DNA from: a virus
Direction: 5' to 3' (one strand)
Length of the DNA stretch: 43,666 bases
IMG/VR virus record: IMGVR_UViG_3300022150_000104
Span: 1 to 43,666 of that record
Positions within the stretch are counted from its first letter, which is position 1, and each line of letters begins with the position of its first letter. This document shows positions 1 through 43,666 of the stretch, piece by piece. The notes below the pieces were generated by a model. The model saw nothing but the letters and a program-made list of their open reading frames with translations, did not search any database and was not told the DNA's origin. A program made the translations under genes and the position numbers.

Positions 1-216
1 TCACAAATTTGACCCTTTCTGTGATCTATCCCCCAACGTATCCCCCAGGCCTTTTATAAAGCTCCTCACCTCGGCTGGATCGACGAAGGACATTGATCCC
101 CGCTTGTAGATCCTGATCTGGTCGGCAGCTGCCCAGCGATACAGGGTGGACCGGTGGACGCCGAAGGCTGATTGCGCCCGAGAGACTCGGACCATTACTG
201 GTGATTGATCGGTCAT
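1..216 (-). CDS. Excisionase-like small HTH DNA-binding protein
   Basis: A 71-residue protein with a MerR/excisionase-type winged helix: a serine-rich start, then helix-turn-helix around residues 12-31 (AFGVHRSTLYRWAAADQIR), followed by a wing and the phrase SFVDPAEVRSF typical of HTH_17/AlpA/Xis proteins. It is the last gene of the leftward operon and overlaps the DUF4031 gene by 4 bases. In temperate phages such a protein directs the integrase toward excision and lies next to int, so it fits a site beside the missing integrase. It could instead be a general AlpA-like regulator. The stop codon is at bases 1-3, so the gene is complete. Confidence 0.7.
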   Translation of the reverse strand: MTDQSPVMVRVSRAQSAFGVHRSTLYRWAAADQIRIYKRGSMSFVDPAEVRSFIKGLGDTLGDRSQKGSNL

Positions 217-473
217 GTCGATTCCCTCTTCGCTCTGATGATTTTTCCAAGTTCCAGTTGGGTGACTTCTTTTGCCCCAGCCTCGACAGCGCGCTTGCGC
301 TTGGTCAGCGCGATGTCGAAGTGCTCATGGTGGATGCCTGCCTTTTGCAGCCATTTGCGCTGGACGCCGATCTTGTCAGCCATGGCCAGTAGTTCTTCGG
401 GCGTGTCGGCGACCATGTGGCACATCTTCATCCGTCCAAACGGGGCCTGCATGTTGTCGACGTAGGTACTCAT
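213..473 (-). CDS. DUF4031 family protein
   Basis: An 86-residue protein matching my memory of DUF4031: an N-terminal strand MSTYVDNMQAPFGRMKMCH, then VADTPEELLAMADKIGV, then a basic HYD-like segment with ALTKRKRAVEAGAKEV. The family is common in phages and actinobacteria and has no established function. The ATG at 473 is chosen because it overlaps the TGA of the upstream gene (ATGA), the coupling used all through this operon; a start six codons further up is possible but lacks that logic. It sits between the DUF5131 protein and the excisionase-like protein. Confidence 0.75.
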   Translation of the reverse strand: MSTYVDNMQAPFGRMKMCHMVADTPEELLAMADKIGVQRKWLQKAGIHHEHFDIALTKRKRAVEAGAKEVTQLELGKIIRAKREST

Positions 474-1516
474 GTCGACACCCCGTTCCATTCGACGCCA
501 TCGAGGAGGCGACCGGCGCGGGCTTTGCCGATGCGGCGCATGACGTGGAAGCGCTCACCGTGAAACCCGCGACCCCCTTCAAGGTTTATCCATCGCGTCT
601 TCCCTCGATCTTTGTAGTCGTTGCTATAATCGGCTCTCCAATCTGGATCATCTTGCTCACGGTCAACGGCAACCGCCCACTCGCCCCACTGCTTAAACAG
701 GAATGGCGTACCGGCTGCGGCACACTGATCGCGCAGGCTGCGGATCCAGTCGGGATGCGTCGGGCGGGCGTGATGGCCGCTCTCGCCGCCAACAATCACC
801 CAGTTGATCCAATTGCACAGGTTTACATTCAGGCGACCGTTCACAGGGCGGGCCTGTGTCGGCCAATCAACCTTTTCGGGCGGCATCCAGAATTTTCCAC
901 GCAGCGCATCTATGTAAGAATGCGCTAGGCCAGATGGATCCGGAATCGCTGTCAGATCAACCGGCCCCAGCAGCGGTTCCATCGACAAGCCAATCCACGG
1001 GATCTTGAGACGCGATCCCAATTCTAGCAGCTTCGGAATGTCCCGGTCAGCTTCGGCTTGATTGACGACTGTGATCATCAGACCGATGTGCTTAGGCCAG
1101 CCGCCCATCTGCTTCGATGCCCATGCAGGCGGGATCATCTGGAACACGTTTCCGATGCGTTTGGTCAGCAGCTGGGGCCGGGTGTTGGTCGCGGATGTCA
1201 GTTCCTTGAACGCTTCTGCCCGCCAAGCCGGGTCAACCGCGTTGTCGAAGATGTCCGAGAGGCTGGAACAGAATACGCGCGGCCAGCGGCCATGCTTGGC
1301 GTTAAACTGTTCGGCCTCTCGGTTGATCTTGCGCAGCTTGGCGATGCCGCCTTTGACATAGCGGCGTGGTGCGCCCGGACCCCAGTGTTTGCCGCCTGTG
1401 AACCGCGTATCACGCGCCTCGGCATAGCAGTGGTCGCAGCCTGGGCCGACCTTCTGGCAGCCTTCCCAAAAATTAACGGTGTAGTCCGTCCATTCGATTT
1501 TGGTTTGCTGGGTCAT
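470..1516 (-). CDS. DUF5131 / phage Gp37-Gp68 family protein (radical-SAM-like cysteine motif)
   Basis: A 348-residue protein of the phage Gp37/Gp68 family. The N-terminus has the family signature N-x-WEGCQKVGPGCDHCYAE, with Cys20, Cys27 and Cys30 (C-x6-C-x2-C), resembling the iron-sulfur binding loop of radical SAM and spore-photoproduct-lyase-like enzymes. Further family-like phrases are VFCSSLSDIFD, LLTKRI, IPWIGLSMEPLLGPVDL and WVIVGGESGHHARP, which read like the strands of a TIM barrel. The biochemical role is not established. It overlaps the C5 methyltransferase gene by 4 bases, so a link to DNA modification is possible but unproven. Length is near normal for the family. Confidence 0.85.
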   Translation of the reverse strand: MTQQTKIEWTDYTVNFWEGCQKVGPGCDHCYAEARDTRFTGGKHWGPGAPRRYVKGGIAKLRKINREAEQFNAKHGRWPRVFCSSLSDIFDNAVDPAWRAEAFKELTSATNTRPQLLTKRIGNVFQMIPPAWASKQMGGWPKHIGLMITVVNQAEADRDIPKLLELGSRLKIPWIGLSMEPLLGPVDLTAIPDPSGLAHSYIDALRGKFWMPPEKVDWPTQARPVNGRLNVNLCNWINWVIVGGESGHHARPTHPDWIRSLRDQCAAAGTPFLFKQWGEWAVAVDREQDDPDWRADYSNDYKDRGKTRWINLEGGRGFHGERFHVMRRIGKARAGRLLDGVEWNGVST

Positions 1517-3585
1517 GCCTTCGCCTCACTTTCATGATTGTGCTGATCGGCCTGAACCGCCAGATGCCCGCAATTCGCGCTGACAAGCGCCTCTGCCAGA
1601 TCCGGACAAACGGAGTTGCCACAGCAGCTGACCTGCACCGACTTCGAAAACGGCAACCATGCCCATTCATCGTCAAACTGCTGCCAGACGCCCTCAATCA
1701 CGTAGTCTTTGGGAAAACCCTGGGCGTTAAACAATTCACGCGGGGTCAGCATCCGCATCCCAATGTCCACAACGACGTAAGATGCGCCGTCGATTTCGAT
1801 GGTGACAAACTCGCGTGCATCCCAAGCGTCATGGGCGCGCATGAAGTCTGCAACCTCGCGGGCACGCTCAACATACTCCTCTGTGAAGGGCGGGGCTTTA
1901 AGCTCAGCCTCGACATGCCCGAAGCGGTCGTTGACGGTGACAGTGTGGCAGGGTTCATCCATAGTCGCGCCCGTGCCCGCCCCGTAGTATTTGGCGAAGA
2001 ACGCTGCGATTGGCGTCTGGTGGCTACCGGATCCTGCAATGGTGGAAATCGGCTTGGATACATCATGACCGCAGTTTGCATCCATGCGGGGCCCGCCGTT
2101 CTGTTGTGCCAGGTAGACGGCAGCAGTGGCGTGTTTGATGCCTCCCGCCACTACAGTTCCCAAGGGCTTTCCTATATCTAGGGAACGAGGTGCTTGCCCC
2201 GGTGCCTCACCGTATCCAGCCTGAATAAGGGTTGGGATGATTACCGCGTTCTGATCTTTGCTGCTCGCGCAGATGGTGTGGTGCGGATCACTGACAGAGC
2301 GATTTGCGCCACCCTGTTGAGCGTATGTCAGCACCGGGGCCACCACGGCATGATGCCCGCCGCCAGCGGTGACAGTCTTGAGCGGGCGATCTGGTTTGCC
2401 TTCGCCGCCCGCAGTGTTTGACGTGTAGAGGTGCGAGAGGATCGGGGCGATTAGAGCGTGCCGGTTTTCGACGGTCACAGTGCGCAAAGGCTCTTGCAGA
2501 TCCGCAACGCGCTTTGAACGACCGTCGGTGTGTCCGTAGAAGGTGGCCAAGGCCGGGGCGATCATCCCAAGGGGGGCAGCGCCGCCTGGGCGCTTGATGA
2601 AGCTGTTCGCCGTGATGGTCGACATCGGTTCACGCATATCCTGACCCGTCGCGCCACCGTTGAACCGCGTGATCGACGGGGCCACGACTGCCTTTTCACC
2701 GCGCTTCGCGCCCGTGATTGTGCGGAAAGGCTCCCCAGCGTCTTCGTTGCGGCCGCCGTGCGTGAGGTTGACGATGAAGGGCCGGTCAGCGTCGATCACA
2801 TATCGTTTCATCCCGCGCGCAACGCGGGCCATCGTGTTGTTGGCCAAGGGACGCACAGCCGTCAGCCCGAGCTTTGTCTTGATCTGCTCCTTGGTATCAA
2901 AGATGGACGGACAGGGATGCGACCAGTCGATGCACTCCGCCGCAGTGCGCCAGGGCAACCGATGACCGCGCTTTACGTGCCAGCTATCCGGTTCCCCATG
3001 CGTGGGCTTGGGCCAAACGATCGGTCGACCGTCCCGGCGCGCAATCATGAAGAACCGCTTCCGGATGGTTGGTGCGCCATAGTCGCAGGCACGAAGCTCG
3101 CGCCACTGGACCTTGTAGCCAGCCTTGCGCAGCCGCTTTACCCAAAGCTCGAAGGTCTGGCCTTCCAGTTCCTTGATAGGTTGCCCCTCGTTGCCGATAG
3201 GCCCCCAGCCGCGAAACTCCTCTACGTTCTCCATCAGGATCACGTCAGGGCGCACTTGCTCAGCCCACCGCACAACGATCCATGCCAGGTCGCGGATATT
3301 GCGATCGCGGGGCTTGCCGCCCTTGGCCTTCGAGAAGTGTTTGCAGTCAGGGCTTGCCCAAAGCAGTCCAACCGGACGGCCAGCCGCCACCTCAACAGGG
3401 TCAACCTCCCAGATATCGTTCGAGAGGTGCAGCGTTTCAGGGTGGTTGGCAGCGTGAAGGGCTAGGGCGGCAGCATTGTGGTTGATCGCCACGTCCGGAC
3501 TGCGCCCAAGGGCATGCTCAATGCCAGTGGAAGCGCCGCCGCCACCAGCAAAGCTGTCGATGATCAGGGGAAGCGCAGCATTCAT
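1513..3585 (-). CDS. DNA (cytosine-5) methyltransferase with a repeat-array insert
   Basis: A 690-residue C5 methyltransferase. Motif I FAGGGG is at residues 12-17, motif IV ASPDCKHFS has the catalytic Cys81 (in the SPDC form rather than PPCQ), motif VI ENV is at 119-121, motif VIII RKRFFMIARR is at 175-184, motif IX RMLTPRELFNAQGFP is at 611-625 and motif X GNSVCPDLAEAL is at 656-667. All catalytic elements are present. Between motifs VIII and IX, about residues 268-562, lie roughly eight degenerate repeats of 33-40 residues centred on [EDK]-P-x-x-T-[IV]-T. They occupy the place of the usual target recognition domain. No restriction enzyme gene is adjacent, so this is an orphan enzyme, probably protecting phage DNA from host restriction. 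Confidence 0.93.
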   Translation of the reverse strand: MNAALPLIIDSFAGGGGASTGIEHALGRSPDVAINHNAAALALHAANHPETLHLSNDIWEVDPVEVAAGRPVGLLWASPDCKHFSKAKGGKPRDRNIRDLAWIVVRWAEQVRPDVILMENVEEFRGWGPIGNEGQPIKELEGQTFELWVKRLRKAGYKVQWRELRACDYGAPTIRKRFFMIARRDGRPIVWPKPTHGEPDSWHVKRGHRLPWRTAAECIDWSHPCPSIFDTKEQIKTKLGLTAVRPLANNTMARVARGMKRYVIDADRPFIVNLTHGGRNEDAGEPFRTITGAKRGEKAVVAPSITRFNGGATGQDMREPMSTITANSFIKRPGGAAPLGMIAPALATFYGHTDGRSKRVADLQEPLRTVTVENRHALIAPILSHLYTSNTAGGEGKPDRPLKTVTAGGGHHAVVAPVLTYAQQGGANRSVSDPHHTICASSKDQNAVIIPTLIQAGYGEAPGQAPRSLDIGKPLGTVVAGGIKHATAAVYLAQQNGGPRMDANCGHDVSKPISTIAGSGSHQTPIAAFFAKYYGAGTGATMDEPCHTVTVNDRFGHVEAELKAPPFTEEYVERAREVADFMRAHDAWDAREFVTIEIDGASYVVVDIGMRMLTPRELFNAQGFPKDYVIEGVWQQFDDEWAWLPFSKSVQVSCCGNSVCPDLAEALVSANCGHLAVQADQHNHESEAKA

Positions 3586-4688
3586 GAGCCTGACATCTCC
3601 CGCTGATTCCGCTCCTCAATCTCGCGACGTATCTCCTCTTCCTGCTCGGGAGTAAGGCGAGGGGCATCGTCAGATGGCAGCCCAAAAGGGTCATCGCTCA
3701 GATCATTTTCCGCTTCAGCATCGGCCTCCTTTGCCATGCGCTGACAATCATCGATGATGGTTTTGACCAGCGGCCGGACATCAGGGTTCGCCTGCCACCA
3801 TTCGGTGAAAGCCTTGGTCCCTTTCCGAGCTTCGGCGCGGGCAGCATCAAGGGTCTCTTTGTCTTTCTGGCGGTCACCTTGGCTCATGGCCCAGTCAGCC
3901 ATTGCGCGGCCCGTGTCCTTCCCCATGGGGCGGCGAACGTCCAGCAGGCCTTTGAATTGGTCTGCCACCTTGATCTGATGAACGGGGCAGCCCGGGGCCG
4001 ATGGATCGAGAATGATCATCGTGGTCATTTCGAACATCAGATCGCCGTCGCTGGCTGGATCCCAAGGTACATCTGCGCGCCGCGTCTTGGTCGCGCGGGC
4101 GTTGGTTTCTTTCCAGCCGGTCTTTGCCGACTTTTCCTGCATCACGGGCTTCGCTCTGGTGCAGATGATGATGTTGCACTTGGCGCGCACAATGCGGTCG
4201 ATCAGGCGGCGGTAACGTGGTTTGACCTCGGCCCAGGCAAGCTGGCTGCGCTGGTTCTTCTTGCTGTCGTCTCCACCCGTTAGGCGGTCCAACACTTGGG
4301 CCTGCAGGTCGAGGACACCGCCAACGCCTTCCCAAGCGTGGCTAAAGCTGTCGAGGATCACAACCGGCAGCTTTGCCTCTTCTGCAGCATCAATCACCTG
4401 AATCCAGCGTTCGGGGCCGAAGCCGACCATATTGCCGTCATCGTCGACGGCTTTCATGTCGTAGTGAACCATCTGAGGGAACGCGGCCTTGTAGTGCAGG
4501 GCGCGACGATTTTCGGTATCGACATACCCAATAGGGGCATCGGCCTTGCCGGTGACGCGCTCAGCGATGCCGACAGCCATCAGCAGTGCGGTGTAGGTCT
4601 TGCCGGTGCCTGAGCCGCCTGACAGGCCGATTGCCAGCGTCAGCGGGTCGTTAAGTTCGGAAACGGGGGTGAATCTGATCATTCCCAT
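3582..4688 (-). CDS. Sak4-type RecA-like ATPase (AAA_24), phage recombination
   Basis: A 368-residue P-loop ATPase. Walker A is GGSGTGKT (residues 24-31) and the Walker B-like strand LPVVILDSFS is at 107-116, followed by a segment with PRYRRLIDRIVRAKCNIIICTRAK, typical of Sak4/AAA_24 phage proteins. These are RecA-core ATPases that promote single-strand annealing with phage nucleases and SSB. The ATG at 4688 is preferred because a GGAG lies about 10 bases upstream; the reading frame extends further up, but that part overlaps the upstream nuclease gene in another frame. The C-terminus is acidic and charged. It lies directly downstream of a RecE-like nuclease, forming a recombination pair. Confidence 0.85.
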   Translation of the reverse strand: MGMIRFTPVSELNDPLTLAIGLSGGSGTGKTYTALLMAVGIAERVTGKADAPIGYVDTENRRALHYKAAFPQMVHYDMKAVDDDGNMVGFGPERWIQVIDAAEEAKLPVVILDSFSHAWEGVGGVLDLQAQVLDRLTGGDDSKKNQRSQLAWAEVKPRYRRLIDRIVRAKCNIIICTRAKPVMQEKSAKTGWKETNARATKTRRADVPWDPASDGDLMFEMTTMIILDPSAPGCPVHQIKVADQFKGLLDVRRPMGKDTGRAMADWAMSQGDRQKDKETLDAARAEARKGTKAFTEWWQANPDVRPLVKTIIDDCQRMAKEADAEAENDLSDDPFGLPSDDAPRLTPEQEEEIRREIEERNQREMSGS

Positions 4689-4692
4689 CGGG

Positions 4693-5655
4693 TCATTCTC
4701 CTGCGTGTCTGAAGGGTTCGGGGGATTGCCACTGCCGCGCCATCTCAAGCACGTCTTTGCCGGTGCGGCTCTTGTGGTCGAGTTCGACGCTTTCGCGCTC
4801 AAGCCAACGGGTGTGGAAGAATTCGGGGAGTTCGATGCGGTGAACGCCCAAGGGGTAGCCCGGCCAATCGTCAACGCTGAGGCAGTTTGCCCACATTGCG
4901 CGGGCCCGAGCGATCTTCTTGCGGGCCATCATCATGGAGTCTGGCCCGACCTCGATCACTGCAACCTCGTAAGGGGCGGACTTCTCTTGGAAGATGAAGC
5001 GGAACAGCCGATCTTCGCCAGTCGCCGCTTTCCATGTGTCGAGATAGTGCGCAGCCTGAACGTCGTAGCCGTAGTTCATCACTGCCCGCATGGCGGCGTC
5101 CGGGCTGGCGTCGGTGGTGGTTTTGAAGTCGTAAAGGGGTTGGCGCGCATCGCCGGGGGCGTTGTCGACCATGGCGCGGCACCATACGCCGTCAAGCTGG
5201 GCGAGGGCGGCCACCTCAGAGTGAGCCGGATCCAGATCGATATTTAGTGCGGTCAGCTTTTCCGAGATTTTGGCCCGCATGGCCTCGATCTGCAAAACCT
5301 CCTCGGATTTCAGCGGGGTCAGGCCAGCTTCGCGCGCAGCCTCGATGAATTCCTTTGCAGCCTTGGTTGATGCCGCCCCATTGCTGGCGAGGATATCGTC
5401 AGGGATGGCGCAGAAATCAGAGCCAGCGCCGAGGGTGGCCCGGTGGGCAGCGCGACCAATGTCGAACGTCTTGCTATCCTTTGGCTCCCAGTCAGGGTTT
5501 AGGCGGGGTGAGGCCGTCCAAGCATGCAGCGGCGACTGCGCAAGCATGATCTTGGCGATGGTGCTGGACAGGGACGGGGCTGGGGCCGGATCGGCGTGAT
5601 AGACGTCAGCGTCAAGTTGATGGATGCCGGATTGGAGTGGGGTTTGGGGGCTCAT
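4693..5655 (-). CDS. RecE/exodeoxyribonuclease VIII-like PD-(D/E)XK nuclease (DUF3799-type)
   Basis: A 320-residue protein with the phage RecE/DUF3799 plan. It opens with YHADPAPAPSLSSTIAK and a basic/aromatic start, then FDIGRAAHRATL (the G-x-A-x-H motif), then DGVWCRAMVDNA, then the catalytic core LYDFKTTTDASPDAA (D-x-K), then QAAHYLDTWK, the conserved QxxxY segment. In related phages this exonuclease resects double-stranded ends to make single strands for annealing. It lies 4 bases upstream of the Sak4 ATPase gene and overlaps the coiled-coil gene by 4 bases. The family assignment is firm; directionality and cofactor use cannot be read from sequence. Confidence 0.85.
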   Translation of the reverse strand: MSPQTPLQSGIHQLDADVYHADPAPAPSLSSTIAKIMLAQSPLHAWTASPRLNPDWEPKDSKTFDIGRAAHRATLGAGSDFCAIPDDILASNGAASTKAAKEFIEAAREAGLTPLKSEEVLQIEAMRAKISEKLTALNIDLDPAHSEVAALAQLDGVWCRAMVDNAPGDARQPLYDFKTTTDASPDAAMRAVMNYGYDVQAAHYLDTWKAATGEDRLFRFIFQEKSAPYEVAVIEVGPDSMMMARKKIARARAMWANCLSVDDWPGYPLGVHRIELPEFFHTRWLERESVELDHKSRTGKDVLEMARQWQSPEPFRHAGE

Positions 5656-6692
5656 ATCCGAACCTCCACGTGACCGATCTGGCCAGTCATGATGGCATCC
5701 GCGATCAGCGCAGCTGTGGCCTCATCTGTGAAGCCGTTCATGCTGGTTGCGATATCGTCGCGGATCCGTTTGCGGTGCGCCTGATCGGCCTCCCGCTCGG
5801 CGCGAGCTTCATTGGCTTGGCGCTGCTCCTCGGCGATCCGGTCGCGTTCACGTTGGGCGGCGGCTTCCTCGCGGGCTTTGGCCTCCTCGAGCTCGCGGGC
5901 ATGTCGTTCCTGCGCCTCCTGCTCACGGCGTGCGGCGTCTGCCTTCTCGGTTTCGATCCGGCGCGTCTCGGCTTGCTCCGCCTCGATCCGGTCGGCCTCA
6001 GCCTTCTCAGCGGTCAGACGTTCGGCTTCACGGCGCGCGGCTTCCTCGGCATCCTTGCGGGCGCGTTCTTCGGCTTCGGCCCGCAGGCGGGTCAGCTCTG
6101 CAGCATCCGCCTCGCGCTGTTCAGCTGCGGTAAGCAGACTGCGATAGTGGCTGAGCGCCTGTTCGTGCTTTGCCGCGGCAATCGGCTGGAATTCCTCCCA
6201 CTCACCACCGACCGACATATTCTCAATGTCGCGCAGAAGGTGGCGCACCTGTTCAGCAGTCGAACCTGCATCTGCGCGGTTCAGATTGAAATGATCCAGC
6301 GCCTGCTTGTGGTTTGAAGTCCGCGCTTCCTCAGCAGCATCCCACTCCTCTGCAGGTTTTTTGATCTCATCACGCAGCGCGGCCAGCCGGTCCTCCGCCA
6401 GCTTTCGACCGGCGTTCACCGCGGCAATCTCTTTGCGCTGCGCCTCCGTCAGAGCCTTGCCTTGGCGATCAAGCTCAGCCTTCTTGCTGCTTACCGTATT
6501 GGCCAGAGAGCGCAGAGCTTTGCGGCCCTTGGCTGTGCTGGGATCGTGGGTCAGCGCCTCGGCTCGGGCAGCCGCTTCCAGCTTCGCAATGATCGGGTCC
6601 AGCGCGTTCTCGCCCTTGAACAGGCCGATCAGGTCAGTCTGTGAAGGCAGGGCGAGCGCAGTGCCTGTTTCCATGGGGGATTGGTCGTTCAT
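5652..6692 (-). CDS. Coiled-coil phage protein of the recombination operon
   Basis: A 346-residue protein. Residues about 40-130 are helical and basic, and residues about 190-310 form a very long charged coiled coil rich in Ala, Glu, Arg and Lys (repeated EAEERARKDAEEAARREAE-type heptads). The C-terminal 45 residues (DDIATSMNGFTDEATAALI) look globular. Comparable proteins occur next to phage exonuclease and SSAP genes, but no enzymatic motif is visible and I cannot name a family. A structural or scaffolding role in the recombination complex, or a Gam-like end-binding role, would fit the context but is inference. It overlaps both neighbours by 4 bases. Confidence 0.75.
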   Translation of the reverse strand: MNDQSPMETGTALALPSQTDLIGLFKGENALDPIIAKLEAAARAEALTHDPSTAKGRKALRSLANTVSSKKAELDRQGKALTEAQRKEIAAVNAGRKLAEDRLAALRDEIKKPAEEWDAAEEARTSNHKQALDHFNLNRADAGSTAEQVRHLLRDIENMSVGGEWEEFQPIAAAKHEQALSHYRSLLTAAEQREADAAELTRLRAEAEERARKDAEEAARREAERLTAEKAEADRIEAEQAETRRIETEKADAARREQEAQERHARELEEAKAREEAAAQRERDRIAEEQRQANEARAEREADQAHRKRIRDDIATSMNGFTDEATAALIADAIMTGQIGHVEVRI

Positions 6693-6871
6693 GCAGTGGT
6701 CCTTTCGGGAAGATGCAGGGGAGCGGGCTGATCAATCAGCTGGTCAGTTTCGCCACACATGCGGCGCAAAACACTTCGGTCTTCAGGTGCTACGTTGGGA
6801 TCGCGCATCGCGGCCTTGCAGACGGCGTAGATGTCGCTGTTGAGCTTGCGCAGGGCAGTTGCGTAATCCAT
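6689..6871 (-). CDS. Small hypothetical protein of the early-left operon
   Basis: A 60-residue protein starting MDYATALRKLNSDIYAVC, with a helical N-terminus and a polar C-terminus (RRMCGETDQLIDQPAP). No family is recognised. The ATG at 6871 overlaps the TGA of the upstream small membrane protein gene (TGATG), and its own stop overlaps the start of the coiled-coil gene, so it is translationally coupled on both sides, which supports that it is real. A GTG two codons upstream is an alternative start. Confidence 0.6.
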   Translation of the reverse strand: MDYATALRKLNSDIYAVCKAAMRDPNVAPEDRSVLRRMCGETDQLIDQPAPLHLPERTTA

Positions 6872-7059
6872 CAGCACGCCCCGCAGTTTGTGGCGCGATT
6901 CAGTTGGCGCGCGATTTCATTATTCGCTCCGGCGGTTGCCAGATGCGCAAAGGCAAGCGCGGCAAAGAACGTAACAACCAAGATGATTTTACGCCGTGCC
7001 GCGCGGCGGCGGGCTTGCGCTTTTGTCGGCGGGTGGCCCCATGTGCTGCAGTGGTTCAT
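6871..7059 (-). CDS. Small membrane protein of the early-left operon
   Basis: A 62-residue protein: a basic N-terminal part (PTKAQARRRAARRKI), one predicted membrane helix (IILVVTFFAALAFAHLATAG), then a short polar tail ending CGAC. The positive residues before the helix suggest an N-in orientation. The ATG at 7059 has a GAGGAG ribosome site about 9 bases upstream and overlaps the TGA of the preceding small gene. No family is recognised. Small membrane proteins in this operon position can act in superinfection exclusion or membrane targeting, but nothing in the sequence selects a role. Confidence 0.6.
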   Translation of the reverse strand: MNHCSTWGHPPTKAQARRRAARRKIILVVTFFAALAFAHLATAGANNEIARQLNRATNCGAC

Positions 7060-7205
7060 TGCGGGGTCTCCTCGTGGAATTCTGCGCTGTGTTCGGCATC
7101 GCGGATGGCCTTGCGCTCTATCCGGTCGGCCTCGAATTTCAGGTCGTTCATGTATTGGGCATCGGTCTTGATGCGGCGAAGACTGGCGAGGATGCGGCGG
7201 ATCAC
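7056..7205 (-). CDS. Very small hypothetical protein with GTG start
   Basis: A 49-residue protein starting at a GTG whose last two bases form part of the TGA of the Cys-rich gene (GTGA). A GGGAGG ribosome-binding site lies a few bases upstream, and the stop overlaps the ATG of the next gene. It is basic then acidic, wholly helical in appearance (RRILASLRRIKTDAQYM, then LKFEADRIERKAIRDAEH), and could form one coiled-coil hairpin. No family is recognised. Tight coupling on both sides is the main evidence. An internal ATG at residue 19 is an alternative start. Confidence 0.6.
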   Translation of the reverse strand: MIRRILASLRRIKTDAQYMNDLKFEADRIERKAIRDAEHSAEFHEETPQ

Positions 7206-7564
7206 AGCTCGGCCTCCCGCTCGGCGCGCTCATTGTCGTCACGAGTCTGCGCTGCTTGCTGGGCCGGGCTCACGGTCTGGCACTTTTCACACCAATGATC
7301 GCCGTCGTTGTCGGTCGCAGCATCGTCGAGCGGCAGCGCCACATCGCAACCCGCGCATTGAACGTGCGCGTCTGTACAGCTGTTGCAACAAGGGCCGAGA
7401 TACCGGGCCTTCATCGCGTCGTTGTGGGTGTCCCAGTATCCGGACACGTCCATGTCGGAGGGGAACAGGGTGTCGTCATTGCAGCAAGCGCAGGTGCAGC
7501 AGCCGTCGAGCGGCAGCATGTGGCGCGAGATCACGGCTTTGCTGATGGTGTGGTGAATGCTCAT
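7202..7564 (-). CDS. Cys-rich, probably zinc-binding early-left protein
   Basis: A 120-residue protein, the first gene of the leftward operon. It has three clustered cysteine pairs: GCCTCACC near residues 21-28, GPCCNSC followed by CAGC near 57-74, and WCEKC near 92-96. It also has several His and Asp residues, and resembles a pair of zinc ribbons or a treble-clef fold. No family name can be assigned. A GGAGAG ribosome site precedes the ATG. The C-terminal 20 residues are charged and helical. Being closest to pL it would be expressed first after induction, a usual place for host-takeover or antitermination factors; this role is inference. Confidence 0.7.
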   Translation of the reverse strand: MSIHHTISKAVISRHMLPLDGCCTCACCNDDTLFPSDMDVSGYWDTHNDAMKARYLGPCCNSCTDAHVQCAGCDVALPLDDAATDNDGDHWCEKCQTVSPAQQAAQTRDDNERAEREAEL

Positions 7565-7600
7565 CGTCTCTCTCCGTCGCAGCGTGGTGCTGTGGAGAAA

Positions 7601-7629
7601 GGAGTAATGTAGGATTTAACCTACGTCAA
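7601..7629 (-). promoter_or_regulatory. Candidate leftward early promoter (pL)
   Basis: On the minus strand a TTGACG -35 hexamer (7629-7624) is followed by a 17-base spacer and a weak -10 (TACTCC, 7606-7601). The left operator at 7609-7624 fills the spacer, so repressor bound there would block RNA polymerase, the same geometry as the candidate rightward promoter at 9005-9033. It would drive the whole operon from 7564 to 1. The -10 is poor, so the exact hexamer choice is uncertain. Confidence 0.5.
7609..7624. promoter_or_regulatory. Left operator 1 (repressor site)
   Basis: GTAGGATTTAACCTAC, a 16-base near-palindrome matching the consensus GTAGGATATATCCTAC at 14 of 16 positions. It lies in the spacer of the candidate leftward promoter. 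Confidence 0.7.
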
Positions 7630-7637
7630 TAGGAAGT

Positions 7638-7653
7638 GTAGGAAATATCCTAT
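7638..7653. promoter_or_regulatory. Left operator 2 (repressor site)
   Basis: GTAGGAAATATCCTAT, matching the 16-base operator consensus at 14 of 16 positions. Its centre is 29 bases from that of left operator 1. Confidence 0.7.
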
Positions 7654-7701
7654 TATTACAGCAGGCCTGGCTAAACACCTGTTGGGCCGCGGTGCCGGCG
7701 C

Positions 7702-7726
7702 AAAGAAAAACCCGCCGGAGCGGGTT
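7702..7726 (-). terminator. Rho-independent terminator for the repressor-toxin transcript
   Basis: Read on the minus strand: a 7-bp perfect stem AACCCGC/GCGGGTT with a 4-base loop, followed by TTTTTCTTTG. It lies about 195 bases beyond the toxin stop codon, before the left operators, so it would stop the repressor-toxin message from running into the early-left operon. Confidence 0.7.
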
Positions 7727-7761
7727 GGGTTGAAATCTGGTCCTACTGGAGTACTAAATGA

Positions 7762-7787
7762 AACACCCCCGCCGAAGCGAGGGTGTT
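7762..7787 (-). terminator. Stem-loop with UUCG tetraloop, probable first terminator
   Basis: On the minus strand an 11-bp stem (AACACCCTCGC pairing with GCGGGGGTGTT, one G-U pair) is closed by a C(UUCG)G tetraloop and followed by TCATTTAG. It is very stable but has a poor U-run. It precedes the better terminator at 7702-7726, making a tandem pair. The rest of 7565-7920 holds the operators, pL and no gene. Confidence 0.5.
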
Positions 7788-7920
7788 CATCGCAATTCAG
7801 TCGCGGAGCTAGGCTTGCGATCACCAAGGCTCCGAGGCCAAGCGGTATTAAGGCTTGGACTTAAGTGCCGGAATGACCGGCGACGTCTTTAATATGGGGC
7901 ATCGGCTGAGATTCTGCAAA

Positions 7921-8322
7921 TCACAATCCCAAGCCGTTTCTGACACAATCACGCACTTTCTCTAAAACATCTTCATCAAGCACCCGTACGTCATAGACCC
8001 TTTGGCTATGGTCCCAATGCGAAAAGAGCAGCCGGAGACGCCGAAATGCGACCGTCAAAACCATGTCTCCCTTAACCCACATTTCGGGGCTATCATAAGG
8101 GTGTGGGAGTGCCGGATCCAACCTAATTTTAATGTTGTGAGGATGGGTTCCGCGTGGAGGTGACGTACTTAGCGGAACAATTGTGCAGAGATTTTGGCGA
8201 CCAGGTATTGGTGGTGATAGAACGATACACGGCCTACGCTTTACCATTTCAGGTGGTCGGAAACCCTCATTTAAATCAACCCTAACAATGGTCCCGGGCT
8301 GGGGATGGCTTATGACTGTCAC
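7921..8322 (-). CDS. PemK/MazF-like toxin or growth inhibitor, co-transcribed with the repressor
   Basis: A 133-residue protein of the PemK/MazF (CcdB-like barrel) family. It starts QPGTIVRVDLNEGF, then KRRPCIVLSPP, then CTIVPLSTSPP, then a later WVKGDMVLTVAFRRL, the strand order of MazF-type RNases. MazF enzymes cleave mRNA at short sequences and are normally neutralised by a small antitoxin encoded just upstream. Here the upstream partner is the S24 phage repressor, whose stop overlaps this ATG (ATGA), and no MazE-like gene is present. It may be a toxin controlled by the repressor, an RNase used in phage development, or a family member that has lost toxicity. The terminator hairpins downstream close the two-gene transcript. 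Confidence 0.8.
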   Translation of the reverse strand: MTVISHPQPGTIVRVDLNEGFRPPEMVKRRPCIVLSPPIPGRQNLCTIVPLSTSPPRGTHPHNIKIRLDPALPHPYDSPEMWVKGDMVLTVAFRRLRLLFSHWDHSQRVYDVRVLDEDVLEKVRDCVRNGLGL

Positions 8323-8954
8323 ACCCGATGCGCCAGATCAGCAGGCAGGTGCAGCCGGACGCGGGCGGCCCATTTCAGTTTCACATCGTGCTGATTGTCT
8401 GCGCCTGGGTTAAGTGAAATCAGATTAAACAAACCCGGTGCCGACCCTGCGCGCACCTGCTTTACCCAGCCCATCCCGCTCACGTCTTCGCAGACACATA
8501 TCCGTCCGATCTCGTCAGAAGGCACGCCGTCGGCCGTAGCGCGCGTGTAGAAGAGCAAGTCGCCTGCAGAGTACGTGGGCTGCATGCTGTCGCCGACCAC
8601 CTCGACGGCAACGACACCCTTCGGCGAAAGAATTGACGGACACTCGACCTGAGGGCCGTCGCCTTTTTCGTACGCATCAAAAACAGGTACCATAGCGCCA
8701 GCGCCTACTTGCCCGGCAATGGCCACCGTGGGCCGAGGCTTGGGAGCCTCGCCAACAATCTCCGAAACATCAACCTCGAGAACCTCGGCGATCTTAACAA
8801 GGTTTGCGAGCGTCGGGTTTTTGGTTTTCCGTAAAATAATGTCTCTGACGCCAGTAGCGCTCATGCCAGCTGCAAGCGCAACTGCACGATTATTGGTGCC
8901 GCGCTGCTTTACGAGCGCGTCGATCCGATCTGCTATCAATTGGCCAATCTCCAT
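8319..8954 (-). CDS. Phage repressor, HTH plus S24 peptidase (CI/LexA-like)
   Basis: A 211-residue repressor. Residues 5-66 form an HTH_3 DNA-binding domain (VALAAGMSATGVRDIILRK covers the recognition helix). Residues about 78-205 form an S24 self-cleaving domain with VVGDSMQPTYSAGDLL, the nucleophile Ser123, and the general base Lys165 in WVKQVRAG. An Ala-Gly bond near residues 80-87 is the likely self-cleavage site after RecA activation. It should hold the lysogenic state by binding the five 16-base operators at 7609-7653 and 8955-9028. The operator at 8955-8970 starts one base upstream of its own ATG, so autoregulation is likely. It is the first gene of a bicistron with the MazF-like toxin. 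Confidence 0.95.
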   Translation of the reverse strand: MEIGQLIADRIDALVKQRGTNNRAVALAAGMSATGVRDIILRKTKNPTLANLVKIAEVLEVDVSEIVGEAPKPRPTVAIAGQVGAGAMVPVFDAYEKGDGPQVECPSILSPKGVVAVEVVGDSMQPTYSAGDLLFYTRATADGVPSDEIGRICVCEDVSGMGWVKQVRAGSAPGLFNLISLNPGADNQHDVKLKWAARVRLHLPADLAHRV

Positions 8955-8970
8955 GTAGTACTTTTCCTAC
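8955..8970. promoter_or_regulatory. Right operator 3 (next to repressor start)
   Basis: GTAGTACTTTTCCTAC, 16 bases with conserved outer arms GTAG/CTAC and a degenerate centre. It directly abuts the repressor ATG (8954), so binding would block repressor transcription or translation: probable autoregulation at high repressor level. Confidence 0.6.
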
Positions 8971-8989
8971 ATAGCGCATGTATCTGCAA

Positions 8990-9005
8990 ATAGGATAAAT
9001 CCTCT
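8990..9005. promoter_or_regulatory. Right operator 2
   Basis: ATAGGATAAATCCTCT, matching the core of the operator consensus (TAGGAT then ATCCT). Its centre is 23 bases from operator 1 and 35 from operator 3. Confidence 0.65.
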
Positions 9006-9033
9006 TTACAGAGTAGGATATATCCTACATATT
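9005..9033 (+). promoter_or_regulatory. Candidate rightward early promoter (pR)
   Basis: TTTACA (9005-9010), a 17-base spacer almost filled by the perfect operator, then CATATT (9028-9033). Transcription would start near 9040, at or next to the ATG of the Cro-like gene, so that message would be leaderless or nearly so. It drives the rightward early operon to about 15552. Confidence 0.6.
9013..9028. promoter_or_regulatory. Right operator 1 (perfect palindrome)
   Basis: GTAGGATATATCCTAC is a perfect 16-base palindrome, the best of the five copies, and lies in the spacer between the -35 and -10 of the candidate rightward promoter. Confidence 0.8.
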
Positions 9034-9040
9034 GCATCGC

Positions 9041-9250
9041 ATGATGATGGATACATTCAAGACAGAAATTGAGGCTTACCTTCTTCAAGCAGGCATGAAG
9101 CCTTCGAAGTTTGGTCGAGAATTCCTCAATGACCCCGGATTTGTCTACCGGCTTCGTGAAGGTGGCGAATGCCGCCCGAGCACGATTGAAAAGGTGCGGA
9201 AAAAAATGGGCAAGAGCCGCGCTGCTCGCGGTGGCGAAGAAGCCGCCTGA
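9041..9250 (+). CDS. Cro-like small DNA-binding regulator
   Basis: A protein of about 69 residues: FKTEIEAYLLQAGMKPSKFG, then NDPGFVYRLREGGECRPSTIEKVRKKM. This is the plan of small proteobacterial HTH regulators with a first helix, a scissor helix (SKFGREFLNDP) and a recognition helix. It is the first gene read rightward from the operator region opposite the repressor, which is the position of Cro. Three ATG codons stand in a row (9041, 9044, 9047) with no ribosome site before them, and the predicted transcription start is at or beside the first, so leaderless translation is likely. An upstream TTG is less likely. Confidence 0.75.
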   Translation: MMMDTFKTEIEAYLLQAGMKPSKFGREFLNDPGFVYRLREGGECRPSTIEKVRKKMGKSRAARGGEEAA

Positions 9251-9337
9251 TGTGCCTTTGCTCAATGCTCCCAAGTTTTTCCACATTCCCAGAATCTGCT
9301 CTGGCCCGCGCCGTGCAGCAAGAAAACAGGGTTTCCC

Positions 9338-9751
9338 ATGCGTAAAGTTTACGAAGGTGCAGCGATCCGGTCGCTCTATCGCCAGCTGGTCGAGGACTTC
9401 GGTGGCTTCGATGCTGCCGCGGCGTTCCTCGGGCACTCAAAGGGTACGATTTCAAAGCAGTGCTCTGGCGATGCTGCGATCGGTTGCGATAGCTACGGCC
9501 CGCTTGAGGATGCTGTGGGGCGCTGGCCGATCACGCGGCTGATGTTTGATCGACTGAAGGGCACCGATGCCGCCGGTCAAGTGAATACCCAAGCGGATCA
9601 AGCCTTGCGAGAGGCAGCAGATCTTGCACCTGCGATATTTGCGCTTCTGGTCGACGGCGACCCAGAACCATTGAGGAAGGAAGGGCCCGAAGCGATGGCG
9701 GCTTTGGCGGAGCTTATGCGGTCAGTGAATTCGGGGGGTGGATGTGAATAA
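9338..9751 (+). CDS. Putative phage regulatory protein (CII / Phage_CP76-like)
   Basis: A 137-residue protein with an N-terminal HTH-like region: LYRQLVEDFGGFDAAAAFLG, then HSKGTISKQCSGDAAIGCDSY, recalling the YxxLVxxFGGxxAxAxxLG pattern of CII/CP76-type phage regulators and other HTH proteins. The middle has ITRLMFDRL and the C-terminal half is helical (ALREAADLAPAIFALLVDG). It is the second gene after the Cro-like gene, the place CII holds in lambdoid phages, so a lysogeny activator role is plausible but inferred. Its end overlaps the methyltransferase start. No stronger family match is recognised. Confidence 0.6.
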   Translation: MRKVYEGAAIRSLYRQLVEDFGGFDAAAAFLGHSKGTISKQCSGDAAIGCDSYGPLEDAVGRWPITRLMFDRLKGTDAAGQVNTQADQALREAADLAPAIFALLVDGDPEPLRKEGPEAMAALAELMRSVNSGGGCE

Positions 9752-10442
9752 GCCAGCCTCAGCGCATGGTTTGTCAAGGGCAATCCTAGGCAATCGAAAG
9801 CCCCCAACACTGCCAGGGAAATTCCATTTGCAACACAAGCCGCGTGATCCACGTGACCCCTTAGATTTCGACCCCACGCCCGCAAGCGCCACGCAGGCTA
9901 TACTGCGGGTCGAAGGTGACAGGATGCGGGAAATTGGCGGGCCTGTTTGGGAAAACGCCGTGGGTGCCGGCCATATTGCAAAGGTCTTGCAAGACGACGG
10001 GTTCAGCGTGATCGGGTCCGATATTGTCGATCGAGGCTGGCCGGGAACGATTGTGCGCCCGTTCTACTCATGGGACGGCCGCTATGAGAACATGGGCCGC
10101 GCGCCTGCAAAGATCATTTTCACAAACCCGCCCTACGGAGAGATAACCACACGCGGACACGGTCGCTGGCTGCGCCACACGTTCGATATGGGCGTGCGCT
10201 ATGTTGCCATGCTTCTGTCTTGGGAATGGATTGCTGGCCGCATGAACGGGCTGGACGGCCTGCACAATGAGTTCCCCGTGTCGCGTGCCTATGTCTGTTG
10301 CTGGAAGATCGACTTTCGTGGGCAAGGACAGGCCCCGCAACGCAACGGTTGGCTCGTCTGGGATCGAGACTGGCAGGGTGAAACCGTGCTGCGCCGTCTG
10401 TTCAAAGACGACACGCCCAAAGGTCAGGGGAGGCTATTATGA
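9744..10442 (+). CDS. Orphan DNA adenine-N6 methyltransferase-like protein
   Basis: A 232-residue class I SAM-dependent methyltransferase. DFDPTPASAT at 41-50 precedes motif I VWENAVGAGHIAKVLQ (residues 69-83; acidic end GSDIVD at 91-96), and motif IV is FTNPPYG (NPPY at 128-131), the signature of N6-adenine or N4-cytosine DNA methyltransferases. Later there is a Trp-rich C-terminus. The GTG at 9744 has a G-rich ribosome site (9733-9738) at good spacing and overlaps the end of the previous gene; a GTG at 9738 is possible. No endonuclease partner is present. Probable role: protecting phage DNA from host restriction, or regulatory methylation. Confidence 0.85.
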   Translation: MNKPASAHGLSRAILGNRKPPTLPGKFHLQHKPRDPRDPLDFDPTPASATQAILRVEGDRMREIGGPVWENAVGAGHIAKVLQDDGFSVIGSDIVDRGWPGTIVRPFYSWDGRYENMGRAPAKIIFTNPPYGEITTRGHGRWLRHTFDMGVRYVAMLLSWEWIAGRMNGLDGLHNEFPVSRAYVCCWKIDFRGQGQAPQRNGWLVWDRDWQGETVLRRLFKDDTPKGQGRLL

Positions 10443-10681
10443 GCACCCGAGCACACGACTTCATGGTCTGGCGCGCCGGCAACTCCGTTCAATGGGACTG
10501 CACCGTTGCCGAGATCGCTGATGAGACGGGGATTTCGATCCCCAAAGTCCGATCGATCTTGAAGCGCCGCGGCTGGGTTTGCCTCGCCGATAACCGAAAC
10601 ACGGACCCGTATGCCTATCTGCATCTGGGCAACCAGCATGGTCATAGCCAGGCGCTGCGCAATCTGGGAGTTGATGTATGA
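10439..10681 (+). CDS. Small winged-helix-like protein
   Basis: An 80-residue protein with an HTH-like segment CTVAEIADETGISIPKVRSI followed by LKRRGWVCLADN, as in small winged-helix regulators of phage early operons. The C-terminal 30 residues are polar with histidines (HLGNQHGHSQ). It overlaps both neighbours by 4 bases. A DNA-binding role is likely; the target is unknown. Confidence 0.65.
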   Translation: MSTRAHDFMVWRAGNSVQWDCTVAEIADETGISIPKVRSILKRRGWVCLADNRNTDPYAYLHLGNQHGHSQALRNLGVDV

Positions 10682-11508
10682 CTTTTCGCACAATCGATGT
10701 AGCGGGATTTGATGCCTGTCATCTTGCCGAGCAGCCCGCGCCGATGCTGCAATGGGTGCCAATCGACAACCTAGTGATCGACGGCGCATATCAGCGCGAA
10801 CTTGGACGGCAGAACCTGACAGCAATCCGCAAGATCGCGTCAGATTTCCGCTGGTCAAGGTTTGCTCCAGTTCTGGTAGCACCCGTCGACGGTGGCAGGT
10901 TCGCGATCATCGACGGTCAGCACCGAACCCATGCCGCGAAGATTTGTGGTATCAAGTCGGTGCCGGCCATGATCGTGCAAATCGACCCCGCAGAACAGGC
11001 GAGCGCGTTTGCGTTCGTCAACTCGGCGACCACCAAGATCACGCCGCATCACATCTATAAAGCGGGGCTTGCGGCAAAAGAGCCATGGGCTGTGAACATG
11101 AAGGCGGCCGTTGAGGATGGCGGGTGTGATCTGCGCATGTCGAACGCTTCCACCGCGCACAAAAAGCCGGGGCAAATTTACTGTATCGGCTTGATCAGGG
11201 ATATCGAAAAGCGCGGATATCTCAGGGCGTTAACGGCAGTTCTTAAAGGGCTGGTTGAATACGACACTTCCGGCCGCGTGCCGCTCTACTCTGACTTCAT
11301 CATCAGGCCAATGGTCTTCGCATATGCTGAAAGCCAGGATTTTGAAAGGCTCGATGTCGCTGCCTTCTTGCGCGAAAACGACCCCTTCAAGGTCATCAAC
11401 TTTGTCGATCGGGCAATGGCTGACGAGCAGCTGCAGGGGTCGCGGCAGGTCAACTACCGTAATGCGTTCCGGGTGCAATTTCAGCAATTTCTAAAGGTGA
11501 GGTCATGA
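10678..11508 (+). CDS. ParB/sulfiredoxin-fold protein
   Basis: A 276-residue protein whose first 110 residues follow the ParB N-terminal (ParB/Srx) fold: VPIDNLVIDGAYQREL, then RFAPVLVAPVDGGRFAIIDG, then the signature DGQHRTHAAKICGIKSVPAM. The rest is helical and is not the HTH or centromere-binding part of plasmid ParB. Phages carry such proteins as DNA-modification enzymes, nucleases or CTP-using regulators, and the sequence does not decide between these. It follows the adenine methyltransferase and a winged-helix gene with 4-base overlaps, so a modification-related role is one possibility. Confidence 0.75.
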   Translation: MTFRTIDVAGFDACHLAEQPAPMLQWVPIDNLVIDGAYQRELGRQNLTAIRKIASDFRWSRFAPVLVAPVDGGRFAIIDGQHRTHAAKICGIKSVPAMIVQIDPAEQASAFAFVNSATTKITPHHIYKAGLAAKEPWAVNMKAAVEDGGCDLRMSNASTAHKKPGQIYCIGLIRDIEKRGYLRALTAVLKGLVEYDTSGRVPLYSDFIIRPMVFAYAESQDFERLDVAAFLRENDPFKVINFVDRAMADEQLQGSRQVNYRNAFRVQFQQFLKVRS

Positions 11509-11702
11509 GCACCGCGCGTCGGGAAGGTGACACCATCGTCATCACCGTGCCGATCGAGGAGGCCCAGAGTCTTCGGGTCGCACTGCAGCCTTGTCTGTGC
11601 GGTCACACGAAGAGCGCAGCCACGGCCAGGATCCGAGCACGGTTCGTGAAAGGCATTGGCATGGCAATGGACCATCCGAAACCAAGGGTCGCTGCCGAGT
11701 AG
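11505..11702 (+). CDS. Small hypothetical early protein
   Basis: A 65-residue protein: beta-like start (EGDTIVITVPIEEAQSLRVAL) and a segment CLCGHTKSAATARIRARF with two cysteines and basic residues. ATGA overlap with the ParB-like gene supports translation. No family recognised. Confidence 0.55.
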   Translation: MSTARREGDTIVITVPIEEAQSLRVALQPCLCGHTKSAATARIRARFVKGIGMAMDHPKPRVAAE

Positions 11703-11736
11703 CTGCGCTTCAGGAATTTTCAGAAAGGAGACGGTG

Positions 11737-12060
11737 ATGTTGGATCAACAGTATTACGATCTCGGCGAAGTGCGTTCAACGCCTGCCGTTGCACAAGATA
11801 CGCAATCCAAACCCAAGCCTTTGACGGCAAAAGACTGGTTCAAGGTGATCGGGCCGAGGGTCGGTGACGCGATAAAGCCGTTCCAGTGCGGCGCGCCTTG
11901 GACGGCTTTCGCTAAAGATTGCGAGCTGCGCCGTCTCGCTAGGCTGCAAGCCCGGATCGACCGGAAACAGCGGGCATTGGCCGAGCTTAAAACTAACCGT
12001 CGGCAGATAATGGTCCGTTGCGTCCGGCGCATGCGGCGCGAGCGGGGTTTGCAGTCGTGA
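11737..12060 (+). CDS. Hypothetical basic early protein
   Basis: A 107-residue protein. Its C-terminal half is a strongly basic helix (ELRRLARLQARIDRKQRAL, then VRRMRRERGLQS), suggesting nucleic acid contact. The ATG at 11737 is preferred because AGGAG lies about 8 bases upstream; the frame is open further upstream but that part lacks a site and overlaps the previous gene. No family recognised. It overlaps the next gene's GTG start. Confidence 0.6.
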   Translation: MLDQQYYDLGEVRSTPAVAQDTQSKPKPLTAKDWFKVIGPRVGDAIKPFQCGAPWTAFAKDCELRRLARLQARIDRKQRALAELKTNRRQIMVRCVRRMRRERGLQS

Positions 12061-12863
12061 CGGATCTATTCAGTACAAAACCAAACCCGCAAAAACTCAA
12101 ATCGAGCGATATTCGTGCGGGGATGTCGAAGCGGTGGTCTGCACCAGAATGGGCGATCATGTGGGAGGTCGGTGAAGGGACTGGTGCACAGTCTGGACGA
12201 TATGCTGACGCAGTGATGATGAGCCTTTGGCCGTCACGAGGCCTTGAACTGCACGGCGTCGAGGTCAAGATCAGCCGTTCAGATTGGAAGCGCGAAGCCG
12301 CGGATCCCTCTAAGGCAGAGGCGATTGCAAAGTATTGCGACCGTTGGTGGATACACACGCCACCTGGAATAGTCGCCGATCTCTCCGAACTGCCCCCGGC
12401 TTGGGGTCTGCGCGAGTTCGATGGCAAGGCATGGCAGACTGTTCGCGAAGCCGATAAAACCGAGGCAACGCAGATCACGCGGCCATTCTTGGCGGCGATG
12501 CTGCGTCGAGCTGATGGGACCATGCAGGCACTGATGGAGGAGGCCATGCATGATGCGCGCCAGGCTTCATATGCCGAGGCTGAGAGGATGCGCGCAGGCA
12601 TCCGAAAGCAGGTTGATGAAGGTGTGAAGCGTCGGACAGAATCCCTCGAACGCACAGCGGCAAACGTCGCTGAATTTGAGGCGGCGTTCGGCGCTCACAT
12701 AAGAAACTCGTTCGGCGAGCATCCGGCCGCTTGGGGCAGCGCAGCAAAGCACTTGGCTGAATGTGGGCAGAGTGGCTATGGGCGTCTGTCAGACAGACTG
12801 CGTAAGGCAGCTGATGAAATTGATGCGCTTGCCGCTCTGTCATCTGTTGAGCGTGCACCATGA
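12057..12863 (+). CDS. PD-(D/E)XK nuclease-like protein (MmcB-like)
   Basis: A 268-residue protein starting at a GTG overlapped with the preceding TGA. The N-terminal 110 residues read like a PD-(D/E)XK nuclease core: YADAVMMSLWP (acidic strand), then LELHGVEVKISRSDW with the E-x-K pair, then AIAKYCDRWWIHTPPGIV, as in MmcB-type DNA repair proteins of alphaproteobacteria. The C-terminal half is a long charged helix. In a phage replication operon this could be a structure-specific or repair nuclease. A family-level fold is likely; activity is inferred. Confidence 0.7.
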   Translation: MTDLFSTKPNPQKLKSSDIRAGMSKRWSAPEWAIMWEVGEGTGAQSGRYADAVMMSLWPSRGLELHGVEVKISRSDWKREAADPSKAEAIAKYCDRWWIHTPPGIVADLSELPPAWGLREFDGKAWQTVREADKTEATQITRPFLAAMLRRADGTMQALMEEAMHDARQASYAEAERMRAGIRKQVDEGVKRRTESLERTAANVAEFEAAFGAHIRNSFGEHPAAWGSAAKHLAECGQSGYGRLSDRLRKAADEIDALAALSSVERAP

Positions 12864-13282
12864 AACACGCCCGCCTCGCCATGCCGTCGCCAATAAGCAC
12901 CAATGGCCTGTACAGGAATGTGCGGGGCGTGGGGCGCGTGGCCACGACCAAATACACCGCGTGGAAGCGGTTGGCCGCACAGTATTTGACGGTCCAATCG
13001 CCACTGCCGAAATTTGAAACGCCCGTGACAGTGCTGATCTACGTAGGTGAGCAGGGCGTGGGTGGCATGGACGCTGACAACACGGAGAAGGCCTATCTGG
13101 ACGCGCTCAAGCGAGCTGGCATCATCGTGGATGACAGCCGCAAGTGGGTGCGCGGCGTTGCTGCACACTGGACGCCGGGGCTGTGCGGGGCCGTCGTGGT
13201 GATCGAGGCTGCAAGCGATCAGATCAATCTGGATCTGGCGACCTATGGTCTGTCCGTGAACGCGAAGGAGCTCCTGACGTGA
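12860..13282 (+). CDS. RusA-like Holliday junction resolvase
   Basis: A 140-residue protein of the RusA family. The diagnostic acidic residues are in GMDADNTEKAYLDAL (Asp71, Asp73, Asn74, Asp81) and IIVDDSRKW (Asp91, Asp92). Phage RusA cuts four-way junctions left by recombination and branched concatemers before packaging, and it pairs here with the RecE/Sak4 recombination genes on the opposite strand. N-terminal PSPISTNGLYRN is also typical. Length is normal for the family (about 120-140). Confidence 0.9.
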   Translation: MKHARLAMPSPISTNGLYRNVRGVGRVATTKYTAWKRLAAQYLTVQSPLPKFETPVTVLIYVGEQGVGGMDADNTEKAYLDALKRAGIIVDDSRKWVRGVAAHWTPGLCGAVVVIEAASDQINLDLATYGLSVNAKELLT

Positions 13283-14142
13283 AGCACGGATCCGATTGGT
13301 ACAAGCGCGAACCAGCCGCGTATTTGGGGGGCGTTCAGGGCCTGACAGCAAAAGAGCACGCGGTCTATTCCGTGACCCTGGATCTGATCTATGCGCACGG
13401 CGGCGCGATCAACAATGACCCCAGTTGGATAGCTGGATGGATCAGTGACATGGGATCTGCGGCCGTGCGGAAGACGATTTTTTCCCTCGCTGAAAAGGGC
13501 AAATTGATCGTCACCGAAAACGAAATCAGCCAGAAACGGGCGAAAACCGAAGCAAAAACGAAAGAAAACGTGAGTGAAACCGCAAGAGAAAACGGGAAAA
13601 AAGGTGGTAAAAAATCTGCGGAAATTCGGGCCGGATCAAAAGAAAACAACACCTTAGGTGAAGCGGATGCTTCAAGCAAAAACCGAGCAGAGAAGATAAG
13701 AGAAGATAAGATAGAAGAAGATAAATCTTCTTCTTCTCAAGAGGCAGAAGTTTATCAGAGATATTTGAAGGCCCATCCAAGGCCTGTCTACAGCGATGCC
13801 GGCGAGGTGCTTTTTGCCGATCTGGTCGCAAGTGGTGTCGATCCTGAGCGTATCATCGCCGCAGCTCGATCGTACGCCGACACCGTCCGGAGCTGGTCGT
13901 CCGCGGGCAAGGTGCAGCAGTCCGACAATTTTCTCGATCCGGAGCGGGGCAAGTGGGAGACCTACACGGTCAAAGCCGTTGAGCGTCCGAGCGAAGAGGC
14001 CGTCTTGGCGTTCTATGCGGATGTGGTTCTCAGCAAGAAGCGGACTGCCCCGTCTACGGTCAACAGCAGCATGGCCGGAAAGCTCTTGGCGGCTGGTTTG
14101 GTGACCGAAGGCGACCTCAGGGCGGCAGGGGTGGCAGCATGA
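13279..14142 (+). CDS. DUF1376-type phage replication protein
   Basis: A 287-residue protein from a GTG that overlaps the RusA stop (GTGA). Residues 1-70 follow DUF1376 (WYKREPAAYLGGVQGLTAKE, then YSVTLDLIYAHGGAIN), the winged-helix start of many phage replication initiators. Residues about 70-160 form a Lys/Glu-rich low-complexity linker with an underlying AT-rich, repeat-rich stretch of DNA. Residues 160-287 are a helical C-terminal domain (HPRPVYSDAGEVLFADLVASG). With the DnaA-like gene downstream it probably starts phage DNA replication, and its gene may contain the origin. Confidence 0.75.
   Translation: MKHGSDWYKREPAAYLGGVQGLTAKEHAVYSVTLDLIYAHGGAINNDPSWIAGWISDMGSAAVRKTIFSLAEKGKLIVTENEISQKRAKTEAKTKENVSETARENGKKGGKKSAEIRAGSKENNTLGEADASSKNRAEKIREDKIEEDKSSSSQEAEVYQRYLKAHPRPVYSDAGEVLFADLVASGVDPERIIAAARSYADTVRSWSSAGKVQQSDNFLDPERGKWETYTVKAVERPSEEAVLAFYADVVLSKKRTAPSTVNSSMAGKLLAAGLVTEGDLRAAGVAA
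13516..13734. other. Candidate phage replication origin inside the DUF1376 gene
   Basis: GAAAAC occurs at 13516, 13542, 13564, 13588 and 13642, the first four spaced 22-26 bases apart like iterons. An AT-rich purine tract with repeated AGATAAG (about 13694-13711) and a perfect 10-base inverted repeat AGAAGAAGAT/ATCTTCTTCT (13713-13734) follow. Lambda places its origin within gene O in this manner. The repeats could also just reflect Lys/Glu-rich coding. Confidence 0.35.
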
Positions 14143-14468
14143 AACCGACCGTCCTCGAAATCGTCGCGTGTGCATCTGAAGCGTTTCGGGTTGATGCGTA
14201 TCAGATCCTGAATGGTGATCGCAGTGACCTGCACTGCCGCCCGCGATTTGCCGTCTGTCTGATCGCTCACGACCTCGGATACTCGCACCCGCAGATTGGC
14301 CGGACGCTTGGCGGACGTGACCACACGTCGATCATCAACGCCTGCAAGCGAGCGCGCGCATTCGCGGCAGAGGAGCCGGAATATCTGGATCTGATCGAGG
14401 AGATCAGGGCGGCCGCATGCCGTGACCGAATGCCATTTTTCAAATCACAAAGGAGCAATCCTGTATGA
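14139..14468 (+). CDS. Stand-alone DnaA domain IV-like protein
   Basis: A 109-residue protein that matches the DNA-binding C-terminal domain of DnaA. It has FRVDAYQILNGDRSDLHCRP, then VCLIAHDLGYSHPQIG, then GRTLGGRDHTSIINACKRA, which aligns with the GRDHTTV signature that contacts DnaA boxes. It has no AAA+ domain, so it cannot act as a full initiator. It may bind DnaA boxes or an origin to recruit or block host DnaA. It directly follows the DUF1376 replication gene with a 4-base overlap. Confidence 0.85.
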   Translation: MKPTVLEIVACASEAFRVDAYQILNGDRSDLHCRPRFAVCLIAHDLGYSHPQIGRTLGGRDHTSIINACKRARAFAAEEPEYLDLIEEIRAAACRDRMPFFKSQRSNPV

Positions 14469-14929
14469 GAACCGAGCCACGCCCATTGAAGAAGCTGACG
14501 CGCGAGCACCTGGAGCCGCTTTGGTCGCGCCGGGATATCCCGATCGCACGCATTGCGTCTGCTCTTGGGGTGACCCCTCAGGCTGTAAGCGTAAAGGCGA
14601 AATTATTAGGACTGCCATCCAGACGGGGCAACAAAGAACCCATGAAAAGAACGGATGATGCCGAGTTTCGAAGCATGTGGCTCGCAGGGGTGAATTCGAC
14701 GGAAATGGCGAAATTGTTTGGATATGCCGACGCTGCATCTGTGGTCCATCGGCGGATCAACTTGGGTCTGCCCGGAAGGCACAGAGGGGCAGGCGGGGGT
14801 ACCAATGTTCGCTACGGTTGGTCCGAAACGATCAGTTTGGCGCAGTTCCGCGAGATGCAGTTTGCACGGGCGGTGCAGGGCATGGTCCGCAGCACTCAAA
14901 CACGGAAACCACAAAGGCAGGCTTTATGA
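14465..14929 (+). CDS. Tandem-HTH GcrA-like DNA-binding protein
   Basis: A 154-residue protein with two HTH-like segments: LTREHLEPLWSRRDIPIARI, followed by SALGVTPQAVSVKAKLLGLP, and TDDAEFRSMWLAGVNSTEMA, followed by GYADAASVVHRRINLGLPGR. Both recall the GcrA pattern (W-x-eG-S-x-x-IA-x-x-LG-x-T-x-x-AV-x-x-K-x-x-RLGL) of alphaproteobacterial sigma-factor co-activators, here duplicated. It may regulate late phage genes or host cell cycle promoters. Its late-early position just upstream of a promoter-terminator pair makes a late-gene regulator role attractive but unproven. Confidence 0.65.
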   Translation: MRTEPRPLKKLTREHLEPLWSRRDIPIARIASALGVTPQAVSVKAKLLGLPSRRGNKEPMKRTDDAEFRSMWLAGVNSTEMAKLFGYADAASVVHRRINLGLPGRHRGAGGGTNVRYGWSETISLAQFREMQFARAVQGMVRSTQTRKPQRQAL

Positions 14930-15552
14930 AAAACTACACAAAAGGCGCAAAACTTCGGGCCAAAAAGGCAATGACACCGCTGGCTCGGTTGGCGGAAACA
15001 CCTAAGCGTAAGTCACGGGGCTCAAAGCGCATGCAGGAAATCGCGAAAAATCCAGATGCAGAGCGTACAGTTCTTGAAGCCCGCGCGCGTCACTGCGGAA
15101 TTGTTCCTGCCGACAGAACTCAAATGAGAGATCCAGCGCTCGGCGAGGCAGCGGGGAGGGCGATCTATGCCGCCCACTCCGGCGATCACGCCAAAAAGAT
15201 GTGGGATGCCTATGCGGGACTGACCAAGGCAGAGGCAGTCTACATCAAGACAAATCTAGGTCTATCGATCCACGCCAAAACAGCGAAGGTCGAATATCTG
15301 ATCGAGACCTTTGAGGCGAGGTCGGATCATAATCCGGATATGCGGGACGAGGATGAACGCGCCCGGGACGCATCAAATAAATGGATGCGCTGGCGTGGCT
15401 TTATCGGGCATCTCGGCGCGGACGACCAAAAAGCGATATTCGATGTTGCCTATGGCCGGATTGAACCGATGGACGCTGGATCATTGACCACCCAAGGCAG
15501 CCGGTTTGTTGCCGCAATTGAGCGGTTGGCTGACGTCGTGAATGAGCGTTGA
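14926..15552 (+). CDS. Conserved-looking hypothetical protein, end of the early operon
   Basis: A 208-residue protein with a basic start (KNYTKGAKLRAKKAM) and a helical body (MWDAYAGLTKAEAVYIKTNL, then DASNKWMRWRGFIGHLGADD). ATG 14926 overlaps the previous TGA. No family is recognised. As the last gene before the candidate late promoter, it is in the position where lambdoid phages encode late antitermination protein Q, but no sequence similarity to Q is visible to me. Confidence 0.6.
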   Translation: MKNYTKGAKLRAKKAMTPLARLAETPKRKSRGSKRMQEIAKNPDAERTVLEARARHCGIVPADRTQMRDPALGEAAGRAIYAAHSGDHAKKMWDAYAGLTKAEAVYIKTNLGLSIHAKTAKVEYLIETFEARSDHNPDMRDEDERARDASNKWMRWRGFIGHLGADDQKAIFDVAYGRIEPMDAGSLTTQGSRFVAAIERLADVVNER

Positions 15553-15578
15553 CGAATAGGACTGGAACGCGTTAGTAT
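15549..15578 (+). promoter_or_regulatory. Candidate late promoter (pR'-like)
   Basis: TTGACG (15549-15554), 18-base spacer, TAGTAT (15573-15578); a TATATT at 15576-15581 is an alternative -10. Overlaps the end of the last early gene and lies just upstream of the terminator at 15602-15631 and of the terminase genes. Confidence 0.5.
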
Positions 15579-15601
15579 ATTGCGAAGCAAGTTATGTTCA
15601 G

Positions 15602-15631
15602 AGCCGCCGGGGAAACCTGCGCGGCTTTTTT
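15602..15631 (+). terminator. Terminator before the late operon (tR'-like)
   Basis: A 6-bp perfect stem AGCCGC/GCGGCT with a 13-base loop is followed by a run of T to 15631. It ends early-right transcription and would also stop RNA from the candidate late promoter after about 40-45 bases unless antiterminated. Confidence 0.65.
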
Positions 15632-15767
15632 CGTTTCCCACACCCGCCTCCTTCTGCCGAACCGCACCACCCCCGCAGCGGTCAGCCTTCATTGCGTCAG
15701 TCAACGCATCGGCGGTTGGATTTCAATTGGTAAGAGCGAAATGAAGGGCGGGCGAGAGGAGAACAGT

Positions 15768-16253
15768 ATGTCTGCGCGTGAATTGACACCAAAGCAAGAA
15801 GCCTTCGCGCTCGCATATTTCGAGACAGGTAATGCGGCCGAAGCTTACCGGCGGGCATATGATGTCGCTGAGGGGGCGAAGGATCACTGGCTTTATGTCG
15901 AGGCCAGCCAGCTTCTCGACCACCCTAACATCGCCCTGAGGCTGGAACAGCTAGAAGCGCAGGCCGCAAGCCTGACTATCTACACCCGCCATAAGGCAAT
16001 GGAGGAACTAGAGGAGGCGCGGCAAGAGGCAAAGAAGAACGCCCAAGCCGCCGCAATGGTCGGGGCCACGTCTGCCAAGATCAAACTGTTGGGCCTCGAC
16101 AAACCAAGTCGTGTTGAGGTGACAAGCCCTGACGGCAGCATGACGCCAAATTCCGCCATTACTCTCACCAACCTGTCGGACGAGGAGCTTGCACAGCTTG
16201 AACGCCTTACCGACAAAACGCGAAATTCAGAGGGAGTGGGCGAAGCGGAATAG
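15768..16253 (+). CDS. terS: Terminase small subunit
   Basis: A 161-residue protein with the Terminase_2-type start: LTPKQEAFALAYFETGNAAE, then AYRRAYD, the HTH that recognises the packaging site, followed by helices (HPNIALRLEQLEAQAAS) that oligomerise the ring. The C-terminus has TNLSDEELAQLERLTDKTRN, which would contact the large subunit. The ATG at 15768 is chosen for the GAGGAG about 8 bases upstream; the frame is open further upstream through the terminator. The 3' end overlaps the large subunit gene. Confidence 0.9.
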   Translation: MSARELTPKQEAFALAYFETGNAAEAYRRAYDVAEGAKDHWLYVEASQLLDHPNIALRLEQLEAQAASLTIYTRHKAMEELEEARQEAKKNAQAAAMVGATSAKIKLLGLDKPSRVEVTSPDGSMTPNSAITLTNLSDEELAQLERLTDKTRNSEGVGEAE

Positions 16254-17655
16254 CCTGGGGTTCGCCCGGTTTTTCTTCCCCGCCCGCGAGGGCATGGATC
16301 TGATCGAAGGCCCGCACCATCGAGTGATCGGGGCCACGCTGGACCGAGTGCTAGCTGGAGAGATTCCCCGCCTGATCATCACCCTGCCGCCAGGTTACAC
16401 TAAGACCGAAATGGCGGTGGTCAATTTCATCGCCCGCGGCTTTGCGATCAACCCGGCATCGCGCTTCATCCATGCCACATTTTCGGACGATCTGGCCCGC
16501 GAGAACAGCGACAAGATCAAAAGCTTGATCGAGTTGCCAGAGTTTGCAGAGATTCAACCCGTCACGATCAAGACAGACAGCCGCGCCAAGGATCGGTGGA
16601 AGACGAACGAGGGCGGCGGGATGCTGGCGAAAGCTGCAGGTGGGCCGATCACAGGTTTCCGCGCCGGATACATGGACAAAACGCGGTTCACCGGTGCGCT
16701 GGTGATCGATGACCCTCTAAAACCGGACGACGCATTTAGCCCGACGAAGCGGGCGGCGGTCAACAAGAGGGCAACCAACACGTTTCGCAGTCGGATTGCA
16801 CATGAGGATGTTCCGATCGTTGTGATCATGCAGCGCCTTCATGGCGACGACTTCGCAGGTCATTTGCTGACAGGCGGGACGGGGGAGATCTGGGATCATC
16901 TGGATCTACCGGTGATGATTGAGCGTGGGGTGGAATACCCAAAGGAATGGACGCATGGCAGGCCAGTGCCGCACGATCTTCCGGATGGTCCGCTGTGGGC
17001 TCACAAGCACTCGGCGGCGCAGATCGAGGTCCTGAAGCACGACGCCTATACCTTTGCCAGTCAGTACATGCAGCGGCCCGTCAGCATCGAGGGCGCGTTG
17101 TTCGATATGGCTGGCTTCGAATGGTGGACGGAACTGCCTGAATTCGAGTGGACATGTATGTTCGCCGACACAGCAATGAAAACCGGCGAGCGGAACGATT
17201 TCTCGGTGATACAGCATTGGGGAAAAGCAAAGCGCGGCGTCTATTTGATCGACCAGATACGCGGCAAGTGGGAAGCCCCGGACCTTGAGCGTAACACGTT
17301 GGCGTTTTGGACCAAGGTGAAGGGTGAGGGGTATCGCCCCAGAAATCTGCGAGTTGAGGATAAGGCGTCAGGTACGGGGCTGATCCAGTCTATCCGCAGG
17401 CAAGGCGGTATACCCATCTCAGGCATTAAGCGCGAGAAAGACAAATACACACGCGGCTTGGATACAGCGCCTTGGATCGTCAACGGTCAAGTTTGGCTGC
17501 CCAAGGATGCGTCATTCACGCCATCACTGCGACACGAACTACAGATTTTTGACGGCATGGGTACTGGTCACGATGACCAGGTTGATCCGTTAATGGACGC
17601 GATTTCCGAAATGCTAAACAAAAACACCTTCAACCTTGCGGGGATGGCATCTTGA
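16198..17655 (+). CDS. terL: Terminase large subunit (packaging ATPase and nuclease)
   Basis: A large terminase of about 485 residues. ATPase: IITLPPGYTKTEMAV is an altered Walker A, then RFIHATFSDDLARENSDKI (adenine/motif II region), then LVIDDPLKPDDAF (Walker B D-D-P) and VVIMQRLHGDDFAG (coupling motif). Nuclease: MFADTAMKTGERNDFSV and LRVEDKASGTGL carry the first metal-binding acids, and DDQVDPLMDAI is the last acidic motif. The start is probably TTG at 16198, with GAGGAG about 10 bases upstream, though TTG at 16189 is possible; both overlap the small subunit gene. It moves DNA into the capsid and cuts the concatemer. Confidence 0.95.
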   Translation: MNALPTKREIQREWAKRNSLGFARFFFPAREGMDLIEGPHHRVIGATLDRVLAGEIPRLIITLPPGYTKTEMAVVNFIARGFAINPASRFIHATFSDDLARENSDKIKSLIELPEFAEIQPVTIKTDSRAKDRWKTNEGGGMLAKAAGGPITGFRAGYMDKTRFTGALVIDDPLKPDDAFSPTKRAAVNKRATNTFRSRIAHEDVPIVVIMQRLHGDDFAGHLLTGGTGEIWDHLDLPVMIERGVEYPKEWTHGRPVPHDLPDGPLWAHKHSAAQIEVLKHDAYTFASQYMQRPVSIEGALFDMAGFEWWTELPEFEWTCMFADTAMKTGERNDFSVIQHWGKAKRGVYLIDQIRGKWEAPDLERNTLAFWTKVKGEGYRPRNLRVEDKASGTGLIQSIRRQGGIPISGIKREKDKYTRGLDTAPWIVNGQVWLPKDASFTPSLRHELQIFDGMGTGHDDQVDPLMDAISEMLNKNTFNLAGMAS

Positions 17656-19409
17656 GCATTTTTACACCCATCGCCGATGGCCTGCAAAGCCTTGCCACAC
17701 GACTGGGGACATCCAGCGACAAGGCCGCGACGGTTAGCTACGCGGTCAATATGCTGGATGATCAGCAGCTCGAAGCCGCATTCCGCACGTCTTGGATCAT
17801 GCGCAAGGTTGTCACCATCCCTGCGATGGACGCTGTACGAAAATGGCGCGAGTGGAGCGGTGAGGGTGCAAAGGAAATCGAGGGGCTGGAAGACGCTTTT
17901 CGGGTCCGCTCCAAGATAAACGAAGCAAAGTGGAAAGCCCGGCTATACGGCGGCGCAGCAATTCTGATCGGGACAGGACGGGAGGATCTGAACCAACCCC
18001 TCGACCCAAGCAAAACCCGCAAGGGTGATCTGCGCTATCTCACGGTTATCACGCGCAAGGACATTATCGCCGGACTGGCGGACATCGACCCTCGCAGCCC
18101 GCGCTATGGCTTACCCATCGACTATCAGTTCAGCACCAACCGCGGCGAAGTTTTGCGCGTTCATCCCAGCCGCCTTGTCGAATTTCACGGCGAACCGTTG
18201 CCTAGCCAATTCATCGCGGGATCGGGCCAATATGGCTGGGGTGACAGCGTTCTGCAGTCGGTTTACACGGCCTGCCAACACCTCGACATGACGATGGCTA
18301 ACGTCGCTTCGCTGGTGTTCGACGCCAAGACTGACATTATCAAGATTGAGGGGCTTTCCGACAATATCACGGACCCGAAATACGAAGAAATGCTGCTCAA
18401 GCGGTTCGCCACGGCGCGTCTTCTCAAGGGCAACAACGGCACGCTGATCCTCGACAAGGACGAGGAGTACGAAAGCAAGTCATTCTCGTTCAGCGGACTG
18501 TCTGACATCGCAGACCGCTTCATGCAGGTCGCATCCGGGGCGGCTGATATCCCGATGACACGCCTGCTAGGTACATCACCGGGCGGGCTGAACAGCACCG
18601 GCGAAAGCGATCTGAATAACTATTACGATCGAGTGCAGGCTATGCAGACGCTGGAAATCGAACCGGCGATGAGCGTTCTCGATGAGGTGCTGATCCGGTC
18701 TGCGATTGGTGACTGGCCAGCGAAGACGACATACGAGTGGCGTCCGCTTAAGCAGATGACCGAAACCCAGGTCAGCGAAATCCGCAATAAGGACGCGGAC
18801 ACGCTGAGCAAGCTGGCAACGGCTGCGATCTACGGTGACGACGAAATCGCCGCCGCTGGTGCGCAGATGTTCCGCGAGACGGGCATCGACGCGCTGACGA
18901 TTGCCGATGACGGCACGGGCGATGATGACGATGGTATCGTCACGACAGATGCAGCACCCCGGACCCTGTATGTTCGTAGAGACGTTCTGAACGGTGCTGA
19001 AATCATTCGCTGGGCAAAGGCGCAGGGATTCAAGACCACACTGCCAGCGTCAGACTTGCACGTCACCATCGCTTTTAGCCGCGCAGATATTGACTGGATG
19101 GATGTTGGCGAAAGCTGGCAGTCGAAAGTCGAGGTTGCACCCAGCGGCGCACGCATCATGGAGCAGTTTGGCAAGGCGCGCGTGGTGCTGTTCAACAGTG
19201 ACGAACTTAAGTGGCGTCACGAGCGCATCAAAGAAGCTGGCGCAAGTTGGGACCATCCTGAGTATCAGCCCCACATCACGATCAGCTACGACCCAGAGGC
19301 TCCCGACATTTCGGACATCGAGCCATACCAAGGCCCGATCATTCTCGGCCCTGAGGTATTCCAAGAGGTCAAAGAAGATTGGGCAGACAATATCAAGGAA
19401 ATCGAATGA
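17652..19409 (+). CDS. Portal protein (DUF1073) fused to an Acb1-like anti-CBASS phosphoesterase
   Basis: A 585-residue two-part protein from a TTG overlapping the terminase TGA. Residues 1 to about 400 follow the DUF1073/phage portal family (INEAKWKARLYGGAAILIG, then DIPMTRLLGTSPGGLNSTGE), the dodecameric DNA gate. After an Asp-rich linker (about 415-430), residues 436-585 form a separate domain starting TLYVRRDVLNGAEIIRWAK. It has LHVTIAFS (His470, Thr472) and PHITISYD (His541, Thr543): two HxT motifs 71 residues apart, the signature of 2H phosphoesterases and of Acb1, which cleaves CBASS cyclic nucleotides in T4. Candidate extra active-site residues are Tyr440, Glu572 and Trp577. Fold match is strong; the anti-CBASS activity is inferred. 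Confidence 0.92.
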   Translation: MSIFTPIADGLQSLATRLGTSSDKAATVSYAVNMLDDQQLEAAFRTSWIMRKVVTIPAMDAVRKWREWSGEGAKEIEGLEDAFRVRSKINEAKWKARLYGGAAILIGTGREDLNQPLDPSKTRKGDLRYLTVITRKDIIAGLADIDPRSPRYGLPIDYQFSTNRGEVLRVHPSRLVEFHGEPLPSQFIAGSGQYGWGDSVLQSVYTACQHLDMTMANVASLVFDAKTDIIKIEGLSDNITDPKYEEMLLKRFATARLLKGNNGTLILDKDEEYESKSFSFSGLSDIADRFMQVASGAADIPMTRLLGTSPGGLNSTGESDLNNYYDRVQAMQTLEIEPAMSVLDEVLIRSAIGDWPAKTTYEWRPLKQMTETQVSEIRNKDADTLSKLATAAIYGDDEIAAAGAQMFRETGIDALTIADDGTGDDDDGIVTTDAAPRTLYVRRDVLNGAEIIRWAKAQGFKTTLPASDLHVTIAFSRADIDWMDVGESWQSKVEVAPSGARIMEQFGKARVVLFNSDELKWRHERIKEAGASWDHPEYQPHITISYDPEAPDISDIEPYQGPIILGPEVFQEVKEDWADNIKEIE

Positions 19410-20524
19410 CCGAAATTCGCTTCACGGATGCCGTCGAAATCGGCAAGCCGCGCAAAACCCGTGATGGATACCTGACGGCCCGCGTAAAAGCGGCGCGCAC
19501 GGGTATTCAGGATTACATGGGGTCTGAATTGGGCAAGCCCGACCTGGACCGCGTACGCGTTTACCGGCCCGCTGATGAGGTGTTCAATCTGGATAGCATG
19601 GGCAGCTTCAAAGGTAAGCCTATCACTGACGGACACCCGAAAGAGCGGGTCACGGCAGATAATCACACGGAACTGTCACGTGGTCACATTGCTGGCGTTG
19701 CGCGCGATGGTGAGGCCGTGGCGCTGGATGTGGCGATCACAGACGGCAGCACCGTGGCCTCCATCGAGGCAGGCGGACCGCGCGAGCTGTCTGTTGGCTA
19801 TGTGACCAAACTGGACTGGACCCCCGGCATCGCGCCGGATGGCCAAGCCTATGACACTGTGCAGCGTTCAATTTTCGTGGACCACCTCGCCATCGTTCCA
19901 AACGGACGCGCTGGCCAAGAATTTCGCATCGGAGACGCTGCGGATTACTGGGGGGCATCGCCCCTCACCACCCCCACGAGCAACCCCAAGGAGGACACTA
20001 TGTCTGATGCTCTTATCTCGGTGGTGCTTGGCGATAAGGCGGTCAACGTGCCCGCCGCCCAAGCACCCGCAATCGAAGCGTTCAAGGACGCCTCAGCAAA
20101 GACCCTGGCTGATACCATCAACACCAAGGACGCTGAAATCGCTGGCCTTAAAAAGCAGATCGAAACCAAGGACGGCGAAATCAAGGCCAAAGACAAAGCC
20201 TTGGCCGATGCCACCAGCCCTGCCGCGTTGCAGGATGCCGCCAAGTCGTATGCGAAGACGACCGAAGCGGGCAAGAAGGCGGGTCTTTCCGAGGATGAGA
20301 TGTCCAAGATGGATGACGCCGCAATCCGCCGTGCCGTTGTTGCCAAGCACCTCGGCGATGCCGAAGCGAAAGCCATGACCGACGCGGCAATCGACGGCGC
20401 TTTTGCTTTTGCCGCCAAATCGGCACCAACCGTCACCAATGACCACATCCTCAAGGACGGCATCCGCACGCAAGTTTCGGATGGCGCATGGGGTTCGGTC
20501 GTCACCATGAAAAAGGAGGCCTGA
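19406..20524 (+). CDS. Prohead protease with scaffold domain (DUF2213)
   Basis: A 372-residue protein. Residues 1-190 follow the DUF2213 prohead protease plan: FTDAVEIGKPRKTRDGYLTA, then GKPITDGHPKERVTADNH, then RGHIAGVARDGEAVALDVAI, then GGPRELSVGYVTKLDW and FVDHLAIVPNGRAG. The His and Ser in DGHP and RELSVGY are candidate catalytic residues. Residues 199-372 form a scaffold: a helical coiled coil (NTKDAEIAGLKKQIETKDG) and a C-terminal tail. An in-frame ATG at 20000 with its own strong ribosome site would make the scaffold alone. The ATG at 19406 overlaps the portal TGA. Confidence 0.9.
   Translation: MTEIRFTDAVEIGKPRKTRDGYLTARVKAARTGIQDYMGSELGKPDLDRVRVYRPADEVFNLDSMGSFKGKPITDGHPKERVTADNHTELSRGHIAGVARDGEAVALDVAITDGSTVASIEAGGPRELSVGYVTKLDWTPGIAPDGQAYDTVQRSIFVDHLAIVPNGRAGQEFRIGDAADYWGASPLTTPTSNPKEDTMSDALISVVLGDKAVNVPAAQAPAIEAFKDASAKTLADTINTKDAEIAGLKKQIETKDGEIKAKDKALADATSPAALQDAAKSYAKTTEAGKKAGLSEDEMSKMDDAAIRRAVVAKHLGDAEAKAMTDAAIDGAFAFAAKSAPTVTNDHILKDGIRTQVSDGAWGSVVTMKKEA
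20000..20524 (+). CDS. Nested internal-start scaffold protein
   Basis: An in-frame 174-residue product read from the ATG at residue 199 of the protease gene. AAGGAGG lies about 5 bases before it, a stronger ribosome site than that of the protease itself. It starts MSDALISVVLGDKAVNVPAA, then a coiled coil, then the C-terminal tail shared with the long form. Lambda C/Nu3 use the same layout to make many scaffold copies per protease. The internal start is read directly from sequence; use in vivo is inferred. Confidence 0.75.
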   Translation: MSDALISVVLGDKAVNVPAAQAPAIEAFKDASAKTLADTINTKDAEIAGLKKQIETKDGEIKAKDKALADATSPAALQDAAKSYAKTTEAGKKAGLSEDEMSKMDDAAIRRAVVAKHLGDAEAKAMTDAAIDGAFAFAAKSAPTVTNDHILKDGIRTQVSDGAWGSVVTMKKEA

Positions 20525-20527
20525 TCC

Positions 20528-20908
20528 ATGGATATTGTCACAGAAGGCACCCGCAAGGCTGAGTTCCTTGTCTCTGAGGCCAATGACTGGCGTTCGCGCG
20601 ATGCTGTCATCGTGACCGTCCCGGCCAATACCACGCTGGCATCCGGCACGATCCTTGGCAAGATAACCGCAACCGGCAAGTTCACTCGCCAGGACACGGC
20701 CGCCGTCGATGGATCACAAAGCCATGCGGCTTTGCTGTTTGAGCCGCTGGTCAACAAGACTGCTGCCGCCGTCGATTATGACGTCACTGCTGTTGCGCGT
20801 GATGCTGAGGTCAACGGTGCCGATCTGACATATGAGGCCAGCGCTACCGCTGGTGAAATCACCGCCGCGAACGCCGCTCTGGCCGCGCTCGGCATCATTG
20901 TCCGCTGA
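20528..20908 (+). CDS. Head decoration protein
   Basis: A 126-residue protein of the lambda gpD-like head decoration family: YEA-rich, with TVPANTTLASGTILGKITAT, then ALLFEPLVNKTAAAVDYDVT, then ALAALGIIVR at the end. These trimers stabilise the expanded capsid. It lies between the scaffold and capsid genes as in lambda-like heads. An AAGGAGG sits at the end of the preceding gene, about 9 bases before the ATG. Confidence 0.85.
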   Translation: MDIVTEGTRKAEFLVSEANDWRSRDAVIVTVPANTTLASGTILGKITATGKFTRQDTAAVDGSQSHAALLFEPLVNKTAAAVDYDVTAVARDAEVNGADLTYEASATAGEITAANAALAALGIIVR

Positions 20909-20926
20909 TAAAGGAGGTCTGAAATC

Positions 20927-21949
20927 ATGGCTACCATGGACATTTTCAACAGTTCGGCCTTCAGCACGACATCTCTGTCGGGCATGGTCGAAAAAATGGA
21001 TTACCAGCCGAGCCTTTTGGGTTCGCTGGGCATCTTCGAACCGACGCCGGTGCGCACCCGCAATATCTTTGTTGATCGCATTGACGGTGGGCTGACGCTC
21101 ATTCCGACATCCGCAGATGGCGCTCCGCCTGATGTTCTGGACGGCGAAGATCGCGATGCGGTTTCGCTCAAAACCACTCGCCTTGCCAAGCGGTTCACGC
21201 TTTACGCGCACGAACTGGACGGCATTCGTGCCTTTGGTTCCGAAACCGAGCTGATGGCTGTTCAGCGTGAATATGGCCGTCGCATGGCCCGCATTCGTGC
21301 GGACATGGAACTGACCCACGAGTTTCACCGCCTGGGCGCTTTGCAGGGCATCCTGCTGGACGCTGATGGATCGACTGTCATCTATGACTACTCGACCCAG
21401 TTTAACGAGAGCATCCCGGCTGCAACCAGCTTTGAATTGGATGTGACCACGACTGATGTGCATGGCGTCTGCAAAGACATCTCCCGCGGTATGGTGCGCT
21501 CGGGACGTGGATCTTTCACACCCGGCACCACCATCCATGCCTTGGCTGGCGACGACTTCTATGACGCTCTGATCTCGCATCCGAACGTCGAAAAGTTCTA
21601 CCTCCAGCAGGTTGCAGCCAATGCACTGCGCGAGGCACAAGGCGCGATCTTCGAGAGCTTCCGCGTTGGTGGCATCACGTTCCACAACTACCGCGGCACT
21701 GACGATAATTCGACCGTCGCCATTCCTACGGCAGAGGCGAAGTTCTTCCCGGTCGGTGCGCGTGATGTGTTCAAGGTTGCTCAGGCACCGCTTGAAACGC
21801 TGGAATATGTTGGCACTCCCGGCCAGTCCGTCTACGCGATGAACGTGCCGGATCGTGACCGGAACATGTGGACCAAGGGCGAGTTGTACAGCTATCCGCT
21901 CTATATCTGCCAGCAACCGCGCACCCTGCGCAAAGGTACACTGACATGA
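20927..21949 (+). CDS. Major capsid protein (lambda gpE-like)
   Basis: A 340-residue coat protein of the phage capsid E family: DIFNSSAFSTTSLSGMVEKM, RNIFVDRIDGGLTLIPTSAD, LAKRFTLYAHELDGIRAFGS and EFHRLGALQGILLDADGS, ending in PLYICQQPRTLRKG. The length and the order decoration-capsid match lambda-type heads. AAAGGAGGT is placed about 10 bases before the ATG, consistent with very high expression. Its stop overlaps the next start. Confidence 0.95.
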   Translation: MATMDIFNSSAFSTTSLSGMVEKMDYQPSLLGSLGIFEPTPVRTRNIFVDRIDGGLTLIPTSADGAPPDVLDGEDRDAVSLKTTRLAKRFTLYAHELDGIRAFGSETELMAVQREYGRRMARIRADMELTHEFHRLGALQGILLDADGSTVIYDYSTQFNESIPAATSFELDVTTTDVHGVCKDISRGMVRSGRGSFTPGTTIHALAGDDFYDALISHPNVEKFYLQQVAANALREAQGAIFESFRVGGITFHNYRGTDDNSTVAIPTAEAKFFPVGARDVFKVAQAPLETLEYVGTPGQSVYAMNVPDRDRNMWTKGELYSYPLYICQQPRTLRKGTLT

Positions 21950-22179
21950 TGAAAGTCACAGTCGAAAACCACACAAGCAAGGCCAAGGCCGTCCGGGTTC
22001 CGGGCGACCAACACGTCATCCTACCGGGCAAGAAAGCATCCTTGGATGTCGACTGGTCCGATGATCAGCGCGCAAAGTACGAGCGCGCCGGTCTGGTGAT
22101 CAAGGATGCCAAAGCCAAGGCCGAAGCTGACGCGAAGGCTGACGCGGACGCGAAGGCTGACGCGGACGCCAAAAAGTAG
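21946..22179 (+). CDS. Small protein with an Ala/Asp/Lys repeat tail (head region)
   Basis: A 77-residue protein: a beta-like N-terminus MMKVTVENHTSKAKAVRVPG, then VDWSDDQRAKYERAGLVIKD, then an Ala/Asp/Lys/Glu repeat tail (AKADADAKADADAKK) from a 15-base tandem DNA repeat. It resembles the small FI-like genes that follow capsid genes, which help terminase docking, but similarity is only positional. The ATG overlaps the capsid TGA. The repeat tail is a likely place for length variation. Confidence 0.65.
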   Translation: MMKVTVENHTSKAKAVRVPGDQHVILPGKKASLDVDWSDDQRAKYERAGLVIKDAKAKAEADAKADADAKADADAKK

Positions 22180-22184
22180 ACGAG

Positions 22185-22202
22185 GTGGCCCTTCGGGGCC
22201 AC
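22185..22202 (+). promoter_or_regulatory. mRNA hairpin with UUCG loop after the capsid unit
   Basis: GTGGCCC-TTCG-GGGCCAC, a perfect 7-bp stem closed by the stable UUCG tetraloop, without a U-run. It lies in the only gap between the capsid genes and the connector genes. It could block 3' exonucleases or partly terminate. Confidence 0.6.
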
Positions 22203-22224
22203 TTCACACCCATCGGAGAACCAT

Positions 22225-22731
22225 ATGGCCTACGGCAGTATCATCGACGCACAAGCCCACTGGACGGCGAAAGGCTATGCTGGGACGCCCACGGACGCCC
22301 GGCTGGCGGTCGCAAGCGCGTTCGTTGATGGGCTGGGCTGGCGTATGGCTGGCAAGGTCGCTGTGAGCCGCTTTCCTGGCATCCCGACTGATCCCGATCA
22401 AGAAGAACAATGGCCGCGTGTTGGCGCGTCTGACATTTACGGCAGGGATCTTGCATCCGATGCGGTTCCGGGCGTCATCCTGCGCGCGACATATGAGGCT
22501 GCATTTTACGAACTGACAAATCCGGGCGGACTGAACCAAGCCGTCCTATCTGACGAGCGCGTTGTGCGTGAGAAATTCGGATCGGTTGAGTTTCAGTATG
22601 CAGACGGGACAAAAGGGCTGATGGCGGGCTTGACCACATCGACGCCGATTATACCCGTGGTAATGTCCATGCTGGCACCAGTCATGGCGGGCGGATCGAA
22701 CCCCTACGGCATCACAGGAATTGTCGCGTGA
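22225..22731 (+). CDS. Head-tail connector / DnaT-like family protein
   Basis: A 168-residue protein of the family often annotated as DnaT-like ssDNA-binding: YGSIIDAQAHWTAKGYAGTP, then AVASAFVDGLGWRMAGKVAV, then WPRVGASDIYGRDL, then ILRATYEAAFYELTNPGGL. In this position, directly after the capsid, such proteins act as the gp6-like adaptor that joins portal to tail. The DnaT label is a family-name carry-over and should not be read as a replication role. A CGGAGAA ribosome site precedes the ATG. Confidence 0.75.
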   Translation: MAYGSIIDAQAHWTAKGYAGTPTDARLAVASAFVDGLGWRMAGKVAVSRFPGIPTDPDQEEQWPRVGASDIYGRDLASDAVPGVILRATYEAAFYELTNPGGLNQAVLSDERVVREKFGSVEFQYADGTKGLMAGLTTSTPIIPVVMSMLAPVMAGGSNPYGITGIVA

Positions 22732-23138
22732 CCGCAGGAGCCAAGATCGCAGAACGCATCGCTAAAGGCCTTGCCCGCGCCGGACAGCGCACCGGCACCG
22801 GGCCGCTGATCTGCACCATCCGCCGCGAAGGCGAGGGCGGTCCGCAGACGCCAAGCGAAGTTGGGGTTGTGCCCGAGGCGGTTGATCTGCTGTTCCCGAT
22901 GACCGCGATTGAGAGCGTCCAGGACGTGCGCGACACGAACGGCACGCTGATCGGCGTCAAAAAGCGCACCCTGACGATCAATGCTACGGGCGTTGCGCCG
23001 TTAAAGTCGGACACCATCGCCGTGGGTGTTGCACCTGATGCGGTGACGGCGCAGACTGCATTTGAAGAAATCCTCGCCGTTACGCCGCTTTCACCCGGTG
23101 GCACCGCGCTTCTCTATGAATTGAGCCTTGCGATTTGA
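22728..23138 (+). CDS. Probable head-closure (stopper) protein
   Basis: A 136-residue protein, GTG start overlapping the previous stop. It is beta-rich: LICTIRREGEGGPQTPSEVG, then VDLLFPMTAIESVQDVRDTN, then KKRTLTINATGVAPLKSDTI. In siphophages the gene after the gp6-like adaptor commonly encodes the stopper that seals the connector. No firm family motif is visible; the role rests on position and beta-barrel-like composition. Confidence 0.55.
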   Translation: MTAGAKIAERIAKGLARAGQRTGTGPLICTIRREGEGGPQTPSEVGVVPEAVDLLFPMTAIESVQDVRDTNGTLIGVKKRTLTINATGVAPLKSDTIAVGVAPDAVTAQTAFEEILAVTPLSPGGTALLYELSLAI

Positions 23139-23296
23139 GCACTTACCAAGCCTTTGCCTTTCTCTGGCACCTCAGCCGAGACGACATTGACGCAGCGCGG
23201 ATTGTGGCAAGCATGCCGCCTGAGTGCTTTCGCCGTTTTGACGAGATACTTGAAGCAGCGTTCACGCTCGGCTTTGCGATGAAGGCGAAGCACTAA
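23135..23296 (+). CDS. Very small hypothetical protein with TTG start
   Basis: A 53-residue protein from a TTG overlapping the TGA of the head-closure gene (TTGA). Sequence features: STYQAFAFLWHLSRDDIDAA, then CFRRFDEILEAAFTLGFAMK, helical, mildly hydrophobic. Coupling and open frame support it; no family recognised. It is an insertion-like gene between connector genes. Confidence 0.55.
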   Translation: MSTYQAFAFLWHLSRDDIDAARIVASMPPECFRRFDEILEAAFTLGFAMKAKH

Positions 23297-23362
23297 AGCA
23301 CCCACCCACATCACGAACCAACCAGCCCTGCATTCTGCGGGGTCATTTTACATGGGGGCGCA

Positions 23363-24391
23363 ATGGCCCGACCAACCCGCCTGACACGCCAGCAACAGCG
23401 CCAGATACGGGAGCTGATTGCCAAGCACGATCCGCTGATCAGGCAGGCGTTCGAGGCAGCGGTGCAGAACGCACACGGTGCTGTTGACTTCGCGGCGCTT
23501 GTCGAGGCCGTACAGCGCAATGACTTTGATCGGGCGGCAGACCTGCTGCGGCTCAATCAGGCGATGCTGTGGCCGCTGGAAGAAGCGATCAGGACGGCGA
23601 TGTATGCCGGGGGCGCGACTGTCGTGCTGCCCAAGGGCATCGCTGGCGGCTTTTCGTTCAACGGACGCCACCCAAGGGCAGAGCAGATCTTGGCGCAAAT
23701 GGGTGCAAGGCTGGTCACGGAAATCGGCAGTCCGGGCGTTGAGCCTATTCGGGCGGTGATCCTGCAAGGGCAGCAAGAGCGCATCGGGGCGGCTAAGACG
23801 GCACGCAGGCTGGCAGGGGTGGTCAATCCGCGCACAGGCGTCCGCGAGGGCGGTATCATGGGGCTGGATAGCCCACGGGCCCAGCGTTCAGCGCGGGTCA
23901 GGGAGATCCTGAACGATCCTGATCAGATCGCGGACTATTTCAAGGGGAACAAGCCGAGGTACACGTCCACGGATCGCCGCTATGATGCACAGGTCCGCAA
24001 AGCTATTGCCGAGGGCAGGGTGCTGGACAAGGCGACCATCGACAAGATCGCCAAGGCTCACGATGCGCGGTTGTTGAAAGCGCGGGCCGAGACAATATCC
24101 CGGCAGGAGACGTTCCGAGCACAGGCGCAGGGCAGGAACGAGGCGTACCGTCAGTTGATGGACAGCGGCAAGGTCGAGACGGTCAAGAAGCGCTGGCAAC
24201 ACGCCACAGCCAAAGACCCACGGCACGACCACGCACTTCTAGACGGCAAAGAGGTCGATCTGAACGAGGGCTTCGTGATGGGCGACAACAGCATGTTGCA
24301 ATACCCGCACGATCCATCGGCAGGGCCGCAACACACCATCGGGTGCAGGTGTTCAGTGATTTACGTTCCGCAGTTTCGGAGGCCGACATGA
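23363..24391 (+). CDS. Minor head protein (MuF/SPP1 gp7-like)
   Basis: A 342-residue protein with a helical N-terminal half and the C-terminal MuF domain: RAETISRQETFRAQAQGRNE, then VKKRWQHATAKDPRHDHALL, then GKEVDLNEGFVMGDNSMLQY, then IGCRCSVIYVP with the typical C-R-C ending. MuF/gp7 proteins are head-associated and may be ejected with DNA. Here the gene is placed after the connectors rather than next to the portal, which is uncommon. No effector domain is fused. The ATG has only a weak G-rich site. Confidence 0.85.
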   Translation: MARPTRLTRQQQRQIRELIAKHDPLIRQAFEAAVQNAHGAVDFAALVEAVQRNDFDRAADLLRLNQAMLWPLEEAIRTAMYAGGATVVLPKGIAGGFSFNGRHPRAEQILAQMGARLVTEIGSPGVEPIRAVILQGQQERIGAAKTARRLAGVVNPRTGVREGGIMGLDSPRAQRSARVREILNDPDQIADYFKGNKPRYTSTDRRYDAQVRKAIAEGRVLDKATIDKIAKAHDARLLKARAETISRQETFRAQAQGRNEAYRQLMDSGKVETVKKRWQHATAKDPRHDHALLDGKEVDLNEGFVMGDNSMLQYPHDPSAGPQHTIGCRCSVIYVPQFRRPT

Positions 24392-24822
24392 GCAAGAGTT
24401 TTACCGCCCAACTATCCGACATCGCCGATCTGACCATTGAGGGTATGGAGTATGTGATGCGGCAGTCGATCAGCGACGTTCTGATCGGCGCACAGACAAC
24501 GCAGATCGGGATCACGCAAGGCGCGGAAACGTTCGTTGAAGGCCGTATTCCAGTAGGCAAAACATCCGAACTGGTCAACTCTTTGACAGTGGACGGCGCA
24601 GAAGGCGCTGACAGTTACGTGGTCGCGATCTCAGGCATGGAAATTGGGGATGAAATGAAATTCGCTTGGACCGCGCCTTACGCTCACCGCATTGAAGCCG
24701 GGTTTACCGGGACCGATATCCTTGGCCGCACTTATGATGTGCCTGGGCGACACTTTGTCGGCAAGAACGCAGAGCAGTTCAGCGATCACGTCAAAAAGCG
24801 GGCGCAAGAGGTCCGCAGATGA
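24388..24822 (+). CDS. HK97 gp10-like tail-completion protein
   Basis: A 144-residue protein: FTAQLSDIADLTIEGMEYVM, then GRIPVGKTSELVNSLTVDGA, then KFAWTAPYAHRIEAGFTGTD, then PGRHFVGKNAEQFSDHVKKR. The Y-A-x-x-x-E-x-G phrase is typical of HK97-gp10-like proteins that join the tail end to the head. The ATG overlaps the MuF TGA. Confident in family, less in exact role. Confidence 0.75.
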   Translation: MSKSFTAQLSDIADLTIEGMEYVMRQSISDVLIGAQTTQIGITQGAETFVEGRIPVGKTSELVNSLTVDGAEGADSYVVAISGMEIGDEMKFAWTAPYAHRIEAGFTGTDILGRTYDVPGRHFVGKNAEQFSDHVKKRAQEVRR

Positions 24823-25220
24823 TCACCGATACCGCAATCTCAAACGCCCTCGGCCAGCGGCTAGCCACGCTTTCACCATCTCTGACCATCGGCTGGCCCA
24901 ACAAAGATGTGCCGGCAGGAACGGCGCACCCGTATCTGATCTTCGATCATGTCCCGGTCAGCCGCAGAGACGACACTCTTGGCGGCGGCGGTGAAATCGT
25001 ACGCGGCTTTGCGCAAGTCACTGTGATGGCAAAAATCGGCAACTTCGCAACGGGTGCAACAACCATCGCGGACAGCATCGCCGCGCTGTTCCCGTACACG
25101 CTGCGTCTGCCGGTGACCGGTGGCGAGATCACCATCAGCCAGCCGCCGGAAGTGCAGCAAGGCTACCCAGACGGGGCGCATTGGCGCGTTCCGGTCAAGA
25201 TCCCCTACTTCGCCATTTAA
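24819..25220 (+). CDS. Tail terminator protein (DUF4128-like)
   Basis: A 133-residue protein: AISNALGQRLATLSPSLTIG, then YLIFDHVPVSRRDDTLGGGG, then FAQVTVMAKIGNFATGATTI, then VPVKIPYFAI. The order of a helix, a strand containing WPN and a beta core matches lambda gpU/DUF4128 tail terminators, which stop tail tube growth. It sits after the gp10-like gene and before the tail tube gene, as expected. Confidence 0.75.
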   Translation: MITDTAISNALGQRLATLSPSLTIGWPNKDVPAGTAHPYLIFDHVPVSRRDDTLGGGGEIVRGFAQVTVMAKIGNFATGATTIADSIAALFPYTLRLPVTGGEITISQPPEVQQGYPDGAHWRVPVKIPYFAI

Positions 25221-25235
25221 CCAAAGGAGGCCGAT

Positions 25236-25499
25236 ATGGCTAACAAAGACACCGCTCCGGCGGCTCAAAAAGCATTGCAAAAAGGCAACGATCTGATCAC
25301 TGGAGCAACCGTCGCGCCGATCACATTGGGCAATATCACAACACCCGCGATGACGTTCAAAGGCGACGTGCCGAGGGTAGGCAGCAGGATCACTGCGCGC
25401 ATCCAGGACGGCAAGCAATATTCGGGCATTGTTGCCACGGCTGACGTAGCTGACGGCACCGTCACGGTCACATTCAAAGACGTGCTCAAACCCGTCTAA
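25236..25499 (+). CDS. Small beta-rich hypothetical protein of the tail module
   Basis: An 87-residue protein, helical start then beta-rich (ATVAPITLGNITTPAMTFKG, VPRVGSRITARIQDGKQYSG). AAAGGAGG lies 7 bases before the ATG, the strongest type of ribosome site in the late operon, so it is probably made in quantity. No family is recognised. A minor tail or decoration role is possible. Confidence 0.6.
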   Translation: MANKDTAPAAQKALQKGNDLITGATVAPITLGNITTPAMTFKGDVPRVGSRITARIQDGKQYSGIVATADVADGTVTVTFKDVLKPV

Positions 25500-25512
25500 G
25501 CAATAGCGGCCT

Positions 25513-25549
25513 TCCCGGCGGGTCGCTCCCTTTTTGGGATGTGCCGGGA
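25513..25549 (+). promoter_or_regulatory. Nested hairpins upstream of the tail tube gene
   Basis: An outer 7-bp inverted repeat TCCCGGC/GCCGGGA (25513-25519 and 25543-25549) encloses an inner TCCC-TTTTT-GGGA hairpin. It lies between two strongly translated genes and could be a processing or attenuation site. Confidence 0.45.
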
Positions 25550-25578
25550 TCATCCCCAAAAACTGAAAGGAGCCTCCC

Positions 25579-26043
25579 ATGGCTTTGCAATCTTCCGTTG
25601 GCATCAAAGTTGGCGTTAGCGCCACCCTGCCCACGACTCACGACGATACCGCAGTCACCGGCTTCCCTGGCATGACATACATCAACTGCGGCAAACTCAA
25701 CTCGCCGCCCCCAATGACTGGCACAAAAGATGTAGCCACCTTCGAGAACCTGTCCACAGGCGAAGAAGAAAAGCTGCTGGATATTCTGCGCGCTGGCAAC
25801 GGTGAGATGGCCTTTGGATATGATGAGGCCGACACCGGCCAAACCGCACTGCAAACAGCCGCAGACGCAACCACGGACGCAGCCTCAAAGGTTGCGCTGG
25901 AATTTACGCTGGCCAACGGCACCGTCTATTACCGCCTCGCGTTGATCACGTCCTACACGCCATCCGGCTCAATTGGGAACGTGCTGACGGCAGCGGTAAA
26001 CGCCGAGTTCTACAAGCGTCACGTCAAAGTGGCTGCTGTATAA
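25579..26043 (+). CDS. Major tail tube protein
   Basis: A 154-residue tube protein: QSSVGIKVGVSATLPTTHDD, GFPGMTYINCGKLNSPPPMT, then TFENLSTGEEEKLLDILRAG, then VALEFTLANGTVYYRLALIT and a C-terminal beta region. This pattern (G-x-T-Y near the start, a G-E-E-E-K-L helix, then V-x-Y-R) fits lambda gpV-like tube proteins. AAAGGAG precedes the ATG. It is flanked by hairpins on both sides, consistent with a stable, abundant message. Confidence 0.85.
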   Translation: MALQSSVGIKVGVSATLPTTHDDTAVTGFPGMTYINCGKLNSPPPMTGTKDVATFENLSTGEEEKLLDILRAGNGEMAFGYDEADTGQTALQTAADATTDAASKVALEFTLANGTVYYRLALITSYTPSGSIGNVLTAAVNAEFYKRHVKVAAV

Positions 26044-26044
26044 T

Positions 26045-26094
26045 CCACTTCGGTGGCTAGGGGCTGGCGTGATGTGGTTCGCCACGTCGGCCCC
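26045..26094 (+). promoter_or_regulatory. Hairpins after the tail tube gene
   Basis: CCAC-TTCG-GTGG at 26045-26056, then a 12-bp stem GGGGCTGGCGTG/CACGTCGGCCCC (two G-U pairs) at 26060-26094. There is no U-run. Either a message stabiliser or a partial terminator that lowers expression of the downstream chaperones. Confidence 0.55.
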
Positions 26095-26124
26095 GATCTT
26101 GAACCGGAACCAAGGATTAAAAAT

Positions 26125-26562
26125 ATGGATTTCTCCAAACTGACGGGTCAGCCCGCAACCATCGACGAGAGCCTTGAGGCGTTCGAGTTCAAGCCAGAGG
26201 GCTATGAGAACGGCATGGGCAAGCCCCTTTCGATCACGATGCACCCCGGCTCCGGTACGCGGTTCAAGCGGGCTGTGCGCAAGATGCACATCAAGATGAC
26301 ACGCGCGAACAACGAGCCAGATACCAGCGACGATCTGAGCGAAGAGGAGCTCGAGGCCGAACTGCGTCAGCAGGACAGCCGCACCTGTGAACTGCTTGCC
26401 CGCCTTTGCGACGGCTGGAACATGACGGACGGTGAAAAATCTCTGGAGTGCACCGTCGACAACGCAACCGAACTGTTTATCCAAGTTGAACCTTTGCGCG
26501 TCTTGGCGGACAAGGAAATTTCCGAACGGGGAAACGGATCGAAGGCGAAAAAGAGCGCCTGA
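26125..26562 (+). CDS. Tail assembly chaperone, short form (gpG-like)
   Basis: A 145-residue protein: FSKLTGQPATIDESLEAFEF, then MHPGSGTRFKRAVRKMHIKM, then RTCELLARLCDGWNMTDGEK. It sits between the tail tube and tape measure genes, as lambda G does, and ends with ...GSKAKKSA over a slippery GAAAAAG (26547-26553). The ATG at 26125 is preferred to an upstream start at 26053 that would run through hairpins. It should bind the tape measure protein during tail assembly. Confidence 0.75.
   Translation: MDFSKLTGQPATIDESLEAFEFKPEGYENGMGKPLSITMHPGSGTRFKRAVRKMHIKMTRANNEPDTSDDLSEEELEAELRQQDSRTCELLARLCDGWNMTDGEKSLECTVDNATELFIQVEPLRVLADKEISERGNGSKAKKSA
26547..26553 (+). promoter_or_regulatory. Probable -1 ribosomal frameshift site
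   Basis: G-AAA-AAG in the reading frame of gpG, 9 bases before its stop codon. A -1 slip moves the ribosome into the next open frame with no stop, as with G-GGA-AAG in lambda. P-site re-pairing (AAA to GAA) is imperfect, so efficiency would be low, as expected for GT. Confidence 0.65.
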
Positions 26563-26966
26563 TACTCTGGTCTAAGCAACTGGCTTGGCTCCAATGCTCC
26601 GACACCGAAAAGGGTGGGGATCGTTGGGGCCAGCTTGAACGCGGGATGCACATCCTGCCAGAACGCGGGGATTTGAGGGACGCCCACTATATCCTGCGCC
26701 GGATCGGCATGACGATCAGCAACGGTATGGGCGTTGGGCCTATCACAGCAGGCCCTATCGCCGAGTTTCTCGCAGCGACAGGCAGATCTGCGTCACCCTA
26801 CGAGATCGACGCGGCCTTGCTCGCATCTGGGGCATACTTCGATGAGCACCAACGGTCGGACGGCAAAAGCACCGATGCGCCATGGGACTGGCCGAAGTCG
26901 CAGCGTGATCTTGAGGTATTTGGGAAGGCGCAGGAGCGGGTGATTACGGCGCTGATGGGAGAGTGA
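26553..26966 (+). CDS. Tail assembly chaperone, T-like extension (made by frameshift as gpGT)
   Basis: The frame entered after the slip codes for 137 residues: ERLILWSKQLAWLQCSDTEK, then WGQLERGMHILPERGDLRDA, then YILRRIGMTISNGMGVGPIT, to VITALMGE. There is no ATG, GTG or TTG in this frame from 26553 until 26646, although the first 31 codons look coding (several Trp, no stops). So it is best read as a fusion of 143 gpG codons and 137 codons of this frame, about 280 residues. A separate start at ATG 26646 would lose conserved-looking residues and has no clear ribosome site. Confidence 0.65.
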   Translation, partial: ERLILWSKQLAWLQCSDTEKGGDRWGQLERGMHILPERGDLRDAHYILRRIGMTISNGMGVGPITAGPIAEFLAATGRSASPYEIDAALLASGAYFDEHQRSDGKSTDAPWDWPKSQRDLEVFGKAQERVITALMGE

Positions 26967-26990
26967 TCGCGGTTTTCAGTTTTTGGATAC

Positions 26991-27719
26991 CTAATCTTTA
27001 GTGGACTCTATCAACTTTGGCTTTTCGTCCATTTCAATTTGCGAAACAGATACGTTGCGGCGTGTAGTAGTGCGAACTTTTTCAACAAGAGATGCAAGTT
27101 TTCCCCCTTTTTCGCCAGCTTCGTCCACCAGGGTTAGGACTTCACTTGTTGCCGCCAGAAAGTTTGCGAATTTCCCATTCATCTTGAAAGCTTCGTTTTC
27201 TGCTTTGGAGATCCAGTAGAGCATCCGCCGTGTGTGATTGTCGTCGAAGCTTGAAGAATTCGAAATAACCTTTCGAGCATCGGTCAGGTATTCAAGCACC
27301 AGGTTGCGATCATCAGATTTCCAATCCAAATCGTTGAACTGACTTTCTTCCTCAGGATCGATGAAGTGATCATCCAATGTGTTTGCAAAGTAAACTTCCT
27401 CAACACTTGCGAGGATATTTTTGGTGCCAGAAGGGTTAGAATTGTTGGCGGTCGTGAGGGCTCTTCCTAGCGGCTCTTGATAGTCCTCAGAGTTGGGCAG
27501 TCGCCTTGAAATAGCCTGAAGCGCCCGAATATGCGCTACAGTTTTGATACGAATTTGAGGCTCAAGGTTTGCAGTAGGAAAGTTCAAAGAAATCTCTAAA
27601 GCGTTGGTTAGGACAGTTCGAAATGCATCTTGGGGATCGCGTGGAAGCTCAGAAATATTAACCATTTGTAAATTTGCTCTCATCGTTTTGGGTTGCAAGT
27701 CGAAAATAGAAAGGTTCAA
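26991..27719 (-). CDS. Minus-strand accessory protein (moron), unknown function
   Basis: A protein of up to 242 residues opposing the late operon. It is helical and acidic, with NALEISLNFPTANLEPQIRI, then RALQAISRRLPNSEDY, then YLTDARKVISNSSSFDD, then AFKMNGKFANFLAATSEVLT, then DEAGEKGGKLASLVEKVRTT. No family is recognised and no catalytic motif is visible. Starts possible at TTG 27719, ATG 27683 or ATG 27665, none with a strong ribosome site. The DNA is visibly AT-richer than neighbours, suggesting recent gain. Being on the other strand it can be expressed in the lysogen from its own promoter. Confidence 0.65.
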   Translation of the reverse strand: MNLSIFDLQPKTMRANLQMVNISELPRDPQDAFRTVLTNALEISLNFPTANLEPQIRIKTVAHIRALQAISRRLPNSEDYQEPLGRALTTANNSNPSGTKNILASVEEVYFANTLDDHFIDPEEESQFNDLDWKSDDRNLVLEYLTDARKVISNSSSFDDNHTRRMLYWISKAENEAFKMNGKFANFLAATSEVLTLVDEAGEKGGKLASLVEKVRTTTRRNVSVSQIEMDEKPKLIESTKD

Positions 27720-27721
27720 AA

Positions 27722-27865
27722 ATGCTCATGCGTTGGTCCGTACTGTTGGAAGTCTTCATTGAAATATTGGTGTGCTACTGTGCGATGGCTTTCGGTCGGC
27801 GGGTGGAAGACAATGATCGCCTGCACCGCGTCTATCTCTGGCGCGGAAAGAAATACCTCATTTAG
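27722..27865 (+). CDS. Small membrane protein, plus strand, in the accessory gap
   Basis: A 47-residue protein: MLMRWSVLLEVFIEILVCYC, then AMAFGRRVEDNDRLHRVYLW. The first 25 residues form a likely membrane helix and the rest is basic and charged. GAAAGG lies 7 bases before the ATG. It starts 2 bases from the divergent minus-strand gene start. No family recognised. It could be a spurious frame, but the clean ribosome site and hydrophobic pattern favour a real gene. Confidence 0.45.
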   Translation: MLMRWSVLLEVFIEILVCYCAMAFGRRVEDNDRLHRVYLWRGKKYLI

Positions 27866-27948
27866 CCACCGCTGGGATTTTTGGGGTCCCTACGGCGGCG
27901 GGTGGTGAAGGGGGCTTAACCGCCTGGGGCATCCCTTCGGGGGGGTGT

Positions 27949-28290
27949 CTAATCTGTGATCAGGTTTCGGCCCCAATAGCCGCCATCAACAGGGTCTGCC
28001 TCCATATCTATGATGTACCTAGTTCGCACGGTGCCACCAAATCCGTTCTGGGAATCAACGTATCCAGCAACTTTGAAGTGGCACTCTCGCTCGAAATTCA
28101 CAATGACGCCAGATGCGCGATAGTTCGGGTATTCCGCTGTGCTCGGTGACCTCAGAGCCTTCGAAACGAAAGTCTTGGACGCAACGAAAGCGCCAATTTT
28201 GGCAGAATTGTCATTTTTGCAATTGTCAGCCGGGTCGTAACACCCGCTCAGGGCCGCGCACGCTGTAATCGCGGCAATAATTCTTAACAT
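27949..28290 (-). CDS. Prophage lipoprotein, candidate superinfection-exclusion factor
   Basis: A 113-residue lipoprotein: signal MLRIIAAITACAALSGC with lipobox L-S-G-C (Cys17), then a mature part with four more Cys or charged turns (YDPADNCKNDNSAKIGAFVA), then KTFVSKALRSPSTAEYPNYR and a beta-rich end. The phrase F-V-x-K-x-L-R-S-P-S-T-A-E recurs in small periplasmic proteins of unknown role. The gene is divergent from the tape measure gene, 66 bases away. Phage lipoproteins in lysogens can block DNA entry of related phages; for TP-J34 Ltp the target is the tape measure protein. The role here is inferred from class and position. Confidence 0.75.
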   Translation of the reverse strand: MLRIIAAITACAALSGCYDPADNCKNDNSAKIGAFVASKTFVSKALRSPSTAEYPNYRASGVIVNFERECHFKVAGYVDSQNGFGGTVRTRYIIDMEADPVDGGYWGRNLITD

Positions 28291-28356
28291 CTCAAAATCT
28301 CCAAATGAACCGCTGCCACGCTAGGTCAGCGGTCTTTGGCGTTCAAGGATTCCCGC

Positions 28357-31300
28357 ATGTCCATCAATTTCGCCGAACTTGTGATGCTTGCCCGCACCGA
28401 AAGCCTGAAAAGGGCTGAAGGTGACATGAACAGCATGAAGGCAACCGGCGCGCGTCTTGAGCAAGGCGTGACCGGCTCCATGAAGAAGGTCGACAAAAGC
28501 TTCAGCGTTGTGGGCATGGGCGCTGCGAAGATGGCTGCCGCTGCGACCGCCGCGTTTGGCGCTGTTGCCGCCGCTGCATCCCTTGGCAAAGCGATTTCCA
28601 TGCAGCTGGAGTTCGGATCGGCGCTTGCGGAAACATCGACCCTGCTTAACGGCAACGCGGCTGAGATGGCCAAGGTCGAGGCGGCTTCCAAATCTCTTTC
28701 TGCGACCTATGGCGGGTCGGCCGCTGCACAGGCGCAAGGCTTTTACCAAGCGATCAGTGCAGGCGCGGGATCGGCGGCACAGGCAACCGAACTGCTGGAT
28801 ACCGCGAACCGGCTGGCAATCGGCGGGGTCACTCAGGTCACAACTGCTGTTGATATTTTGACGACCGCAACCAACGTCTACGCGTCCGAAGGACTGTTTG
28901 CGGCAGATGCCAGCGATGCGCTTTTCGTTGCGATGAAAGCGGGCAAAACCACGATCACCGAACTGTCCACCAGTCTCGGCAAGGTGCTGCCGCTTTCGCA
29001 AAATCTGGGCGTCAGCTTTGACGAATCTGCCGGGACCGTTGCAGCCCTGACCAAGAGCGGTATCGCGACCACAGAGGCTGTCACGGGGCTGCGCGCGGCG
29101 ATGACTGCTGTTCTGGGACCGTCGAAAGAGGCGACCGATCTTGCCGCGCAGCTTGGCATTGATTTCAGCGCAGCGGGATTGAAGGCGCAGGGCTTCGCTA
29201 AGTTCATGGCTGATGTCACATCCAAGACGGGTGGTAGCAGTGAGGCGATGCAGACTCTGTTCGGCAGCGTTGAGGCAACCACAGTGGCCCTGTCGCTGTC
29301 TGGGGCCGCTGGTGGCTTCCTGAACGATATCCTAGATGCGATGGCCGAAAAGACCGGCGCAACATCCGCAGCGATGGCGCTGATGGCCGACGACGACGCG
29401 CAAAGGCTCAACGTAGCGATGGCTGAGCTGAGCGGCATCATGCTCGGCTTCGGTTCGGCTGCTCTGACTGCGCTTGTGCCTGCGGTCGAAGCGGCGGCGG
29501 GTGCGGCAACGCTGCTTGCTGAGAATGCAGATGTTTTGGCAGTGTCTTTGGGCTTGTTATCTCTGCAAGCAATTCCTGCGCTGATCGGCGGGGTCACAGG
29601 AATTATTGGACCGATGATAGCGCTCGAAGTCGCGTTGGGTGCCACAGGTACAGCCGCCGCTCTGGCTTCTCTTGGCATGAAGGCTATGAGCATAGCCATG
29701 GCGGCAATACCGTTCGTTGCGCTGGTTGCAGGCGCGACAGTTCTTTTCAGGCTCACAGATGCGTTTTCCGATGCTTCGGCAGGCGCGGCAAGTCTCGCCG
29801 AACAGTCTGGCATTCTCATGGATGCGCAGAGCAAACTGGATGCTGTTTCGGTCGCATATTATAACAACGTCACCGAAGGCAGTACGCGGGCCATGCAGGC
29901 GGCGGCAGAAGCCGCGAAGGTTCAGGCCGAAGTCGCGCTGCAAGCCGCGAATGAACTGCTGATCCAGCAACAGCGCATCGATAAGCTCCTTCTGGGCGGG
30001 CTTTTCGGGCTGGAATCTGACAGCACAAGGGCCGCAAGGGTCGCGGTTGAACAATTGTCAGACGCGGTATTTGATGCCGAGGTTCGCCTAAGCGCAGCCG
30101 ACGCTGCCGCGATCCGCATGAACAATTCGCTGATCGACGCAGATGGTAGCGCAAACGGGCTTGTGGGCGCGTCCGGACTGATCAACTTCGATGGTGCCGT
30201 AAAAAGCGCAGCTGAATTGGCGAACTGGCTGGGTATATCCCTGAGCCGCGCCCTCGCTCTGTCTGCGACTACTCCCATGATGTCAGACGAAGACGCCGCC
30301 ATGGCGCAGACCGTAATTCCAGATGCGGCTGGCCGTGAGGCGCAGCGCCAAGCTGTGGCGAATTTTGACCGTCTAACAGAAGCCTTGAATATGACTTCGG
30401 CTGCGGGAGGCGGAGCGTCCAAATCCCTCGGCGCGGCGGGCAAGGCGGCAAAGGATGCCGCCCGCGAGGCCGAAAAGCTCGCCGACGAGATCGAACGCCT
30501 CGAATTCGACGCAGACCCATTGAAGAAATACAACGCCGAGCTTGCCGATCTGGACAAGCTGGTTGCCGCCGGCCTGTCAGATGGCGCGTATCGCAAGGCC
30601 GTCGACGAACTGAACGATAGTCTCGCGTCCGGCATCCCGATGGTCGACGATTTGGCAAATGCTTTTGGCGATTGGGTCGCGTCTGGCCTGACTGACTTCA
30701 AGAGCTTCACCAAGTCGATCCTTTCCAGCTTCACGGGGATGATCAGTCAGATGATCGCCACGGCTGCTCGTAATCGAATTCTCATCGGCTTAGGCTTCTC
30801 TGGTGGCGGGGTTGCAGGCGCAGCAGCAGCCGGAACGCCGGGTGGTGGTGTCCTAGGGTCACTAACTGGCGGCGGAGGTATCCTTGGATCTCTCAGCGGT
30901 TCGGGCGGCATCCTCGGCAGTATTGCGTCGAAGGGCATCTTTGGCGCGTCCGGCATTTTTGGGTCCATCGGGTCCAGTCTTGGCACCAGCCTGGGTGGCA
31001 TCCTCGGCGGGTCCGGGTCTGCGCTGGCCACATCGTTGGGCGGCATCGGCGCATCCATTGGTGCAATCGTGCCTGTCTTGGGTATTGCGGCTGCAGCGTT
31101 CAGCTTTTTCCGCACTAAGACAAAAGAGCTGGATTCTGGCCTGCGGATCACGACGACAGGTATGGAAAGCCTGATCCAGTCGTTCAGCACGGTTGAAAAG
31201 AAGAAGTTCTGGGGTCTGTCCAAGAAGGTCCGCACCAGCTTTAGCGATTTGGACGAGGCAACCGCGGGCCCGCTTGAGCGCATCATCACAGACCTGCAAA

Positions 31301-34300
31301 TGGGCGTGGTCGGCGCGACCAAGGCGCTTGGCATTGGTGCGAGCGTGTTTGACGACTTCACATCTTCAATCACGGTCAGCACCAAGGGAATGTCTGACGC
31401 TGACGCACAAAAAGCCGTTGAAGAGGCTTTGCAGGGGTTCGGTGATGACTTTGCGGGCATGGTGCCGGGACTTGAGGCGCTGCAACAGGAGGGTGAGGGG
31501 GCATATGACGCGCTGACCCGCCTTTCCACGTCTCTCGGGGCTGCAAATGCTGTCTTGGACACCCTCGGGGCTGCGCTGTACGAGATCAGCCTGTCAGGTG
31601 CCGCTGCGGCGTCCTCTCTGGTGCAGGCGTTCGGCGGCCTGGATCAATTCAACGCAGCGACCACATCCTACTATGCGGGGTTCTACACCGAGCAAGAGCG
31701 GTTCGACACGGCCACCCGGCTGTTGACCGAGGCGCTGGCTGATTTGGGGCAAAAGCTGCCCGAGACGCGGGCCCAGTTCCGCGCGATTGTCGAGGCGCAG
31801 GATCTTAGCACTGAAAGCGGGCGCAAAATGTTCGCATCGCTGGTTGGTCTGGCCGGTCAGCTGGACCTTGTCTTGCCTTCCATAGATAGCCTCGCTGAAA
31901 AGCTGGGCGCGCTGACATCGGCTGCGGTGGACGCTGCCCTCGGCCCGATCAATGACCAGATCACGGCATCCAACGCGGCGGCAACACAGGCGCGGCAGTC
32001 GGCGGATGAATTTTTCCGGTTGGCTGACAGCCTGCGCACGGCGGCTGGTGGCATTGGTGGTGTCCGGACGGTGGCGGATCTCGCGAACGCGGGCCGCGAC
32101 TTCGCATCCCAGTTTGCCAAGGCGATCAGCGGGGATGTTGGGGCGCTTGGCGGTTTGGGCGCAGCAGGGACCAGCCTTGCGCAGAACGGCGGGCGCTTTG
32201 CGACCACGCAGGAGGATGCGCGCTTCCTCGAAGCTCAGATTGCGACCCAGCTCAATCAGGCGGCGTCTGTGGCCGAAGCTCTTGGGCTTGGCGCGGACTA
32301 TCAGGCGATGCTTTTCGACGTGCAGACGGCGGCGCTTGAGGTCATTCGCGATGGTCTGGCGCAGGGCAATATCACTCAGGACATCCTGCGCGAGCAAATC
32401 GGCCTTCTCGAAAACATCGGCCAGCAGATCGCAGACGGTGCCAATCTTCAGGTCGTCTCGGGCAGGGACCAGACGGGCCGGGTGGTCGCAGGGCTTGTCG
32501 ACAACGGCGGAAGGGTGGTTGCAGGTCTGTCCGATCAGGGTGCGCTTTACATTTCCGCGGTCGGTGCGGCGAGCGTGACCACAGCCGATCTGGTGAATGC
32601 AGTTCTGCGCAGCAGTGCCAGCGTCACGGTTGATGCAATCGTGCAATCGCTTGTCGGTGTGGCGTCTGACGAGGTGCTTGCTCGCGTCATCGCCTCGGTC
32701 GACCAGAACCGTGATGGGCTTGTCTCGCAGATGGAGATTGACGCATCGCGTCTGGCGCAGGGGCTGAACCAGCTGGGATCTGGCCTGTCGATCGAAATCT
32801 TCCGAGCGCTGGATGGAAATGCTGACAGCATCATCTCGGCGGAAGAGATCAGCCGTGCGGCACTTATCGCGGCCAACAGCGCTGCATCCAATGCGATTTC
32901 GGCCAGTGTCGCGCAGAGCGGCACGGTCACGGCCAACACGTTGCGATCATCCCTCGCCGGAAAGGCGTCCGATGATGTACTGCGGGCGGTTATTCTGGCG
33001 GTCGATGCCAATGGTGATGGACTGATTACCGCGCAAGAGGCAGCGGCAGCGCGCACGGTATCGGGCATTTCGTCAGCTTCACTTTCCCAGATCCAGAGCG
33101 ATGTAGCGGCAGCAACTCGCGTGGCCAGTGCGATCGCTCAGCAGTCGAACCTGATCGCATCCCTGACGGCTCAACAGATCGCGGCAGTTGATGCCAATGG
33201 CGACGGTATTGTGAGCGCCCAAGAAGCTCAGACCGCATCAATCGTCAGCGCGTACCAAAGCACGGTGATTGCGCTTGCGTCCGCGATTGACCGCAATGGC
33301 GCGATGACCACGGCGCAGATCCGGACATCTCTGGCGGGTAAAGCCTCGGACGCGGCGATCAGCGCGGTGATAAGTGCGGTCGACCGGAACAAAGACGGGA
33401 TCGTGAGCGCCGAAGAGATTGCGGCCGCGCGCACGCTCACTGGCCTATCGAGCAACACCGCAGCGCAGTTGCAGGCTTTGACACAGCAGAGCTTGGTGTT
33501 CGGGAATGCGATCACTGGCCAGACTGGCAGTATCACTGGCACGCAGGGGCTGACCAACGATGAACTTGGCAAGGTTCAGGATCTGCAAGGCCAGACTGTC
33601 AGCATTACCGAACTGGTGAAACGCGCCGTGGCCGGGAGTGAAACGCTGAACGAGGCCTTGCTGAACCGGCTTTCCGACGGGATCACAGTGGCCGGCGTGC
33701 CGTTCATGGTTTCTGGACTGAACAACATCAGCAACCTGATGGCGCGGATTGTTTCTGCGCAAGAGGCGGCGCTTGCGGCGGCTGAGGCCGAGGCCAATCG
33801 TCAACAGGCACTTGCCAAGGCGCAGGCGCAGTTGGAATCCACTTTCACAGCGCAGCAAGCGGCGATCGGAGAGGTATCTTCTGCATCTGCCGCGATCTAT
33901 GGGTTGGCATCTCAGTTTGGCGTTTACCTCAACGCAAAGTCTGGGGCGGTGGATCTGTCGCAGTCAGCGAAATTCGGGGTGAGCGATCAAGGTCTGTTCG
34001 AAGCGCAGTACGGGCAGATTTCGTCAACGGGCGGCAGCAACGTATCCGGCTTCAAAAACACGTTCTATCAGGATGGTGGCCTTTACAGTCAGACCTACGG
34101 GCGCGCGGGCGAGCTTCGTAATCTAGCGGCGGATCTTGAAGCGCGGCGGCAGGCGATCATCGAGCTGGGCGGCATCCCCTCTTATGCGGTCGGGACCGAC
34201 TTTCACCCAGGCGGTTTGGCGTATGTTCACAAGGACGAGATGATCAACCTGCCGCGTGGGTCCACCGTCAGCACCACGTCTCAGACCAGCAAGATGCTCG

Positions 34301-34470
34301 ACAACAGCGCGGTGATCGAAGAGCTGCGGGCGCTGCGTGAAGAGGTGGCCCGCCTGCGCGCCGAGAATAATCAAGGACACCAGAACACGGGTAGCGAAGT
34401 CGCGCGGGGCACCAAACCTTTGCGCGAAGTGACCGCGACCGGTTCCCTGCCAGTGAAGGTAATCACATGA
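28357..34470 (+). CDS. Tape measure protein with EF-hand calcium-binding repeats
   Basis: A 2037-residue tail length protein. The N-terminal about 420 residues follow the phage tail tape measure family (NFAELVMLARTESLKRAEGD, LEFGSALAETSTLLNG, LSTSLGKVLPLSQNLGVSFD, MTAVLGPSKEATDLAAQLGI). Hydrophobic segments lie near 400-460 and the Gly-rich 810-920 part. Residues 1431-1700 contain canonical EF-hand loops beginning at Asp1449, Asp1486, Asp1550, Asp1612 and Asp1676, and a degenerate one at Asp1645. The C-terminus (YAVGTDFHPGGLAYVHKDEM, then NLPRGSTVS) is a usual tape measure ending, then a coiled coil. The ATG at 28357 is chosen over an upstream TTG. By the usual length rule this predicts a long tail, about 300 nm. 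Confidence 0.93.
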   Translation: MSINFAELVMLARTESLKRAEGDMNSMKATGARLEQGVTGSMKKVDKSFSVVGMGAAKMAAAATAAFGAVAAAASLGKAISMQLEFGSALAETSTLLNGNAAEMAKVEAASKSLSATYGGSAAAQAQGFYQAISAGAGSAAQATELLDTANRLAIGGVTQVTTAVDILTTATNVYASEGLFAADASDALFVAMKAGKTTITELSTSLGKVLPLSQNLGVSFDESAGTVAALTKSGIATTEAVTGLRAAMTAVLGPSKEATDLAAQLGIDFSAAGLKAQGFAKFMADVTSKTGGSSEAMQTLFGSVEATTVALSLSGAAGGFLNDILDAMAEKTGATSAAMALMADDDAQRLNVAMAELSGIMLGFGSAALTALVPAVEAAAGAATLLAENADVLAVSLGLLSLQAIPALIGGVTGIIGPMIALEVALGATGTAAALASLGMKAMSIAMAAIPFVALVAGATVLFRLTDAFSDASAGAASLAEQSGILMDAQSKLDAVSVAYYNNVTEGSTRAMQAAAEAAKVQAEVALQAANELLIQQQRIDKLLLGGLFGLESDSTRAARVAVEQLSDAVFDAEVRLSAADAAAIRMNNSLIDADGSANGLVGASGLINFDGAVKSAAELANWLGISLSRALALSATTPMMSDEDAAMAQTVIPDAAGREAQRQAVANFDRLTEALNMTSAAGGGASKSLGAAGKAAKDAAREAEKLADEIERLEFDADPLKKYNAELADLDKLVAAGLSDGAYRKAVDELNDSLASGIPMVDDLANAFGDWVASGLTDFKSFTKSILSSFTGMISQMIATAARNRILIGLGFSGGGVAGAAAAGTPGGGVLGSLTGGGGILGSLSGSGGILGSIASKGIFGASGIFGSIGSSLGTSLGGILGGSGSALATSLGGIGASIGAIVPVLGIAAAAFSFFRTKTKELDSGLRITTTGMESLIQSFSTVEKKKFWGLSKKVRTSFSDLDEATAGPLERIITDLQMGVVGATKALGIGASVFDDFTSSITVSTKGMSDADAQKAVEEALQGFGDDFAGMVPGLEALQQEGEGAYDALTRLSTSLGAANAVLDTLGAALYEISLSGAAAASSLVQAFGGLDQFNAATTSYYAGFYTEQERFDTATRLLTEALADLGQKLPETRAQFRAIVEAQDLSTESGRKMFASLVGLAGQLDLVLPSIDSLAEKLGALTSAAVDAALGPINDQITASNAAATQARQSADEFFRLADSLRTAAGGIGGVRTVADLANAGRDFASQFAKAISGDVGALGGLGAAGTSLAQNGGRFATTQEDARFLEAQIATQLNQAASVAEALGLGADYQAMLFDVQTAALEVIRDGLAQGNITQDILREQIGLLENIGQQIADGANLQVVSGRDQTGRVVAGLVDNGGRVVAGLSDQGALYISAVGAASVTTADLVNAVLRSSASVTVDAIVQSLVGVASDEVLARVIASVDQNRDGLVSQMEIDASRLAQGLNQLGSGLSIEIFRALDGNADSIISAEEISRAALIAANSAASNAISASVAQSGTVTANTLRSSLAGKASDDVLRAVILAVDANGDGLITAQEAAAARTVSGISSASLSQIQSDVAAATRVASAIAQQSNLIASLTAQQIAAVDANGDGIVSAQEAQTASIVSAYQSTVIALASAIDRNGAMTTAQIRTSLAGKASDAAISAVISAVDRNKDGIVSAEEIAAARTLTGLSSNTAAQLQALTQQSLVFGNAITGQTGSITGTQGLTNDELGKVQDLQGQTVSITELVKRAVAGSETLNEALLNRLSDGITVAGVPFMVSGLNNISNLMARIVSAQEAALAAAEAEANRQQALAKAQAQLESTFTAQQAAIGEVSSASAAIYGLASQFGVYLNAKSGAVDLSQSAKFGVSDQGLFEAQYGQISSTGGSNVSGFKNTFYQDGGLYSQTYGRAGELRNLAADLEARRQAIIELGGIPSYAVGTDFHPGGLAYVHKDEMINLPRGSTVSTTSQTSKMLDNSAVIEELRALREEVARLRAENNQGHQNTGSEVARGTKPLREVTATGSLPVKVIT

Positions 34471-35372
34471 GCGCGCGCATCATCATTCCGCTGACGATGA
34501 CGGACAGCAACCTGATCGAAGGCGGTACAACAATCCCTGAGGATGACGCGCCAGCTTGGGATGTCGGGACGGAATACGCTGAGAATGACACCGTGATCCG
34601 CAATCACGTCATCTATATCAGCCTCATTGCGGCAAACACCGGCAATGACCCCGCGACCGATGACGGCACCAACTGGTTCAAGGGCCTCGCCACAAACCGA
34701 TGGAAGGCCTTCGATGGCTACCTGCAGGACGCTGCGGTGCAGGCTGACAGCATGGCCTGGCAGATCGAGACGGCGGATCTGATCAATGGTGTGGCCCTGC
34801 TTGCGCTGGAAGCTGCAACGGTTCGTGTCGTGCTGGACAGCCATGATGATGGGGTTGTCTATGACCAGAGCTTCGAGATGGCAGACGAAAGCCATATCAC
34901 CGATTACGATCTCTGGTTCTTTGCACCCCAGATCCGCGCCACTGATTTTGCCGTGACAGATCTGCCGCCCTATCCCGGCACCCTCACAGTCACGCTGGCC
35001 GATGCGGGCAATACCGTGAAGCTGGGCCAGCTTTCGCTTGGGTCTGAAATCGACCTCGGCATCACGCTGAACGGCTTCGACCAGGATTTGGAAATCTTCT
35101 CGGACAAGGGACCGGACCAGTTCGGGCGGGTATCTGCGGTCAAGCGGGCGTCGTCGGACATCCTGGAGCCGCGCGTCAAGATCCTGACGGCCCGCGTCCC
35201 GTACCTGCGCAGCATTCTAAAGAAGCGCGAGGCGCTGCCAACAGTCTACCTTTTCGACGGCCCGACGCGGGACAACGAATACATCGCTTTCGGTGACTTC
35301 GAGCGCCTGCGCACCAACACGGCTTACGGCCTTTATTCAGACATGACGATCACAATCAGGGAGTTCGTATAA
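34467..35372 (+). CDS. Tail-tip protein with a CBM5/12-like module
   Basis: A 301-residue protein overlapping the tape measure stop by 4 bases. Residues about 28-75 (APAWDVGTEYAENDTVIRNH, then VIYISLIAANTGNDP, then GTNWFKGL) form a small W-x-x-G-x-x-Y carbohydrate-binding-like module. The rest is beta-rich (LEAATVRVVLDSHDDGVVYD, then DLGITLNGFDQDLEIFSDKG, then PYLRSILKKREALPTVYLFD) and could be a distal-tail or hub protein. No lytic transglycosylase or NlpC motif is visible. It shares the module with the next gene. Confidence 0.65.
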   Translation: MSARIIIPLTMTDSNLIEGGTTIPEDDAPAWDVGTEYAENDTVIRNHVIYISLIAANTGNDPATDDGTNWFKGLATNRWKAFDGYLQDAAVQADSMAWQIETADLINGVALLALEAATVRVVLDSHDDGVVYDQSFEMADESHITDYDLWFFAPQIRATDFAVTDLPPYPGTLTVTLADAGNTVKLGQLSLGSEIDLGITLNGFDQDLEIFSDKGPDQFGRVSAVKRASSDILEPRVKILTARVPYLRSILKKREALPTVYLFDGPTRDNEYIAFGDFERLRTNTAYGLYSDMTITIREFV

Positions 35373-37378
35373 TGAGCGATCCAACATTTACCGACCCGCC
35401 GGAAACACCAAGCCGGGGCAGCGCCGGGTTTTCCGGGCAGGTTGCGTCATTTCTGGCTTGGCTATCCACATTCGTGGCGCAGCTTGTCATTGCGGTTGCA
35501 TGGATGCGCGGCAGGGTCGATGAAGTCAGTGGCAACGCATCTCAGGTAGCTACTGACGCCAGCCTTGCGCAGACTGCCCGCCAAGGTGCCGAACAAGCCC
35601 GCGACAGCGCGGCAGGGTCTGTTGCAGGTGCGGGTGCGCCAGCGTGGGTCAGCGGTACGACCTACGCCATTGGCAATGTACGATACAGCCCTGTGACCTT
35701 CAAAACCTATCGTCGTCGGACGGCAGGGGCAGGCACCGTTGACCCGTCAGCTGACAAGGCAAACTGGTCGGACCTGACAGTTCCGGTATCGGGCGACGGC
35801 GTGCTTGACACCCTATCGATGAAATACGCCACTCTAAACGGCACCGCGCTGACAAGCGGCCATTTCGCCGAGTTTCAGGAGCAAGGCAAGCGGGCGCTGC
35901 GCAACATCCTCGGCACAGCTGCTGCGACCTATGATTTCACCGACTACCTGGCGCTTGACGGGGCGCAGGCGGCGTTCACTGACACCGCAGGGACAACAGC
36001 GCTGACAGCCCCCGGCACGTCTCTAGGTCGGATGAATGATGCAACGGACAACGCAGTAAACGCAGTGCAGGCCAATGCAGGGCAGCGCCCATTGTTTGGG
36101 GCCGCGCCGCGTGAGGTGCGGAATCTTCTCCAAAGGACAGAGGAGTTTGATGCAAGTTATTGGATCAAGGGAGAAGCCTCTGTCATTCCCAATGCAGGAA
36201 CAGCGCCGGACGGCAAAGTAACTGCGGATAAGATTGTTCCAAGCGTGGCAAACACAAATTCACACAGAGTTTATGTAGATGTTTCACAGGTCGTAAGCGT
36301 TTCCACATTTTCTGTCTATCTGAAGGCAGCTGGTTTCAACTTCGCAAGAATTACAGGCGGCACAGGGGAATCTGTCACGATTGATCTTACCGATGGCTCT
36401 ATAACAAATGTGGCTTCTTCGCCCATTTCCTTTTTCAGTGAAGAAGTTGGAGATGGCTGGTATCGTGTTTCCACCACCAAAATAGCTCTTTCTGGAAATA
36501 ATAGGTTACAGGTCACTCTCTATGCCACAGAAGATCAAGCCTCATTTGCTGGCGATGGTGCGAGCGGTGTGCTGGTTTGGGGGGCCCAACGAGAATATGG
36601 CGCGCTGGCCACTCCATACCAACGCGTCGGCGCAGCAACCGACATAACAGAAACCAGCGTTCCGTCCTATGGTTTTGCCCGGTTCGACAACTCCGACGAT
36701 GCGCTGGCGACAGCTTTGCCGGACGGCCACACAGGCGATCTGATAATCTTTGGGCGAAAAGGCACATGGAAAGAACCGAATACCGTCGCATCGGCTGGTA
36801 CGTTCACGCTGGGCGGAACCATTGCGGGCACGCCAGCAACGCCGGGCATTCTTCGGGCAACCGGCGACTTGGTCGGCTATCTGCTGGCGGGCAAGACGCT
36901 GACCAACGAGGAGACGCGGCGGCTTACGCAGTATTATGCCAGCATGGGAGCGAAAGGGCTGTTGGTTCCGGGGCCGGAACTGGTAGCGAATGGCGGTCCA
37001 TTCTCCGTAACGGCTGGCTGGGTGGCAAATGTAAACGGGAACTTGTCCACCGTTGCTGATTGGTTGAGGCTAACCTCAACCGCGAGTCCTTCATTCGCTT
37101 CATTCGAATTTCCGACCATCATTGGGCGGCCATACCAGGCTTCCGGAGATTTTCGATCTAGCGCGGGTTCTTGGCGATTGGCTTTGGGTAACTCGGCTGG
37201 GTCGTTGGACTTATTGAGCAGCGCCACCAGCGGGTCGGGGAGCTTAGCGGGTAATGTGTTTATAGCGACTTCAGCCCGCACATATTTTTCCATTCGCAAC
37301 GCGGCCACCACTGCTGGAGATTACGCTGAAATCAACAACATCACCGTTAAGCCTCTCAATCTAGAGGAGGCATTCTGA
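35372..37378 (+). CDS. Tail fibre / receptor-binding protein with carbohydrate-binding modules
   Basis: A 668-residue protein. Residues 25-50 hold a hydrophobic helix (VASFLAWLSTFVAQLVIAVA) followed by a helical coiled coil. Residues about 88-130 repeat the CBM5/12-like module of the previous gene (APAWVSGTTYAIGNVRYSPV, then NWSDL). Residues about 250-420 form a beta-sandwich of the kind starting NLLQRTEEFDASYW and APDGKVTADKI, common in phage adhesins. The C-terminal part (LVANGGPFSVTAGW, then TYFSIRNAATTAGDYAEINN) is a second sandwich. Bases 36120-36560 are AT-richer, suggesting exchange of the receptor-binding part. It likely decides host range. Confidence 0.75.
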   Translation: MSDPTFTDPPETPSRGSAGFSGQVASFLAWLSTFVAQLVIAVAWMRGRVDEVSGNASQVATDASLAQTARQGAEQARDSAAGSVAGAGAPAWVSGTTYAIGNVRYSPVTFKTYRRRTAGAGTVDPSADKANWSDLTVPVSGDGVLDTLSMKYATLNGTALTSGHFAEFQEQGKRALRNILGTAAATYDFTDYLALDGAQAAFTDTAGTTALTAPGTSLGRMNDATDNAVNAVQANAGQRPLFGAAPREVRNLLQRTEEFDASYWIKGEASVIPNAGTAPDGKVTADKIVPSVANTNSHRVYVDVSQVVSVSTFSVYLKAAGFNFARITGGTGESVTIDLTDGSITNVASSPISFFSEEVGDGWYRVSTTKIALSGNNRLQVTLYATEDQASFAGDGASGVLVWGAQREYGALATPYQRVGAATDITETSVPSYGFARFDNSDDALATALPDGHTGDLIIFGRKGTWKEPNTVASAGTFTLGGTIAGTPATPGILRATGDLVGYLLAGKTLTNEETRRLTQYYASMGAKGLLVPGPELVANGGPFSVTAGWVANVNGNLSTVADWLRLTSTASPSFASFEFPTIIGRPYQASGDFRSSAGSWRLALGNSAGSLDLLSSATSGSGSLAGNVFIATSARTYFSIRNAATTAGDYAEINNITVKPLNLEEAF

Positions 37379-37686
37379 TGTTCAGCGCAGTTTTGATTAT
37401 ACCGTCCGCACTCTTAACCGAAGCCAACGCGGTCGGCGCATCTATGGGATGGGGTCCGGAAAGCTACACTATCCCGCTTTCGGATGATGGCGAGGCGGTG
37501 ACGCATTGGGGGTTGAGAGCTGATGTCGATGAGCAGTTTGTCAGATGGATCACGGGCGTCGACCCTTTGCCCAACCCGGCGGCGCAGCCCGTTGTTGACG
37601 CGCTGATTGCCGATTTTAGCGCCAGCGAATGGGGCGAGGTGCATTTGCTGAGAGTGCTGGCTGAAAACGAACTCGCCAAGCTGTGA
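37378..37686 (+). CDS. Hypothetical protein after the fibre gene
   Basis: A 102-residue protein: MFSAVLIIPSALLTEANAVG, then WGPESYTIPLSDDGEAVTHW, then SEWGEVHLLRVLAENELAKL. TGATG overlap with the fibre gene and GTGA coupling to the next gene support translation. It could be a fibre-linked chaperone or tip cap by position only. No family recognised. Confidence 0.6.
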   Translation: MFSAVLIIPSALLTEANAVGASMGWGPESYTIPLSDDGEAVTHWGLRADVDEQFVRWITGVDPLPNPAAQPVVDALIADFSASEWGEVHLLRVLAENELAKL

Positions 37687-38033
37687 GCGCCTATACCAAC
37701 GCCTCCGACTGGTGCGAGCCTGTCGCGGGTATCTGCTACCGCTCAACAAAACCGCTGACATGGCTAGTGGGGAGCCTCGACACCGGCGCTGAATACACCG
37801 TGCCGGTTGGATCTGTGTTCGATGTGTCGATCCCGCGCGGATTGCACTGGTTATTCAACCCGCACGATCCCCGCTATCTCAAAGCCGCTGCCCTGCATGA
37901 TTACTTCCTTGCCCTCGGCTGGGACCGCTTCACGGCGGGCGCGCAGTTTCACGAGGCGTTGAAAGCTGACGGCGTTCCAAAGCTGCGGCGGGCTCTGATG
38001 GCCCTGGCCGTTCTGTTTTTCAAATATCAATAA
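37683..38033 (+). CDS. DUF1353-like protein
   Basis: A 116-residue protein from a GTG: VFDVSIPRGLHWLFNPHDPR, then YLKAAALHDYFLALGWDRFT, then FHEALKADGVPKLRRALMAL. The A-A-x-x-H-D-Y and later aromatic F-H-E-A-L match DUF1353, a family found near phage lysis genes. The conserved His-Asp suggests metal binding, but function is unknown. Confidence 0.75.
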   Translation: MSAYTNASDWCEPVAGICYRSTKPLTWLVGSLDTGAEYTVPVGSVFDVSIPRGLHWLFNPHDPRYLKAAALHDYFLALGWDRFTAGAQFHEALKADGVPKLRRALMALAVLFFKYQ

Positions 38034-38066
38034 AGGCGGCGCTTTCGGGTAGTCGAATGGTGAGCA

Positions 38067-38336
38067 GTGAGCGAGCAAAAGCCCGCATCGAGCCTTGATG
38101 CGTATCGAATTAGCCAGCTCGAGCATTCCGTCTCGAGCTTGCGCCAAGCCAACACAAGACTTGCGGCCGAGTGGCGCGAAGAAAGCCGCGCGCTTCACCA
38201 GGAAATCACCGATATGAAATCCGCCGAGGCCGCGAAAGAGCGGCAACTTCTTTTGGTGGGCATAACGACTTTGGGCGGAATCGTGACGACGCTATTCGGG
38301 GTTCTTTGGGCTTACAGATCGGTGATCTTTAAATGA
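38067..38336 (+). CDS. Coiled-coil tail-anchored membrane protein (holin-accessory-like)
   Basis: An 89-residue protein from a GTG: about 55 residues of coiled coil (ISQLEHSVSSLRQANTRLAA, then EITDMKSAEAAKERQ) followed by one C-terminal membrane helix (LLLVGITTLGGIVTTLFGVL) and a short tail. The plan is that of XhlA-type holin accessories. It opens the lysis cassette. Family identity is not proven. Confidence 0.65.
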   Translation: MSEQKPASSLDAYRISQLEHSVSSLRQANTRLAAEWREESRALHQEITDMKSAEAAKERQLLLVGITTLGGIVTTLFGVLWAYRSVIFK

Positions 38337-38767
38337 AACAACTGTTCTACCTGCTCGCCTTGGTCTGCCTGATCCTGTCGGGCGTTTTGGGGTTTATGGC
38401 GGTTAAATACGAGCGCCTCGATCGGACGCAGCCGATCACAAACTTTAAGCGGGTTGAGACGCTCAACAGCCCGGTAAAGGCCGGCGAGCCTTTGCGGCTG
38501 CGGATCTGGCGCGATAAAGAGCGCGACGATTGCCCGGTGCAATCCGAGCGCACGGGGATCAATCAAGATGGCGTTGTATTTGACATGCCGGATGCCGAAT
38601 GGGCGGGCGGTCCAGCGCATACCGATTACCTCGATCTCAACTATCCGACGCTGCCCTATATGCCGGCCGGTGAGTACGAGCTGCGCGTCGAGCTGACATA
38701 CACTTGCCCCGGCGGGCTGGAATTTAACTATACGCAGCCCTCGGCGCTGTTCCGGATCGCCGGCTAG
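38333..38767 (+). CDS. Membrane-anchored hypothetical protein of the lysis cassette
   Basis: A 144-residue protein with an N-terminal membrane helix or uncleaved signal (MKQLFYLLALVCLILSGVLG) and a periplasmic beta-rich domain (LRLRIWRDKERDDCPVQSER, then MPAGEYELRVELTYTCPGGL) with two Cys that could form a disulfide. ATGA overlap with the preceding gene. No family recognised; an export or lysis-helper role is possible. Confidence 0.6.
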   Translation: MKQLFYLLALVCLILSGVLGFMAVKYERLDRTQPITNFKRVETLNSPVKAGEPLRLRIWRDKERDDCPVQSERTGINQDGVVFDMPDAEWAGGPAHTDYLDLNYPTLPYMPAGEYELRVELTYTCPGGLEFNYTQPSALFRIAG

Positions 38768-38831
38768 TCACTTTCGATTTTTAAACCTCAATGGATCGCC
38801 TCGGCGGTCCTTTTTGCATTGGAGAAAGCAA

Positions 38832-39731
38832 ATGAAATTTGTGCCGGATGTCTGGGGGGTGCTCGGGCGCTCCTATTCTATGTGGTCGATCTATCTCGGG
38901 CTTGTCTGTCTGATCCTGCCGAATGCGCTTTGGGGGGTGCTGCAGATCGAGACGGATCCCTATCCGATCGGATGGGCAGCGCTGGTGTTTTTGATCGCTG
39001 GCCTGTTCGGCCGGATCATCGATCAAAAGCGCAGCGGGGCGATCGCGCGGCTTGTGTTCCTGGGGGCGTTCGGCTTTGGCGCGGTGATGTTGGGGCTGTC
39101 TTTGGGCGGGGCCGTGGCCGAGGATCTCTATCTACCCGAGCAAACATCGACGGCGCTCGAGCCTGACGAACAGGCGCAAGCGCGCCAGGGCGGGCTGATC
39201 TGGGGGCAGGCGTCGATCGTGCCGGCGATGGCCGAGCGGCTGGATCCGGAGCCTATCGCATCGGGCCTCGCCTCGGCATCGGACTTTCTCGAGATTGCAG
39301 TGCCCTATGTCGGCAAATGGGAAGGGCTGCGGCTGGCCGCATACCGCGATGTCGTCGGGGTCTGGACGGTCTGCTATGGCGAGACAAAAGGGGTAAAGCC
39401 TGGCGATCGCTATACCAAGGCGCAATGCGACGCCATGCTCGCGCGCGAGCTGATCAGCTACCGCGCGCGGCTGCACCGCTATTTCTCGCGCGAAACGCTG
39501 GCCGGCCGGCTGCCGGTGCATCGCGATACCGCCTACACAAGCCTAGCCTACAATGTCGGCGTCGGGGGGGCAGGCGGGTCGACGGCGGTGCGCCGGTTGA
39601 ATGCCGGGGATATCGCCGGCGGATGTAAGGCAATCACCTGGTGGGATAAGGCCGGCAATCGGGTTTGGCGCGGGCTGGTACTGCGCCGGGGCGAGGATTA
39701 CGCGCTTTGCATGTTCGGGGTGGTCGCATGA
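38832..39731 (+). CDS. Membrane-tethered GH24 endolysin (holin-like N-terminus fused to lysozyme)
   Basis: A 299-residue fusion. Residues 1-98 hold three predicted membrane helices (17-38, 46-62, 72-95) like a small holin. After a linker, residues 150-299 are a T4/P22-type GH24 lysozyme: KWEGLRLAAYRD then VWTVCYGET gives the catalytic triad Glu164, Asp173, Thr179 with the usual E-x8-D-x5-T spacing, then AYTSLAYNVGVGGAGGSTAV and WRGLVLRRGEDYALC. It cuts peptidoglycan. Tethering could delay or localise lysis as signal-anchor endolysins do. The ATG at 38832 follows a GGAGAAAG site. Confidence 0.9.
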   Translation: MKFVPDVWGVLGRSYSMWSIYLGLVCLILPNALWGVLQIETDPYPIGWAALVFLIAGLFGRIIDQKRSGAIARLVFLGAFGFGAVMLGLSLGGAVAEDLYLPEQTSTALEPDEQAQARQGGLIWGQASIVPAMAERLDPEPIASGLASASDFLEIAVPYVGKWEGLRLAAYRDVVGVWTVCYGETKGVKPGDRYTKAQCDAMLARELISYRARLHRYFSRETLAGRLPVHRDTAYTSLAYNVGVGGAGGSTAVRRLNAGDIAGGCKAITWWDKAGNRVWRGLVLRRGEDYALCMFGVVA

Positions 39732-40039
39732 TGGGCGGGCTTAGCATGATCGAGATCCTGATTTTCGGGCTGTTTGTCCTGGCGCAGCTCGCCGATATTT
39801 ACACGACGCTGCGCGCTCTGAAGCTCAAGGGCGCGACCGAAGCCAACGGCTTTATCGCGTTGCTGATGGAAAAACTCGGCCGGGGCTGGATCCTGGTCAA
39901 GCTTGGGATCAGTTTCGGCGCGGCCTATGTGATTTGGTCGGAGGGCAGCCTATGGCTTTTGGTGCTGCTCGCGGCCGGCGTGTTCGCGGTTGCCGCGTCA
40001 AACTACCGGATCATCAAAAAGCTCGAGGGGCAGCGCTGA
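39728..40039 (+). CDS. Multi-helix membrane protein, holin candidate (DUF5658-like)
   Basis: A 103-residue protein with three to four predicted membrane helices: MIEILIFGLFVLAQLADIYT, then GRGWILVKLGISFGAAYVIW, then LWLLVLLAAGVFAVAASNY, ending in a basic tail. The D-I-Y-T-T-x-x-A-L and A-T-E-A-N phrases recall DUF5658. It lies between endolysin and spanin genes, a place for a holin or antiholin. The ATG overlaps the endolysin TGA. Confidence 0.65.
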   Translation: MMGGLSMIEILIFGLFVLAQLADIYTTLRALKLKGATEANGFIALLMEKLGRGWILVKLGISFGAAYVIWSEGSLWLLVLLAAGVFAVAASNYRIIKKLEGQR

Positions 40040-40040
40040 C

Positions 40041-40382
40041 ATGCTCGGCGGGGGGCTGGTAGCCCGTTGGGGTCTGGTGGTGCTCCTGGCCGCGCTTTTG
40101 CTGCTCGGGGGCTATGCCTGGATCCTCGATCGCCACAATGGCACGCTCGAGCTGCAGGCCGCGCGCGATGCGCGCTCGATCACCGCGTTGGAAGCCGCGC
40201 GGGCGCAGGCGCGCCTTGCGGCCGATGTTGCCGCTGCGCGCGCCAAGGGGGCGGCCGTGATGCGCGACCAGGCGACGGCCGGCATCGAGCGGATCCGAAA
40301 CTTGCAATTGGAGGGGTGCGCCGATGCGCCGATTGATCCTGATCTTTCCCGTGCTCTTGATGGGCTGCTTTGGGAAAACTGA
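40041..40382 (+). CDS. Inner-membrane spanin (Rz-like)
   Basis: A 113-residue protein with one N-terminal membrane helix (WGLVVLLAALLLLGGYAWIL) then a long Ala/Arg coiled coil (LEAARAQARLAADVAAARAK) and a periplasmic tail with a conserved-looking Cys. This is the topology of i-spanins. The o-spanin gene starts inside it in another frame, the lambda Rz/Rz1 layout. Confidence 0.85.
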   Translation: MLGGGLVARWGLVVLLAALLLLGGYAWILDRHNGTLELQAARDARSITALEAARAQARLAADVAAARAKGAAVMRDQATAGIERIRNLQLEGCADAPIDPDLSRALDGLLWEN

Positions 40383-40566
40383 ATATGTGCAGTTGCGCGA
40401 CGAGATCCCGGCCGAGCTGCTCGAGCCGACACCGATCTCGACGCGCCGGCCGGCCACATACCGCGAGCTCGCGATCCTGGCGACCGAGCATCTCAATTCT
40501 GCGCGTCAAGCGAATGCAGACAAGGCGGCGATCGCCGAGATCCTCGGGGAAAAAGCTGCTCGATGA
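40324..40566 (+). CDS. Outer-membrane lipoprotein spanin (Rz1-like)
   Basis: An 80-residue lipoprotein: MRRLILIFPVLLMGCFGK with lipobox L-M-G-C (Cys15), then a Pro-containing part (IPAELLEPTPISTRRPA) and a helical end. It begins within the i-spanin gene in a different frame and runs past its end. With the i-spanin it would span the periplasm and fuse the two membranes at lysis. Confidence 0.85.
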   Translation: MRRLILIFPVLLMGCFGKTEYVQLRDEIPAELLEPTPISTRRPATYRELAILATEHLNSARQANADKAAIAEILGEKAAR

Positions 40567-40617
40567 TCGGGTAAAAGCAATCAATCGGTTGTGCTGAAGA
40601 AGTGAAAGCAATGGAAG

Positions 40618-40655
40618 AGCCCGCCACCTTAATTGGTGAGCGGGCTTCTTTTTTG
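40618..40655 (+). terminator. Strong rho-independent terminator ending the late operon
   Basis: AGCCCGC-CACC then a TTAATT loop then GGTG-A-GCGGGCT, followed by TCTTTTTT: an 11-bp stem with one bulge and a U-run. It closes the structural and lysis transcript. Confidence 0.85.
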
Positions 40656-40689
40656 CATTCTGGGAGCCGGCGCGCATGTCCTCAGTTGT

Positions 40690-41421
40690 TCACTTGAAAA
40701 CCGCACCATCCGGCGGCTCTATGCTGTCCCAACGCTCAGCAATTGTAGCGCAGGCCGCTTCCATGTTTTGAAATCGTCGGGTTGCATCCGTGGGGGCAGG
40801 GATGAATTTTCCAGATGCGCAGTCCAAGGTCAGACAGAGCTTTTCTTCTGGCGCTTTTTCATCGTCGCTGTCGATCATCTTCCTGCACCCAAAAAGTACG
40901 GAAGATTGATACTGACCGGCTTCGTCATCAAGAGGGTTGTTCTTTGCGTAACGGATCGTCAGCAATCCCGTCCGGAGACGGTTAGTGCGTGTCACACGCT
41001 GAATGCCTAACCTTATATCCGGGTTGACCCTGACACCATTCAGATTGACCTTAAAATTCTCAGGAGCTCCCGCGATTTCAGCAGTCTTTGGGAATGTGTC
41101 CAATGAAAAGACCTTTCCGTAAGCAATAAGAAAGTCTCCGTTCACGTCCAATGTGTCTCGTTCGAAGTCAGAATCTGCCATCATATCCAAGTAACGCTGG
41201 CCCTCCTTTCCAAGCGCCGATGAGTCACCCTGTCCGCTCCTAAGAAAGTTGGTAACGAAGGCTTTCGCACGGTCATGCTGGATCACTCTGGCGATTCTGG
41301 GATACTTGCAGTCGCGAATGATGGTGCGTCGGCGCATTTCTGATGCGACCATATAGTCACTTAGGTACCGCCCGTTGACTTTGGGTGTCTTGACTAGCTG
41401 ATGGGTCGGCTTATCACTCAT
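40690..41421 (-). CDS. Accessory protein at the phage right end, unknown function
   Basis: A 243-residue protein: HQLVKTPKVNGRYLSDYMVA, then EMRRRTIIRDCKYPRIARVI, then QHDRAKAFVTNFLRSG, ending EERWDSI-type acidic residues. Basic R-R-R-T-I-I-R-D-C-K and H are clustered in the first 50 residues, and the gene reads against the late operon. AT-richer than the structural genes. Comparable genes are found at prophage ends; function is not known. It is divergent from the small plus-strand gene next to it, with 26 bases between starts. Confidence 0.65.
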   Translation of the reverse strand: MSDKPTHQLVKTPKVNGRYLSDYMVASEMRRRTIIRDCKYPRIARVIQHDRAKAFVTNFLRSGQGDSSALGKEGQRYLDMMADSDFERDTLDVNGDFLIAYGKVFSLDTFPKTAEIAGAPENFKVNLNGVRVNPDIRLGIQRVTRTNRLRTGLLTIRYAKNNPLDDEAGQYQSSVLFGCRKMIDSDDEKAPEEKLCLTLDCASGKFIPAPTDATRRFQNMEAACATIAERWDSIEPPDGAVFK

Positions 41422-41447
41422 TGAAAAGACCTTTCATGGGGGCAAAT

Positions 41448-41675
41448 ATGGCAGAACTCTATCTTACCGCGAAAATCGAAGATGGTAAGCGCCTTTCAAT
41501 TGCGCCGATCACATCATCAAAACTGGCAAGATGTCCAGAACCGCCGAGCGACACCAGCGGATATTTCTTGATGGAAGAGCGGGTGTCTGAGCCGAACGGG
41601 ATGGTTACAATCCTTGCACGTATCGCTGATGTCGAAGCGGCATGGCGGCTGGGTCGTCTCTTCTGCATGGACTGA
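41448..41675 (+). CDS. Small hypothetical protein, divergent from the 243-residue gene
   Basis: A 75-residue protein: AELYLTAKIEDGKRLSIAPI, then YFLMEERVSEPNGMVTILAR, then DVEAAWRLGRLF. The ATG at 41448 follows a G-rich site; starts at 41436 and TTG 41421 are possible. Beta-rich, no family recognised. The 26-base shared upstream region must hold promoters for both genes or be read through. Confidence 0.5.
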   Translation: MAELYLTAKIEDGKRLSIAPITSSKLARCPEPPSDTSGYFLMEERVSEPNGMVTILARIADVEAAWRLGRLFCMD

Positions 41676-41846
41676 CACGAACATTGAACGGTCTTAGTGT
41701 CCATCGGGTTGAGTCCCCTGACAAATTTCGGAAGTCACCGCTTTAGTGTTTCTCGTGTTCTAGGGTGGTGGCCTTGATCACACGGCGGAATCGGATACCT
41801 GCTGCGGTATGTCCAACCCGCCTACTGCCCCGCTATTCCCGCCCGG

Positions 41847-42020
41847 ATGCAACTACATCAAGGTCGAGTGCGGTCCTGTGGGCATGCGGTCGAGATTAAA
41901 CCGGATCAGCTGCCTGCGGGGATCCTGTGTCACGATTTCGAAAGCCGGGCGAAGTGCGGAAAGTGCGGCACCGGCTGGCCGCATGTGTCGCAGTTGCCGA
42001 CGGTGCAGCAGCGTTGGTGA
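41847..42020 (+). CDS. Small zinc-ribbon-like protein, possibly 5'-truncated
   Basis: A 57-residue reading frame: SCGHAVEIKPDQLPAGILCH, then DFESRAKCGKCGTGWPHVSQ. It looks coding because of the C-G-K-C-G knuckle and the CGHAVEI start of a zinc ribbon, but the first knuckle has only one Cys (V-R-S-C) and the frame stays open upstream to a TGA near 41774 without a good start. It may be the remnant of a longer gene cut by integration or rearrangement. The flanking stretches 41676-41846 and 42021-42283 hold nothing else I can support. Confidence 0.45.
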   Translation: MQLHQGRVRSCGHAVEIKPDQLPAGILCHDFESRAKCGKCGTGWPHVSQLPTVQQRW

Positions 42021-42283
42021 CTTCACTATAATTTGCTTGACGCGAATACGAAATTTGCTGGCAATCAGCATGCGCGGTTTCCGGAAATTTGCCACAGGCG
42101 CAAACTTACTCCAGACACTCCTCTAGGCACACTCTGCCAAATTCGGGATGATGGACGTTGGAAGCGCAAAGAAATCCTTGGCGGCCGCTTGATGCACGTG
42201 GTCTGCTGGGATCGAAGCTGAACAAACCCTTATTCCATCCTATAAAGCCTAGACATTAACTTCGGGAAGTATCTCAGCTAGCG

Positions 42284-42862
42284 TCAGTCCAAAAAGATTG
42301 GCTTCCCGAGCTCCAGGCTTAATTTATTGAGTTGCTTGTTCAGACTGAGAATCACGAAGTGTTCAGTATGGGCGACAGCTTCAATGAAATCTGACATCTC
42401 ATTGAGAGGAATTGCGCTCGTAATCAAATGTCTTATTAAGATTTTCTCTCCATCATCTTTTACTGCCAATGTGACCCGCGTCAGGTCGTTGCGATCGGCA
42501 TGGGCGGCGTAAGTATTCCGAAGATTAATCAGGCGCTTGTGAACTGTCATACCATCATTCGTTCCTGCAAAGACCTTCTTGGCATCAAGCTTCGGAATGG
42601 CAGCGCCTGTCGAAGCATAGCAGCGGCAATAGGCAACTATGGCGGCTACAAAGAATGCTAGATGCTGGTTTACGTTCAACAAGTCTTCGCGAGGACTCGA
42701 GTGTTTCTGTGCTATCTCGAAATTGGAGCGCGCGGTCTGTAAATTCATCAGGACATGTGTCCAAGACGACAGTCTCTCATATCCACTCGGATTTAGCTCA
42801 AACCCTTCCTTCGTCATTTCTATCAAATGTAAGTTGTAGTCTTCTTCCGAAATTCCTGACAT
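42284..42862 (-). CDS. HEPN-like helical protein, accessory
   Basis: A 192-residue helical protein: ERLSSWTHVLMNLQTARSNF, then LAFFVAAIVAYCRCYASTGA, then HKRLINLRNTYAAHADRNDL, then LNEMSDFIEAVAHTEHFVIL. LRNTYAAH gives R-N-x4-H, the HEPN ribonuclease motif (R-x4-6-H with a polar residue after R). HEPN proteins are RNases in toxin-antitoxin, abortive infection and CRISPR systems; some are inactive. Family membership is inferred from motif and helical order only. The DNA is AT-richer than the phage core. No antitoxin partner is recognised. Confidence 0.6.
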   Translation of the reverse strand: MSGISEEDYNLHLIEMTKEGFELNPSGYERLSSWTHVLMNLQTARSNFEIAQKHSSPREDLLNVNQHLAFFVAAIVAYCRCYASTGAAIPKLDAKKVFAGTNDGMTVHKRLINLRNTYAAHADRNDLTRVTLAVKDDGEKILIRHLITSAIPLNEMSDFIEAVAHTEHFVILSLNKQLNKLSLELGKPIFLD

Positions 42863-43030
42863 TACTAAATCACCTTTCGGATGAATGAATTAATTGAGAT
42901 CAACTTTTCCGATGCCAGCTCAAAGAAAAATTTAAAAAAAGATGCAGCCTTCTAAAACTCCATCCCTATTTTACGCCTAACACAGCTCGTAGATGAGGAA
43001 TAAGATCAGTTCCACACGTATTTTTTTGGG

Positions 43031-43666
43031 TCAAGAAGTCAGCCAACGCTTCAAAGGGTTATCCGGCACAATTAATTCCACCGACCCCGATGATCGCCAG
43101 CCAGTTTCATGGTAGAAATCACACAGATGCCGGGTCCAGTCGAAGCTCATTTGCAGGAGCTGCGCAGACACCCCGCCTAAGCACTCAGGGGAAAAGAAAT
43201 CAACTCCTTCTACGTCTCGGACGAAGCGCTGGAAGTTTCCGTGGCAGATGTCATTACGAAGCTGAACAAGCTTCACTCCGTTGCGTGTCGACAGCTTTTC
43301 CCTGAAATCTGACTCTGAGGGAAAGGCCAACAGCTGGATATTCATGCCATACTCTTCAGCTGACTGCAGTAATCTATTGTGCATCACGGTGCCGAGGTCA
43401 CCCCCTAGGCTAAGGCCTTTGAGCGCAGTAATTGTCGTTCGCAAACTGGCTTCGATGCCGTTCAGAAGGCCCGATAAGCCCGGTAGGTAAAGATCACAGA
43501 TCAATGCATCATAGGCCTGTTGAAAATGCCAATGGAACGGGCTGGGTGCACACGCGGAAGCGAAATAAACACGCTCCATATGTTTTCGCTGAATTTGCCC
43601 TGAATCGGTGACTTCGCAGTCGACATTTGTTGATTTACCTATTGAGGTAAAGCACTTAGCCTTCAT
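43031..43666 (-). CDS. Second HEPN-like protein (start at window edge)
   Basis: A helical protein of at least 211 residues: FHWHFQQAYDALICDLYLPG, then LLNGIEASLRTTITALKGLS, then VKLVQLRNDICHGNFQRFVR, with R-N-D-I-C-H (R-x4-H) as HEPN-type motif, then LLQMSFDWTRHLCDFYHE. The ATG is the last three bases of the window, so a start further upstream cannot be excluded. It lies 168 bases upstream of the first HEPN-like gene on the same strand, separated by an AT-rich stretch (42863-43030) where no clear promoter could be fixed. It could be host or phage cargo. Confidence 0.6.
   Translation of the reverse strand: MKAKCFTSIGKSTNVDCEVTDSGQIQRKHMERVYFASACAPSPFHWHFQQAYDALICDLYLPGLSGLLNGIEASLRTTITALKGLSLGGDLGTVMHNRLLQSAEEYGMNIQLLAFPSESDFREKLSTRNGVKLVQLRNDICHGNFQRFVRDVEGVDFFSPECLGGVSAQLLQMSFDWTRHLCDFYHETGWRSSGSVELIVPDNPLKRWLTS

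Follow-up and report, generated by a model that had tools for sequence, protein, structure and literature searches.

The stretch of DNA analysed here (hereafter the window) comprises all 43,666 nucleotides of the virus record IMGVR_UViG_3300022150_000104 and carries a block of head genes in the standard order TerS, TerL, portal, DUF2213 protease, decoration protein and major capsid protein. The gene for TerS (15594-16253) lies directly in this block and is followed by the genes encoding the terminase large subunit TerL (16189..17655, plus strand), a portal-Acb1 fusion protein of 585 aa (17652..19409, plus strand), a DUF2213 head maturation protease (19379..20524, plus strand), the decoration protein (20528-20908) and the major capsid protein (20927-21949). 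The fusion gene, delimited by its open reading frame and its Pfam matches, has a TTG start that overlaps the stop of TerL, and its end is overlapped by the protease gene. The portal core (17652..18887, plus strand) matches PF06381 (DUF1073, phage portal) at residues 38-386 in a profile search (E=2.4e-102, 342.7 bits against a cut-off of 33.8), with the portal profile reaching residue 412. It is followed by a short, variable, acidic linker of residues about 413-432 (18888..18947, plus strand), the segment where identity among relatives drops and then jumps, which is about 25 aa long in the window portal and about 46-56 aa in several relatives. The remainder of the protein is occupied by an Acb1-type 2H phosphoesterase domain, residues 437-579 (18960..19388, plus strand). 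The open reading frame encoding a portal together with an Acb1 domain is confirmed as real.

Regarding the host, the nearest of the relatives that lie in named genomes is a Sulfitobacter sp. EhC04 prophage, with 91% identity. The window, from a phage of marine type, therefore probably belongs to a phage infecting Rhodobacterales. A gene for a CI-like S24 repressor (8319-8954, minus strand) fits a temperate phage. Elsewhere in the window, one block on the minus strand (470-5655) encodes a DUF5131 protein, a C5 cytosine methyltransferase of 690 aa whose middle region is long, an AAA ATPase and a DUF3799 (PDDEXK-like) nuclease, and a ParB-like protein (PHROG 1033, E=7e-18) is encoded at 10678-11508 (plus strand).

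The initial annotation had assigned the C-terminus of the portal to an Acb1-type domain on the basis of its motifs, and this assignment is upheld by profile, motif and fold. In a profile search residues 437-579 matched PF23474 (Acb1) with E=1.1e-44 and 152.1 bits against a cut-off of 27; since the scores of both PF23474 and PF06381 far exceed their cut-offs, the Acb1 match is not due to chance. Profiles of related 2H enzymes remained below their thresholds, with LigT (PF02834) at 23.0 bits against 23.3 and 2_5_RNA_ligase2 (PF13563) at 22.4 against 27, so that the Acb1 profile outscores LigT by about 130 bits. PADLOC gave no match. An AlphaFold2 model of the domain, built from 80 fused relatives, had a mean pLDDT of 93.1; a model of the whole portal-Acb1 protein from nine sequences reached a pLDDT of 37, and no claim about fold is drawn from it. 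With the domain model as a Foldseek query, the best matches were the solved structures of Erwinia phage FBB1 Acb1, 7t26 and 7t27 (E=4e-9 and 1.5e-8, TM 0.67/0.75), followed by another phage Acb1 and then by E. coli LigT. The structure prediction proposed as a check in that annotation thus places the predicted fold nearest to solved Acb1, ahead of LigT.

The motifs themselves are present as had been described, with HVT at residues 470-472 (19059..19067, plus strand) and HIT at residues 541-543 (19272..19280, plus strand), 71 residues apart, and LYVRRD at the N-terminal start of the domain, beginning at residue 439. The nearly equal spacing given there for T4 Acb1 is also borne out, H44/T46 and H113/T115 being 69 residues apart in that enzyme (PMC9117128). 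When the domain is aligned with the T4-type Acb1 of phage RB14, both HxT motifs coincide. The catalytic tetrad that Hobbs et al. reported (PMC9117128), T4 H44, T46, H113 and T115, corresponds to H470, T472, H541 and T543 in the window portal. In the same study T4 Acb1 and nine further homologues were tested and all were active (PMC9117128). Residues were counted over 125 aligned domains, 122 fused and three separate: the position of H44 is conserved in 124, T46 and H113 in all 125, and T115 is Thr in 98 and Ser in 27, while the equivalent of Tyr12 is found in 124. Among 120 distinct fused domains, 119 retain HxT...Hx[TS]; the sole exception (L022) has its catalytic His changed to Arg (DDLRVTI) and is a possible natural dead enzyme. 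Estimates of dN/dS were saturated at long distance and are of qualitative use only.

The substrate-contact residues are more variable. Three of the T4 stacking residues Y12, W74, F107 and W147 are matched in the window portal by Y440, H535 and W577, and W74 is without a clear partner in the sequence alignment. The alignment places the C-terminal lid region Q571-W577 (19362..19382, plus strand) opposite T4 E141-W147, so that the position of E141, which contacts adenine N6 in T4 Acb1, is Gln571 in the window portal, adjoined by Glu572. Across the fused family this position is E, Q or A, and the residue is a specificity determinant rather than a feature of membership. The lid Trp, W577 in the window portal, is present in 86 of the 125 aligned domains and absent in 28, owing to shorter C-termini. 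Because of Gln571 and the lack of a clear W74, the substrate range may differ from that of T4 Acb1 and is not to be assumed. The same two features, together with the weak LigT and 2_5_RNA_ligase2 matches and the naming of PHROG 755 as RNA ligase, would be in keeping with a 2H phosphoesterase that heals RNA 2',3'-cyclic phosphate ends or acts on some other nucleotide instead of CBASS signals. This reading is nevertheless unlikely, given the lead of the Acb1 profile over a LigT match just below its cut-off, the Acb1 structures as nearest fold, the near-universal Tyr12 equivalent and frequent lid Trp, and the scanned part of the window, in which no RNA ligase or kinase was found.

Comparison among portals of the same family shows that the domain is an accessory, non-fixed part of the portal that has been gained, lost and swapped. 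Portal-centred sampling gave 67 loci with Acb1 and 92 complete loci without it. Many of the Acb1-free portals terminate in an acidic tail that is short and variable, and none of the 92 complete ones carries another domain in the same slot, with the exception of L270, whose tail is frameshifted. When 161 portals (108 carrying the domain and 53 lacking it) are placed on a tree, at least 23 changes between presence and absence are needed, against 41-50 when labels are shuffled, and portal cores that are 97% identical differ in having or lacking the domain. As far as the linker, the portal of Rhizobium phage RHph_N28_2 is 64-100% identical, mostly above 77%, to that of RHph_TM3_3_3 when the DNA is compared window by window; RHph_N28_2 has no Acb1 domain on its portal and none elsewhere in the phage. 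At positions 5783-7228 of the RHph_N28_2 locus (L012) a natural loss is seen of the Acb1 domain and of most of the downstream 673-aa gene of RHph_TM3_3_3 (L120). The fusion partner is an essential structural protein, and the domain might accordingly be thought a structural extension of the portal, for example in DNA spooling or scaffold contact, for which catalysis is not needed; the retention of catalytic residues in nearly all distinct domains, the many close portals (RHph_N28_2 included) that do without it and its failure to appear in an ordered state in the Pseudanabaena phage Pam3 structure make this most improbable.

Regarding its movement, the sequence comparisons show that the domain passes as a unit from one portal to another. 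Trees built with FastTree for the domain and for the portal disagree (9 of 75 splits in common; AU test, p=0.0003), and the pairwise identities of the portal correlate at 0.50 with those of the downstream DUF2213 gene (permutation 0/500) and at 0.13 with those of Acb1 (29/500). In a DNA scan, the pairs L088/L110 and L032/L044 share about 41-75% identity over the portal and 79-96% over Acb1, with low identity just after it, and the pairs L051/L070 and L024/L076 show the reverse pattern, portal and protease being conserved and Acb1 diverged. The window portal itself, compared with that of an Oceaniglobus prophage, has amino-acid identities of 25-66% over residues 1-432 and 75-83% over residues 433-576, the DUF2213 proteins of the two being 42% identical. 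Phage mosaicism adds further breakpoints, but pairs of the L088/L110 and L051/L070 type require exchange of the domain itself. It may be that the C-terminus of this portal family is a slot reserved for exchanging a single anti-defence enzyme, which phages would repeatedly replace, discard and reacquire while the rest of the portal stays stable; destruction of the signal would thereby be coupled to the assembly of capsids, a step at which CBASS can be triggered. This is put forward tentatively and is somewhat less likely to be right than wrong.

Portals stay with the particle, so that delivery of the enzyme into the next cell would need proteolytic release. The suggestion in the initial annotation that the fusion perhaps delivers immune evasion is on this account unsupported as stated, since in the related portal of E217 the C-terminal side projects into the head interior (PMC10329688). 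In that structure residues 97-528 of the 765 of portal gp19 were modelled and the last 237 residues are likewise unaccounted for (PMC10329688). For the Pam3 portal, 442 of the 621 residues of the chain are modelled in 8hds, so the linker and enzyme are either disordered or flexibly tethered, or missing or removed in the mature particle; the Acb1 domain model did not retrieve 8hds among the matches listed. A place for the enzyme on every virion, as put forward in the initial annotation, is accordingly no more than possible. A release of this kind is proposed in PMC9503650: the domain would be packed in the head, the maturation protease would detach it from the portal, and it would enter the next cell together with the DNA, giving protection from the very start of infection. 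An inward-facing C-terminal side, a flexible and variable linker, an adjoining protease gene and a domain unmodelled in the Pam3 virion are all compatible with such a route; as the linker sequence is not conserved and disorder by itself accounts for the missing density, however, we consider it rather unlikely.

The domain is also found as a separate gene. In Synechococcus phage Yong-M3-232 (L015, 158-2144) the portal and Acb1 are encoded by separate overlapping genes, split via a duplicated linker segment and a frameshift, and in its sister phage Ssp-JY40 (L126) they are fused; the split could be real or an assembly error. In Edwardsiella phage vB_EpM_ZHS (L014, 2116-2715) the gene ZHS_4, situated just upstream of the portal genes, bears the annotation 'prohead protease' but encodes a separate Acb1 (PF23474, E=6.5e-24) preceded by 50 aa at the N-terminus. 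Because of these separate acb1 genes, the covalent tie may not be essential. They could also be taken to mean that the fusion is incidental, with free Acb1 made from an internal translation start and the portal tail merely its carrier, but an in-frame start with a Shine-Dalgarno match of at least 5 nt occurs in the linker of only 14 of 122 fusions, and the window linker has neither a ribosome-binding site nor a conserved internal start. Across relatives the linker is too variable to align. Production of free Acb1 by this means was rejected and is considered very unlikely. Among BFVD entries, 2H/Acb1 domains occur in phage proteins of 883 to 1134 aa (A0A6J5LTH6, A0A649VPI5, A0A9E7E548 and A0A0K0N719) from Gordonia phages and an uncultured phage, one of them named a structural protein, which suggests that 2H enzymes have been fused to further large proteins of virion-like kind.

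Our preferred reading is that the gene product is a 12-copy portal, the ring through which the phage packs its DNA, and that a flexible linker joins its C-terminus to an active cyclic-oligonucleotide phosphodiesterase of the Acb1 type. This enzyme probably cleaves CBASS signals at a late stage, while capsids are being assembled. The fused protein would be made late, alongside the prohead protease, and would thus be found both in the cytoplasm and on procapsids at a time when capsid assembly can trigger CBASS. The enzyme would then degrade the signal, a cyclic di- or trinucleotide, in time to prevent killing of the cell by the effector. The portal itself does not need the domain, an accessory and presumably anti-defence module that portals have lost, regained and exchanged many times. 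The comparisons establish that portal and enzyme are fused, that the fold and catalytic residues are those of Acb1, and that the domain is gained, lost and exchanged, while catalysis, substrate, timing and the anti-CBASS role are inferred. According to a review (PMC12409349), a CBASS sensor has a phage prohead protease among its interaction partners. Of the 23 hosts that carry prophages of this kind, 5 had SMODS, the one CBASS synthase family searched, compared with 35 of 396 order-mates (p=0.057), an enrichment that is suggestive at most; the closest relative's Sulfitobacter host was one in which SMODS was not found. If this reading holds, an immune-evasion enzyme has been placed on an essential virion machine, and the tie of anti-CBASS activity to the time and place of assembly becomes testable with the natural 97%-identical portal pairs with and without the domain. 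For annotation, such genes are portals first and not free Acb1 or 'RNA ligase'.

Fusions of this type have been deposited before. The best solved relative of the portal core is the Pam3 portal (8hds_A; two matching stretches, E=1.6e-143; record H88, 40% identity over 99%), which like the window portal combines a portal core and a C-terminal Acb1 domain in one chain of 621 aa. Its sequence is diverged, its linker has 56 aa compared with about 25 aa in the window, and its own Acb1 domain is absent from the deposited 442-residue model. Full-length fusions, at a coverage of the query of 80% or more, were found in 33 records of phages that infect Pseudomonas, Rhizobium, Sinorhizobium, Aminobacter and cyanobacteria. 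Those of Pseudomonas phages phiPSA1/psageB2, Rhizobium phages RHEph04/06 and Synechococcus phage Ssp-JY39 are 43-46% identical to the window portal and are annotated merely as portal, head or DUF1073 protein.

With LigT and the 2'-5' RNA ligase-like cyclic phosphodiesterases the domain has the 2H superfamily fold in common, with a weaker profile and fold match. The Acb1 enzymes of T4 and FBB1 (7t26/7t27) share with it the 2H fold, the HxT/HxT tetrad, the N-terminal Tyr and the C-terminal Trp lid, but are small stand-alone enzymes with E141, aligned with Gln571 in the window portal, and W74, which has no clear counterpart there. Iyer et al. 2022 (PMC9503650) describes portal- and MuF-fused 2H domains, the same kind of fusion, and proposes for the portal-fused domains the same purpose, packaging to counter nucleotide-based immune signalling. 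Of the fusion biology put forward in the initial annotation, the Acb1-type domain therefore stands, and packaging to evade immunity as a novel idea does not; given Pam3, the 33 phage records and that study, neither the fusion nor the basic anti-immunity idea is new. An account of gain and loss or exchange of the 2H domain was not found in the available part of that paper, nor a description of exchange of the Acb1 domain between portals in a limited search of the literature. To these known systems the present analysis adds the retention of the motifs, the accessory nature of the domain, its exchange as a unit and its absence from the Pam3 model.
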